A stretch of DNA of 64,000 bases from Agelas oroides (taxonomy: Eukaryota > Porifera > Demospongiae > Agelasida > Agelasidae), in NCBI GenBank assembly GCA_949130485.1, contig OX422200.1, positions 1,533,774-1,597,773 on the forward strand, written 5' to 3'. Positions within the stretch are counted from its first letter, which is position 1. Every line of letters starts with the position of its first letter. The position numbers were made by a program, and so were the translations under genes. The notes beneath the pieces are model-generated. The model saw only the letters and a program-made list of their open reading frames with translations. It had not been told where the DNA came from and made no database searches. Shown in pieces: positions 1 to 64,000 of this stretch.

Positions 1-1
1 G

Positions 2-862
2 TCAAAGATATCTTCTCTTGAAACAGCAGCTGCCGCAGCTCCACCCCCATCCCCAATACCAGCTCCTCCCCCTCCCCCACCTCCTCCCTCTCTCCCTGGA
101 GGTGCCCCTGCTCCTCCTCCTCCTCCACCTCCTCCCTCTCTCCCTGGAGGTGCTACCGCTCCACCTCCCCCTCCTCCACCCCCAGCCCCACCAGGAGGTA
201 TCCCCCCACCTCCTCCCCCTCCTCCTGGAGGTATGCTAGCAGCTCTCAGAAGCGAAACTAGTCATGAAGTATCAGAGTAAAACCTAGCTTTGTACCCAGG
301 CACAACCTCAGCCACACCTGGAAGTGAGGCTAAGTGAGACTATGTATTGTAAATATAATGTTTCAGGGTGCCAGTGTATTGACATAAAATAGTGCTTTAT
401 CGTAAAGTGCTGAGAAAAAACCTCTCTCTTGCCTTTCAGGTCCCACTGGTCCTCCCAAGCCTGCACTCGGCCTGGACTCCATCACCAGTGTGACGTAAGT
501 CTGGGCAGCTGTAATACCGTTGTTAGTTAGGAGGTGATGTGAGTTGATTCCAAAGAGTATGCAAACATGCTTGTCTAGGCCTGTAACTAGTATAACTCAT
601 GCTAACGTTAGAAGCTCTCCACTCATGATCAATGGTTTCTTGTTGATTTACAGACTCAGAAAGGTTCAGGTGGAAGAGAAGGAAGGTACATGATGACTGG
701 GAATTAGCAAATTACCTCCTACACACACACACGCACGCACATATGCCGCGTGCACATACACACACACACACACACATGCACACGCACACGCACACACACA
801 CGCACGCACATGCACACGCACACACGCACACGCGCACACGCACACGCACACACGCACACACA

Positions 863-910
<48 letters not shown>

Positions 911-3900
911 GTTCTGCTAGAAATTGACTTCCATAATTAACTTCCATGATTAACTTCCACTTTGGTTGCAATATTGACTAATATAGATCCTCAGAACAGA
1001 TAAGAAGTCATTGTTTACATACCACTATTGAAATGCTAAGTGGAAGCCAAGTGAGAAACTGCTGTGGGCAGGCTTCAGGAAGTGATCCCAAATGATGCTG
1101 CCCTCTTTCTCTCTTGCAGAGAAAGTGGATCCCATGGCTGCAATGCTGGAAAGGATTAGGAGTGGCAACGTTGCTCTCAAAAAGGTCCAGGAGTCGGTAG
1201 GTACAGTGTATACTAGCCTCGTACAAGAGCGCATAAGAACGGGCGGCTTGAGTAAGAGCGTGTAACTGCAATAGAAGCCCGTAGTCCAGGCAAAATTATT
1301 GAACCATACTAAAAATAGAACACCCGGTCACGTGCTTAGCAACAGTGGCTTATGTCTACACACAGCTGTGCAGCATGTTTTACTATTTTTAGTACTGGTG
1401 GTAAATTCCGCCCGGTTTGGAATTTTACGTAGTTACACGCTCTTACTCAAGCCGCCCGTTCTTATGCGCTCTTGCCTATACTTGAGCTACATTTGTCTGC
1501 ATCCTCCCCTCCCCATGTGGCCGGGTTACTTGTCTAGGTTATGTGACTAGGCTGCATCGATCTGGATCCTCCCCATGTGGCCGGGTTACTTGTCTAGGTT
1601 ATGTGACTAGGCTGCATCGATCTGGATCCTCCCCATGTGGCCGGGTTACTTGTCTAGGTTATGTGACTAGGCTGCATCGATCTGGATCCTCCCCATGTGG
1701 CCGGGTTACTTGTCTAGGTTATGTGACTAGGCTGCATCGATCTGCATCCTCCCCATGTGGCCGGGTTACTTGTCTAGGTTATGTGACTAGGCTGCATCAA
1801 TCTGCATCCTCCCCTCCCTTTCCATGTGGCCGGGTTACATGACTGGTCTGAGTCGGTGTACCCCCCCCCCCCCCCCCCCCTCCCCCCAACTTTCCTGGTC
1901 AGGCTGTATGGGTTTGTATCCTTCCCTTAGTTGATGTGGGGGAGACTGACATGAATGGTAATCAGGGTCAAAGGTTGTTGATTGTAACAGGAAGTGGATC
2001 TGGGGAAAGCCTGCTTTGGTGTGTGTGCATATGTGCATGTATGAGTTGACATGCTGGCACTTGAATCTTCACTTGGTGGAATTTCTCCCTGCATGCAGCC
2101 TAAAGCTGCCAGGAGCGAGAAGGGAGATGTTATGGCAGAGATGGCAAAACTACTGGTAAGCGTTTTCAAAAGATTCTATGCAATAATTTGTGTTACATCT
2201 ACCCAGGGTACTATGCCCATAGCTTGGGGCACATTCACTAATAACTAGGAGCTCTGCCCCACTACCAATCATTGGTGCTGATAGTACTGTTGTCAATCAT
2301 GAATGCCTAAAAACAACCTCAGAGCCAACCTGAGAGGCTCTAATATTTGCAAAGTTCCTGGGGGAGCATGCCCCTAATCCCCTTGGATGCTTCTACATTT
2401 CAAACAGAAGTCCTCAGGTTAGCCTGAGGCTAATTTTAGGACATTCTCCTCGTGGTGATTCATGAGCTTCTGACGTAGTGTGCCCATGCTGCGCTGTGTT
2501 CTGGCTTGGCCACTAGGACATTCTCCTCGTGGTGATTCATGAGCTTCTGACGTAGTGTGCCCATGCTGCGCTGTGTTCTGGCTTGGCCACTAGGACATTC
2601 TCCTCGTGGTGATTCATGAGCTTCTGACGTAGTGTGCCCATGCTGCGCTGTGTTCTGGCTTGGCCACTAGGACATTCTCCTCGTGGTGATTCATGAGCTT
2701 CTGACGTAGTGTGCCCATGCTGCGCTGTGTTCTGGCTTGGCCACTATATTCGTGCACAATGAAGAATGCAGTCATGAAGCTAGGCCAAACTCGCACTGCA
2801 ATTAATCACAGTATCACTATGATGTAATCTTATAATAGCACATGATGTCATCTTATAATTGGCATTTGAAAGTAGCACTTTACAGGGGTGATTGAAAAAG
2901 AAAGAGTCATTATCTTTTTCAGCAGATGAGTAGGCAGGATAGAGCAGCCTCGATTGCCTAAATTATGAGTTTCTTGATATGCATGTAGTCCTTCCAGTTT
3001 CATGACATGGTATGGCCCTGCTGGGAGATCTTGAAATCGGGAAGACCTGGATGCACATAATTATAGTCCCTCCAGTCTACATAGTTGGCTAGTACACTAT
3101 GTCACAACTTCTTGTCCCCTCCAGGCATCACGTGGAGGGAAGAAGAGTCGCCCTCCCGTCAGCATCCCCAAGAAGGAACCACCAAAGCAAAAGAACCAGA
3201 TGTCAAACGAACTGTTTGAGAAACTGAAAAAGAGGCGTGGACGACAAGGAGAAGGTGGGTGGAGCAGCTCCCTGAGTGTGTAGTGATATACTGTGATACT
3301 AAGCACCAGGGTTCTCGCTAGCCTCGTTCCCAGGCTCTCCCCTCACCCCAACAAAAAATAAAAACGGAGGGGGAAGCCTGGTATCAATTTGCACGTGATA
3401 TCGCGGCACGACAACGTCACAGCAATAATTGCAATAGTCATGATGCAATTGTGTAGCCACGTGATAGGCTGACTGGAACAGCTACGATATTACTACTGAA
3501 CTGTGACTGCATCTGTGAGACCTCGGCATGGTTCGAACAGCAGCAATGGTGGAGAAGTACCCAGCATGTAGGTAAGGCTGTGCCTATTTACTGTTACCGT
3601 GTTCTGCTTTGAAAAAATTGCTACGAGGCTATCAAGAAAGACTTTAGTTGGTCAGCGTTACACTTTGGCGTACAAAATAAAATTGCACAAACATAGCTAC
3701 ACAACAAAGAACGAGTTGTAATAACAAACTCCTGAACTGAGAGTACTTCGCGACTACTTCATGGTCTTCACGTGAATGACGTTTCAGGTTATTTAATAGT
3801 GCAAAGGCGTTGTGCCGCGATATCACGTGTGAACCGATACCAGGCTCTCCCCCTCCGTTTTTATTTTTCGTCGGGGCGAGGGGAGAGCCTGGGAATGAGG

Positions 3901-5769
3901 CTAGGTTCTCGCTAGAAATCTACTTCAAAATGGTGCCTAGTACAATGGGCAGGTATGAAAGCCCTCTCTACACACCAAGTGGGAAGCCAGGATAGTAACT
4001 GCTATGGGCAGGGTTTAGGCTAAATGGTCCTCTTATCCAAATGGTGCTGCAATTAACCAAATGGTGCAAAACCATCTGCTAAAGGCCTAGTGAGTACCCT
4101 GCTAAGCATCAGTACAGTGGGTGCTTATAATCGTGGGGTGCTTACATTCATGGGGTGCTAATAAGTGTATGCAATATGAACCCATCTTAAGGTGCAGTTG
4201 TAGGGGAATGTACTAGTTGAGATATATATTATGCCTAGAGCTTCTCATATGTTTGTAGCTTTTCTAGAACCCAAGATATAGCCGGCACTCAATTGATCAT
4301 TACTGACAACCCTGCCCACCAAAGTAAAGCACTTAGAACTAACGAATCCCTGAGGGGTTTTTGCTAATTCTTATCAAAAGGCTGTACTGGAATGTTTGTT
4401 TTATCCCGTGTCAATAGCTTGCTTGTAATCGGAGATAGATACTGGCAAAATTTACCCACTACATTCAAAAGCTGACTTCTGTTTGTGTAGTAACACAATC
4501 CACCTGGGTTCCAGAATTTTTGTGGGTGTCGAATTCTGATGCAGCCTCTCTCAGTGCTGCTCCTGAGCCCGAGTGATATTCATGTTAAGCTGATTAGCTC
4601 CGCTCTCCCATTTTTGATGAGATCCTTTGTTGAGAAAAAGGAGGGGGGGGGGGGGGGGAATTCCTGAACGGGATACTACTGGCTATGTGCTTTGCTCCAG
4701 ACATGCCAGACTCTGGAAAGGTGGCACCGAATTCTGATGCAGCCTCTCCCAGTGCTACTCCTGAGCCCGAGCAGCTGCCAGAAGAGGGAGAGAGAGGAGA
4801 GACACCAGAGGGGCAAGGTAGGAATCACAATAACGTGATCCATAAATTAGTTTTTATGAAAGGTATTGCCTGGAGCTGGATTGAAGGTCAAATTCAACTT
4901 GTGTAGACAGTGGTAGATTCATGTGTTTTATCATGGCCTGTATCAATGCTTATGCACCCTTTACTGTGAACAACACAACATTCACCTAATTTGAACCTAC
5001 CACCTTCCTTCCTTGACCACAACTGGAGTGGTGCAGTATATATGGAACTAATTTCATGCCCTGCCCGCACGTGCCTCCCAGTGAGAAACTGATAAGGACC
5101 AATGAGATTGCGAGATCAGTAAATATTACTTAGCACTTCCCTTACAACAGTAAATTTGTTCATCTCCATTCAAGTATCTGTACCTTTATTGAGCAGGCTT
5201 GCCGCAAAATGCTAGGTTATATTGTCACAAAAGTGTGCGCTAGCCCAAGAAATTCAACTTGGTTCACCAGACCGTTTCTCCTTGTGAGAGAGTGGGGTCT
5301 GGGGATGAGACTAATATAGAACATTCAAAGCTCTAGCATGGGAGCCCATGATAAACAGTTAATTGAAATATTGTTGTGATCTGGTCTGTTGACATTTACA
5401 GGTGATCTCAGTCCTTCACCAGTGCCTACTGCTTCCCTCAAAGGAGAGGGAGCCCCACCCCCTCCCCACCCCCCACTGGAACAACAACAAGTATTAAATG
5501 CAGCAGCTGAAACCCCAGCAAGTCAGGTGGAGGATGGGAATACACAACAGTCGTCAGGAGAGGGAAAAGAGTCACCGCCCTTAGAGAACAGAGGTGAAGT
5601 ACAGCTCGGTAACACCCAACAGGAGAGTACTAAAGTGATAGTGCAACAGCCCAATGGTGATGCTGCTCCGCCCTCAGTGAATGACCTGCAAGAGCAGGCC
5701 CCCCACTTGGGGGACAGTGAACAAAATCAAAATTCCCATCAAAATCACCAAGTTGGTGAGACTGGATAA
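2..5769 (+). CDS. SHTN1-like: Shootin-1-like actin regulator, C-terminal half (5' end outside window)
   Basis: Exons read from splice sites and phase: 2-230 (poly-Pro blocks separated by SLPGGA-type linkers), 440-494, 654-685, 1120-1196, 2099-2155, 3125-3254, 4701-4817 and 5402-5769 (TAA). All junctions agree in phase. The 1120-1196 exon carries a WH2-like G-actin-binding motif ([15 protein letters not shown]). It is followed by a short helix ([11 protein letters not shown]), a basic segment ([13 protein letters not shown]) and a long Pro/Glu/Gln-rich tail with no recognised fold. This order (poly-Pro, xRIxxGxxLxxV, helix, RRR, acidic tail) matches the C-terminal region of shootin-1, a cytoplasmic actin/clutch-coupling protein. 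The family's N-terminal coiled coil would lie upstream of base 1. It could instead be another WH2/proline-rich actin protein. The gene converges on the minus-strand PARP-like gene, and its tail is duplicated at 28714-32679. Confidence 0.6.
721..908. repeat. (CA)n / (CACG)n microsatellite
   Basis: Alternating CA with CG and CATG interruptions across about 190 bp inside a shootin-like intron. The open frames here are only repeat translations. Confidence 0.9.
1494..1850. repeat. 60-bp minisatellite, about 5-6 copies
   Basis: A 60-bp unit containing CCCCATGTGGCCGGGTTACT recurs head to tail with one or two changes per copy, followed by a poly-C run at 1861-1880. It is intronic and is absent from the second shootin copy, which lacks this whole interval. 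Confidence 0.9.
2438..2745. repeat. 77-bp tandem repeat, 4 copies
   Basis: Copies start at 2438, 2515, 2592 and 2669, an exact 77-bp period, with essentially no divergence. The duplicated locus (about 29290-29360) has a single diverged copy, so the array expanded in copy 1 or collapsed in copy 2. Confidence 0.9.
3319..3903. mobile_element. Fold-back element, 585 bp, with 9-bp target duplication
   Basis: The ends are inverted repeats (TAGCCTCGTTCCCAGGCTCT... and its complement) extending roughly 90-100 bp inward, including a GTGATATCGCGGCAC segment. Flanks are GGTTCTCGC at 3310-3318 and GGTTCTCGC at 3904-3912, an exact 9-bp duplication. No coding capacity. It is present at the matching place in the second shootin copy (29991-30559), so insertion predates that duplication. 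Confidence 0.85.
5049..5313. mobile_element. Fold-back element, TAGTCTC-type ends, internally deleted
   Basis: Flanked by ATATGGAAC (5040-5048) and ATATAGAAC (5314-5322), 8 of 9 matching. The right end reads GGTCTGGGGATGAGACTA and the left end is a worn inverted match. The duplicate at 31905-32214 keeps about 45 bp more interior, so this copy suffered an internal deletion. Confidence 0.7.
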
Positions 5770-5910
5770 CCCCATTGTATACACCTTGAAATCAAGTGTA
5801 GGTAATATTGACATAGTGAGTGTAACCAGTTTTTATGAATGATTTGTGAATGTTGTAATTTTTGTAGTTATGTTTTTAGCAAATGTTGTTACCATGACTT
5901 TTGTACAATT

Positions 5911-6560
5911 AGGGCCAGCCTAAGTGAGCCCCACATTATTAGCAAGTTGATTTTCGTCTGCAAGACACAAGATGGCCTTTCTGCAGCACTTCTTGCATAC
6001 CATGTTATAGATGATGGTGCATTCACACTGTTTCATTATCACACTTTCTGCATACTGATCATGGTGCAATTCCATGGCATCTTTCAATTGCAGTCTTGCT
6101 GCCCACTCAGAAGGGTCTGAGTCTGGATAATCACCTATCTTAGAGTCCTCTATGCTGCTAGTTTGATTCCAAGAGCCTTTCATCACAGTTTGAGATACCA
6201 TGTGCTTGTTTGCTGATTGGAGGAGGATCTGGATTGAGCTGCTGCCTGTGCCAAAACAAGCTAGAGAAGTGGTGACCTCTCAGACCTACAGGTCAAATAT
6301 ATGTCTTGCTGACAGGCAAGTTCATCCTTGGAGATTGGCTTCCTTCACTGCAGCATCTGATGCTGCAGTGAAGGAAGCCAATCTCCAAGGATGAACTTAC
6401 CAGATGCTGCATGGTATGCTCCCGTCCTGTCAGCAAGAGACACATATTTGGGGTGCCTCTTCTAGGAGGAGATAAAGAGAATATTGGGTTGAGCAGCCTA
6501 GAACTTCCAACTGTTACACAGTAGAAAAGCTAGGAGTGAGGCTACCAGTCTTTAGTGTGC
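5911..6560. other. Insertion specific to copy 1, with decayed ORF and large palindrome
   Basis: Sequence downstream of the shootin stop matches the second copy only up to about 5910 and then departs completely. The inserted block starts near a GTGAGCCCCACATTA motif seen at other repeat edges in this window (8127, 14791, 23200). It carries a minus-strand frame at 5920-6201 containing CECTIIYNMVCKKCC, which looks protein-like but which I do not recognise. It may be a captured gene fragment. It also contains the palindrome at 6318-6398. Confidence 0.4.
6318..6398. repeat. Perfect 81-bp palindrome (40-bp arms, 1-nt centre)
   Basis: Left arm 6318-6357, centre T at 6358, right arm 6359-6398, with all 40 pairs complementary. 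Outer arms containing CTTGCTGACAGG (left) and CCTGTCAGCAAG (right) continue the inverted repeat after an asymmetric insert on the right side. It would extrude as a cruciform and is hard to clone intact. Confidence 0.95.
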
Positions 6561-7087
6561 CAGAGGGTCTACACTTTACATCACAAGGATGGGATGGGCT
6601 GGGCTTAATTGTGGAGAAAGGTACGGAAAAGCACATCAACCATGCTACCTACTTCTGTACATAGACAGGGACTGCTATACTCAAATCACAGGGCCCCTCC
6701 AAGTTTCAGCAGCTCTTCAGTAGGAGGTCCAGTGTGCCTTGACATCTTCACAAAACCACCACACAGATGTACACTGGCCCATAGTGCATGGGTAATGATT
6801 GTAAAATTATATTTGTTCCCAGACTGACATGGGAATGAGGCTATTTTAGTGCATGCACTGTTTTATAAGGGAGATGTGGTTCGTTGATTGTTCATGCACA
6901 TAATATTAACTTCACAGTTAGTAACAATGCAGCAATCATAATAAGGTGTGGCAATCACAAAATTTGTACATGCACCAAAAATCTAGCTAGTATTAGTTTC
7001 AGCAACAGTTTTATATTAGTCAGCAAAGTAAAACTATGTTGCAGCCCAACTACCACTACAACTTACAAACCTACTCTTCTAGGAATG

Positions 7088-7792
7088 TTAAATGAACACA
7101 ATGAGATACTCAGGGTAGGTCTGAGCATCAAAAAACACCACATGCATAACAGGGTTGGAAATCCTGTCTACAACAGAATCAAAGAGGATGGTTGGATCTT
7201 TTGGATCTTTGGGTGGTGGTACAATCATGCTTTTGTCACCCACTGCAACCTCTCCAACAAGTACTCGCGCAAAGTAAATATACTTCTGCCCATTTGCATC
7301 AGGTGGTGAGTAGGTTGGTTGGGCAGAGTATGAAGCATTATGTGCAAAGTAGACCCCACGACCAATTGCTGTCGCTGTAGAACAGAAATGCCAGTATTTA
7401 GATGTAAACAGTTGCTCATTTAATAAACACACTTGATATCTCACCATTCTTCCCGGCAAAATTTCTGTTGAAACCTTGCTGGTTGATCTTGGGACAAACA
7501 TTAGCTGGAGTGCCATGGAAGAGTCGCTGTTCATTCCGGTGCCCAGGTGGATTGTGTTTATCCATGTCTTTCTTTTTGACGATATACTGGGAGTATAGCA
7601 TTGGGTTTTGGATTCGTTGGATTTTGACTATTTTGGTATAACTAGTTCCTGGTGTCATTGATTTGTTAAATTCTTGCAGCACCTCATTGTACTCCTTGCT
7701 GCCTGGAGTAAGATCAACACAATGCAAAGCAACTTCCTTACCAGTCTGACGGTCAGTTGGCATTGGGTCCCAGTGAGATGGTTTTTCAATAC
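7088..7792 (-). CDS. Exons 10-11 of paralog 1: PARP/ART catalytic domain
   Basis: Exons 7445-7792 and 7088-7374 (TAA at 7090-7088). NAD-binding His2122 in LFHGT, Tyr2154 in GRGVYFA, and a hydrophobic third position (Met2222 in NPVMHVVFF) where PARP1 has the catalytic Glu. This H-Y-hydrophobic triad predicts mono-ADP-ribosylation, as in PARP14/15. The C-terminus ends in YPEYLIVF, typical of the subfamily. Confidence 0.9.
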
Positions 7793-8173
7793 CTGCAAAG
7801 GATAAGTATTCTGTAGCTTGCTACTGCATACTAGGTACAGGTATGTGAATATTATGCCTGTAAAATTTTTCAAAATCCAACTGCTCACATCAGTTGTGTG
7901 CTAGAATTGTTAGCACTTTTCACTTTTGACAAATATGCAGGTGTCTTCAGTAGCTACATTCAAAGTACTATTTGGTATGGGTATTCCTGCTCCATAGGAT
8001 CCAATTTTTCGATGCTTTCTAAGTCTGTACCACAATATTCGTGGCTCCATGCAGGATGAAACGACTTGCACAGGGTGGCTGGCAATCATTAGTTCTGTTC
8101 GCGTGTAAGTGACAACACCCTAAAATCAGGCGAGCCCCACACTAGCGGGACTGCATTGCAAGATGCATGTGTA

Positions 8174-8212
<39 letters not shown>

Positions 8213-11200
8213 ATGTCTGTCGGTTTGCTTGCGGCCATATCATAAATTTTAAATGCACATTTAAATATTTCCCGAAAATTGAACGTCCTCGTGCACTAAT
8301 AGTAGGTAGCCTCAGTAGGTGAAGGGCAATGCAGCGTCGGCAACCGGAGCAAAGACAGCTCAAGTTGAAGCACACACGGCAACTTACTTCTTGTTTGTCA
8401 TGGCAGCTATGGACCAACTGGCTCGCAGACCCTACAAATTATACACGCTGGCTTCAGGTAAGGGCCAGCACTCATAAACGCCAGAGATTCAGCTCATGAT
8501 TTCAGCGTGAAGCCTAGTCTATTCATGTGTAGCCATAGTAGCTGCCTAGTCTTGCAAGCCAGACCAAGAGGGTCTGGTGAACTGTGTATACAAGCCGTGT
8601 CCCACTGGAATGCAATTAGCAGGATGACGTAACCAGATTTCGCACTCTTGAATTACCTGTTGCAGAGAAAGCATGTTCCCTGAGAAGTATAGTCAAAGTG
8701 TTTTTACAACTCCTGCAGTAGCGGAAAAGATGTCCTAGCTCTTTTTTTTTGCCCTTCTCAAGACTGTTATTGTAACTCAAACAGTGATGTAATGCATCAA
8801 GTGACAAAATACTGCACCATGATTGGACTGCACTGTACAGTGTGGGGGGACACGGCTTGTATACGCAGTTCACCAAACCCTTGCCTTCTCTTGCGGAAGG
8901 GCTTGCGAGACTAGTAGCTGCCTTGGCTTGAGAAAGTGTCACTGCATGCAATTTGTGATACCTACCTTGGCGAGGACTCTGCTAGCTATAATTATCAAGT
9001 TTGGCTAATAACTGCAAACAGTAGACAGTGACAATCCTGCCATGACAAAATAGAAAATCAGCCGTGTGCTGCTTGCTCAGGCTCGCCCTACGATAATGAA
9101 TCATCTGACTAGTATTATGCCAGTATAATGCTGAGACATATAGGTGCCTATTATGCTGGCGTAATATTTGCATACCTACTGCATACCAGATGTGCTATTC
9201 TATATACATGATTTACCTTCCTGATATAGCCTTATAAGGTCAACACGAACAACTGGGAACCTATCCTCGCTGTTATGATCAATCTCCTCCATCTTCTTGA
9301 AATCAACTGTGTAATGCTCTGCTGTATCATGATGTGTGTATGATGGCTTCTTAGCGCTGTAAGCTAGTTCTATTTCATAGTTTTCTGCCATATCATACTC
9401 AGATTCTTGTGAGTCCATGCGCTTCCACTGTACAAGCTTTTGCATATGTTCAGCTTCACGCTGCCTGAAGATTCTCTTTGCAAGTTCAGAAAGTGTTGCA
9501 TTGATGTAGTCCTTCATTTCATGCACATCACCTCTGTCTCCCTTTAAACGAATGAAATTCTGAGCAAAGTTGATATCCAGTTCAACATGCATTTGTTTGC
9601 TTGTATCCTCCAACTTATCTATTTCAGACTGACTGAGTTGATCAACATTTGGATCGTCAACTGTATCTGTGATAAATTGAGCTTTAATAAAGCTCTGCAA
9701 CTTCTCTACAGCTCTCTTAACAGCCTTTTGAGTTTCTCCATATATCAGTAGCTCAACCTTCTCATACATCATCCATTTAAAACTCGGGGAGGCTGGATGA
9801 GAGACCATAAAGTTTCCATCATTTTCTGTTGAGGCAGGCCAAGTTGGCAGAATAGATCCAACAAAGTCCTTGGTGCGTTTTAAAAGCCCGGGATGAGAGA
9901 GTGACTCTGGGTCATTAAATACAGCAACAAATGTTTGGTAAATATCCTGTTGTAAAAGAACAACATGTACACATGTGATGTGTGTGACTTTAGAGGTTGC
10001 AAATTGGTCAATAGCTTTCTTCATTCCTTTTGCAGCTTCATCAGGTGAATAACCAATTGTGCCAGTTCCAATGGCTGGGAAAGCTATAGAGTTGCATTTG
10101 AGTTCCTCAGCTTTATGAAGACAAGCAGTGATTGTTTTTACAAATTTCTTGGAATCTTTGCTTTCAAACAAGATATGAAAAACATATCTACATTTTAGAG
10201 CTCCAGTAGCTGGTGTATGTACAACTTTCCCCTCTTCAAGCCTTACACCTTGGGAAGTGAGTGTGTTGCATGCTTTCTGTAGCTCTTCACCCCCTTTTCT
10301 GAGAAGAGCACCCGACACTCCTGGACCTTTAAGCTTTAGTTCTGAACTAGTAGGATTCACAACTGCATCACTGCTATCCTCTGTGATATCTCCATTTATC
10401 ACTTGGACTTGAATAGTACCAAGCTGATGTGCCTGTTGACTAGAAACACTTATGCTTTGCGTGGCAGCTGCATGCCTGGAACTACGCTTGCGTGATCTTC
10501 TTGGCACAGCAATCTTTTGTGATAAGCTTGACATAAGGGAGTAGCTAGTTTCAGGTGTCAACTTTTGTTTGGCAAATTCTTGCTGAAAAGCACGGTGTGT
10601 TTCTGTCAGGAAAGTCACAAGATACACTGCATTGAGTGTGCTATTTTTGTGTGTTGAAAGAAAGGTTGAAACTGCTTCGACCATTATTCTGGCCACAACA
10701 TCATTAGGATAATGTAGGTTGCCAGTCCCAATGGCAGGAAGTGCAATGGAAGTCACTCCCAGTTTAGTACACTCATTCAGGCACTTGTTCACCAATTCTC
10801 GTAGCTCCTGAAGCAACAGATATATAATAGTGGATAATTTTAAGTCTACCAAGTAATTTACCCGTACCTTCTCTGCTTGTTTTTCACGATGATGATATTT
10901 GGTAGCAACAGTATGAAGTACATATTGACATGGCAACCTGCCACCTCCAGTCACAGCAATTTCTCCAACTGAAATGGGAGCCTTCTTCGTGCACTCTGCC
11001 TGCAAGGCTGGACCTGCAGCTTTTGACAAGGCTTCAGCAACTCCGCCGTTTGACAAGTTCAGGTCAACATTTGTTGTGTTCACATACACATCAGCCTATA
11101 ACAAGAAGTATAACTGTTCATCAAAGCAATCAACCTACACGCTATACTCAAAAGTGTCAAGTGTCCATCTGACGTTGACAACATATACACTGAGCATGAA

Positions 11201-14200
11201 TACACGCACTTGTACAAGTGAGCTGATCACAAGTATTTCAGACCAGTTCAAAATTCACACATGGTGGTAACTTCAATCAAAATGGGATATTATAGATTCA
11301 GCCAGTTAGGTATATTTTCTTTGGTCTCGTTCCCAGGCCTACCCCGTTTTTTGTTCTTCGGTTTGTGTTCAGTAAAATACACAGAGGCGGAAGAGTGCGA
11401 AAAACGGGGAAGGCCTGGGAACACCTGTCACGTGAATGACGTCTGGTGGACGTGAGGTGGACGTAGGGGGGGCGGTGCCCAACTACAAATTCGTGTGCAA
11501 TATATCATAGAGCGAGTTTCTTATTGGTGAAGTCAAGTACTGTCGATCTCGTGAACGTCTGGGGTCCGGGCTGTTGTTGGAACGCTCGATGATGAAGTCT
11601 AGTACGTTATTTGAATGTGAACCCCTCCCCCCCTACGTCCACCTTGCGTCCACCAGACGTCATTCACGTGACAGGTGTTCCCAGGCCTTCCCCATTTTTC
11701 GCACTCTTCCGCCTCTGTGTATACTGAACGCAAACTGAAGAACAAAAAAAAGGGTTGGCCTGGGAACGAGGCTATATCTTCTTAACTAGCATGCAGTTGT
11801 ACACCCCCCACCCCACAGTGAAACTTATCTGTAGATCTGGAAATTTTGCGTAAACCATGAAAATAAAATATATTTGACAACAAATAATCATTACAGTCAG
11901 CACATTTCGTCATAGACAGTAGAGTAGAAGGATATGGATTGGAAATGCATGTAACTCACATGATCAATCTGCCATTAACTCCCATAGTGAACTTATCCGT
12001 GTTATGCCAGCATTGTCCCCCAAGCTCGGGATCTGAGTAAAGCATGTCCTCAGACAATCAGGGGTGGAAGTCGGGGACATGCCAGTCTCAAGCTACCTCC
12101 CGGCAAACACGGACAAGTATAAGTTGAGTCAGAGCACAGAGAGAGGTTGTAAGTGTTAGGTTTAGTGAATGAAAATGTTAAAGCTAATGTACATTACCTT
12201 GATTTCAGTTAGACTTCCTTGCCTCAGGATTATGCAGTCTTGGAGTGAGGCAACTTTCTTCTCTGTTTTTTTCTCAGCTGCAGATTTTACTTCAGAAATT
12301 GGTGTTCCAGCAGGAGGAGGATGGAAAATAGGATAACTAGACTTCTGAGGTAAACTCATGATGATGTTCTCTTGCGGTAGCCGTGTTTCTAATGCTTTGA
12401 CAAATGCCTGGGCATCACTCTGTTTGAAGACAACAAAGTTTATTTCTTGAATTTCTGATAAGGAGTTCTTTTCACAGAATGTAACTGCAGCATCGACAAG
12501 GGTGTGAGCACAATGATCTATGGGAAAGCCAAATATTCCAGAGCTAATAGCAGGAAAAGCAATTGAGCGATATTCACAAGCAGCTTGCAAGCTCTGAGTA
12601 AGTGCCTTTGATAGTAGATCTTCTTTGTCAAAATGCCCACCACTCCACCGCGGACCCACTGCATGGATCAAAGCTTTGCAAGGCAGTGTGCCTACTTTAG
12701 TAGTCAACCATACATCCCCATCATCAAGCCTTCCACATCTCCTCACATACTGTGAGGATTCTTGCTGAATTATTGGTCCACCTTTGGTTGCTATAGCTCC
12801 AGCAACACCACCAGAATGCTGAAGGTCACCATTAGCAGCATTCACTATTACATCAGCCTTGTCAAACTCAGTTATATCACCAATATACAACAAAATCTGT
12901 TTCATTTCTTGGGTACGTGCCGTACACACTTTCGTGAACTTGGTAGCACCTGGACTAGCAAGATCTGCAGCATCATCAGAAATTGAATCATCAATCACAC
13001 TCTTCTCAATGCAAACTTGTTCAGTTTTCTCAATACCAGCCAGTAGTGTCACTGCATGCTCATTTTTTTGAAAATATTTGCAACTGCCTGGGTGTGAAAT
13101 TGAAATGGATTCTCTGACAACAGACTTCATGGTATCATAAATCACTTGGCAAATTTCTGCAACTAATGTGGCATCACCTTTCACTAGGATGAGCATTCTG
13201 CCATCATCTTCCTCTAGCTCTGTGAGTTCAACACTATTTCTATTGCACTGGGCCACAATGTCACTCTGCCACCTTTTTTGCATTGGACCACAGAAAAGAC
13301 GCCATATACCTCTCTTAACTTCAACTTGACTGGTGACATTGCACTTATCCTGAACAAACTTTTTGATACTTTCAATAGTTTCACAAACATCTTTGTTGAA
13401 ACCAGCAACTGTTACTTTGTTATCTGAAGGGAAGATTTCGATATGTTGTTGTGTTTGCAGATCTTGACACAACTGCTGGTACTCTTCCTCAAATTCAGGA
13501 AGTTTTCGAGCAAAAGTCTCATTGAGGGGCTGAGATTTGGCAGAAGTTATTTGCTGCAAATCCCTGCTTATAGATTCTGCTAAACCAGTCTGGCTAGGGT
13601 CACAGAGAAAACGCAGTACTAACTGGGATGATGGTGATGATGGAGAAACTTGCTGGAAGTGAATAGCAACAGGGCACTTTTTGTTTCGGATGAAATCATT
13701 CAGTTGCTGCCTTCCATTGTCAGTGGAAAAGTAATGAATGGTCAAGGGATCCAATTGTACCATAACAGAGTCGTGAGCTAATTGCTCAGGAAGGCACTGT
13801 TTAAACTGTGCCACACTTCGAACTGAACCTTGCAGAAGAAGTGCATGATGTGCAGAATCATACTGTATGCTTACATCAGAATGGGAATTTGCAATTTGAA
13901 GTGCTTTCACTTGTGTAAAAAAATCATATTCTTTTATCTTAAGTTCCACTTTGTCACTTGTTTGGGCATAAGCTGAACAGATCTCATCTGCTCTTGTTTG
14001 AAGCATACTGATTGCAGTGGGATCTCCTGCAGCTTTAAGCAAAAGGCTCTCTTGACTAAGTATGGATGCAAGTGATGTGTCTTCTTCTACATATTGCTTC
14101 AGCTCATTTGTAGCTTCTGTGGGGAATGTGATCTCCACTGCTTTGTAATTTGAGTGAACATAAGAAGAAGCTAGTTGCTCTGCCTCTTGCTCCCAACCAG

Positions 14201-17200
14201 CGATAGTATGTGATGTATGAGTTATCAGAATAACATTATCCTTTTCATCAATAGTAACATCAACTTTCAAATTTTGAATGCACTGCTTCAAGCCTCTTGG
14301 GTCCTTCTGGAGGGACTTTGCTACAAGTGGATCTATGGAAATTGTCACTGTAGGGGGGAGATTAGCTTGTGGCACAGTTTTAAAATCTTCTCTTTCCACT
14401 AATACTTTCTCTCCAAATGTAGAATGGGCTCTGTGAATAACACTCTCAACCACTGTAAAAAAATATGTAGTGTGGCTAAAATTTAACCAACAACAATTGA
14501 ATACATGACTACATATTTTTATTTATTAGAGACAATTCATTACATAATCGAGAAGTTATAGTGGGTGTTTTTACATCCTCACTGCAACATTTCCGCATAA
14601 TATTATTTCCACATATACATGCTGTCATTTTTCACGTTTGAATCCATTGCAACGCATGATCTAATCTAACTCAAGAAATTCAATTCCTGGAATTTATGGG
14701 TGGATCTAACTTAACACATACCCACTAAAATTATTTAATTTGCATGCGTTGTATTTTAATAAATACGGTATGAAAAATTGCAATTCAATTCACTAGTGTG
14801 GGGCTCGCTCACACTTGTCCCAACTACCAGAAATACCACAAATTTTTATGGTCAATAACATAATTATTATTCTGTATTTGCAAAGTCCCTTACTTGTGCT
14901 GTGCGTGTTAGTATGAATTGCATGCATCATGCTATTGGATTTCTGAATTTGCAAAAATTTTTGTACAGCAAACTTTTTTGTGCTTTCACAAAATGTTATC
15001 CGATGAACATGGTACTGCAAAATTACCCACAGTTCACTCCTCTACAAAAGTGCCAGTGTTTCTTCAGACAGGTTGGCATAGGTTGGCATGGATTTGCATC
15101 ATATTCCGGAACCTTCCAAAGCAAGTGTGTCTTCATCTTCTCCCCCTTTGATACCATGCAGTACTTGCACAGTCATGACTTCTAGACATGACATATTGGG
15201 TACAACACTATATTTATAAGTATCACCATAGTACAAAGCTATACCGGAAAATATCACAAGTTTGTTGCCGTCTGTATTGTTACGAGTGTGCAGTGTGGTC
15301 TGTGGGCGGAATTTCATCAAAGACTAAACGTAGATAGTAGCTGTCCCAGGAATAGCAGTAACAGCAATACTGAAGCTCGGGCAACAAACGAGTGATATTT
15401 TTTCGGTATAGCTTGGTACTATGGTGATAGTGACGAACCTTTGATTTCATTGCACGTTCAGACGTGACGCACGTGACTTGTAGTGCCTGATACGGATTCT
15501 CGTGTGACTTTTATACACTGCATGCAACTGCAAGGCTTCCCCATTGACTCCCATACATTCACGTGAGTTAGATGTATGATAAATGCTAGTATTAGTTTGT
15601 GCATGTGTACAGCACAGATATGGCAGGAGTACAACGGGTGTAGGTGGGGACAAGTTATTAACTTTGTATTATCTTAATGGCCGACTTGCATGATGACGTC
15701 ACGTACGAGGGCTGGGGTAAAAGTTCGGCAGCTGGCCATAGAGAATGTATGGGGAATTCCAAACGGGTGATGAGAAGATCCATCAGTTTGCTGCGCGGAA
15801 AGACTGATCGTCTCCATGTGCTAATATTTGCTACCCAAAGAGTTGGTGTATTCATAAGCGAGTCCGATGGCTGTATTGCTGTACGGTGAGTGGCATTAAT
15901 TGTCTGGAAAGCCGCCGACAGTTCAGCTGATGATGTCTCCCATTGTACAATTTCTGGAAAACGGCTAAGACCTCTGTCTTAAAACTGTAAGCCACCTTTT
16001 TGTCTATATTGTGTCTGTTATGTGCAATGGGGCGGGTGGGAAGGCATGAATAAGCCAGATATACAGCTGGATTTAATAAGTTGCAGCTGCTGGGATGCTG
16101 TTGTACTTCATGTGGGTATGCAACTTTTTCTTGGAGAGAGTAACCAGAGAGTAGACTCTCTTCCCCTCCGTACACTTTCACAGGGCCAAAAATTGATGCT
16201 CTCCTTAGATGCCGACTAAGGCGACCATGAACTGTGCTGTGTGCAGATCCAAGAGACAATCCTCGAAGAGCTCTTCTGTCCAAGAAAGAGCACAGCTGAA
16301 CTTGCACAATCAGTGTTAAACCGTTGTTCTGTATGTACAATTTTAGTCTTATTATATCTCTAAAATATGGCATGGCAAAGTGTGGCTGAACCATGGCTAA
16401 ATCATGGGGGGTGCATGTATATGTGGGCGGGGCAGCGGGTTCTGCGCCTTCTACGGGATCTATTCAAGCAAGGTAAGTTGACGCTGACTCTAACTTGAGG
16501 TAACTGCAAGGGCAGTTGTAACGGTTATAATTGGGACTCTTGAGCGCCGTCCATAGCTTTGCATGCTAGCCGAAACGTTGCGCAACGTCTGAAGCGCCTA
16601 GAAACTATTCAGGTGATAGAACATTCTGCTGTGGTCAATGCATGCAAAAAGAGCGGGCAACAGCTACCATTGATCAAAAGTTACAAATATGTTTGTCTGG
16701 AGGAGTGTAAATTTCCCATACATTCTCAATAGAACGCCATCGGATTTTTACCCCAGCCATCGTATGTGACGTAATCATGCAAGTCGGCCATTGCTTACCA
16801 CTTAACTCATGTGCTTATTAACCAGAGTACTACTGTACACATATATTTCTCATACTATGATATACCGTAAAAGTATAAGTACCCATCAATTACAAGTACA
16901 CTATGAATATAAGTACCTATCAAAACTGTTCTGGCCAATTTCCTGAATAGTAGTACCCACACTGAACATAAGTACCCTATGAATATTAGTACCCATCAGC
17001 CCGTAACTGGTCTGTGGGCGGAATTTCATCGAAGACTAAATGTAGATAGTAGCTGTTCCAGGAGCAGCAGCAGCAATACTGGAGCTCAGGCAACAATGGC
17101 ACAATACTACTTCACGGAAGCTGGCTACAATTGGGATGCCAACGACGTTGTGCGACGAGCTGTGTGTAGTGGTTTGGGCGGTTGGTCATGTGAAGATTGA

Positions 17201-20200
17201 CAGCAGATGGCAGTAGGTCCGTTCGTAAGCACAGACTAGTCAAGCAGTCTACTCTAGCAGTAGTTTAGTGGGTACCGCACCATCGCTACGGCTGCATTTG
17301 CACTGCAGTACATTTAGCCTCGTGGTATGGTACTCCATGATTAATAAGTACCTATGTGATCAGCACCGCAAAAATGCGCAATTTTGAAATAAAAGTACCA
17401 GTACTTATGCTCCTGAGTTTATGATAACACTAGTCAATTGTTACGTACATGGATACACACAAGGTAATTGCTGTATTTAGCACCTCTAAATACCTCAGTG
17501 GAACAGTTGAAAGAAACTACCCCCACTACCAGGCCTTCCTACCTTCCAGTTTTTTGATAACTTACAGTATTGTCACTGCAAAAACAAAGTTGTTATGTTA
17601 TAGGTTACTACAATTACATGACTATCCTAACTATGAAAATTTTATGAATGCAGGGCTGGAAAAGGAGCTGATACTTAAGCTGATACTTGAGTAATTTTTA
17701 CTAGTCTCCCACAAAATGTTTTACAAGCACCAAATTCTTTGAATTAGCATAGGAAAGACAGTCATGCAATTGCAGTAACCAAATAATTTGCTAAAGTTAC
17801 AGTTTTTTTATAGTAACCAATCAAAAAACTGGACGGTGGGAGGCCTGGAGATGAGGCTATATAGAAAGAAGCATATGTATGTGGTCGGTATTCCCAAATA
17901 GCATACCTCTTGGATCTTGGAAGGTGACTATGGCTTCTCCATTGCCAAGTAGTTGAATGGATGTTACTGGTCCCCCTCCTGACCGTTTGTGACTTTCAAA
18001 GTACAACTGAATGTAGTCCTCAGTATAGTTCTTGGTAACTTCTCGGACTCGAATGCTATTAACAACTTTGCAGAGCTCAGCCTGAAGAATTACTCCCTTC
18101 AGAGGCTTGCTTCCAATCTTTGAGGTCATTTCCACCAGATCTGCATCCATGCAAATGGTCACATACAACATGCAAACATGAAAGTTTGATTTGCATCAAT
18201 CTTTATCCTGAAATGGTGTGTAGCTATACATGTGTGCTTGATTTTTCAGTGACACTAAATTTTGTATTTGTACTGTTTCAACATACAATTCCAAACTATG
18301 TTTTCACATGACAGACATACCTTCATATGAAAACTGAGCATTGAGGAAAGTAATCATGGCACTTTCACCTCTGACTTCCACCACAAACTGATCTTGAGAG
18401 TCCATTTTCAGAGTACCTTCAAGAAAAAGCTGGAGGTAGTCCTTGTCAATGTCTTGTGGAATCTGATGAATCAGCAGTTTATTACTGTCATACTGTTCAC
18501 CAGACTCCCCCGGATCAGGGATCGTGACATATTTCAGCTGTAGTTTTGATCCACAAATAGTATGTTCTGGTACAGAAAGAACTTGAGCCGCCACTGGGAG
18601 TATGATGACGAAAAACAAAGACTTGTGTAATATGAAAGTTTGTGCTTGTGCAGTGTCTAGTTATGCAACCTGACAGGTAAAATGTCAACCACACTTCCTG
18701 CATGCACTCCCTTAATTTACTTTAAATTTAAAAGCACACAATGACCATGATTATTATCATGCAGTCTTTGTAGGCATGGTATGCTGCGTACCTTTTGGGC
18801 TTTGAAACTTGACATGAGCAGTTCCTGGAACTACAATGAAGCACTTCTCTACTGCATCATCCTGGCTACCTAACCTTGGGGATTCAAAGTACATTTTTAA
18901 CAGTTTTGCATCAGCATTGGAAGGTAAGCCAGCGACTTCGAGTGTATCCAAGAGAACATTTGGTTGAGGTAGTTCAAGCGAAGTGGCAGCATTGTCTACT
19001 GACACCTTCACGTGTACAAGTTGTTCACTGATCTTGTGCTGCTGTTTCTGCAACTTTTCCAACTCTAAATGAAGACCAATATAAATTTATCATTAGCATG
19101 GTAGCATGTTTCTATCAGTATATTTTGTTGCTATGGCAATAACACTCTATTAGTAATGGCCTATACCAATCCAGAATGGATGTTCAGTGCATGAACTGAG
19201 CATCAACTACAAGAGCTTACTCTAGCCACCATCAATTCTCACCCAACTCCTGGTTTATTCTCTGATGATGAGCATCTATAGTCTAACTGTTGGTAAGTGA
19301 TTATACTCTTGTCGTGAAATTGGTAAAACTCATACAATCCCTTAAATCTGTACTGGTAGCAATTGTAATTGTCACAATTTAGACTTGTGTCTTGGAAGTT
19401 TTGTCAGTCTATAATGAAGGTGTGATATAATGTATACCTTCGGAAGTAAGCCCTGAGAGTTCTACTCTGGCATTTCCATTGCCCAAATTGACAGTAGAAA
19501 GAACTTCAACATTGTCCCCCTGTTTCTCAAAGTAGGCTTCAATTTCATCAGCAGTGGTTTGAGGAGGGAGGGAAGAAGTCTCAAGAGTGACTATCGATTC
19601 TGGTGAGAGGTGAAAGAAATGATGATCTGTACACTGTATGTTTCATGAGAGAAGTTTATACAAGGAATCCCGTAAGTAATTACCCTGTGCCCTGTATTCC
19701 TTCCATCTTTAACACTCTAATATTTATGTGACAGCATTTTTGCATGTGCCATTTTATGTTTAATAAGTTTTATAGCTACTGTGTTAGCTTCAATGCAGTC
19801 TGAGCACCAACAATCAATAACTTAGATGCAAGCAGCAGCTTAGCTTGCCCACAAACCATAGAGAGTAACTATCCCGGTTGCATGTTGTGATTGGTAATGC
19901 ACTGGTGAAGCTTAACAATACTGCTTGCAAACGATGCCCACTCAGGCTCACCCCTACAGTGTTTCTGATGCTTAAGGTTATGGGATACCGTAGAGAGTGC
20001 TAGTAAGATCAATAATGCATGACAAATTCATTTCACCACAAAGCATGTCCGTTACGTGCATATGTTGGCTTCCTACTTGACTGCTGTACAAATCTCCCGC
20101 CTAGTGAAGCCGCATGCGCACTTTGTCAACCGCAATAACGCAATTATCTCACTAGCTAGCCATGGCTGCCGGCTACGCGGAGCTGCCCGCGCTTGCACAA

Positions 20201-23200
20201 AAAATAGCCTTCTGTGCATGTGGGTGTTGGAATGAACTTTTACGGACTTATACGGCTTGTAAACTCCTCCCCCGAGGGATTGACGGAAGATTTTGGTGAT
20301 TGCTTAACCTGGAGTGAATATATGACTGGGTAAGTCCCTGGGTAGGGCTTTTAGCAGGCTATGATGCTCTATATTAGCGATTTGCTTCAATATTGTTTAA
20401 AAAGCTTCCGTCAGTCGCTAATAACCATTCTTAGGATGCCATTGGGCGCTTCTTACAGTTTGCTGGGCAACTTAACCGCGTGTTATCTTGTGCGCGAGTT
20501 GGTTAATATTTGAACCACCATAACTTGTGAACTGTTTATGTGTAGCTGATGATTTTTGCTGCACAAAGGCACCTATGTGTGGTGCTTGTGTGGTCCAAGT
20601 TTCATGTGCTAAGACTTTAGTATGCCTGTTTTAGGAGCATATATGTATACATATATGAAGTCATATAATTCTAAGTATCCCGTAACCTTAAACATGCAGT
20701 GTATTAACTAATTCTCCAACATGAATATGTACCTGCAGAGCTTTCGAGTGGAAAAGAAACAGCTTTCTCATGTGAAAATAGCTGAACATCTTTAAGTTTC
20801 TCTTCTCCTGTATTGAGAAGGTCGTTGAGATAATGGCAAACCTCTGAAGTTTCAGGACGTTTTCCTTGGTCTTTGTGAAGACAGAAAATGATAACTTTTC
20901 TGAGAGGGTGAGGTGATTCAATTTTCTGAACAAGAGAGTCACGATCTCTTGGATGGGCTACTGTTGGAGCCTTCATGACTATCTGAGCAGCCACCACGCC
21001 AAATGAGAAAATATCAAGACTAGTATCATAAATGCTGGAAGCATTCCTTTGAGGTATTGGCGGCATGTAAGCATCTCTGTGACTCACTGTTCTCAGCGAC
21101 CTGGTAAGGTTGTCAGGATCAACTATACGAGATATGCCAAAATCGGATACCTTTGCAATTAGTTGGCTACCTTCGTGTTTAAGGAGTACATTGTCACTGC
21201 AAAGGTCTTGATGCACAATGTTGTTGGAGTGAAGGTACTGCAAACCACAAGCTACATCACAGCTAAGACTGATTTGCAGCTGAAGGGGAAGGAGCGTTGA
21301 AGGTTCACTCACTGGCTGGCCAAGAAACTTAGTCAGGTTCTCGTCCATAAGCTCCATCACCAAGACTGGTAGGTTAGAGGTAGGCTCTATCACCGTGCTC
21401 ATGTGTCTGACAATGTTGCGATGGTTGTGGCTCTCGAGAAGCCTGCACTCCTTGTTGAACCTTTCTAAATCTTTGCCTTGAGTGGCACCAGCAGCCGGAA
21501 ACGGTGATGTCAGTTGTGTTGCAAGATGATTAAGAACTTTGACAGCACAAGATTTTCCACAAAATGTGCCTTTGAAAACAGAACCAAATGCGCCACCACC
21601 CAGGCACTGTGTTTTGTATACCACTAAATCACCCACAGATATACAATCTTCAGGTCTCTGATGAGGTACACCACTATCTGCATTAGAAAAATGAAAAATA
21701 CATTTTTTACCTGCATGTTTTAGTCTAAACCATGCCTCAAGATGCTCACAGAATCTAGTTCAGTGCTGAAGATTTACACAATCTAGAATGCTATTATTTA
21801 GCTAAAATACTTCATTGGAAGGCCTTTTCAAAACAAGCTTGAGGGTGTGAGTTAATCTATGGCAAGGCGCTGCTTTACACTCACTAGGCCAGTGTGTAAT
21901 TTGCTTTTTTTCTGGCCCACTATTCTCTTATGTTCAAGGAAAATCCATTACGCATTCACCAGTACCCATTATACTCCTTAAGTGTCATGCTAGATCAAAC
22001 TTTTCTGCAAAAATTTAAACGGTAGATTTTCCTATATAGTCCTCTATGGAAGAATTTTGTAGCCTCATTCCCAGGCCTCTCCTGGTTTTTGCTCTTCTCT
22101 TCGGTTTGTGTTCATTTAATACACAAAGGTGGAAGAGCAGCGAAAAACCCATTAAACGGGGGAGGCCTGAGAACACTTAATAATGTGAATGACATCTAGC
22201 CTCGTACCCAGGGTCTTTCTCATAGAGGAAAGAGCCTGGGTACGAGGCTAAATGACATCAGGTGGTTACAAGGTGGACGTAGGGGGGAAGGGGTCCACAT
22301 TGCAATAACCTACTAGACTTCATCATTAAGCGCTCCATCACTGGACAGGACCCCAGACGTTCATGAGGTTGAGAGTACTTGGCTTGACCAGAAAGAAACT
22401 TGCTTTCAGGCTTGTGCACGAATTTGTCGTTGGGTACCACCCCCCCTACGTCCACCTCACATCCATGTGGTGTGATAAGTGTTCCCAGGCCCACATATTT
22501 TGCCATTCTTCCACTTCTGTGTATATACTGAACACAAATCGAAGAACAGAAGACAGGGGAGGCCTGGGAACAAGGCTAAGAGTTTTGTTGGTCAGAGGAT
22601 GCATATTCTCACTACTACAGCAGTAGATGACTGAAAAAGGAAAGGTTACAGGCCTATTTCATGCATGGGACCACCACTACTAACCCTACCACTGGATATA
22701 TACCGTATTTCTTCGATTGGACACCGTGGCTACTATTTATTTTGGTGTTTGTTTTGTGCGGCTACTATTCGAGGACGGCGTTTATTTCTTTGGAAAGCCC
22801 ACAGATTATGCCAGATATCAAAGACAGCTTGATAAGGTACGTACGGTGATGAATGCTAGATGCTGTCAGTAGTGCACACAGCCTCTCAGTCCTGCTGTCA
22901 GCCGTGGAAACGACTCATACAACACGAATAGCCCTAGCGCTAGCATGGTGACCGTTGTCAGAAAGTATTTACAATTCGAGGGCGGCGTCTATTCGAAGAA
23001 ATAGGGTACATATGAAACATGTGAGGCCACATATTAAGTGGGGAATTCCCTTGTGGGGGGTGAGGGTGGTGTAGCACCACTTTTCCACACTTGTTGGTTA
23101 CATTCACATGCTAGGCACACCATGACACTAACCAACACTGCATTTGGATTGGATGCCCATTGTATCTTCGGGATGTGGGAATTATTGGGGCGAGTCTGAG

Positions 23201-26200
23201 CGAGCCCACATTAATGTGTTGAACGCAAGCGGTGTCTGTGTGTATATATGCATGTATGTATGTATGGAGTCGTTGATATGGCACCATCGCAGGCCCGGAG
23301 AAGCTAGAATAAAGTGGTAGGGGCGAACATTGAAAGCGTTTAAGCATGCTAAGTCTAGGGGGGTCTGGGGGCATGCCACCTCACTTCTCAGGCCATTCTG
23401 GGCCCAAAACTAGAGCATATTTATTTGTGATTACTATAGAAACTTAAAACATTGTACACGGATACAGCAGTTGTATTACGCAGGTGTGACAGTAAGCCAC
23501 ATCGTTCGCCTTGTCGTAGTGGCCACTGCTTAAAAACGAGGGTTGAAAAGACGAGTTAGTCTCAGAAAATGTCAACTCCCAAAATGTCAACTCCCATAAT
23601 GTCAACTTTCTAATTTTTAAAGGATTTCATCAGTAGCATAATTATATAGGTACATGTATTGCTATTACTAATACTTATTTGTAGCTAAAGATGCCCAATA
23701 GCATCAAGGTATTCGCTTATTGAAACTTGTCCTGCTGACGTTCTGTCCATACGACCGACGCCTTGTCAAAAAAACACGCTTTGGAAACAATGGTTGGTGT
23801 GGGGAACTGGGGAGACCTGGCAATGGATCTGCAAATCGCGAGCAGCTGGCCATGATAATTCGCTCTCCTTTCAGGCTACACACGTTTGCACTTCGGAGCA
23901 CCGAGGTGTGAACGTGTGCAGCCTTGCGTAAATATTCGAGCAAGGGCAGGGCTAAATTGACCAACTACATATGTATGTATGTTGGCGTGAAGCCCTTCAT
24001 ATTTAAAAAAAAAGTGGTAGGGCCAAAGCCCTACCGGCCCTACCGCTTGCACCGGCCCAGTCATCGTGTTCTCGAAGTGACCCACCCCACAAACAATGGA
24101 GGAGAAAGGGAAACATAGAATCGAACGTGACAGAGCACGCCGCGCTGCTGAAACAGCAGAGCAAAAAGAACACAGACTGAGCAAGTCCAGGACAAAAGAT
24201 AGAGCAAGGCATGCTTCTCATGTAGCTGCTGAGTGGTCTCGCATAGCCACACCCCGTACGATGTGCGTACATACAGAGCCGCACCCGTTATCGCTATTTG
24301 TCGGTTTGTCTGTTATCCTGTGACTGTTAGCTGTACTCACTAAAAGCACATGTAGCTATGTCCTTTCTGTTTATGTTTCGCTTGCATATACCTACTCAAC
24401 CTTCTCCCTTCTCAGCAGTCAGAATAGGGAAGCAGGACTCATTCGTAGCAACCCAAACTGATCCGGGGGACCACTTTCGGCTGCCAAAAGTGGTCCCCCG
24501 GACCAATTTTGGTTGCCAAATTTGGTCCTGCTAGGACCAGTTTTGGCAAGAGGGGACCATTTTTGGCGACCAAAAGTGCATGGTCTGGGGGGACCATTTT
24601 TGGCAGCCAAAATCGGTCCGGGGGACCACTTTTGGGTAGGACCGATTTTTGTGTGACTTGATAGCTTGGGGCATCGATTGGGTCAAGGTATCAGCCTCGT
24701 TCCCGGGGCTTCTGTTTCTTTCGTCGGCTCCCAGGTATTGGAGGTAGGGCATACCACTGATAGGTGCATTATTTCAGGTGTTTGTGATCATCCGATTAGT
24801 GAAGAGGTCACATACGTGGCCTAGTCAGCTTCTCTAAGCCCACACCAGCCAGCAAGCAAACTCAAGATGAGCGAGTGTTTGTGTCTTTAGTCTAGATTCG
24901 GACTGTGACAATATTGGCGAGGTGAGCGGCTTGGTGGGGGGAGGGAGCATGTCCTAACGGAACAAGCCCTCATACCTGGGGCACAATCACGCGTACCATC
25001 TCCCTACATATCCCTTACAAATACCCCATATTTCCCTGTTGTGCACAGTGTGTGACAGGGAGGTATGGGTATCTGTGGAATTCACAAAGAATTTCCAAAG
25101 ACATTTTTAACACAATGTTATGTGAAATACACGAGTCTAAAACTAAGGGAAAGGCTTTGGCCCTGTGAGGAAATATGCTGTTTATGTATGGCAGCTTTGA
25201 CTCAAAGTGTGTGATAAGTGCACCCCTCTAGCTACAGATAGGTATGTATCTTCCATATGGGATATCCACCAGCCCTCATAAATACAATGGTCTAGCTAGT
25301 TGGTACATGCACATACACTACACATGGCATTAACAATATGGCTACTGTGATTGGCAGCATTTCGTTGGTAGCAATTTAGGTGTTTGTGAACTTTCGATGT
25401 TCTTTCCAGCTGATTTGGAATCATTTGCTGTTCCACATAGCAGCACAATCCCATGGCCCAATCCACACCATGATATCGGAATGCTTGAGGAGTGATTGAT
25501 TTAAGCTAATGTAGTGCTGCTGTTGGTGTGCAACTGACAGTAACTGGACAATAGGTCACATTATTCATTATCATTGAACATAATTTCATCAGATCAACTG
25601 TCAACCAAAATGAAAGTACTATAGACACAACCACAGCCACAACCTACATACATGTAGTTGATGTATAGCTTTCAAGTTACCATGCAGAATACCATGCAGC
25701 TATGGGGCAACCAGTGAAATTGATACCCTGACTATATGTACTTATACTAAGTGACCCAGCATATACTGCTGATTATACTCATCTCATCCTTACTTGCTAT
25801 GAATGAGAGTTCAAATTCTGAGCATGCATGCATGCATGACCGGTGGAATTTTGATGGAATTCAATGGACTAAGTGTATACATGATTTTCTTGTTTGCTGT
25901 TAGTGACCAAATGTCCAAAGTGACCTAGAATACAGGCCAAATCCTGACCAATTAGTGTAAAGCAAGGTACTGCTTCAAAGTAACGTACGGAAATTGTAGT
26001 TAATTATATAAGTACATGCCACATACCACTATAAATTTGTTCACATGCCCAACCCTAACCAGTGTTGCCAGATCATGAACAACAAAGTTCACAGATTTAG
26101 AACTGAACCAACATTTTATGAACCTTTTGTGAACTTTTATCCATGTTCTGGTACCAAATTTGATATGCTTTTGACTTAGTCTCGTGCCCAGACCCTCCCG

Positions 26201-26898
26201 AAAAGCGGAAAGAGGGTCTGGTGTTCTGAACAACTTTTCTTGTCACATGGGGCGGGGTCGAATGGCATAAAGAATGTAATTATTGCATTCCCCATGCACT
26301 GCATGCATACTAGATCTCGTACTCGATTGTACGTCATTGCATATAATTATGTGTTCTGCAATCTGATTCGAGCTCTCAGATCAGGAAGCTGTGACAAGAA
26401 AAGTCACTCAGAACATCAGACCCTCTCTCTCGCGCGTACGGGGAGGGTCTGGGCACGAGACTACTTTTGACTCTGCCACTGATGCAATAAATTTTGGTCT
26501 CTGTAACATACTATCTGAACAAAAAATTAAATACTTGCATGAACAGTGGATCTAGCAACAGTGGATCTGGCAACAGTGGATCTGGCAACAGTGGATCTGG
26601 CAACAGTGACCCTAACTCCTACCCTATTACACAACCCTAGCCGCATAATTGTAACACCTACGGTGTTGTAACAGCCGGCCGGGCTGGCTGGTGACGTGTT
26701 TGTTATGCATACTTAGCCTTCCCAGTATCAAAATGTTAAGGCTGTTGCCGTATCAGTAAATAAGTTCCAACCTTCGCGAGTTTCACTTTCAGAGCCTGGA
26801 CTCCTGATGGGTTGTTTGGTAGTACCCCTTCCCCGACCCCGACCCCGACCCCGGCCCCTGCCGGCCTTTGATCCTGGTCCTGGGCTCCGAGAAGACAT
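7088..26898 (-). CDS. Kinase-RRM-KH-macro(x3)-WWE-ADP-ribosyltransferase fusion, paralog 1 (PARP14-like)
   Basis: Eleven exons on the minus strand: 26772-26898, 20733-21677, 19438-19599, 18792-19064, 18321-18593, 17907-18140, 12198-14452, 10868-11095, 9217-10807, 7445-7792, 7088-7374. The sum is 6723 nt, giving 2240 aa with every phase consistent. Order: RG-rich 1-42; protein kinase about 57-320; RRM-like units about 358-690; KH-like region about 700-1150; macro 1 about 1190-1365; macro 2 about 1424-1590; macro 3 about 1627-1797; KH/WWE to about 2029; ART 2030-2240. By family, PARP14-type proteins are mono-ADP-ribosyltransferases that bind nucleic acid and ADP-ribose and often act in stress or antiviral responses. 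The N-terminal kinase is not part of the vertebrate proteins I know. Joining exon 1 to the kinase rests on phase and on conservation in paralog 2. Role in immunity is inference. Confidence 0.85.
8170..8224. repeat. (TGTC)n microsatellite
   Basis: About thirteen TGTC units with a few substitutions, inside intron 9 of paralog 1. Confidence 0.85.
8547..8913. mobile_element. Fold-back element, 367 bp, exact 9-bp target duplication
   Basis: The left end, TAGTCTTGCAAGCCAGACC, matches the complement of the right end (GGGCTTGCGAGACTA). Inner arms with ACACGGCTTGTATAC are also inverted. Flanks are GTAGCTGCC at 8538-8546 and 8914-8922. Non-coding; in intron 9 of paralog 1. Confidence 0.85.
9217..10807 (-). 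CDS. Exon 9 of paralog 1: macro 2 end, macro 3, KH and WWE
   Basis: Contains the macro 2 C-terminal half ([15 protein letters not shown]), a serine/arginine linker, macro 3 ([18 protein letters not shown] ... [13 protein letters not shown] ... [14 protein letters not shown]), a KH-like unit (VELLIYGETQKAVKRAVEKL) and a WWE-like segment ([15 protein letters not shown] ... [13 protein letters not shown]). Macro 3 has VVNPTS in place of VNAAN, suggesting binding rather than hydrolysis. The exon length, 1591 nt, is identical in paralog 2. Confidence 0.8.
10868..11095 (-). CDS. Exon 8 of paralog 1: first half of macro domain 2
   Basis: Reads [23 protein letters not shown]; the pocket asparagine is kept but NAAN has become NTTN. 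Followed by a 60-nt intron (10808-10867) that has GT-AG ends, is a multiple of three and has no stop, so a simple ORF scan runs through it. The 67-nt intron in paralog 2 confirms it is an intron. Confidence 0.8.
11322..11774. mobile_element. Fold-back element, 453 bp, 9-bp target duplication
   Basis: Ends TGGTCTCGTTCCCAGGCC and GGCCTGGGAACGAGGCTA. Long inverted arms run in past the ACGTGAATGACGTC blocks. Flanks are TATTTTCTT (11313-11321) and TATCTTCTT (11775-11783), 8 of 9. Sits in intron 7 of paralog 1. Confidence 0.8.
12198..14452 (-). CDS. Exon 7 of paralog 1: KH-like region and macro domain 1
   Basis: A 2255-nt exon. The first 500 or so residues are repeated alpha/beta units with KH-like spacing and limited motif conservation. 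Macro 1 follows with [26 protein letters not shown] (residues 1219-1225) and [17 protein letters not shown] plus GGVAGAI is the ADP-ribose pocket signature typical of binding-competent, possibly hydrolytic macro domains. Confidence 0.8.
15296..17097. repeat. Direct repeats bracketing the 1.1-kb element
   Basis: About 90 bp starting GTCTGTGGGCGGAATTTCAT occurs at 15296-15385 and again at 17008-17097 in the same orientation with scattered substitutions. Between the second copy and 17420 lies a stretch rich in AAGTACCCAT/AAGTACCTAT motifs. The pair may be ends of an older composite element. Confidence 0.6.
15676..16792. mobile_element. 1.1-kb inverted-repeat element (different family)
   Basis: Left arm AATGGCCGACTTGCATGATG... 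and the right-arm complement agree over about 85 bp with several mismatches. I see no convincing target duplication. The interior has a 180-codon minus frame (15852-16394) without recognisable motifs, so it is probably non-autonomous. In the 3.4-kb intron 6 of paralog 1. Confidence 0.65.
17907..19599 (-). CDS. Exons 3-6 of paralog 1: four RRM-like units
   Basis: Exons 19438-19599, 18792-19064, 18321-18593 and 17907-18140 are all phase 1 to 1, as expected for module duplication. Each carries an RRM-like core with a beta1 segment ([34 protein letters not shown]), an xxLQLYFE-type helix and a GxAxVTFxxPxG strand. The next exon begins with the end of the preceding unit ([12 protein letters not shown]...LQL). 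This resembles the N-terminal RRM array of PARP14/DTX3L-type proteins. The classic aromatic RNP residues are not evident, so RNA binding may be altered. Confidence 0.7.
20733..21677 (-). CDS. Exon 2 of paralog 1: protein kinase domain
   Basis: Glycine loop GGGAFGSV (residues 69-76), AVK lysine 89, KEC glutamate 119, catalytic loop HQDLCSDN (Asp200, Asn205) and DFG at 221-223 are all present. Two motifs are atypical: HQD instead of HRD with Cys in place of the usual Lys/Ala, and MPPI where APE is expected. FSFGVV and KRP of the C-lobe are recognisable. The overall look is TKL/RIPK-like. The metal- and ATP-binding residues are intact, so it is probably active rather than a pseudokinase. The whole kinase lies in one exon. 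Confidence 0.85.
22060..22578. mobile_element. Fold-back element, 519 bp, hosting a nested mini-element
   Basis: Ends TAGCCTCATTCCCAGGCCTC and GAGGCCTGGGAACAAGGCTA; flanks AGAATTTTG (22051-22059) and AGAGTTTTG (22579-22587), 8 of 9. Interior is related to the 11322-11774 element (CACAGAGG/TGGAAGAG and GTCCACCT blocks). Lies in intron 1 of paralog 1. Confidence 0.8.
22197..22250. mobile_element. 54-bp hairpin mini-element with exact 9-bp target duplication
   Basis: TAGCCTCGTACCCAGGGTCT at the left and the near-perfect complement at the right, with only a short loop. AATGACATC flanks both sides (22188-22196 and 22251-22259). It is inserted inside the 519-bp element, so transposition of the mini-form is recent relative to its host. 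Confidence 0.85.
22701..23008. mobile_element. Inverted-repeat MITE, TACCGTATTTCTTCGA ends
   Basis: Left TACCGTATTTCTTCGATTGG and right ATTCGAAGAAATAGGGTA are inverted copies with GGCGGCGTCTATTCG inner motifs. Non-coding, 308 bp, in intron 1 of paralog 1. Confidence 0.6.
24096..24265 (+). pseudogene. Possible transposon ORF fragment (Arg/Ala/Glu-rich)
   Basis: The frame begins MEEKGKHRIERDRARRAAET and continues with EQKEHRLSKSRTKDRARHAS. This R..R.A.E...R repeat style recalls basic N-terminal segments of Helitron-type transposon proteins, but I cannot confirm it. A loosely similar basic segment occurs near 33080-33199. No continuation or catalytic motif is visible. Confidence 0.25.
24461..24655. 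repeat. Cluster of short inverted repeats (GGACCAnTTTTGGC motifs)
   Basis: GGGGACCACTTTCGGCTGCC, its complement, and variants such as TTTTGGCGACCAAAA alternate six or more times in about 190 bp, giving several overlapping hairpins. Cause unknown; in intron 1 of paralog 1. Confidence 0.6.
26177..26463. mobile_element. Fold-back element, 287 bp, exact 9-bp target duplication
   Basis: TAGTCTCGTGCCCAGACCCT left and AGGGTCTGGGCACGAGACTA right; CTTTTGACT flanks both sides (26168-26176, 26464-26472). Inner TTCTGA segments are also inverted. Confidence 0.9.
26540..26610. repeat. 17-bp tandem repeat, 4 copies
   Basis: AACAGTGGATCTGGC repeats four times with a final divergent copy, in intron 1 of paralog 1. 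Confidence 0.75.
26772..26898 (-). CDS. Exon 1 of paralog 1: RG-rich N-terminus
   Basis: ATG at 26898-26896 begins MSSRSPGPGSKAGRGRGRG; the exon ends in phase 1 at GAAG|GTTGG. The kinase exon starts in the matching phase 2 kb or more away, and paralog 2 has the same exon ([20 protein letters not shown]) with the same end phase. RG/RGG stretches commonly bind RNA and are arginine-methylated. The exon-1-to-kinase intron is about 5.1 kb and contains several fold-back elements. Confidence 0.7.
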
Positions 26899-26956
26899 CA
26901 CAATCGCGATAGACCCCCTACATGTAATGCAGGTGCAGGTGAAACGTACGTCAACG

Positions 26957-27827
26957 CATAGATAGTAGAGAAGGATATGGATTGGAAACGCAATGATTTC
27001 GCGTTCCATTCGCGTTACGCATTACGTCACTCTAGAAAAGACAAATGTGGCTACCAGAATCGACAAAAATCACTTGTACAAGCTGTTCCTCGACCCAGGA
27101 GGTCTGACAAGACTTGAATAAAGCCTGCGTAGTAGCAGTACATTTGAAATAAATGGAACTCGACCAACTCTTTACCTCTTGTGCCTTTCAGAGCGGCTTA
27201 TCGGCGTTCGAAAGCTACTATTGAAAGCTACTGCTCCGCCCTCTACTAGGTCCACTGCTCTTTGCCAATACCACGTTGCAACACAGTGAGCCCAGTACGA
27301 ATTATATGTCTGATATGAAACCTTGGGAAGCTACTGTTACTGACTTGTAGTCCCACAAACACTTGTACCGTGTACCGTCTACAAAGCTGGATTTCTCCCG
27401 TCTTACCATCCATTATTCTTAGCCAATGCCACGTTGCAATATAACAGCTCCAGTACAAATTATATCTCTGAAATGGAACTTTGAGAAGCTATTGTTAGTG
27501 ACTTATAGTCCCACAAACGCTTGTTTTGCCATTTTACACGTAAAAGGCTGGATTTCTCCCGTCTTACACTACTTATGACGACTTAAGTTTTACCTTCGTA
27601 CAATCTAACAAAGCATGACAAGTTGCATGATTCCACCAGCTAGCTCTGAGGTTGCCTGGTATAATGGCTACAGTCCCACTAAGATACCGCATTTCTGTGA
27701 TTTTCAATGCGTAATGCGTAACACGGATAAGATCAAAGGGCATGCCGCGTTCTGTATGGACGTTAATGGCAGATTGATCACGTGAGTTACGTGCGTTTCC
27801 AATCCATATCCTTCTCTACTATCTATG
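26957..27827. mobile_element. 871-bp inverted-repeat element just upstream of paralog 1 ATG
   Basis: Left CATAGATAGTAGAGAAGGAT and right ATCCTTCTCTACTATCTATG are inverted; the match continues through TATGGATTGGAAACGC. GTCAACG (7 bp) flanks both sides exactly (26950-26956 and 27828-27834). The interior includes a diverged direct duplication of about 175 bp (27241-27418 and 27405-27575). A single end of the same family lies at about 11918-12010. Confidence 0.7.
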
Positions 27828-27971
27828 GTCAACGTAAACATCATCATGTGACCGTGGACGTCATTGACTGCTTCCTACTGTCTATGCTACTATGAATATA
27901 TATCTGCTCCCCCCCCCCTTCCCTTTTCTCTTTGCAGACCCACGGTCACCCACCACCCTTCTGGAAGAGAT

Positions 27972-28620
27972 GTAGCTAGCTAGCTAGCTAGCTAGCTAGA
28001 TAGATAGATAGATAAGATTTTATTTTGGTAGAGCAGAAATGCTGTATCTACAATAAGTTACACATAGGTTTTCATACAGGTCCTGCTATAGACAAAAACA
28101 ACAACTTTATAAAGAAATAAAAAAAATAGGAACAACTACATGTAGATGACATAAAATAGCATAGATATTAGAGAGTCAGCCTTTGTATTGTAGCTACATT
28201 TAAAAACAGGTACACAGTTTATGCCGGGTCAGTTTAGGTGAATTTTATTGGCTCCTGTGGTGGTGGAACAGTTCAGGTTTGAATTTGTGAGGAATTTGCG
28301 TGTAAGGTAATTTATTGGGAGCTTGTTTTCTCAAGCAGTCAAGCACCAATGGACTTGACATAGCATTGCATTAGCTATGTCTTCTTGACTTGAGAGTCAA
28401 GATGCTATGCCAAACTTTTGTACTACCAAATCTAGATTACTGCTCTGTAGTGTGGAACTCCTGTGGAGTGATGTTGAGCAGCAAAATTGAGCGAATACAG
28501 AACTATGCACTATTTCACAAGCCACCATGCACGAGCAGTGCAGATCTACGTACGAGAAGCTCTAGGATGGATCAGATGTATAGTGTGGCACTTCTTCCTG
28601 AACCATGCAGGTTTGCTGCA
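27972..28620. mobile_element. CR1/L2-like LINE fragment with 5' inversion
   Basis: The minus strand from about 28370 to 28020 encodes a typical RT C-terminal tail (NKLPINYLTRKFLTN, then NCSTTTGANKIHLN, stop, PGIN). It ends in AAAATCTTATC and an (ATCT)n tail at 27998-28013. The plus strand from 28396 encodes the preceding RT segment (TFVLPNLDYCSVVWNSCG, KIERIQNYAL, SSADLR), so the 5' part is inverted relative to the 3' part. Stops and a frameshift show it is dead. It lies directly upstream of the truncated shootin copy. Confidence 0.7.
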
Positions 28621-29990
28621 TCAGACAAGGAAGGTGGGCCATTTTCCCTGTTAAGGCATCGTGTGGTTGTCTCATCTCTTCCTCCTGACTCGACCCCCTT
28701 CTCTCTTTCACAGTCAAGTCGAAGATCTCTTCTCTTGAAACAGCAGCTGCTGCAGCTCCACCCCCATCCCCAATACCAGCTCCTCCTCCTCCTCCTCCTC
28801 CTCCTCCTCCTCCACCTCCTCCCTCTCTCCCTGGAGGTGCTACCGCTCCTCCTCCTCCTCCACCTCCCCTCTCTCCCTGGAGGTTCTCCAGCTCCACCTC
28901 CCTGCATGCAGCCTAAAGCTGCCAGAAGCAAGAAGGGAGATGTCATGGCAGAGATGGCAAAACTACTGGTAAGCGGAATATATTATTGTTGACAGCATTT
29001 TCAAAAAGATTCTATGCAATAATTTGTGTTACATCTAGCCAGGGCACTTTGCCCAGCAGTAGCGCAGCATAGCTGGGCTAGGGGCACATTCACTAATAAC
29101 TAGGGGCTCTGCCCCACTACCAATCATTGGTGCTGATAGTACTGTTGTGTTGATCATGAATGCCTAAAAACAGCCTCAAGAGCTGACCTGAGAGGCTCCA
29201 AAGTTCCTGGGGGAGCATGGCCCTAATCCTCCTAGATGCTTCTACACTTCATGCAGAAGTCCTCACATTAACCCTGAGGCTATTTTTAAGACATTCTCGT
29301 CATGGTGAACTTCTGACGTAGTGTGCCTTTGCTCTGCTGTGTTCTGACTTGGCCACTATGTTTGTGCACAATGAAGAATTCAGCCTAGAGACAAGCTAGG
29401 CCAATTAAACCCACACCAATTAATCACAATACCACTATGATGTCATTTTAAATACCACTATGATGTCATCTTATAATAGCACTATGTCATAATACACTAT
29501 GATGTCATTTTCTAATAAGACATGATGTCATCTTTGGAATTAGCACTTAACAGGGTGATAAACGAAAAGAGCTGTCTAGTCGGTATCTTTTCAGCAAATA
29601 AGCAAGCAGGATAGAGCAGCCTCGATTGCCCAAATTATGAGTCTCTTGATATGCATGTAGTCCTTCCAGTTTCATGACATGGTATGGCCCTGCTGGGAGA
29701 TCTTGAGATCGGGAAGACCTGGATGCACATAATTATAGTCCCTCCAGTCTACACAGTTGGCTAGTACACTATGTCACAACTTCTTGTCCCCTCCAGGCAT
29801 CACGTGGAGGGAAGAAGAGTCGCCCTCCCGTCAGCATCCCCAAGAAGGAGCCACCAAAGCAAAAGAACCAGATGTCAAATGAACTGTTTGAGAAACTGAA
29901 AAAGAGGCGTGGACGACAAGGAGAAGGTGGGTGGAGCAGCTCCCTGAGTGTGTAGTGATATACCGTGATACTAAGCACCAGGGTTCTCGC

Positions 29991-30559
29991 TAGCCTCGTT
30001 CCCAGGCTCTCCCCTCACCCCGACAAAAATAAAAACGGAGGGGGAAGCCTGGTATCGATTTGCACGTGATATCGCGGCACGACAACGTCACAGCAATAAT
30101 TGCAATAGTCATGATGCAATTGTGCAGCCACGTGATAGGCTGACTAGAACATACTACTGAAACAAGTGAGCTTCAACTGCATCTGTGAGACCTTGGCACG
30201 GCTCAAACAGCAGCAATGGTGAAGTACCCAGCATGTAGGTAAGGCTGTGCCTATTTACTGTTACCGTGTTCTGCTTTGAAAAAATTGCTACGAGGCTATG
30301 AAGAAAGACTTTAGTTGGTCAGCGTTACATTTTGGCGTACAAAATAAAATTGCAAAAACATAGCTACACAACAAAGAATGAGTTGTAATAACAAACTCCT
30401 GAACTGAGAGTACTTCATGGTCTTCACGTGAATGACGTTTCAGGTTATTTAATAGTGCAAAGGCGTTGTGCCGCGATATCACGTGTGAACCGATACCAGG
30501 CTCTCCCCCTCCATTTTTATTTTTCGTCGGGGCGAGGGGAGAGCCTGGGAATGAGGCTA
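29991..30559. mobile_element. Fold-back element, duplicate of the 3319-3903 insertion
   Basis: Same ends and the same GGTTCTCGC duplication at 29982-29990 and 30560-30568; 569 bp, with small indels relative to its partner. Confidence 0.85.
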
Positions 30560-31904
30560 GGTTCTCGCTAGAAATCTATTTCCAAATGGTGCCTAGTACA
30601 ATGGGCAGGTATGAAACACCCACAGCTATTTTAAGTGGGAAGCCAGGCTAGTAACTGCTATGGGCAGGGTTTAGGCTAAATGGTCCTCTTACCACAATTT
30701 ACCACATCCAAATGGTGCTGCAATTAACCAAATGGTGCAAAAGGCCTAGCGAGAACCTGCTTGGTAAAAATGGTGCCTAGTACAATGGGCAGGTATGAAA
30801 GCCCTCTCTACACACCAAAGTGGGAAGCCAGGATAGTAACTGCTATGGGCAGGGTTTAGGCTAAATGATCCTCTTATCCAAATGGTGCTGCAATTAACCA
30901 AATGGTGCAAAACCATCTGCTAAAGGCCTAGTGAGAACCCTGCTAAGCATCAGTACAGTGGGTGCTTATAATCGTGGGGTGCTTACATTCATGGGGTGCT
31001 AATAAGTGTATGCAATATGAACCCATCTTAAGGTGCAGTTGTAGGGGAATGTACTAGTTGAGATATATATTATGCCTAGAGCTTCTCATATGTTTGTAGC
31101 TTTTCTAGAACCCAAGATATAGTCGGCACTCAATTGATCATTACTGACAACCCTGCCCACCAAAGTAAAGCACTTAGAACTAACGAATCCCTGAGGGGTT
31201 TTTGCTAATTCTTATCAAAAGGCTGTACTGGAATGTTTGTTTTATCCCGTGTCAATAGCTTGCTTGTAATCGGAGATAGATACTGGCAAAATTTACCCAC
31301 TACGTTCAAAAGCTGACTTCTGTTTGTGTAGTAACACAATCCACCTGGGTTCCAGAATTTTTGTGGGTGTCGAATTCTGATGCAGCCTCTCTCAGTGCTG
31401 CTCCTGAGCCCAAGTGATATTCATGTTAAACTTATTAGCTCCGCTCTCCCATTTTTGATGAGATCCTTTGTTGAGAAAAAGGACAGGGGGGGGGGGTGGG
31501 GGGGAATTCCTGAACGGGATACTACTGGCTATGTGCTTTGCTCCAGACATGCCAGACTCTGGAAAGGTGGCACCGAATTCTGATGCAGCCTCTCCCAGTG
31601 CTACTCCTGAGCCCGAGCAGCTGCCAGAAGAGGGAGAGAGAGGAGAGACACCAGAGGGGCAAGGTAGGAATCACAATAACGTGATCCATAAATTAGTTTT
31701 TATAAAAGGTATTGCCTGGAGCTGGATTGAAGGTCAAATTCAACTTGTGTAGATAATGGTAGATTCATGATGGTGTTTTATCATGGCCTGTATCAATGCT
31801 TATGCACCCTTTACTGTGAACAACACCTAATTTACAACATACTTCCATGAACCTACCACCTTCCTTCCTTGACCACAACTGGAGTGGTGCAGTATATATG
31901 GAAC

Positions 31905-32214
31905 TAATTTCATGTCCCGCCCGCACGCGCCTCCCAGTGAGAAACGGTTTGGTGAACAGAGTCAAATTCCTTGGGCTTATTCCCAAAAACTGATAAGGAC
32001 CAATGAGATTGCGAGATCGGTAAATATTACTTAGCACTTCCCTTACAACAGTAAATTTGTTCATCTCCATTCAAGTATCCGTACCTTTATTGAGCGGGCT
32101 TGCCGCAAACTGCTAGGTTATATTGTCGCAAAAGTGTGCGCTAGCCCAAGAAATTCAACTTGGTTCACCAGACTGTTTCTCCTTGTGAGAGGGTGGGGTC
32201 TGGGGACGAGACTA
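31905..32214. mobile_element. Fold-back element, duplicate of 5049-5313, fuller length
   Basis: 310 bp between ATATGGAAC and ATATAGAAC. Retains the inner GGTGAACAGAGTCAAATTCC segment that pairs with GAATTCAACTTGGTTCACC near the right end; this segment is lost from the first copy. Confidence 0.75.
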
Positions 32215-32819
32215 ATATAGAACATTCAAAGCTCTAGCATGGGAGCCCATGATAAACAGTTAATTGAAATATTGTTGTGATCTGGTCTGTTGACATTTAC
32301 AGGTGATCTCAGTCCTTCACCAGTCCCTACTGCTTCCCTCAAGTCCAGTGGAGAGAGAGCCACACCCTCTCCCCACCCCCCACCAGTAGAACAACAACAG
32401 GTATTAAATGCAGCAGCTGAAACCCCAGCAAGTCAGGTGGAGGATGGAAATACACAACAGTCGTCAGGAGAGGGAAAAGAGTCACCGCCCTTAGAGAACA
32501 GAGGTGAAGTACAGCTCGGTAACACCCAACAGGAGAGTACTAAAGGGATAGTGCAACAGCCCAATGGTGATGCTGCTCCGCCCTCAGTGAATGACCTGCA
32601 AGAGCAGGCCCCCCACTTGGGGGACAGTGGACAAAATCAAAATTCCCATCAAAATCACCAAGTTGGTGAGACTGGATAACCCCATTGTATACACCTTGAA
32701 ATCATTTGTAGGTAATATTGACATCTTAGTGGGTTTTTATGAATGATTTGTGAATGTTGTAATGCTTTTTTTGTAGTTATGTTTTTAGCAAATTTTGTTA
32801 CCATGAATTTTGTATAATT

Positions 32820-34601
32820 GCCGAGCGCATTAGCGCGAGGCTCTGAATGAGGGATCTATTCTCGCAATGTACGTGCGTACGTACGTACGTACGTACGTAC
32901 GTGTCGGTCACGCTTAGGAATGTCAATTTGCGGTACCGCTTAGGAATGTCAATTTGAGGTCACGCCCAGGCAGGATATCAGATACCACGTGCATTACACG
33001 ACGACGTTGGGACGACGTTTTTGGCGACGGAGGACGGGAGGACAGCGCGGCTGGGCCTTCGCAACGTACGTATTTGGCTGAGTCAAGTGCAGAAGCGAGT
33101 ACTGAACGCAGCCGACGGCTAGCGACTCTGACAAAGAAAAAAACAAAGAGGTCAGTCCACAGTAGAGCAAGAAGAGCACAAGATAGAGTTCAACAGTAGA
33201 AAGCACGTACTGGAGATTCTTCACAAGCCAGGTATTTAGGCTCACTCTTTACGTTATACCGTTGTTTTGTACTGTTCTTTGGGCTCCCACTATACTAAAC
33301 GAGCAACCCCTGACACCTGCGCCGCGCGCCCCATCCGCGCATGGCGCTTGAAGCGGCGCGAGGCATCATACGCATGCGTACTCCTAGTTAGTGAGATAAA
33401 TCTGTCTGTAAAACATAACGCACATCTCCCGGTCACCCTAGTGCAGCTGATGAGGTGGTTTGGTATTGGCTGAAACACATCCTGCACAGTGGCATTAATA
33501 TCTAGTCCATACAGGCTTGTTTCAGATGTTCATTGGGGGCTGAGAAATAAGTTGACCTGATTGAACTCTTGTTACTGTTCTGCCAGCAAGATACATTACA
33601 TTAGGGGTTTCTTCCCCCCCCCCCCCCCCCTCCCCCCGAGAGGATGAGGTTGGTATGTTAGCTACATCCACCAATCTCCTCAACACAGTTGATGCTACCA
33701 TGCAGTGTGTGGTGTATATAGAGGGAATAATTGTCACTTGAAACTTACCCCTTGCCTTGATACTTGCAGGGTGTGTGAAAACTGATATAAGCCAATTGTC
33801 TTCTGCTGGCCACACAGAGACAGAGGTATTGTCCCACTGCATGCACCAAAGGAAGAATGGCTGGCCAGGAAGAAGGCTGAGGTCAGGCACTCTGTCCTCC
33901 CTTGCCCCATCAGTTTTTCAGTGACTTAAAGTTTTTGAACACCCCTTCCTTATCCATATCCCATGAACATTGTATTTTTATCCACTTCCTCCCAAAATAG
34001 TTACACACTATGTGAAAAGAAATGTCATGACACAAGCTTTCTTTAAGCTACATGTATGATGCCATATATTTGGGGCTTTCTCTCCTAGCGGCCTGACCCT
34101 CATGGCTGGAGGCTGAAGTATCAAATGTTTAGGTGGAGAACTAATCCTTGGTGACTGTACAAGGCCTTGCTATGACCCCAGTGGCAGCAAGGATGTTCAA
34201 GTCAGCTCAAGAAATGCTCCAGTCATGGCCTAACGAGCTCTACTGGTTCCAGTGCCTATGACACAAGCTTGAGAATATAGGGCTACACTGTGTAAAACAA
34301 GACAAGATTAGCCATGGAGTCTGTTGAGGGCTAAAATTTATGGTACCCTTGAAAAACAGCTATATGTAAGTAATACTAGTACATGTATTGGCAACAAGGT
34401 AAATCAATCACAGTCAGAAACTTCAAGATTTCACAAATCATAATTCTAAATGCAAACACCAATCACCCAGCAATAGTTATTGTCAGCATACTATTATACA
34501 CCAATCACCCAGCAATAGTTATTGTCAGCATACTATTATACAGCTATGTACTCAGCCAACTACCACTACAAAGTTTCTATCCATAAAACTAGTCTAATTG
34601 T
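32820..34601. other. Intergenic, no gene recognised
   Basis: After the shootin duplicate the sequence departs from copy 1 at about 32820. It contains (ACGT)n at 32873-32901, a basic 81-codon frame at 32954-33199 of unknown status, a poly-C run at 33607-33636 and a direct 39-bp duplication at about 34462-34541 (ACCAATCACCCAGCAATAGT). I see no convincing gene. PARP paralog 2 ends at 34602. Confidence 0.5.
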
Positions 34602-35372
34602 CTAATTGAAAACAATTAGATACTCAGGATATGTCTGAGCATCAAAAAACACTACAAAGATCTGAGGATTGGAGGGGTTGTCCACAACAGAATCAAATAG
34701 GATGGTTGGATCTTGTGGACTTTTTGGTGGTGGTACAAGCATGTTGCCACTACCTGTTGTAACCTCTCCAGCAAGTACCCGTGCAAAGTACATATATTTG
34801 TCTCCGTTTGCATCAGGTGGGGAGTACGTAGGTCGGGCAGAGTATGATGCATCGCGTGCAAAGTATACCCCACGGCCATACATTGTTGCTGCAGAATATA
34901 TAATAGAAACAATTGTTCAGACAGGATGCCAACAGTTACTAGTATTCTCTTAACACCTTACCATTTTTCCCGGCAAAATTTCTGTTGAAACCTTGCTGAT
35001 TGATCTTGGGACAGACATCCACTGGAGTGCCATGGAAGAGTCGCCATTCGTTCCGGTGCCCAGGTGGATTGTGTTTCTCCATGTCTTTCTTCTTGGTAAT
35101 ATACTGAGAGTATAGCATTGGGTTTTGGATTCGTTGGATTTTGACTATTGTGTTATAATTTGCATTACTAGCAGGCTGTACAAAAGCTGGTGTTGGTCCT
35201 CCAATGGTTATTCCAGTTGGCATTGCAGCTGGTGCCATTGTCTTATCAAACTCTTGCAGTATCTTCCTGTACTCTTTACTGCCTGGAGTAAGATCAATGC
35301 AATGCAAAGCAACTTCCTTACCAGTCTGAGGATCAATAGGCATTGGGTCCCAGTGAGGTGGCTTTTCAATAC
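34602..35372 (-). CDS. Exons 10-11 of paralog 2: PARP/ART catalytic domain
   Basis: Exons 34962-35372 and 34602-34888 (stop at 34604-34602). His2154 in LFHGT, Tyr2186 in YGRGVYFA, Ile2254 at the third triad position (NPQIFVVFF). Predicted mono-ADP-ribosyltransferase. Confidence 0.9.
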
Positions 35373-38300
35373 CTGCAAAACAATAAATATAAATATCATG
35401 TAGATTACTGCTGCATGACATCTGCATTTGCTAGACTACATGACTAAATATTTACCTTCCTGATATTTTTTAAGAAGGTCAACACGGACAACTGGGAGCC
35501 TATCATGGTAAGTATGATCAATCTCCTCCATCTTCTTGAAATCAATTGTATAATGCTCTGCTCCAGTGTGATGTGTATACTCTGGTTTCTTAGCACTGTA
35601 AGCTAGTTCTATTTCATAGTTTTCAGCCTCATCATACTCAGTTTCTTGTGAGTCCATGCGCTTCCACTGTACAAGCTTTTGCATATTCTCAGCTTCACGC
35701 TGCCTGAAGATTCTCTTCTCAAGTTCAGCAAGTGTTTCAATGACATAGCATTTCATTTTGTGCACATCAGCTTTGTCTCCCTTTAAACGAATGAAATTCA
35801 AAGGATCTGGGTTGATGTCTAGCTCAACATGCATTTGTTTGCTTGTATCTTCCAACTTATCTATTTCCGAACGACTGAGTTTATCAACATTTGGATCACG
35901 AACTTTATTTGTGATAAATTGTGCATCAATCATTCTCTGCAATCTCTCTACAGCTCTCTGAACGGCCCCCTGTGTTTCTCCATATATCACTAGCTCAATA
36001 TCCCTATACATCATCTGCTCATAACTCAGGGAGGTTGGGTGAGAGGTGGCGAGGTTTCCATCATCTTCTGTTGAGCCAGGCCAAGTTGGCAGAAAGGATC
36101 CAACAAATTCCTTGGTGCGTTGCCAAAATCCAGGACGAGAGAGTGATTCTGGGTCATTAAATACAGCAACAAATGCTTGGTAAATATCTTGCTGAAAAAG
36201 AACAACACGTACCAACGTGATGGGAGTCACTTTAGAGGTTGCAAACTGGTCAATAGCTTTCATCATTCCCTTGGCAGCTGCATCAGGTGAGTAGCCATGT
36301 GCTCCAGTTCCAATGGCTGGGAAAGCTATAGAGTTGCACTTGAGATCCTCAGCTTTGTGAAGACAAGCAGTGATTGTTTTCAGAAACTTCTTTGGGTCTT
36401 TGCTTTCAAACAAAATGTGGAAAACAAATTTGCACTTTAATGCTCCAGTTGCTGGTGTGTGTAAAACCTTCCCCTCTTCAAGCCTCAGACCTTGGGATGT
36501 GAGTGTATTGCACACCCGCTGTAGCTCTTCACCCCCTTTCCTGAGAAGAGCGCCAGACACTCCAGGACCAGCAAGCTGTAATGCTGAATTAGTAGGATTC
36601 ACAACTGCATCACTGCTATCATCTGTTATATCTCCATTTAGTACTTGGACTTGAATAGTGCCAAGCCGAAATGCCTGTTGACTAGAAATGCTTTGTGGGG
36701 GAGCCATAGCAGCTACATGCCTGGAACTATGCTTGCGTGATGATTTTCTTGGTGTATTGATCTCCTGTGGTGAAAGTGAGTAACTAGCTTCAGGTGTTAA
36801 CCTTTGCTTTGTGAGTTCTTGCTGGAAGGAATGGTATGTGTCTGTCATGAAAATCACAAGATACACTGCATTGAGTGTGCTACTTTTGTGTGATGATAAG
36901 AAGCTGGAAATTGTCTCGACCATTATCCTGGCCACAGTATCATTAGGATAACGTAAGTTGCCAGTCCCAATGGCAGGAAATGCAATGGAAGTCACTCCCA
37001 GTTTAGTACACTCCTTCAGGCACTTATTTACCAACATCCGTAGATCCTGAAGCAACAGATATATAATAGGATAATTTTGATAATTTTAAGTCTACCAAGT
37101 AATTTACCCGTACCTTCTCTGCTTGTTTTTCACGACGATGATATTGGGCAGCAACAGTATGAAGTACATATCGACACGGCAACCTGCCACCTCCAGTCAC
37201 AGCAATATCTCCAACTGAAATGGGAGCCTTCTTCATGCACTCTGCCTGCAAGGCTGGACCTGCAGCTTTTGACAAGGCTTGAGCAACTCCTCCTTGTGAC
37301 AAGTTCAGGTCAACGTTTGTTGTGTTCACATACACATCAGCCTATAACAAAAAATTTAACTATCAAGTACATAGTACCCCATAGTATACAGCTATATCCC
37401 AAAAGTGAAAATGTGAAAATCCCTTTTTTGATCTCCAAAAAGACAACAGTGGAGAACTGCTGCTAGCTTGCAAGTGTATTTGAACTAGACAGCATTAACA
37501 CTGAGCTTGAACGTACAGGACAGCCAGACAGGTTTGTCTGAACCAGAGATGGTTAACATGCAGTTGTGCACTCCCCCCCCCCCCACCACCACCACCACCA
37601 CCACAACAGTGAAACCTCCTTATAGTGAACTGATCTTCAATAAGTGTCCTTATTATCCAGTTGATATTTCTACAACAGTATTTTCCTATTCCCGTGCCGT
37701 GCAATATCACACGATATTGCACGGGTAGTTATTGCACGGGTAGTTATTGCACGGGCCCTGAGGCTATATACGTGCGATATCCTAGCAACCAGCGTGCGCT
37801 TTAATTAGAACCAGTGTGTTCGAACGACGAGCTACTCGGGACTTGTGTGAGAAGAGACACGACGCTGTTGTGGTAATGGATAATAAATACTTTATTACAC
37901 TCGTTAGCGTGCATATCGCGGTTATTGCACGCTAACTCATGTAATAAGGTATATTTAGTACATGCATGGTTGTCCTTATATCAGATGCTAAAAAATATAC
38001 TTAGCATCATGTATAAAAGGTTCCACTGTAGTTCAGCAATTTTTTGCTATGTGTAGACTTCCAAGAAGTCCAGAAAGTAAGTGTCCAACTGTGTACACAA
38101 ATCTACTACATACCTTAACATCAGTCAGACTTCCTTGCTTCAGTATTATGCAATCTTGGTGCGTAGCAACTGCCTTCTTTGTCTTCCTCCTTGTTGCAGT
38201 TTTTACTCCAGGACTTGGTGCATGTGGAGGATAGGACTCGGGATGGGTAGACTTTCCTTGTGAACTAATGAAAATGTCATCCTGTGGCAACTGTGCTTCT

Positions 38301-41300
38301 AAAGCTTTGACAAATGCCTGGGCATCACCCTGTTTGAAGACGACAAAATTTATTTCTTGAAGTTCTGATAAGGAGTTCTTTTTACAGAATGTAACTGCAG
38401 TATTAATAAGGGTGTGAGCACAACGATCCATGGGGAAGCCATATATTCCAGAGCTAATAGCAGGAAAAGCAATTGAGCGATACTTGCAAGCTTTTTGCAA
38501 GCTCTGAGTACATGCCTTTGATAACAGAGCTTCTTCTTTTGAATGTCCACCACTCCACCGCGGACCCACTGCATGGATCAAAGCTTTGCAAGGCAGTGTG
38601 CCTACTTTAGTAGTCAACCATACATCCCCATCATCAAGCCTTCCACATCTCCTCACATACTGTGAGGATTCTTGCTGAATTGTTGGTCCACCTTTAGTTG
38701 CTATAGCTCCAGCAACCCCACCTACATGCTGAAGGTCACCATTAGCAGCATTCACTATTACATCAGCCTTTTCAAACTCGGTTATATCACCAATGTACAA
38801 TAAAATCTGCTTCATTTCTTGAGTACGTGCCATACACACTTTTGTAAACTTGGTAGCACCTGGACTACTACCAGGATCTGGGATTTCATCATCAATCATG
38901 GAGTCATCGATCTCACCCTTCTCAATGCAAACATTTTCAGTTTTTTCAATACCAGCCAGTAGTGTCCCTGCTTGTTCATTTTCGTGGAAGTATTTGCAGG
39001 TTCCTGGACGTGAAATTGAAATTGGTTCGCTGACAACAGAATTTTCAATATCATGGATCTCTTGGCAAATTTCTGCAACTATTGTGGCATCACCTTTCAC
39101 TTGGATAACCATTCTATCATCCTCTTCGTCTGGCCCTGTGAGTTCAATACCATTGTGCTTGCACTTAGTGACAATGTCACTCTGCCACTTTCTTTGCATT
39201 GGACCACAGAAGAGGCGCCATATACCTCTTTTAATTTCAATGGAACTAGCGACATTGCACTTTTCCTGAACAAATTCATTAATACTTTGAATGCTTTTGT
39301 TAACATCTTCGTTGAAGCCAGCAACTGTTACTATGTTATCTGAAGTTAAGATTTTGACACGTTGTCGTGTTTGTAGATCTTGACATAACTGCTGGTACTC
39401 TTCCTCGTATTCAGACAGCCTTTGTGCAAAGGTGTCCTTGAGTGGCTGAGATTTGGTAGAGGTTTCTTCCTGCAAATCCCTGCTTACAGAGCTTGTTAAA
39501 CTAGTTTGGCTAGGGTCACAGAGAAAAAACAGTACTAACTGGGATGATGGAGGAACTAGCTGAAAATGAACAGCAACAGGACACTTCTTGTTTTGAATAA
39601 AATCATTCAACTGCTGCCTTCCATTATCAGTGGAAAGGTAATGAACAATCAAGGGATCCAACTCTACCAGGACTGAGTCATGGAATAGATACTCACGAAG
39701 GACCTGTCTAAAATGTGCCACACTTCGAACCGAGCCTTTCAGAATCATTGCATGGTTTGAGAAATCGTATTGTATGGCTACATCTGTGTGGACACTTGTA
39801 CATTGAGGTGCTTTCACCTGTGCAAAAAAATCATAATCCTCTTCTGCAAGTTCCACTTTTTCACTTGTTTGGACATAAGCTGAACAGATCTCATCTGCTC
39901 TTGTTTGAAGCATGCTGATTGCAGTGGGATCTCCTGTAGCTTTAAGCAGAAGGCTCTCTTGACTAAGTATGGATGCAAGTGATGTTTCTTCTTCCAAACT
40001 AACCAGACATTGCTTCAGTTCACTTGTGGCTTCTTCAGGAAATGTGATCTCCAGTGTCTTGTAGTTAGTGTTAATGTAGGAAGGAGCTAGCTGCTCTACT
40101 TCTTGCTTCCAACCAGCGATAGTATGAGTTGTGGGAGTGATCAGAAGAAGCTTATTCTTTTCATCAATGATAATGTCAACATTTAAGCTTTGAACACACT
40201 CCCTTAAGCCCCTTGAGTCTTTCTGGAGGGACTTTGCAACAAGTGGGTCTATGGGAATTACCACTGGGTGGTGTGGATTGCTATCATTTGCCGTTGGTAG
40301 ATCACTTTTAGAGCTTGTGTGCTCTGTAGGGGGGAGGTTAGCTAGTGGCACAGTTCCAAACGGATCTTCTCTTTCCACAACTGCTTTCTCTCCAAGTGAG
40401 GTGTGGGTTTTGTAGAGAACATTCTCGACCACTGTGAAGAAGATGTGGAGTAAGTTATATAAGGGCTACAATCAGTAATCCAACTATTTTGGGTACAGTT
40501 TTCATAACAACTTTATGTCACACTTTACTGTTACCAGTTTTAACTGTACAGAGACCATAATCCAACGTACTGTCTAGGTAACAGCAGTGGCATAATCATA
40601 TCACAGACAATGCCCAGGCACAAAGTGGGTGGGTATCTGAAAACTTCTGTGCAAAGTGCAGAAGCAAGTGGGAGGTCTGAGGCCATGCTCCCCCCAGAAA
40701 ATTTATAGCTTCTCAGGTTGGTTCTGAGGTAGCCTCATACCCAAGAGCCCGGGTACGAGGCTAGTACTGAGGTTATTTTTAGGTGATTGGCATTGCCGTC
40801 GATATAAAATTGGGAATACTTCCGACAGGTAGGTATACGTACGTGCAGTATAGATCTCCACCAGTGACAGCAAACTTGCAAACAGCAAAGCCAGAGAGCA
40901 TATAGGAGACTTAATTAGTCATACTTTAGGTACAGATAGCTACACTATGATGTTCAATTTTTGAGACTTTTTATGAATTTTAGTGATTGGCTCGGCACCG
41001 ATAATTGACCCTGGTGGGCCCCAGCCCCTAGTTGCTGAGGCAGGTGTCCCAGTGTACCCCACCTTGGCTATGCCACTGGGTAACAACATATGTACACATA
41101 CAATAATGTATTCTCAGCCATACATTTACTTACATGGAGGATTATCAATCAGTGGAGCTGTTGAAAGAACCGTACGTACGGTGGGTGCTCAAAATAACAT
41201 ACCTCTTGGATCTTGGAAGGTGACCATAGCTTCTCCATTGCCAAGTAGGTTAATGGATGTCACTTTTCCTCCTCCTGACTGTTTATAACTGTCAAAATAC

Positions 41301-44300
41301 AACTGAAAGAATTCTTTAGTATAGTTCTTGGTAACTTCTCGGACTCGAATGCTATTAATAACTTTGCAGAGCTCAGCCTGAAGAATTACTCCTTTCAGAG
41401 GCTTGCTTCCAATCTTTGAAGTCATTTCCACCAAATCTACATGCATGCATGCATGTAATGTATATACATGTGTATGCATTATCTATTACATATATGTAAC
41501 AAATTAGGTTTACACACAAGATTGCATACCTTCATATGAGAACTGAGCACTAAGGAAAGTAACCATGGCACTTTCACCTCTGACTTCCACAATAAAATCG
41601 TTTTGAGAATCCATTTTCAGAGCACTTTCTAGAAAGAACTGGAGGTATTCCTCGTCAACTTGTTGTGGAATCTGATGAACCAGCAGTTTATTACTTTCAT
41701 ACTGTTCAGAAGACGTCTCCACATCAGGGACTTGGGCATACTGCAACTGCACTTTTGTTTTGCGAATGGTATGCTCTGGTACAGACAGAACTTGAGCTGC
41801 CACTGGAATATAAAATGGTATAGTGTTGGCACAACTGTTCAGGTTAACATTTACCACAAAGATATCTTTAAGCAGTGTTTAGTCGCTGAATTGACTGACA
41901 ACAAATGCAAGTTACAGCTGTAGGTAATCTCTACATATTCATTCATGTGTATGCAATAAGCCCAATTGCAATCATTTGAGCATATTGCGGGATGGTCTTG
42001 CCATACATATCATCCACACACGCTAGTTGAAGGCATTGCATGTGAACACAGAAAACGGCTGTTTCATAATACCGTATAGTGCTAAATTTTCGTGGGTCTT
42101 TAATTTCGCCGCTTTTATTTCAACGAAAATTTTTTACACGTAAACTACAGTTTTCACGTGCAAGAGCGTCGATGGACAACATGCTGCCAAATCCTCAAGG
42201 GGCGCTCTCCAAAGAGATACCTTCGAAGTTAGTCTCGCGAGCCAGCTGTATTTTTCTTTATTTCCGGTGGGAGGGGCAGCTATTTTTCTTTATTTCTGGC
42301 GGGAGAAAAATACGGCTGGCTCGACTTCGAAGTAGGCATTGCTTTGCTGACAGCTGCAACCTCGAACGCGGACAACGGTGTGACAGTGCGTATCAGATAG
42401 AACTTGCTTGTATGCCACGCCCATACTACATTACGTGTGCGGTGTGCGCATGGTTTAGACAGCGAATTCATATTTCAACGAAATCTGCGAAAACCACCAT
42501 TCGCGAAAATTTAGACCCTCGAAAATTTAGCGCTATACGGTAGACGTGACCATAATAATGAATATTATTCATGGTATGTATTGCGAACCTTCTGGATTTT
42601 GAAACTTGATATGAGCAGTTCCTGGAACAACAATGGAGCACTTTTCTACTGCACCATTGTGGCTACCTGATCTTGGGGATTCAAAATACAGTTTTAACAG
42701 TTCTGTATCAGCATCGGGAGGTAAGCCACTGACTTCGAGTGTATCCTGGAGAATATTTGGTTGAGAGGGTAGTTTGGAATTAGTGGCAACATTGTCCACT
42801 GACACTTTCATATGCACAAGTTGTTCTTTTATCTTGTGCTGCTTCTTCTGCAACTTTTCCAACTCTGAATGAAGATCAAATTATTAGTATTCTTGTGATC
42901 ATGAGATACACAAAGGATATAAGAATAGCTGTAAGCTAATACAAGGCCTATACCCTAATTATATACAATAGTCAATAGAGTGACAAATCATGCGTTACAT
43001 AGCAGTTGCCAAGTAGTGTGTGATATTCGATGTTTCAATCTGTTTGTGGTGCTATGACAATGACACTCCTTGTAACTGTGTACAAAGGCTCAAGTGAATT
43101 GGATGTTCATTGCCATGGTCTACAAGAGCTCAAGTGAATAGGATGTTCATTGCCATGGTCTACAAGAGCTCAAGTGAATAGGATGTTCATTGCCATGATC
43201 TACAAGAGCTCAAGTGAATAGGATGTTCATTGCCATGGTCTACAAGAGCTCAAGTGAATAGGATGTTCATTGCCATGGTCTACATGAGCTCAAGTGAATA
43301 GGATGTTCATTGCCATGGTCTACAAGAGCTCAAGTGAATAGGATGTTCATTGCCATGGTCTACAAGAGCTCAAGTGAATAGGATGTTCATTGCCATGGTC
43401 TACAAGAGCTCAAGTGAATAGGATGTTCATTGCCATGGTCTACAAGAGCTCAAGTGAATAGGATGTTCATTGCCATGATCTACAAGAGCTCAAGTGAATA
43501 GGATGTTCATTGCCATGGTCTACAAGAGCTCAAGTGAATAGGATGTTCATTGCCATGGTCTACAAGAGCTCAAGTGAATAGGATGTTCATTGCCATGGTC
43601 TACAAGAGCTCAAGTGAATAGGATGTTCATTGCCATGGTCTACAAGAGCTCAAGTGAATAGGATGTTCATTGCCATGGTCTACAAGAGCTCAAGTGAATA
43701 GGATGTTCATTGCCATGGTCTACAAGAGCTCAAGTGAATAGGATGTTCATTGCCATGGTCTACAAGAGCTCAAGTGAATAGGATGTTCATTGCCATGGTC
43801 TACAAGAGCTCAAGTGAATAGGATGTTCATTGCCATGATCTACAAGAGCTCAAGTGAATAGGATGTTCATTGCCATGATCTACAAGAGCTCAAGTGAATA
43901 GGATGTTCATTGCCATGGTCTACAAGAGCTCAAGTGAATAGGATGTTCATTGCCATGGTCTACAAGAGCTCAAGTGAATAGGATGTTCATTGCCATGGTC
44001 TACAAGAGCTCAAGTGAATAGGATGTTCATTGCCATGATCTACAAGAGCTCAAGTGAATAGGATGTTCATTGCCATGATCTACAAGAGCTCAAGTGAATA
44101 GGATGTTCATTGCCATGGTCTACAAGAGCTGACATTTGGACTGGATGCTCCATTCATCATTAGAGGGTTACACAAAAACAGCATTCACATGTGAATACCA
44201 GAGAGATGGCATCTGATGTCGTGCATCATGATCTCGTCCCCAAATCTCTGAAGGATGTGTTGTACTTTGTCATATTCTCTGATGATGACTAGAGCATCTA

Positions 44301-47300
44301 TAGTCAAAACCTCAGCAAGTGATGTACAGGAATGCATGTGAATCAAGTGGCAAACTGGCATGCAAACTTCCAAGATACATATCATAATAGGTACAACACT
44401 GTCAGTACAATACAGAGTTCTGAAAGTATTGTATTTCCCCTTAGCTCACAAGGCAGATGTGAAAAAAAACAACAATGCTCAAATGTACCTTCAGAAGTAA
44501 GCCCTGAGAGTTTTACTCTGGCATTTCCATTGCCCAACTTGACAGTAGAAAGAACTTCAATGTGGTTCCCCTGTTTCTCAAAGTAGGCTTCAAGTTCATC
44601 GATATTAGTGTGAGGAGGGAGGGAGGAAACTTCAACAGTGATACTTGATTCTAGTGAGAGGTGAAATAAATGATGTTTCACGAAGTGAAGTGCAAAATAA
44701 AATATGTATACAATTGTTGCAGGTTGTGAAGATGTATATAGTAATGGGAAACAGCCTTTCCAAATTCCATGTCATTACATCATGTGTGCATGCAGAGTTG
44801 GTCTAATAATTGGGCTATGAGGTTGTTTCAGTTCAACCACACATGAAACCTCAGGTAGGAGCCCAAAATATGAACTTTGTTGAGGTTAAATCTGCTAAGT
44901 GGGCTGTGACAGCATAAAGTCATTATCGGTGCCGATTATGCATGGTACAAAAGTCTCTGTGGTTTGTATTTTTGTACTACACCTTGTTATTGTAACCTCC
45001 ATACATGTCCATTTTCATTTATAATATGCCCTAACACAAAAATAATAGTTACTGTACCTTCAAGAGGAACAGGAGCTTTCACATGCCGAAAAAGCTGGAT
45101 GTCTTTTAATTTCTCTTCTCCTGCATTGAGAAGCTCATTGAGGTAATGGTAAACCTCTGAAGTTTTGGGACGCTTTGTCTTGTCTTTGTGAAGGCAGCAA
45201 ACAATGACTTCTCTGAGAGGGTGAGGTGATTCAATTTTCTGAACAAGAAAGTCACGATCTCTTGGATGGGCTACTGTTGGAGCCTTCATGACTATCTGAG
45301 CAGCCACCACGCCAAATGAGAAAATATCAAGACTAGCATCATAAATGCTGGAAGCACTGGTTTCAGCTATTGGCGGCATGTAAGCATCTCTGTGACTCAC
45401 TGTTCTCAGTGACCTGGTAAGGTTGTCAGGATCAACTATACGAGATATGCCAAAATCGGATACCTTTGCAATTAGTTGGCTACCTTCGTGTTTAAGGAGT
45501 ACATTGTCACTGCAAAGGTCTTGATGCACAATGTTGTTGGAGTGAAGGTACTGCAAACCACAAGCTACATCACAGCTAAGACTGAGTTGCAGCTGAAGGG
45601 GCAGGAGTGTTGAAGATTCACTTCCTGGCTGGTCAAGAAACTTAGTCAGGTTCTCATCCATAAGCTCCATCACCAAGACTGGTAAGTTAGACTCAGGCTC
45701 TATCAACGTGCTCACGTGTCTGACAATGTTGCGATGGTTGTGGCTCTCGAGAAGCCTGCACTCCTTGTTGAACCTTTCTAAATCTTTGCCTTGAGTGGCA
45801 CCAGCAGTTGGAAATGGTGATGTCAGTTGTGTTGCAAGTTGATGAAGAACTTTAACAGCACAAGGTTGTCCGCCAAATGTGCCTTTGAAAACATAACCAA
45901 ATGCGCCACCACCCAGGCGTTGCTTTTTGTATACCACTAAATCGCCCACAAATATACAATCTTCAGGTCTCTGATGAGGTACACCACCATCTGCATAAGG
46001 AAAATGTGGCAAAGATGATCATTTGATAACAGCCAACCCTACAACTGCTTTGTCAATTAATGGTGTCAGCTGTAAAAACCAGAACTTTACTGGTTGCCCG
46101 ACAGTTACTACAGATCTTTGCAGGTATGTTGAGGAACCACTGCAGAGTAGCAAGTCACTCATGCGTGCCTAATTGATAATGGCAAGCCTTGTCATTATTT
46201 GTATTCTGGTTATAAAATTGGTGTAGCTACACTGACATGCAACCTGTAACTAAGTTTACCAGTACAATTGGTGAACACTGAAAGTACAATTATCCCCACT
46301 AGCCAGCTGGGTGCAACCTTACAGGCAATGAATTCAGGATTCATTCCAAGAATACCTCACTAAGCAGAGTACCAATGGTGGCCAGCCAAAACAAATGAAT
46401 TTCACTATTTGACTGTTAATTGGTATCTGGTATTTCTTTTTAACTGGATCATTCCATCAATCAAACATCCAACTAAGATAGTACATTGGAAGGCGAGTCA
46501 GGTCAATGCCATGCAGCGGGGACCAATTAATGCCGTCACAAAAAAACAACGATAATCACATGATAATTGCACCCCACATACTTAGACCTTGTCATTGGAT
46601 ATATAGAGGGAAGGAGGCCCTTCCACATAAGCGTGACATACAACCTAACCCAGTCACAAGCATGACATACAACCTAACCCAGTCACACTGAAAGAACTCA
46701 GTGGACAGTAGATAAGGACTCTGTTTAACAATGTTAACCCCATATAAAATTGCAGTACATCACTACAACAATTCAACTTGAAAGTGAAAAGTGCTTACAT
46801 AACAGTTTCCATTGATCACCTTAATGCTGGACTTAAAGTCAGTTGTAGCCACATGTAATCAAGAATACTCTACAACAATTTTATGACAAAGTCCTGAATC
46901 TGCTGAAATTATGTACAAATTGACTTCATTTGGGTCACATGTTATACATGTGTAAATCACCAATTGGTGTATCTAGCAATAAACCTTATGCAATACCTCA
47001 CGCAACCAAACGTACAACAGACAGTGGACGGAAATCCGGATACTACGCCGCCATTTTGAGTGGCAAGGAAGACTGTGGTCTATGGAGCGTAAGTACAGCG
47101 AAGCACTTTGCATGCTCACTGCGACAACGAGGCATGCAGGTAAGCTTATTCGCTTCAGAGAGCGTTAGGTCCTGCTGAGACCTTGTCCACTATCCGTTTC
47201 ACATTTGGTTACGTGGGGTGATGGCGTGAGGTGATGGCGTCAATTGCATATGGTCTATACAGAATGCCACACCACACTAGTAAATTCAACCACTGTAGTC

Positions 47301-48143
47301 ATTGTGAGAGCAAATAGCCTTGCCATAAATATGAGTTTGAATTCTGAGAATGCCATGATGGATGGTCCTAGAAATCTGATTGATTTTCTGGGCCAAGTTG
47401 TTGAGTGCCTAAGTGAACAAAGTAACCTGCAATACTGATCACCTCCTAAGCAAATACTGAAAAGCCAGTAATGTACTGCGAGTGAAACTCTACTATCTAT
47501 GTTACTACATATATACTCTCGTCAGTCTCGTGTCTCCACAATGAACATCACGTCAGGTAGTCTTGCAAGTTGGATCAACAGGGTAGTCTAGCCTTGTACC
47601 CAGGCAGCGTGGGCATTTCTCTCCTCCCATGCGGCCTGGGTACAAGGCTACAGGGTAGTCATGCTTTAGAAAGGAGGTGACTCAGCAGTTTTCCACATGT
47701 TCTGCAGCTGAGAGCCATACAGGAGTTGGTTTGCAAATAGATATGTAATCCGCCTTGGCAATGTACTCGGCTGTCAACAACTAACATTTTGCATCACAGC
47801 TGATTTGCTGAGTCAAAAGGCAAATGAATGTTTCCTCATATGCTGGCCTTGAACAGTACGCAACTAGTCTAGTTGTCTAGGGCTGACCAGCTTCCGACAT
47901 CTTTCCTGTGACTTCAGGTATTATTAAATGCATTCCACACGTATACGCAAATCTATCATCAGACCCTTTCTTCCCTGTTCAGTTACGCCCGTAGCCCCGT
48001 ACCCGATCTGACTCTGTTCGTTTATAAAAAGTCTGACCTTCGCGAGACTGAGAACCTGGACTCCTGATGGGTTGCTTGCCAGCACCCCTTCCTCGACCCC
48101 GACCCTTGGGCTTTGGTTCTGGTCCTGGGCTCCGAGAAGCCAT
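34602..48143 (-). CDS. Kinase-RRM-KH-macro(x3)-WWE-ADP-ribosyltransferase fusion, paralog 2
   Basis: Eleven exons: 48038-48143, 45058-45990, 44489-44650, 42589-42864, 41530-41802, 41203-41436, 38114-40431, 37114-37341, 35456-37046, 34962-35372, 34602-34888. The total is 6819 nt, giving 2272 aa, with every intron at the same place and phase as paralog 1. Domain order is identical: RG-rich 1-35, kinase about 50-315, RRM-like to about 680, KH-like, macro 1 to 3, WWE, ART 2041-2272. Differences: 21 more residues in exon 7 (linker after the RRMs), 21 more before the ART (exon 10, [16 protein letters not shown] region) and four fewer at the kinase end. No frame damage. It is divergent from the ADAM gene at 48698 and convergent with the shootin duplicate. 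Confidence 0.85.
35456..37341 (-). CDS. Exons 8-9 of paralog 2: macro 2, macro 3, KH and WWE
   Basis: Exons 37114-37341 and 35456-37046 separated by a 67-nt intron. Macro 2 has VNTTN and GGVAQAL; macro 3 has VVNPTNS and [13 protein letters not shown]. The WWE-like part is [20 protein letters not shown] ... [13 protein letters not shown]. Confidence 0.8.
37690..37950. repeat. Inverted and direct short repeats (TATTGCACGGG)
   Basis: GGTAGTTATTGCACGGG occurs twice directly and its complement occurs at about 37693. A further GTTAGCGTGCATATCGCGGT / TTATTGCACGCTAAC hairpin follows. Intronic, function unknown, probably another fold-back remnant. Confidence 0.5.
38114..40431 (-). CDS. Exon 7 of paralog 2: KH-like region and macro domain 1
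   Basis: Macro 1 reads [19 protein letters not shown] with GGVAGAI and [13 protein letters not shown]. An inserted Ser/Pro-rich linker ([15 protein letters not shown]) after the RRMs accounts for its extra length. The KH-like part is clearly more diverged from paralog 1 than the kinase is. Confidence 0.8.
40730..40763. mobile_element. 34-bp hairpin mini-element with 9-bp flanking duplication
   Basis: TAGCCTCATACCCAAGAGCC followed at once by CGGGTACGAGGCTA; flanks GTTCTGAGG (40721-40729) and GTACTGAGG (40764-40772), 8 of 9. Essentially two terminal repeats with no interior. Confidence 0.75.
41203..44650 (-). CDS. Exons 3-6 of paralog 2: RRM-like units
   Basis: Exons 44489-44650, 42589-42864, 41530-41802 and 41203-41436, all phase 1 to 1. 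Same four units as paralog 1, with one extra codon in exon 4 (LPSQPNIL). The intron between exons 3 and 4 is swollen to 1.6 kb by a 40-bp minisatellite. Confidence 0.7.
42070..42542. mobile_element. 473-bp MITE, TACCGTATAG ends
   Basis: TACCGTATAGTGCTAAATTT left and AAATTTAGCGCTATACGGTA right, with AAAATTTTCG/GCGAAAATTT inner motifs. Sits in intron 4 of paralog 2 and is not present in paralog 1. Confidence 0.75.
43081..44130. repeat. 40-bp minisatellite, about 26 copies
   Basis: Unit TACAAGAGCTCAAGTGAATA + GGATGTTCATTGCCATGGTC. Nearly all copies are identical; a few read GATC for GGTC, and one has TACATGAG. No spacers. Within the intron between exons 3 and 4 of paralog 2; paralog 1 has only single related traces near 19170-19220. 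Confidence 0.97.
45058..45990 (-). CDS. Exon 2 of paralog 2: protein kinase domain
   Basis: [14 protein letters not shown] glycine loop, AVKVL lysine, HQDLCSDN catalytic loop, DFGISR and AYMPPI are shared with paralog 1. Much of the exon is almost identical at DNA level, including third codon positions, unlike the neighbouring exons. Confidence 0.85.
47589..47650. mobile_element. 62-bp hairpin mini-element
   Basis: TAGCCTTGTACCCAGGC and GCCTGGGTACAAGGCTA arms; CAGGGTAGTC (10 bp) flanks both sides (47579-47588, 47651-47660). In intron 1 of paralog 2. Confidence 0.85.
48038..48143 (-). CDS. Exon 1 of paralog 2: RG-rich N-terminus
   Basis: ATG at 48143-48141, [20 protein letters not shown] then [15 protein letters not shown], donor GAAG|GTCAGA in phase 1. 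It matches paralog 1 exon 1 at both ends but has fewer RG units. Joins in frame to the kinase exon as [13 protein letters not shown]. Confidence 0.7.
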
Positions 48144-48207
48144 CGCCGTCGCCGATTAGGACACAGTCACAGAGCCGTACCGTCCGCTCGAAAATACCTC
48201 TCGGCTG

Positions 48208-48245
48208 TGACGTCATGTCAGGTGACGTCATGTCAGGTGACGTCA
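48208..48245. promoter_or_regulatory. Three tandem CRE-type sites (TGACGTCA)
   Basis: TGACGTCA at 48208-48215, 48223-48230 and 48238-48245, spaced exactly 15 bp. They lie 65-100 bp upstream of the paralog 2 ATG and about 450 bp upstream of the ADAM ATG. By known consensus these bind CREB/ATF bZIP dimers. Spacing and position suggest a proximal promoter for paralog 2, possibly shared. Confidence 0.6.
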
Positions 48246-48697
48246 TAGACCCAGCCTGGAGTTTGGCTCCAGAGTCCAGACCAGTACGTTGCATGCATAT
48301 TGAGGCTGAAAAAGTTAGTCTGTCCACGCATGACTACCCCGACTTGTACAAGGGCAATATGGTGCACACTGCATCACTATACAACAGTCCTGCTTATAAA
48401 CACCACTGCGAAAAACAAAGAAGGCCCTACAAAACAGGGAACTTGCAACAGTTCTTCATCAGCAGGTTAGTCTTGTAGGCCAGACATGGAAGAGGGTCTT
48501 GCTTGCGAGACTATCATTGTATCAGAAGGTTTGGACGGGATATGGTGCTGTGCAGAGTGCAGGGGCAATGTGGCTGCTGTAGCGCAGAGATCTTGTATTG
48601 CCGGAGGTATTCCCAGCCCCTCCTCCATTCTTCACAGAGCCACACCCTGTTTCTAATCATTTCCGGTTTTTGGTTGAGAACGTACACACAAACAGAG

Positions 48698-51600
48698 ATG
48701 AGAGGGCTGCTTCTCCTCGCTCTTCTGGCCACCTCAGTGGCGGGGTACGAGCCGTTCCGGAGTCTGAAAGCACCTGCAGGTACACCAACACAAGGTCTAT
48801 TCAGTGATTCTTGTCAGAAAGTTGTATAACATCCAGCATCAAGTTCCATAGATAATTGCCTTGTAGTCAGTGTAAGTACGGTTTCGCCATACAGCCCCGG
48901 AGGTGCCGTTTCACTGTTTTATTTGTTGGATACTCACTGCATGGCTGACACTTTCTGTTGAAAACTATTTCAATTCTCAACTTCTACAGAAATCATCAAA
49001 CAGTATGAGATTGTCTCTCCACTGATCGCCCATCAATCAGAGCCCCAGGTCTGTGGACTAGCAGACACCAAGACAGTGGCCATATTTACAGTTTCGTTCT
49101 GATTGTGTACCTCATGCTCACACTGGTGACTGTTGACACTAGTTTCCAGCATATTCCAGTGAAAGTCCAGAAATTTGCTTTGGTCTCTGATTCAAGGAGC
49201 TTTTCCATGGGACTACATGGCATTTAAAATTAGCTGTACAGTCATCACTCCCACATCCAATTTTTCATACTGCAAAGCTGGAGGTAGAAAGGGGGATGAA
49301 ACTACACTGAGAGGTCATATGACATTGCTCTATTTACAAAGAGCTGTATGTAACCAAGTGAAGCTAGTTCCTGCAGAAGTGATTTATGCATAAACAAAAG
49401 CTATTTTACACTAGTCCCTTGTTTGTGAGCTTTGCCCTACAGTATGTTTACTATACCCACGATAAAGTAAACAGTGTAGGGGATGCTGCAGTGTTTTTTT
49501 TTGTTTACCCCGCATGAGCCTGGGAACAAGACTATGTTTCTCTATGTCTCTTGCATGAGAGAACTTTCAAGCCTCCTCTGTATCTAGTACTAGCTGGCAT
49601 CCCTTCCCACAATGAGCTCCTAGCGTCCCTACCTTGCACCTGTTTAAAATGTTGTTGCTATAGCAACAGACCTACCTTACCATATGCTATGTGTACTATG
49701 CCACTGATGAAGCTAACAATGGATGGCATGCTATGGCCGCTTTTGTAGCCTGGATTTTTGTATCAATTGCATGAGAGCGTAATTGCCGGCTTCCAACCTT
49801 CACTGGAACACATCTGGTATATACTAGGCAGTCATCTCTCTCCATAATAAGTTCCTAGTATCTCTACCCTACACTTACATATCACAATGTGTTGCTATAG
49901 CAACAGGTACCTTACCATAATTACTGTCTCCCCTATAGCCCCACCCCCGGGAGCTGACAGTGCGCCTTGTCTCACAGACAACTTCCTTCACTCTGCATCT
50001 AGAACTAAACGAGTGAGCCAGCCCTGTTTACACTAACTTTAAGGCCATGTGATGTTTACATTTTCTCTCTGCTAGTAGCACAAACAGATGAGCTACATTT
50101 ACTGTATACATACATGTCTAATTTGGTAAAAGTGGGAGTTTACACATAACAGATGTACATACTTCCAAGTATGGTATACCGTTGGAGTTTATTTACTAGA
50201 GGTCCTGGCAATGAATTCACTGGGTATTTGAGTCTATAGATTAATACTGTGACTGTCAAGTCCATGTGAAGTTGGGCTTCACTTTGGGACTAAGTGGACA
50301 TAACCTCATTTCCAGCCCTGCCCAGCTTTCCGTTGCTTGCAGTACTCCTTGTGTAAGAGACGGAAGCTGAGTATGAGCCTGGGAACGAGGCTACAGTGAA
50401 CATTAAATTATTTCTGTTAAAGAAAACTCTATGTTTGCAAGACAGTGGTTGTCAAGCCATAGTCAATTTCAAGATGTATAGTACATTATCTCTTTTTGGA
50501 GCAATTGTGATCTTGTTAATCTCTGTGCTGATTGCAGGGGCCTCCTCGCTCCCCACTTTACCTCAACATACTATGATGAGCATGACAGAGAGATCATTGA
50601 AGAGGTGAGCTTGTAGCTCTCTGGTGTCCCTCCCAGGGTGTCCCACTGCCAGTCTTACAAATTTCTCCCTCCTCCTCCTCCACTGTTTTGCTACTAACCA
50701 AGTTTATAGCTTAGAAACCAGGCAGCATTAGCCACCCTACTTTTTGCTTCCTGCTGTGTGCAAACAGCAGAAAGCTGGGTGGGGATCTGAAACCAGTACT
50801 ATGAAACTTCACCCTCTGCAACCATTGTCATACTTAGAATTGTCTGGTGTCAGTACCTGGAATTACCACAGGATGTTTACACCCTACACATACCTGTGTA
50901 GATGTTTGAGCATACATGCAAACATGGCAGTGTAGTAAAACTGACTCCCTCCACGTGTGTGGTGAGGTGTGATACCAACCTAGCCCCATTCCTTCTCCTC
51001 CTCCAGTTTTTGGTAGCTATACAGTGTGTATACTGTAAAGCTCTCAAAAACTGGTGGCTAGGAAGAGAACAAGGCCAATTTGCTCTCTGCTTGGAGATAT
51101 CTACTGATGTGGTAAGAGACAAATTCTAAACACTTGTAGGTCTGTACTCTAGCTTCATTTCCAGGTCTCCACCCAAATTTATCTCCCAGCCACCTCTCTA
51201 CAGCTAAGAGATGATATTTGGGTGGCGGCCTGAGGACAAGGTTATGCTCAATCTAGTAACTGCCAAGCAGTTCAGTTTTTGCAGTACTTCAGAGCATGAT
51301 GATATTGCCATTGAGTGCATGTAGCTGGAGATGGGAACCATGTTAGGTGCTCTTGTTGGCTCAATTCCTGATGGTAGTTTGGTTCTCTTCTGCACCTTAG
51401 CATTTTACTCTCTCTCTTCCTCTCTCTCTCTCCTCCTCTGCTCTCACTCCAGGGTCACGTGAACTGTTTCTACCATGGTTGTGTGCTGGGCCACCCAGAG
51501 TGGACAGCAACCATGAGCACCTGCCACGGACTACAGTAAGCAATGGTTGAAATTTCTCCTTAGATGCTGTAGCACGGTACGACCTTTGACCTTGATAGTT

Positions 51601-54245
51601 GGACACTGTACAGAAGTGAGCATGTTACAGTGTTTGTGTATCTGACTACCAATTCATTGCTCTCTTCCTCCCCCCCTCCCCCCTCCCCGTCTTCCTTCTC
51701 TTTCACTTCTCCTTCCCCTCTTCCTCCCCCCTCTCCCTCTCTCTCTCTCTCCCTGCTCCCTCCTCTCAAATCTACTCCTCCTTTTTCCTTCTCCTCCCCC
51801 TCTCCCTTTCCCCTCCTCCCTCCCTCCCTCCCTCTCTCCTCCTCCCTCCCTCCCTCCTCCTCCAGGGGTTCATTTGGAGACCTCAGTGACAAGGACCACT
51901 ATTATCACCTGGAACCTCTCAACCATCTGGATGGCTCCGTAAGAAGAAGATAGTGACACATTGGGTCATACATGCACTAGAACTAGGAAATGTACGATAA
52001 AGAACTATTGTTGGTATGGCTGAACTTATTGGTTTCCCTCTAGCTGAACCAACCCCACGCTCTCTACCTGGGCTCAGAGCTCCGACACCAGGAGGGGACA
52101 TGTGGTGAGCCAATAACAATATCACAAATCATTCCCCGCCCACCAAGAGCCTGGGTACGAGGCTAGAATTATAATGGTTATAATTCTAGCCTCATACCCA
52201 GGCTCTTACCATTCGCATATCAACTCATGTACATACTGACTCAGCTTCCTACCCCCAGTTGAGTAACCGCATGTCCAGGCCCCGCCCAGCTTTTTCTCTA
52301 CTTACTGTAAGGGATGGAATGCTGGGCAGGGGACCTGGGAACAAGGCTAGTAGCCGAGAGAATGCTGGGCAGGGGACCTGGGAACAAGGCTAGTAGCCGA
52401 GAGAATGATCTAACTCCATCACAGCTTATTGCCAGGGGTTGCCAGGGGTTGCACACTTTACATTTCAGTTTTGTGCCAGTCATGGCTATGTAGTATCAAT
52501 CCAGCCTGCAGCTGATTGCAATCTCAAGCTTTCGATGAATTGCCTGTATCCCCATGTCATCTCAAACCTTAGTTTGTGCAAAAAAAAACAACAACATTTA
52601 ATGAACCACATCTCCCTGAAAAAAGGTAGGCCTAGATGTTACACAAAGTCACCCACTGCACAGGACGTGTTTTGGCCGATACCAGGCCTTATCAGCTGCA
52701 CTGGGGTGATGGGGAAACGGAGACTGCTATTTCATGTAGAAATGCCTTATCCACGTTGGGTGCATGTGTACATGTATGTATGAGGGTTATGCATGGTGTG
52801 AATGTATATGTATACATAGTGTACGTATTGTTATATGTGGGTATGTGGGTTTACCCAAGTATGTGTGTGGTGTGATTGTAGGTACACGTCACCATGGCAA
52901 CAACACCATACTACCATCTGTCATAGACAGACAAGCAACCAAGGAAAGGGTAAGCAGTTGCCATGGTTACCTATGGCCACAGGTCAATATTGGCATTGAC
53001 TTCAATAGAAATCATAGTCATGTGCATGAACAAACCACATCTTCAGGCCTGTGAAGGGCAGGCTTGGATGCATGCAGACTTTTAGGTTGATTCTGTGAGC
53101 TAGCTACTTCAAAGGACCAGTAATGCACTCACTCCTTTTCTTCTGACTTGTAGCTGCGTCGTCAGTCTAACAACCAGCCCCTGATAGTGGAATGGGTGGC
53201 AGTCAGTGACAACAGACAGGTATGTATGGTACTCATAGCCTCATTCCCAGACTCCATCCCAGCCATGCTGCAGCTGGATTGAAGCCTAGGAACGAGGCTG
53301 TGATGCTCAAGATATTAATGTACGTGTACCTGGATCCCTAGAGCAAGGTTGTACGCTACAGTGGTAGGGCTAGTCACTTATACTTGTCTGTAGAAGTGTT
53401 TGTGACCACAAGATTCAAATGGAATCAAGCAGTCAATGTAGGGATGATAAGCATGAGATGAACTCAGAATGACCATGCAAGGGATGATAAGCATGAGATG
53501 AATGACCATGCAAGGTTAACAGCTAGATCAACAAATTTTCTCAGGTTGGCTGCCATTTTTTCTTTTGAACCACATACTGTAAATCAAGCAATCAAGACAG
53601 TTGATCTCAGTTGCAAATGCTTCTACAGGCAAGATGTAAGTGACTGCTCCTCAAGTAAGAAACAAGGGTCTGTCTAGTCTTGCTAGCTTGTTCATTATAC
53701 ATAGAGGATGCTAAGGTTTGGTGCATGAACTCACACCTTCTGTCTTGTACGTTGCACACCGCCCAGTTCAGAGACTTCAACCAGAACATCTCTGCGACTG
53801 TCCTAAGAGCTCTGGAGGTGGCCAACTTTGTGGACATGGTAGGTAGACATGTCTAGCCTCCTCTTTCCTAACCCATCTAGGGAGCGGGGGAGGCGGGGAG
53901 GCAAAGTTAACAGCTTTGATCATTGGTGTCAGTGTTCCTAAGAGTTGTGATCGATGATTTGGTATCACAAGTCAATTTTTTTCACACGTACACCTGAAAA
54001 AATTGGTTAGTGTACTTAGCATTCTAGGATTTGACCTGAACTTTTGACCTCTGAACTTTTGACCTCCATGCAGTTGTACCGTGTTCTCAATGTTCGTGTG
54101 GTGCTGGTGAATGCGATTACGTGGACCAATGGGGATCAGATCTCCGTTGTCACTGACTCTTCTGTGCTCTTGGATAACTTTCAGGCTTATCGCCCCCGGA
54201 TTACAGTTGCTCACGACAGCGCCATGTTGCTCACGTCAGTTTGTG

Positions 54246-54279
<34 letters not shown>

Positions 54280-57200
54280 ATGTGCGTGTGCGTGTGCGTG
54301 TGCGTGTGCGTGTGCGTGTGCGTGTGCGTGTGCGTGCGTGGTGTGTGCATGTGCGTGTGCGTGTGCGTGTGCGTGCACGTGTGCATGTGCGTGTGCGTGT
54401 GCGTGTGCGTGTGCGTGTGCGTGTGCGTGTGCGTGTGCGTGTGCGTGTGTGCGTGTGCGTGTGTGTGTGTGTGCGTGCACGTAGGTAATGCTTGTAGGCA
54501 TATGTTTACACACATTGTATGTATTTTAAGCAGACAAACTGCATCACGTTAATAAGGAGTGATGAAATTTCAGGGGGTTTTTGTGACCATATCTCACAGG
54601 GGTATTGACCTGGAGGGAAACACAGTGGGGATTGCCTTCACCCGTGCCATGTGCTCTGACTCAAACTCAGTCGGGGTCACGCAGGATGGAGGAGCCTCTC
54701 TGGACCAAGTTAGTAGCACGGCCGCCCACGAATTAGGACACATCTTCAACATGGACCACGACAGCTCCCCAAGTTAGTGTTCAAATCAAAAGTACCATAA
54801 CCTCCCCAAAATAAGCCACCCCCTTCAGTGAACGTTATTGCCAAAAGTACATCCACTCATTTATGCTGTGGTACAAACAGTTAGCTATGTCAAACAGAAA
54901 AGCATTATAGAGCAGAGGCAGATCTAGCCAAGAAGAAAGGGGTGGCCCTGGAAGGAATAGGGTTGGATAAGAATCTTACTTTGCATGTTTCACACTGAGC
55001 ATGGTTATAGATGACAGCTATTGTGGCACTTTTGCTGCCATTGTATAAGCAGATGCAAGAAAGACTGAGAGAAGTATTGCATGGGAAGTGGGGGTGGGCA
55101 TAACTTTGAAAATTCACTCACCACCTTTACTGAAATTCATCGTCTCTTGGAACATTGACAGTGTTTGTACACCTGTTGGATGTGTTTGCTTGTGGTGGCT
55201 GTTATGAAGGAACCTTCCCTCCCCAATCCCCAGGATCATGCTCGTGTTCAGACCCATCAGGTAACTGCATCATGGCCGCCATCTCCGGGCGTCCTTCTCC
55301 CACCCAGTGGAGTGACTGTAGCAGATCTGATCTCCAAGAAGGATTGACCACCTACAATCTCGGCCGCTGTCTCGCCAACGAGCCCACCGTGACCGTAGGG
55401 GACCCGGTCTGTGGTAATGGGATCCGAGAGAGAGATGAAGTCTGTGACTGCGGAACTCCGCAGGTCAGCTGTTGCCAACTGATGGAAGCTAAGACTCACA
55501 CAGTCTCCAGTTTTTGGTTCTTGTGAGAGACTGCTTGAAGGGACTAGATGTAGATATTGATTTCCCTTCTCCCCTCCTCCCCCCTTCCCCCTCCTCCCTC
55601 CTCCCCTCCCCCTCCTCCTCCCCTCCTCCCCTCCTCCCCTCCTCCCCTCCTCCCCTCCTCCCCTCCTCCCCTCCTCTCCTCCTCCCCTCCTCCCCCCCTC
55701 CTCCCCTCCTCCCCTCCTCCCCCCCAAAACAATCACACATTCAACACATGCACACACACACACACACCCTATCAGGAGTGTCGAGACCCATGCTGCAATG
55801 CGACCACCTGCACCCTTGCAAGGGGGGCCCAATGTTTCACCGGGCCCTGCTGCTCTAACTGCCAGTTTGTCAACTACGGTACCACATGTAGGGAACCCAC
55901 CAATGAGTGTGACATCGTGGAATACTGCTCCGGAAACTCCTCTGAGTGTCCTGAGGATGTTCACCGACAGGATGGGAGCATCTGCAACAACAACCAGTCC
56001 TTCTGCTTCTCAGGATTCTGCAGGAGCCATGACAATCAGTGTCAGACTCACTTCAGCTCAGGTCTGCCCACAATAGTGTTCAGCTATCACCTTCCTCTCT
56101 CCCTCCATAAATATCATTGCATGTGAGGGTATATACAAGGAGCCCTAGAGATACAGCCATTGTCAACGTGCTGCTGATCCTCCCTCCCTCCCTCCTTTCC
56201 TCCCTCCCTCCCTCCCTCCTTTCCTCCTTCCCTCCCTCCTTTCCTCCCTCCCTCCCTCTCTCCCTCCCTCCCTCCCTCCCTCCCTCCCTCCCTCCCTCCC
56301 TCCCTCCCTCCCTCCCTCCCTCCCTCCCTCCCTCCCTCCCTCCCTATTTTTTTATAAACATCTCCTTTTGCATGTGAGGGTACATACAAGGAGGCCTAGA
56401 GATACGGCCATTGTCTACATGCTGAGCTATTGCATGGCACAAATAAATTGGCTGTCTCTAGGGCTAGAATAGAAAGATAGAACAGTTTAGAAATTAGGAA
56501 CAAAGTTATATTAAAGAGTTTCTCAATGTCCAAATTCGGTGTGACCCGAGTATGGCCTTCCTTCCCTCCCTCCCTCCCTCCCTCCCTCCCTCCCTCCCTC
56601 CCTCCCTCCCTCCCTCCCTCCCTCCCTCCCTCCCTCCCTCCCTCCCTCCCTCCCTCCCTCCCTTTTTTTTTTATAAACATCTCCTTTTGCATGTGAGGGT
56701 ACATACAAGGAGGCCTAGAGATACGGCCATTGTCTACATGCTGAGCTATTGCATGGCACAAATAAATTGGCTGTCTCTAGGGCTAGAATAGAAAGATAGA
56801 ACAGTTTAGAAATTAGGAACAAAGTTATATTAAAGAGTTTCTCAATGTCCAAATTCGGTGTGACCCGAGTATGGCCTTCCTTCCCTCCCTCCCTCCCTCC
56901 CTCCCTCCCTCCCTCCCTCCCTCCCTCCCTCCCTCCCTCCCTCCCTCCCTCCCTCCCTCCCTCCCTCCCTCCCTCCCTCCCTCCCTCCCTCCCTTTTTTT
57001 TTTATAAACATCTCCTTTTGCATGTGAGGGTACATACAAGGAGGCCTAGAGATACGGCCATTGTCTACATGCTGAGCTATTGCATGGCACAAATAAATTG
57101 GCTGTCTCTAGGGCTAGAATAGAAAGATAGAACAGTTTAGAAATTAGGAACAAAGTTATATTAAAGAGTTTCTCAATGTCCAAATTCGGTGTGACCCGAG

Positions 57201-60200
57201 TATGGCCTTCCTTCCCTCCCTCCCTCCCTCCCTCCCTCCCTCCCTCCCTCCCTCCCTCCCTCCCTCCCTCCCTCCCTCCCTCCCTCCCTCCCTCCCTCCC
57301 CCCCCCCCTCCTCCTCTCCTCCCAGCCTCGGCAGTAGAGGCATGTTACTCACAATACAACACTCTGGGAACACAGTTTGGTAACTGTGGTTATACCAGTA
57401 CCAGCTTCATACCCTGTGCCTCAAGGTATGTCCCTCCCTCCCTCCCTCCCTCCTCTCTCCCTCCCTCCCTGTATGCAACACTCTCAACATAACATACTGT
57501 CAACATAACGTACTGTCAACATAACGTACTGTCAATATAACACACTGTCAACATAACATACTGTCAATATAACGTACTGTCAACATAACATACTGTCAAC
57601 ATAGCGTACTGTCAACATAACGTACTGTCAACATAACGTACTGTCAACATAACGTACTCTCAACATAACGCACTGTCAACATAACATACTCTCAACATAA
57701 CGTACTGTCAACATAACGTACTGTCAACATAACGTACTGTCAATATAACACACTGTCAATATAACACACTGTCAACATAACGTACTGTCAACATAACGTA
57801 CTGTCAATATAACACACTGTCAACATAACGTACTGTCAACATAACGTACTGTCAACATAACACACTGTCAACATAACGTACTGTCAACATAACGCACTGT
57901 CAATATAACACATTGTCAACATAACATACTGTCAACATAACGTACTGTCTATAATGCACTGTCAACATAACACACTGTCAACATAACGTACTGTCAATAT
58001 AACATACTGTCTATAATGCACTGTCAACATAACGTACTGTCAACATAACGTACTGTCTATAATGCACTGTCAACATAACACACTGTCAACATAACGTACT
58101 GTCAATATAACGTACTGTCTATAATGCACTGTCAACATAACACACTGCATGTCAACATAACGTACTGTCAACATAACACACTGTCAACATAACGTACTGT
58201 CAACATAACACACTGTCAACATAACGTACTGTCAACATAACACACTGTCAACATAACACAATCCCCTGCCTGACCCTTATATTGTATCCTGCTTTCCAAA
58301 ACAACAGTCATATAAATCCAGTCAAAGAATTATACGATCCTCTCCAGTCCTCCATTAATTATCACACTCAACGATGATAGCATTGTACTGCCAGTATACC
58401 GGGGTATGTGCTATGTATGGAGTGGGACACTGACATGGTGGTGAATTTCTGTGTGAAATATTCCAGGGATGTTCTCTGTGGCCAGCTGCATTGTGCTGGA
58501 GGGAACTTCATGAACAATGTGGGCGTGAGATCTAGAATCACGGTGATTACGGCCACCACAAGTTCTGGTGCACCATGCCGGTGAGTTTAATGAGAGAGGA
58601 AAAGGGTGACGAGGATGGAGGGTGAGGAGGGGATGTGTGTGAGGGGGTGTGTGTGTGTGTAGAGGGGGAGAATGAATTGTTATTTGTAAATTTAGATCAA
58701 GAATCCTGGCACCCTTACTTCCAGGTCCTTCACCACCCGCCCTGGTGCAGACATCATGAGCCCTGGCCTTGTAGAGGACGGCAGTCGATGTGGAGACGGA
58801 ATGGTAAGATATGTCCTCTCTGTTGCCATGACAATGTGACATCATTGAGCACCATTATTATGACATTGTTTATGTAATTTCTCTTCACACAGCTGTGTTA
58901 CATGCGGAGTTGCACTTCAGTGAGTCAACTCAGCTACCTTGAAGCCTGCAGTAGCAACAATGGACAGACGTGCTCTGGGAATGGAGTGAGTCTGACATTT
59001 CTGTTCAACTCAGGATACTAGCTGTGCACTTTCATTTATCTACAGCCTTCAATCCTAGCCTTCAATCCTAGCCTCATTCCCGGGCCCCTCCCAGCTTTAC
59101 ATTTCATTGCTTGGACTGTGATCATGTGCCGGAAAACCTGTGGTCGTAGCCCATTGTCCAGCCCATGTGCGCCTCCCAGCAAGAAATGGCCTGGTGAACC
59201 AAGTCAATTTCTTGGGCCGTCAAATTTCTTGGGTCTATTACATGATAAGGACCAATGAGATTGTGAGATCATTAATTAGTATGTAGCACTTCCCTTATAG
59301 CAATAAAATTTTGCATCTCTACTCGAGTATCCCAACATTTCTTGAGTGGGTGTGGTGCAAATGTTTTGAATGTTGCCAGGTTACGCTAGTCACAAAAGCA
59401 CATGCTAACCCAACTTGGTTCACTAGACTGTCTTTTCTCATGAGAGGGTGGGGTCTGGGCATGAGACTAGCTAGCTAGCTAGGTCAAACTGTTCAGTACC
59501 TGCTGTCAAATGAGTTGGGGATCATTTTTGGCAGCTGTTGTTCACTGTCTGTTGCATTTATCAGGATATATATAACAGAATTTGCGGACATGACTGCAGC
59601 TTTCTCCCGCTAGCAATGTAACAACAGGAACCAATGCTCGTGCAATGTGGGTTTTGTTGGTGATGCCTGCCAGACAGCACGGGGAACAGGTGAGTCAACA
59701 ACACTGCCCTCTCACACCTAGCATTGGACTGAAATCTATCCTGCATTCTTAAAGAGTAAAGATCCTGACCACCTCCTGCAGGTAATGGTGGTGCTATAGC
59801 TGGTGCTGTGATTGGTGTCCTACTGGGGCTGCTCCTGGTTGCTGGGGGTGTGGTGGGAGTCGTGTTCCTGGTGCTGCGAAGGAAAAAGAATAAACCTTCA
59901 TACTCTCCTACCAGGTACAGAATTTTGTTACACGCCTATGTACTTTTAGGTACATTCCCCAGACAAAGCAGCATGAGCCCGAAGGGTGAACACTAGCTGT
60001 TCCATCTGGGGAATGCAGATTATTTTTGGATGTTGCCCCTAGCAACTCACTGTCACACCTGTTTTCACCTCCACCCATTTCACTTCATGTTGTTTAAGTT
60101 CAGAATTTTGGTCGCTAAGCAACATTCAACAAACTTGATTACAACCACACCTATCTATGCAGCCACATTTTCTTGCATGACGAGTCTAAACTCTACCTCA

Positions 60201-61225
60201 AGATGCTCACAGAACCCTGAGATTTAGTGCTACTACTAGTACTAGTATACTAAACAGCTGTAATACGACTTAATGGTACTCACAGTCCTTTGGGTTCACT
60301 ATGATATTTTTCCCTTTTGTCCTTCCAGGCGCACTCCTGCTGGCATCCCCTCCTCCCGATCCATCCGGAAACCACTGACAGACTCACAAGACAACCTCCT
60401 CAACCTTGAGGCTGCATCCACCCCTCCAGGTGAGTCACTCCCTGCTAGTAGACTAGGCTATCCTTGGTCCCCACCACGGCTATCCATGTACTAGACTTTT
60501 CGTACCCAATTGCCATTTCTCCTACAAACTGCCCGGGTATGAGGCTACACTATGGCCTGTTTTGTTGCTTGCATGCAGTACGACAAACTGCAAGAACCTT
60601 TCTAAGTTGTGGAAAAGTCGGTTTCTGGGAGTTCACGATGTGAAATTCTGCTCCTCTGTTCTCAGGTGCCAGGAGACCTCCACCATCAGCATCACAGGGC
60701 TACAACCCTCCCCCCTATACCTCACAGGCGGGCTACAAACCTCCCTCCTACACCTCTCGGTCTGCACCTCACCAACAACAGCCCGCTACTGCCACTGTAG
60801 TGACCGTCTCAAGAAAACCTCCCACTCCTTCTGCACCCCCGCAACCTCCGTCTTCCCGATTGCCTCCTTCCAGGCCTGCTCCTTCTCGGCCTCCCCCTTC
60901 CCAGCCAACCCGTCCAGCCCCTCCTTCCAGGAAGCCCCCTGAAGGTATAGTGAAGGTCTTGCAATGAGACTAACTTCCCCATTCTATCACCGAGAAAGTA
61001 ACAGTTGATATAGTATGATAACTATGGTGTATTTAATACCCAAATTAACCAGCAACAGTAGGAACTGTCCTAATCTGTAATCTAGTAATGCTCTGCTCTC
61101 CTGCAGCCCCTCCTAAACCATCTGCTCCTCCGAAGCTGCCAAAGTGGCCTCCCAGTGATAACAGCGAGACAGAGAGACCCGTACCTGGGCCTCCTAAGAA
61201 GCCAGTAGTGCCCCCTCGAAAATAG
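48698..61225 (+). CDS. ADAM-family membrane metalloprotease
   Basis: Exons with agreeing phase: 48698-48779 (signal peptide MRGLLLLALLATSVAG), 48990-49048, 50538-50604, 51453-51535, 51866-51938, 52044-52104, 52882-52949, 53154-53219, 53767-53838, 54074-54234, 54600-54772, 55234-55463, 55776-56061, 57326-57425, 58467-58580, 58725-58803, 58893-58985, 59614-59689, 59782-59914, 60329-60429, 60666-60944, 61107-61225 (TAG). One prodomain exon between 49048 and 50538 is missing from my model, because phases 0 and 2 do not join there. Domains: prodomain ending in RLRR (furin site), catalytic domain with HELGHIFNMDHD at 54727-54762, disintegrin, cysteine-rich, EGF-like, a transmembrane helix (59800-59870) and a long proline-rich SH3-ligand-type tail. 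Expected to shed cell-surface proteins; appears catalytically competent. Confidence 0.85.
50301..50393. mobile_element. 93-bp fold-back mini-element in ADAM intron
   Basis: TAACCTCATTTCCAG left, GAGCCTGGGAACGAGGCTA right; inner CCCAGCTTTCCG / CGGAAGCTGAG also pair. Flanks AAGTGGACA and CAGTGAACA, 7 of 9. Confidence 0.6.
51657..51865. repeat. CT-rich polypyrimidine tract before ADAM exon 51866
   Basis: About 200 bp of CTCC/TTCC runs on the plus strand ending at the acceptor TCCTCCAG. Both-strand open frames here are low-complexity artefacts. Confidence 0.8.
52145..52207. repeat. Everted palindrome of two element ends
   Basis: 30-bp arms (AAGAGCCTGGGTACGAGGCT... and complement, one mismatch) around a 3-nt centre. 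The element ends point toward each other's outside (right end then left end), as expected from two adjacent insertions or an inverted duplication. Nearby, about 52310-52405 has a direct duplication of a GGACCTGGGAACAAGGCTAG segment. Confidence 0.7.
53236..53300. mobile_element. 65-bp hairpin mini-element in ADAM intron
   Basis: TAGCCTCATTCCCAGAC left and CCTAGGAACGAGGCTG right; flanks TGGTACTCA and TGATGCTCA, 7 of 9. Confidence 0.6.
54249..54480. repeat. (GT)n / (GTGTGC)n microsatellite
   Basis: About 230 bp of GT and GTGTGC units directly after the donor of ADAM exon 54074-54234. Confidence 0.95.
55563..55733. repeat. (CTCCTCCC)n tract in ADAM intron
   Basis: CCCCTCCT-type units for about 170 bp between the two disintegrin exons. 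Confidence 0.9.
56117..57310. repeat. 325-330-bp tandem repeats carrying (CCCT)n tracts
   Basis: A unique segment (ACATCTCCTTTTGCATGTGA ... AATTCGGTGTGACCCGAGTA) followed by CTTCCTTCC(CTCC)n and poly-T recurs with starts at about 56357, 56681 and 57010. The non-microsatellite parts are practically identical between units. Lies in the intron before ADAM exon 57326-57425. Confidence 0.9.
57482..58258. repeat. 16-bp minisatellite, nearly 50 copies
   Basis: Unit CAACATAACGTACTGT with CACACTGT and CAATATAAC variants and occasional shortened TCTATAATGCACTG copies, between ADAM exons 57326-57425 and 58467-58580. Confidence 0.95.
59154..59471. mobile_element. Fold-back element, TAGTCTC-type, degraded
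   Basis: TAGCCCATTGTCCAGCCCAT left and GTCTGGGCATGAGACTA right; interior (GGTGAACCAAGTCAATTTCT ... TTGGTTCACTAGAC) matches the 31905-32214 and 63309-63632 elements. No clear target duplication, possibly obscured by GCTA repeats at the right. Confidence 0.6.
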
Positions 61226-61378
61226 ATGACTTTGTTGATTTGAGATGAAAAGTTTTATTATCATGTCGTTTTCTGTGAATCAGTGATATCAATTGTACAG
61301 GCTTTGCATATAAATCCGAATATGAGTTTTTTGAGCGCTAGCGGCGCGCGGTAGGGTCGCTTGACGTCACGTGCGACC

Positions 61379-61424
61379 GAGCCTCGTTCCGCGGCCGGCG
61401 TGTGGAGGCCTGGGAACGAGACTA
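61379..61424. mobile_element. 46-bp mini-element abutting the BDH2-like start codon
   Basis: Left GAGCCTCGTTCC, right CCTGGGAACGAGACTA. Its last base is immediately followed by ATGGCGACC, whose GCGACC recurs left of the element (CGTGCGACC); a worn target duplication (6 of 9) is plausible. Confidence 0.5.
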
Positions 61425-63841
<2,417 letters not shown>

Positions 63842-64000
63842 GTAGGACTGTGGAAGTGATGCTTCACTCTCTCCTTTCCTTACTTACCTCATTACAAACT
63901 TGTTACTCACCTCATGAGCACCACTACTCCTCCATCTTCTGCCTGTTAACATGTGCGAGACACCTTTATGTATGGACATACTATTTAATATCTTCACTAA

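Follow-up and report, generated by a model that had tools for sequence, protein, structure and literature searches.

Two tandem sponge genes, each predicted to join a protein kinase to a PARP14-type chain

Results

Based on analyses of exon structure, domain content and paralogue constraint in a 64-kb window of sponge DNA (the whole stretch analysed here), we propose as the probable explanation that two tandem genes, A and B, each give rise to a single kinase-bearing PARP14-type polypeptide, that the kinase entered by insertion of an exon cassette, and that kinase and ADP-ribosyltransferase (ART) act together in RNA-dependent clusters. Judged by sequence, each gene probably encodes a single polypeptide, and a division into two genes is unlikely. 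The PARP14-type architecture itself is already known; its kinase-bearing version is a new form of PARP14.

Gene A runs on the minus strand from 26898 to 7088 in 11 exons, with a frame open throughout (2240 aa) and GT-AG boundaries in all ten introns. Introns are in phase 1 after the first exon (e1), the kinase exon, the four RRM-like exons (r1 to r4), m23 and a1, and in phase 0 after e7 and m2. Coordinates, strand, exon number, phases and protein length were all reproduced from a preliminary description of this DNA, and Pfam searches of the spliced protein bear out the order of kinase, RRM-like, KH-like, macro, WWE and ART segments on one strand described there. The chain opens with the ATG and a 42-aa RG-rich N terminus in e1 (26772..26898), which ends on a phase-1 donor and is homologous to 48038-48143 (blocks 26791-26845 and 26836-26899). 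The kinase exon (20733..21677; aa 43-357), entered and left in phase 1, matches PK_Tyr_Ser-Thr at 2.3e-33 (1.8e-31 in the spliced protein). It is joined to r1 (19438..19599), with weak matches below cut-off (RRM_PARP14_3 0.0049, RRM_1 0.018), followed by r2 (18792..19064; RRM_PARP14_3 1.2e-5, above cut-off), r3 (18321..18593; RRM_PARP14_2 0.0033, below cut-off) and r4 (17907..18140; RRM_PARP14_3 6.1e-12). Searched exon by exon, only r2 and r4 of the four RRM-like exons pass the RRM_PARP14_3 cut-off, in both genes alike, while the spliced gene A protein matches this family at 5.8e-31 over three stretches. Next, e7 (12198..14452) carries a KH-like region, with KH_PARP14_8 at aa 993-1039, and macro 1; m2 (10868..11095) holds the 5' part of macro 2; and m23 (9217..10807) holds the remainder of macro 2, macro 3, a KH-like stretch and the WWE domain, giving three Macro stretches in the protein (1.5e-79). 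The ART is split between a1 (7445..7792; 5' half with the catalytic H) and a2 (7088..7374; 3' half with the catalytic Y, M at the third position and the stop codon).

The C-terminal ART (Pfam PARP 5.6e-22) is, by sequence comparison, closest to PARP14/15: the best PDB matches are PARP14 (6we3, 5.1e-58) and PARP15 (5.6e-56), ahead of PARP10 (6e-38) and PARP12 (4.5e-28). Mono-ARTs have an H-Y-hydrophobic triad. In gene A the H and Y align to those of PARP14, and the third position, L in the matched PARP14 chain, is M in gene A and I as read from the gene B sequence. Macro 1 is predicted to be of the hydrolase type and closest to PARP14, with best PDB matches to the PARP14 chains 3vfq (two-macro chain, 4.8e-51) and 3q6z (1.8e-32), then to PARP9 (2.7e-29). 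Ahead of the ART of gene A, the WWE domain scores 1.4e-5 (25.8 bits against a cut-off of 21.1). Compared with the eight-KH array of PARP14-type proteins, the KH matches comprise KH_PARP14_8 in gene A (1.6e-8, two stretches) and KH_PARP14_2 in gene B (27.2 bits, cut-off 27), other KH matches being below cut-off; the KH region is defined by these few Pfam matches because the AlphaFold model of e7 was unusable (pLDDT 33) and was discarded.

Gene B is a complete tandem paralogue in the same window (48143 to 34602, minus strand, 2272 aa), with the identical set of 11 exons in the same order and phases and GT-AG in all ten introns. The preliminary description did not mention this gene. Its e1 (48038..48143) is followed by a kinase exon (45058..45990; PK_Tyr_Ser-Thr 5.1e-35) that is 87.8% identical to that of gene A over 311 codons. 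Among the RRM-like exons, r1 (44489-44650) and r3 (41530-41802) show weak matches below cut-off and r2 (42589-42864) and r4 (41203-41436) match RRM_PARP14_3 above it. The remaining exons are e7 (38114..40431; KH-like and macro 1, Macro 4.1e-29, KH_PARP14_2 3.5e-6), m2 (37114-37341), which forms macro 2 together with m23 (35456-37046; also macro 3 and WWE, the exon alone matching Macro over two stretches and WWE at 2.9e-7), and the ART exons a1 (34962-35372) and a2 (34602-34888, with the stop). Plus-strand blastn blocks between A and B (E up to 1e-5) are collinear and track the exons; two short introns (60-73 nt) fall within blocks, and the sole remaining blocks are a repeat past the 3' ends of the genes. 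A silicatein-like exon is also present, which fits a siliceous sponge.

The two proteins are 78.2% identical, with a dN/dS of 0.41 over 2221 aligned codons. Constraint on e1 and m2 is not demonstrated, their dN/dS being 0.95 (35 codons) and 0.97 (76 codons), respectively. The kinase exon has a dN/dS equal to the whole-protein value, which argues that the form including it matters and bears on the possibility, which we entertain tentatively, that the main product of each gene is a kinase-less PARP14 from which the kinase exon is skipped as a cassette, the kinase form being a minor or induced isoform. This possibility is favoured by the 1-1 phase of the kinase exon and by the frame, which stays open on skipping (1925 aa in A, 1961 aa in B), so that both kinase and kinase-less PARP14 forms may be made. 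Such an isoform is compatible with, and not exclusive of, the preferred reading of one kinase-PARP14 polypeptide per gene.

For the kinase exon of gene A, AlphaFold2 predicts a kinase fold (mean pLDDT 75, pTM 0.78), and the 50 rows listed from a Foldseek search of the PDB are all kinases. In PDB searches by sequence and fold, the leading matches include ALK, Eph, BTK, MET and B-Raf, and IRAK4 appears further down in the sequence search; this ranking leaves TK and TKL unseparated. A third copy of the kinase exon lies at C18:1798280-1799212 (protein 86-87% identical to A), within another gene cluster where neither an e1 match nor a PARP-domain match occurs nearby; hence, such kinase exons can also occur without a PARP14 partner. 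In A, B and this third copy the HRD-Arg and APE-Glu are lost (HQD and PPI), suggesting that kinase activity may be low or altered, whereas the other 17 of the 20 kinase loci compared (which include the overlapping L016 and L020) all keep PE and 16 of them keep HRD, L014 having HCD. This difference could be taken to indicate a pseudokinase scaffold, i.e. a non-enzymatic adaptor or dimerisation module, but we regard that as rather unlikely, as the Gly-rich loop, VAIK Lys, helix C Glu, HxD Asp, Asn and DFG positions, assigned by us, are invariant in all 17 aligned rows.

The junction of the kinase exon with r1 bears on whether one gene or two are present. In neither A nor B does the kinase exon frame contain an in-frame ATG upstream of the catalytic lysine; therefore, the start depends on the upstream exon e1. 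No ATG was found in r1, which opens at a conserved splice acceptor. The intervening introns (1133 nt in A, 407 nt in B) share a single 22-nt block, the 3' splice tract, the remaining matches being at chance level (E 0.16 or worse). The phase of the kinase donor is kept, though A exceeds B by 12 nt near the end of the kinase exon, and the frame beyond the donor is not conserved. Together with the lack of a conserved candidate first exon in this intron, which in B is also free of A[AT]TAAA, these features make it highly improbable that a kinase gene (e1 and the kinase exon) and a separate PARP14-like gene starting downstream were duplicated as a block, even though phases at a single junction would match by chance in one case out of three, no PARP part accompanies the third kinase copy, the gene A intron contains one A[AT]TAAA, and both introns contain ATGs whose frames reach a phase-1 GT ahead of any stop (six in A, seven in B). 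The single gene and polypeptide put forward in the preliminary description are instead supported by comparison, the exon chain, phases and constraint being conserved in two copies. An assembly artefact or chance frame is rejected in view of the diverged gene B, which retains the entire chain, and A and B are not regarded as alleles, as they lie in tandem on one contig with 78% protein identity.

A PARP14-like gene, C, is located on the same contig as A and B (C18:3.09-3.10 Mb). It shows no kinase match at E 1e-3 on either strand, and an ATG lies in frame immediately before its first RRM-like stretch. Such a kinase-less gene agrees with the kinase having been captured as an exon of phase 1-1. 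In the proposed origin, one exon cassette of phase 1-1, drawn from a kinase family with members across the genome, would have entered a PARP14-like gene at a phase-1 intron, presumably before the tandem duplication, given the kinase exon common to A and B and the kinase-less relative. Members of this family at C7:7879077, C7:7978125, C1:29738301 and C13:723588 show 49-51% identity, and an unrooted tree built from 17 kinases places all four loci on one side of a split, together with A, B and the third copy (support 100/99). Unlike the fused kinase, the family members keep PPE, and also HRD except at C7:7978125 (L014). The surroundings differ from those in A and B as well, with a RING-like frame (below Pfam cut-off) upstream of the C1 kinase and a possible transmembrane segment (by eye) at the C13 locus.

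Two further candidate fusions were considered. Joining of a kinase to DTX3L-like genes at C18:1.80 Mb was unsupported, the phase of the gene's first exon differing, by eye, from that of the kinase donor. We note that the start of this DTX3L-like gene reads ATT, as in one of three other copies, the other two having ATG. On C21, kinase and PARP matches alternate, and the 4.6 kb between the first pair contain the C-terminal part of the kinase, frames resembling PDZ and fn3 that score below the Pfam cut-off, and PARP. However, on inspection by eye, a tandem unit there (L022) runs from a similar PDZ region into the next kinase with no PARP in between, making separate neighbours more likely than a second kinase-PARP fusion.

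Discussion

We propose that the proteins encoded by A and B operate as follows. Binding of RNA by the RRM/KH region would cluster the protein, and clustering would allow the kinase, in the manner of PKR or RIPK, to signal by trans-phosphorylation or to serve as a scaffold. The ART may place mono-ADP-ribose on the targets of the kinase, and macro domain 1 may take it off. The kinase and ART could act on shared targets in a dual-enzyme immune role, or the kinase could switch the ART. The more far-reaching view, which we offer with reserve, is of a single-chain RNA sensor that adds two marks, phosphate as well as mono-ADP-ribose, and removes one of the two. It would have arisen in a sponge when an exon for an immune-type non-RD kinase was inserted into PARP14, and would have been maintained as two diverged, constrained copies.

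If true, this natural kinase fusion would suggest a common pathway for phosphorylation and ADP-ribosylation here, and it provides a testable protein from an early-branching animal group. The gene pair resembles an exon insertion with its parts visible, i.e. a phase 1-1 kinase cassette and a kinase-less relative on the same contig, and could serve as a starting point for asking which kinases work together with enzymes of the PARP14 type elsewhere.

According to the excerpted text of PMC4245714, duplicates of PARP14-like genes often lie close together, with duplications also in sponges, and six Amphimedon PARP14-like proteins have macro, in some cases WWE or RRM, and in one case Radial spoke3 domains; that text mentions no kinase domain in them. 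Likewise, the excerpts of the literature searched yielded no kinase-bearing PARP14-type protein, consistent with the earlier remark that no described family with an N-terminal kinase is known, although database entries may exist. For human PARP14, excerpts report RNA binding by KH-containing fragments (PMC10450202) and the presence of transferase and hydrolase within one chain (PMC10499325). The sponge proteins resemble PARP14 (ARTD8), a clade 3 mono-ART, in having RRM, KH-like, three macro, WWE and ART regions in matching order, but differ in their whole N-terminal kinase domain, which PARP14 lacks, and in four RRM-like exons as compared to three RRMs. In antiviral defence, PARP14 writes, reads and erases ADP-ribose. 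In PKR and ZBP1-RIPK3, RNA-sensing modules are tied to kinase output, within one chain or via recruitment; these systems use other RNA-binding domains and are devoid of ART and macro domains, and they provide a working analogy, rather than a homology, for the kinase-PARP14 chain of A and B.

Architecture of gene A and its tandem paralogue

Reassembly of gene A, a minus-strand PARP14-type gene with a kinase, one exon at a time using splice contexts, yields a chain that opens with e1 (26772-26898) and the kinase exon (20733-21677), continues through four RRM-like exons (r1-r4), e7 (12198-14452; KH-like segment and macro 1), m2 (10868-11095) and m23 (9217-10807; macro 2/3 and WWE), and closes with the ART exons a1 (7445-7792) and a2 (7088-7374), all on the minus strand. 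In single-exon Pfam scans, the RRM matches of r2 (18792-19064) and r4 (17907-18140) are over the cut-off, and those of r1 (19438-19599) and r3 (18321-18593) are weak. The single 11-exon frame of 2240 aa proposed in the preliminary description is open, with GT-AG at all ten introns, and its entire domain set is matched in Pfam, i.e. kinase, PARP14-type RRM, KH, three macro, WWE and PARP. Architecture, frame, constraint and motifs of gene A are direct observations; the combination is surprising, has good comparative support and is known here from sequence alone.

Gene B, overlooked in the preliminary description, lies in the same window on the same strand (48143-34602) and encodes 2272 aa without a stop, with exon number (11) and phases identical to gene A. 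In plus-strand blastn of the two gene regions (E up to 1e-5), the blocks track the exons in conserved order and include two short introns (60-73 nt), while the longer introns, of unequal length in the two genes, have no block of their own. The sole non-gene match is a repeat beyond the 3' ends (about 0.9 kb, about 95% identical; 5001-5910 and 31857-32819), which is more similar than the gene blocks. The proteins share 78.2% identity with a dN/dS of 0.41 (2221 aligned codons), and the kinase exons 87.8% with a dN/dS of 0.41 (311 codons). Values of 0.95 for e1 (35 codons) and 0.97 for m2 (76 codons) count against our reading, and purifying constraint of these two exons is therefore not established. 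The kinase exon has a dS of 0.151, lower than all other exons (nine, at 0.177 to 0.547) except m2 (0.056); gene conversion may be the reason.

Upstream of the gene B ATG (48144-48250) are three TGACGTCA sites, at 72, 87 and 102 nt, which we take to be CRE-like; the 400 nt upstream of gene A hold two TGACGT and no full TGACGTCA site.

One transcription unit or two

We consider it very probable that the kinase and the PARP14-type chain form one gene. In both paralogues the kinase exon opens at a splice acceptor, and its translated frame has no ATG upstream of the catalytic lysine; r1 likewise opens at an acceptor, with no ATG in its coding part, and e1 is the sole conserved upstream exon with an ATG that was found. 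The kinase donor phase is the same in both genes, despite 12 extra nt near the exon end in gene A. As to a separate start or end between kinase and r1, this intron (1133 nt in A, 407 nt in B) shares a 22-nt stretch at its 3' splice site between the genes, further similarity being at chance level (E 0.16 or worse). It contains one A[AT]TAAA in A and none in B, and ATGs with a phase-1 GT (six in A, seven in B) that we regard as chance, none falling within the conserved block. The frame also stays open without the kinase exon in both genes, so that exon skipping could give isoforms with and without the kinase.

The kinase domain

An AlphaFold2 model of the kinase (mean pLDDT 75, pTM 0.78) contains both lobes, with a poorly predicted activation segment. 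The best 50 Foldseek rows against the PDB are all protein kinases (ALK, BTK, MET, Csk, WNK and others), and sequence matches, among them ALK, Eph, B-Raf and IRAK4, single out no subfamily. All 17 aligned kinases keep the Gly loop, Lys, Glu, Asp, Asn and DFG unchanged. A comparison by motif covered 20 kinase loci, two of them overlapping: genes A and B and a third copy of the kinase exon read HQD and PPI; the remaining 17 have PE throughout and HRD (16/17) or HCD (1/17). With the HRD arginine lost, the kinases of A, B and the third copy are non-RD, a class linked to innate immunity in the opening of the PMC8463890 abstract.

Origin of the fusion

A protein search of the genome gave at least 129 kinase matches, a lower bound as 126 of 497 candidates were scored. 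A tree of 17 of these, in which the midpoint root serves display only, unites A, B and the third copy (support 100/99), and a further split (100/99) separates these three and four kinases on contigs C1, C7 and C13 from the other ten. Gene C, a PARP14-like gene on the contig of A and B (C18, 3.09-3.10 Mb), has RRM-like, macro and ART parts; in the 40 kb examined, the kinase search found nothing at E 1e-3. An in-frame ATG stands directly ahead of its first RRM-like stretch, probably marking the first exon. In a genome search, RRM_PARP14_3 was found at no fewer than four sites: in A, in B, in gene C and in an exon close to the third kinase. This count is a lower bound since the search missed r2 of A and B, which the single-exon scan found. 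The distribution would fit a PARP14-like gene that took up a phase 1-1 kinase exon and was later duplicated to give A and B.

Compared with gene B, the third copy (C18:1798280-1799212; L030:281-1213) is 94.9% identical in DNA over 1013 nt, a stretch that takes in intron flanks, and it sits near the RRM_PARP14_3 exon within a DTX3L-like cluster. This tandem cluster (C18:1763553-1819565; sequence pieces L045-L047 and L029-L032) lies some 0.2 Mb outside the window and has B-box and macro in a single open frame at two places, C18:1770997-1773321 (775 aa) and C18:1780129-1782402 (758 aa). After the 775-aa frame come a death-like exon, whose Pfam Death match (0.0036) is below cut-off, and DTX3L-type RING and DTC exons, with DTC matches at six places of the cluster; the cluster possibly encodes TRIM-macro-Death-Deltex proteins, through putative exon joining.

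Elsewhere, a kinase relative at C4:2028250-2032851 (L016 and L020) matches repeatedly over one short stretch, at a spacing of about 86 bp and multiples, with internal TGA codons. At C21:923238-959512 kinase and PARP-domain matches alternate; the kinase-PDZ-like frames and the fn3-like/PARP frames seem to belong to separate adjoining genes. Upstream of gene C, reverse-transcriptase-like frames (L036, C18:3081400-3084300) carry YADDIVLY, which we read as a reverse-transcriptase motif. Window 55134-56126 holds disintegrin-like cysteine-rich frames (ADAM-type, by eye) adjoining low-complexity repeats. One of four cathepsin-like exon pieces from the genome has ASYAFSA and matches silicatein alpha best in the PDB (1.4e-12), then a chain named CATHSILICATEIN and cathepsin L, an indication that the sponge is siliceous.

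Comparison with known PARP14 systems

Among the open-licence PMC papers listed in searches, titles and abstract openings name no kinase-PARP14 fusion, in line with the preliminary description. In the parts of the sources covered, Amphimedon has six PARP14-like proteins, with macro, WWE in some, RRM in some and Radial spoke3 in one (PMC4245714, where 'kinase' occurs twice, neither time as a PARP domain); a 2026 PARP14 perspective mentions sponge paralogues (PMC13224862; 'kinase' once, in the glossary); and ancestral PARP14 is taken as three macros plus PARP (PMC10221186; no match to 'kinase'). Passages of PMC10450202 likewise gave no match, and among the matches listed for PMC9503650 (12/17) kinase domains appear in phage NadR and SLOG fusions.

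We envisage that RNA binding would cluster the protein, whereupon the kinase could signal or scaffold, and that shared targets might be marked by the ART and unmarked by macro 1, possibly in stress or immune signalling. The ART is nearest to PARP14 and PARP15, and macro 1 to PARP14. The ART triad, from which we presume a mono-ART, keeps H and Y, whereas the third position, L in aligned PARP14, is M in gene A and I in gene B. In human PARP14, according to passages of the respective papers, transferase and hydrolase are united within one chain (PMC10499325) and RNA is bound by KH-containing fragments (PMC10450202).
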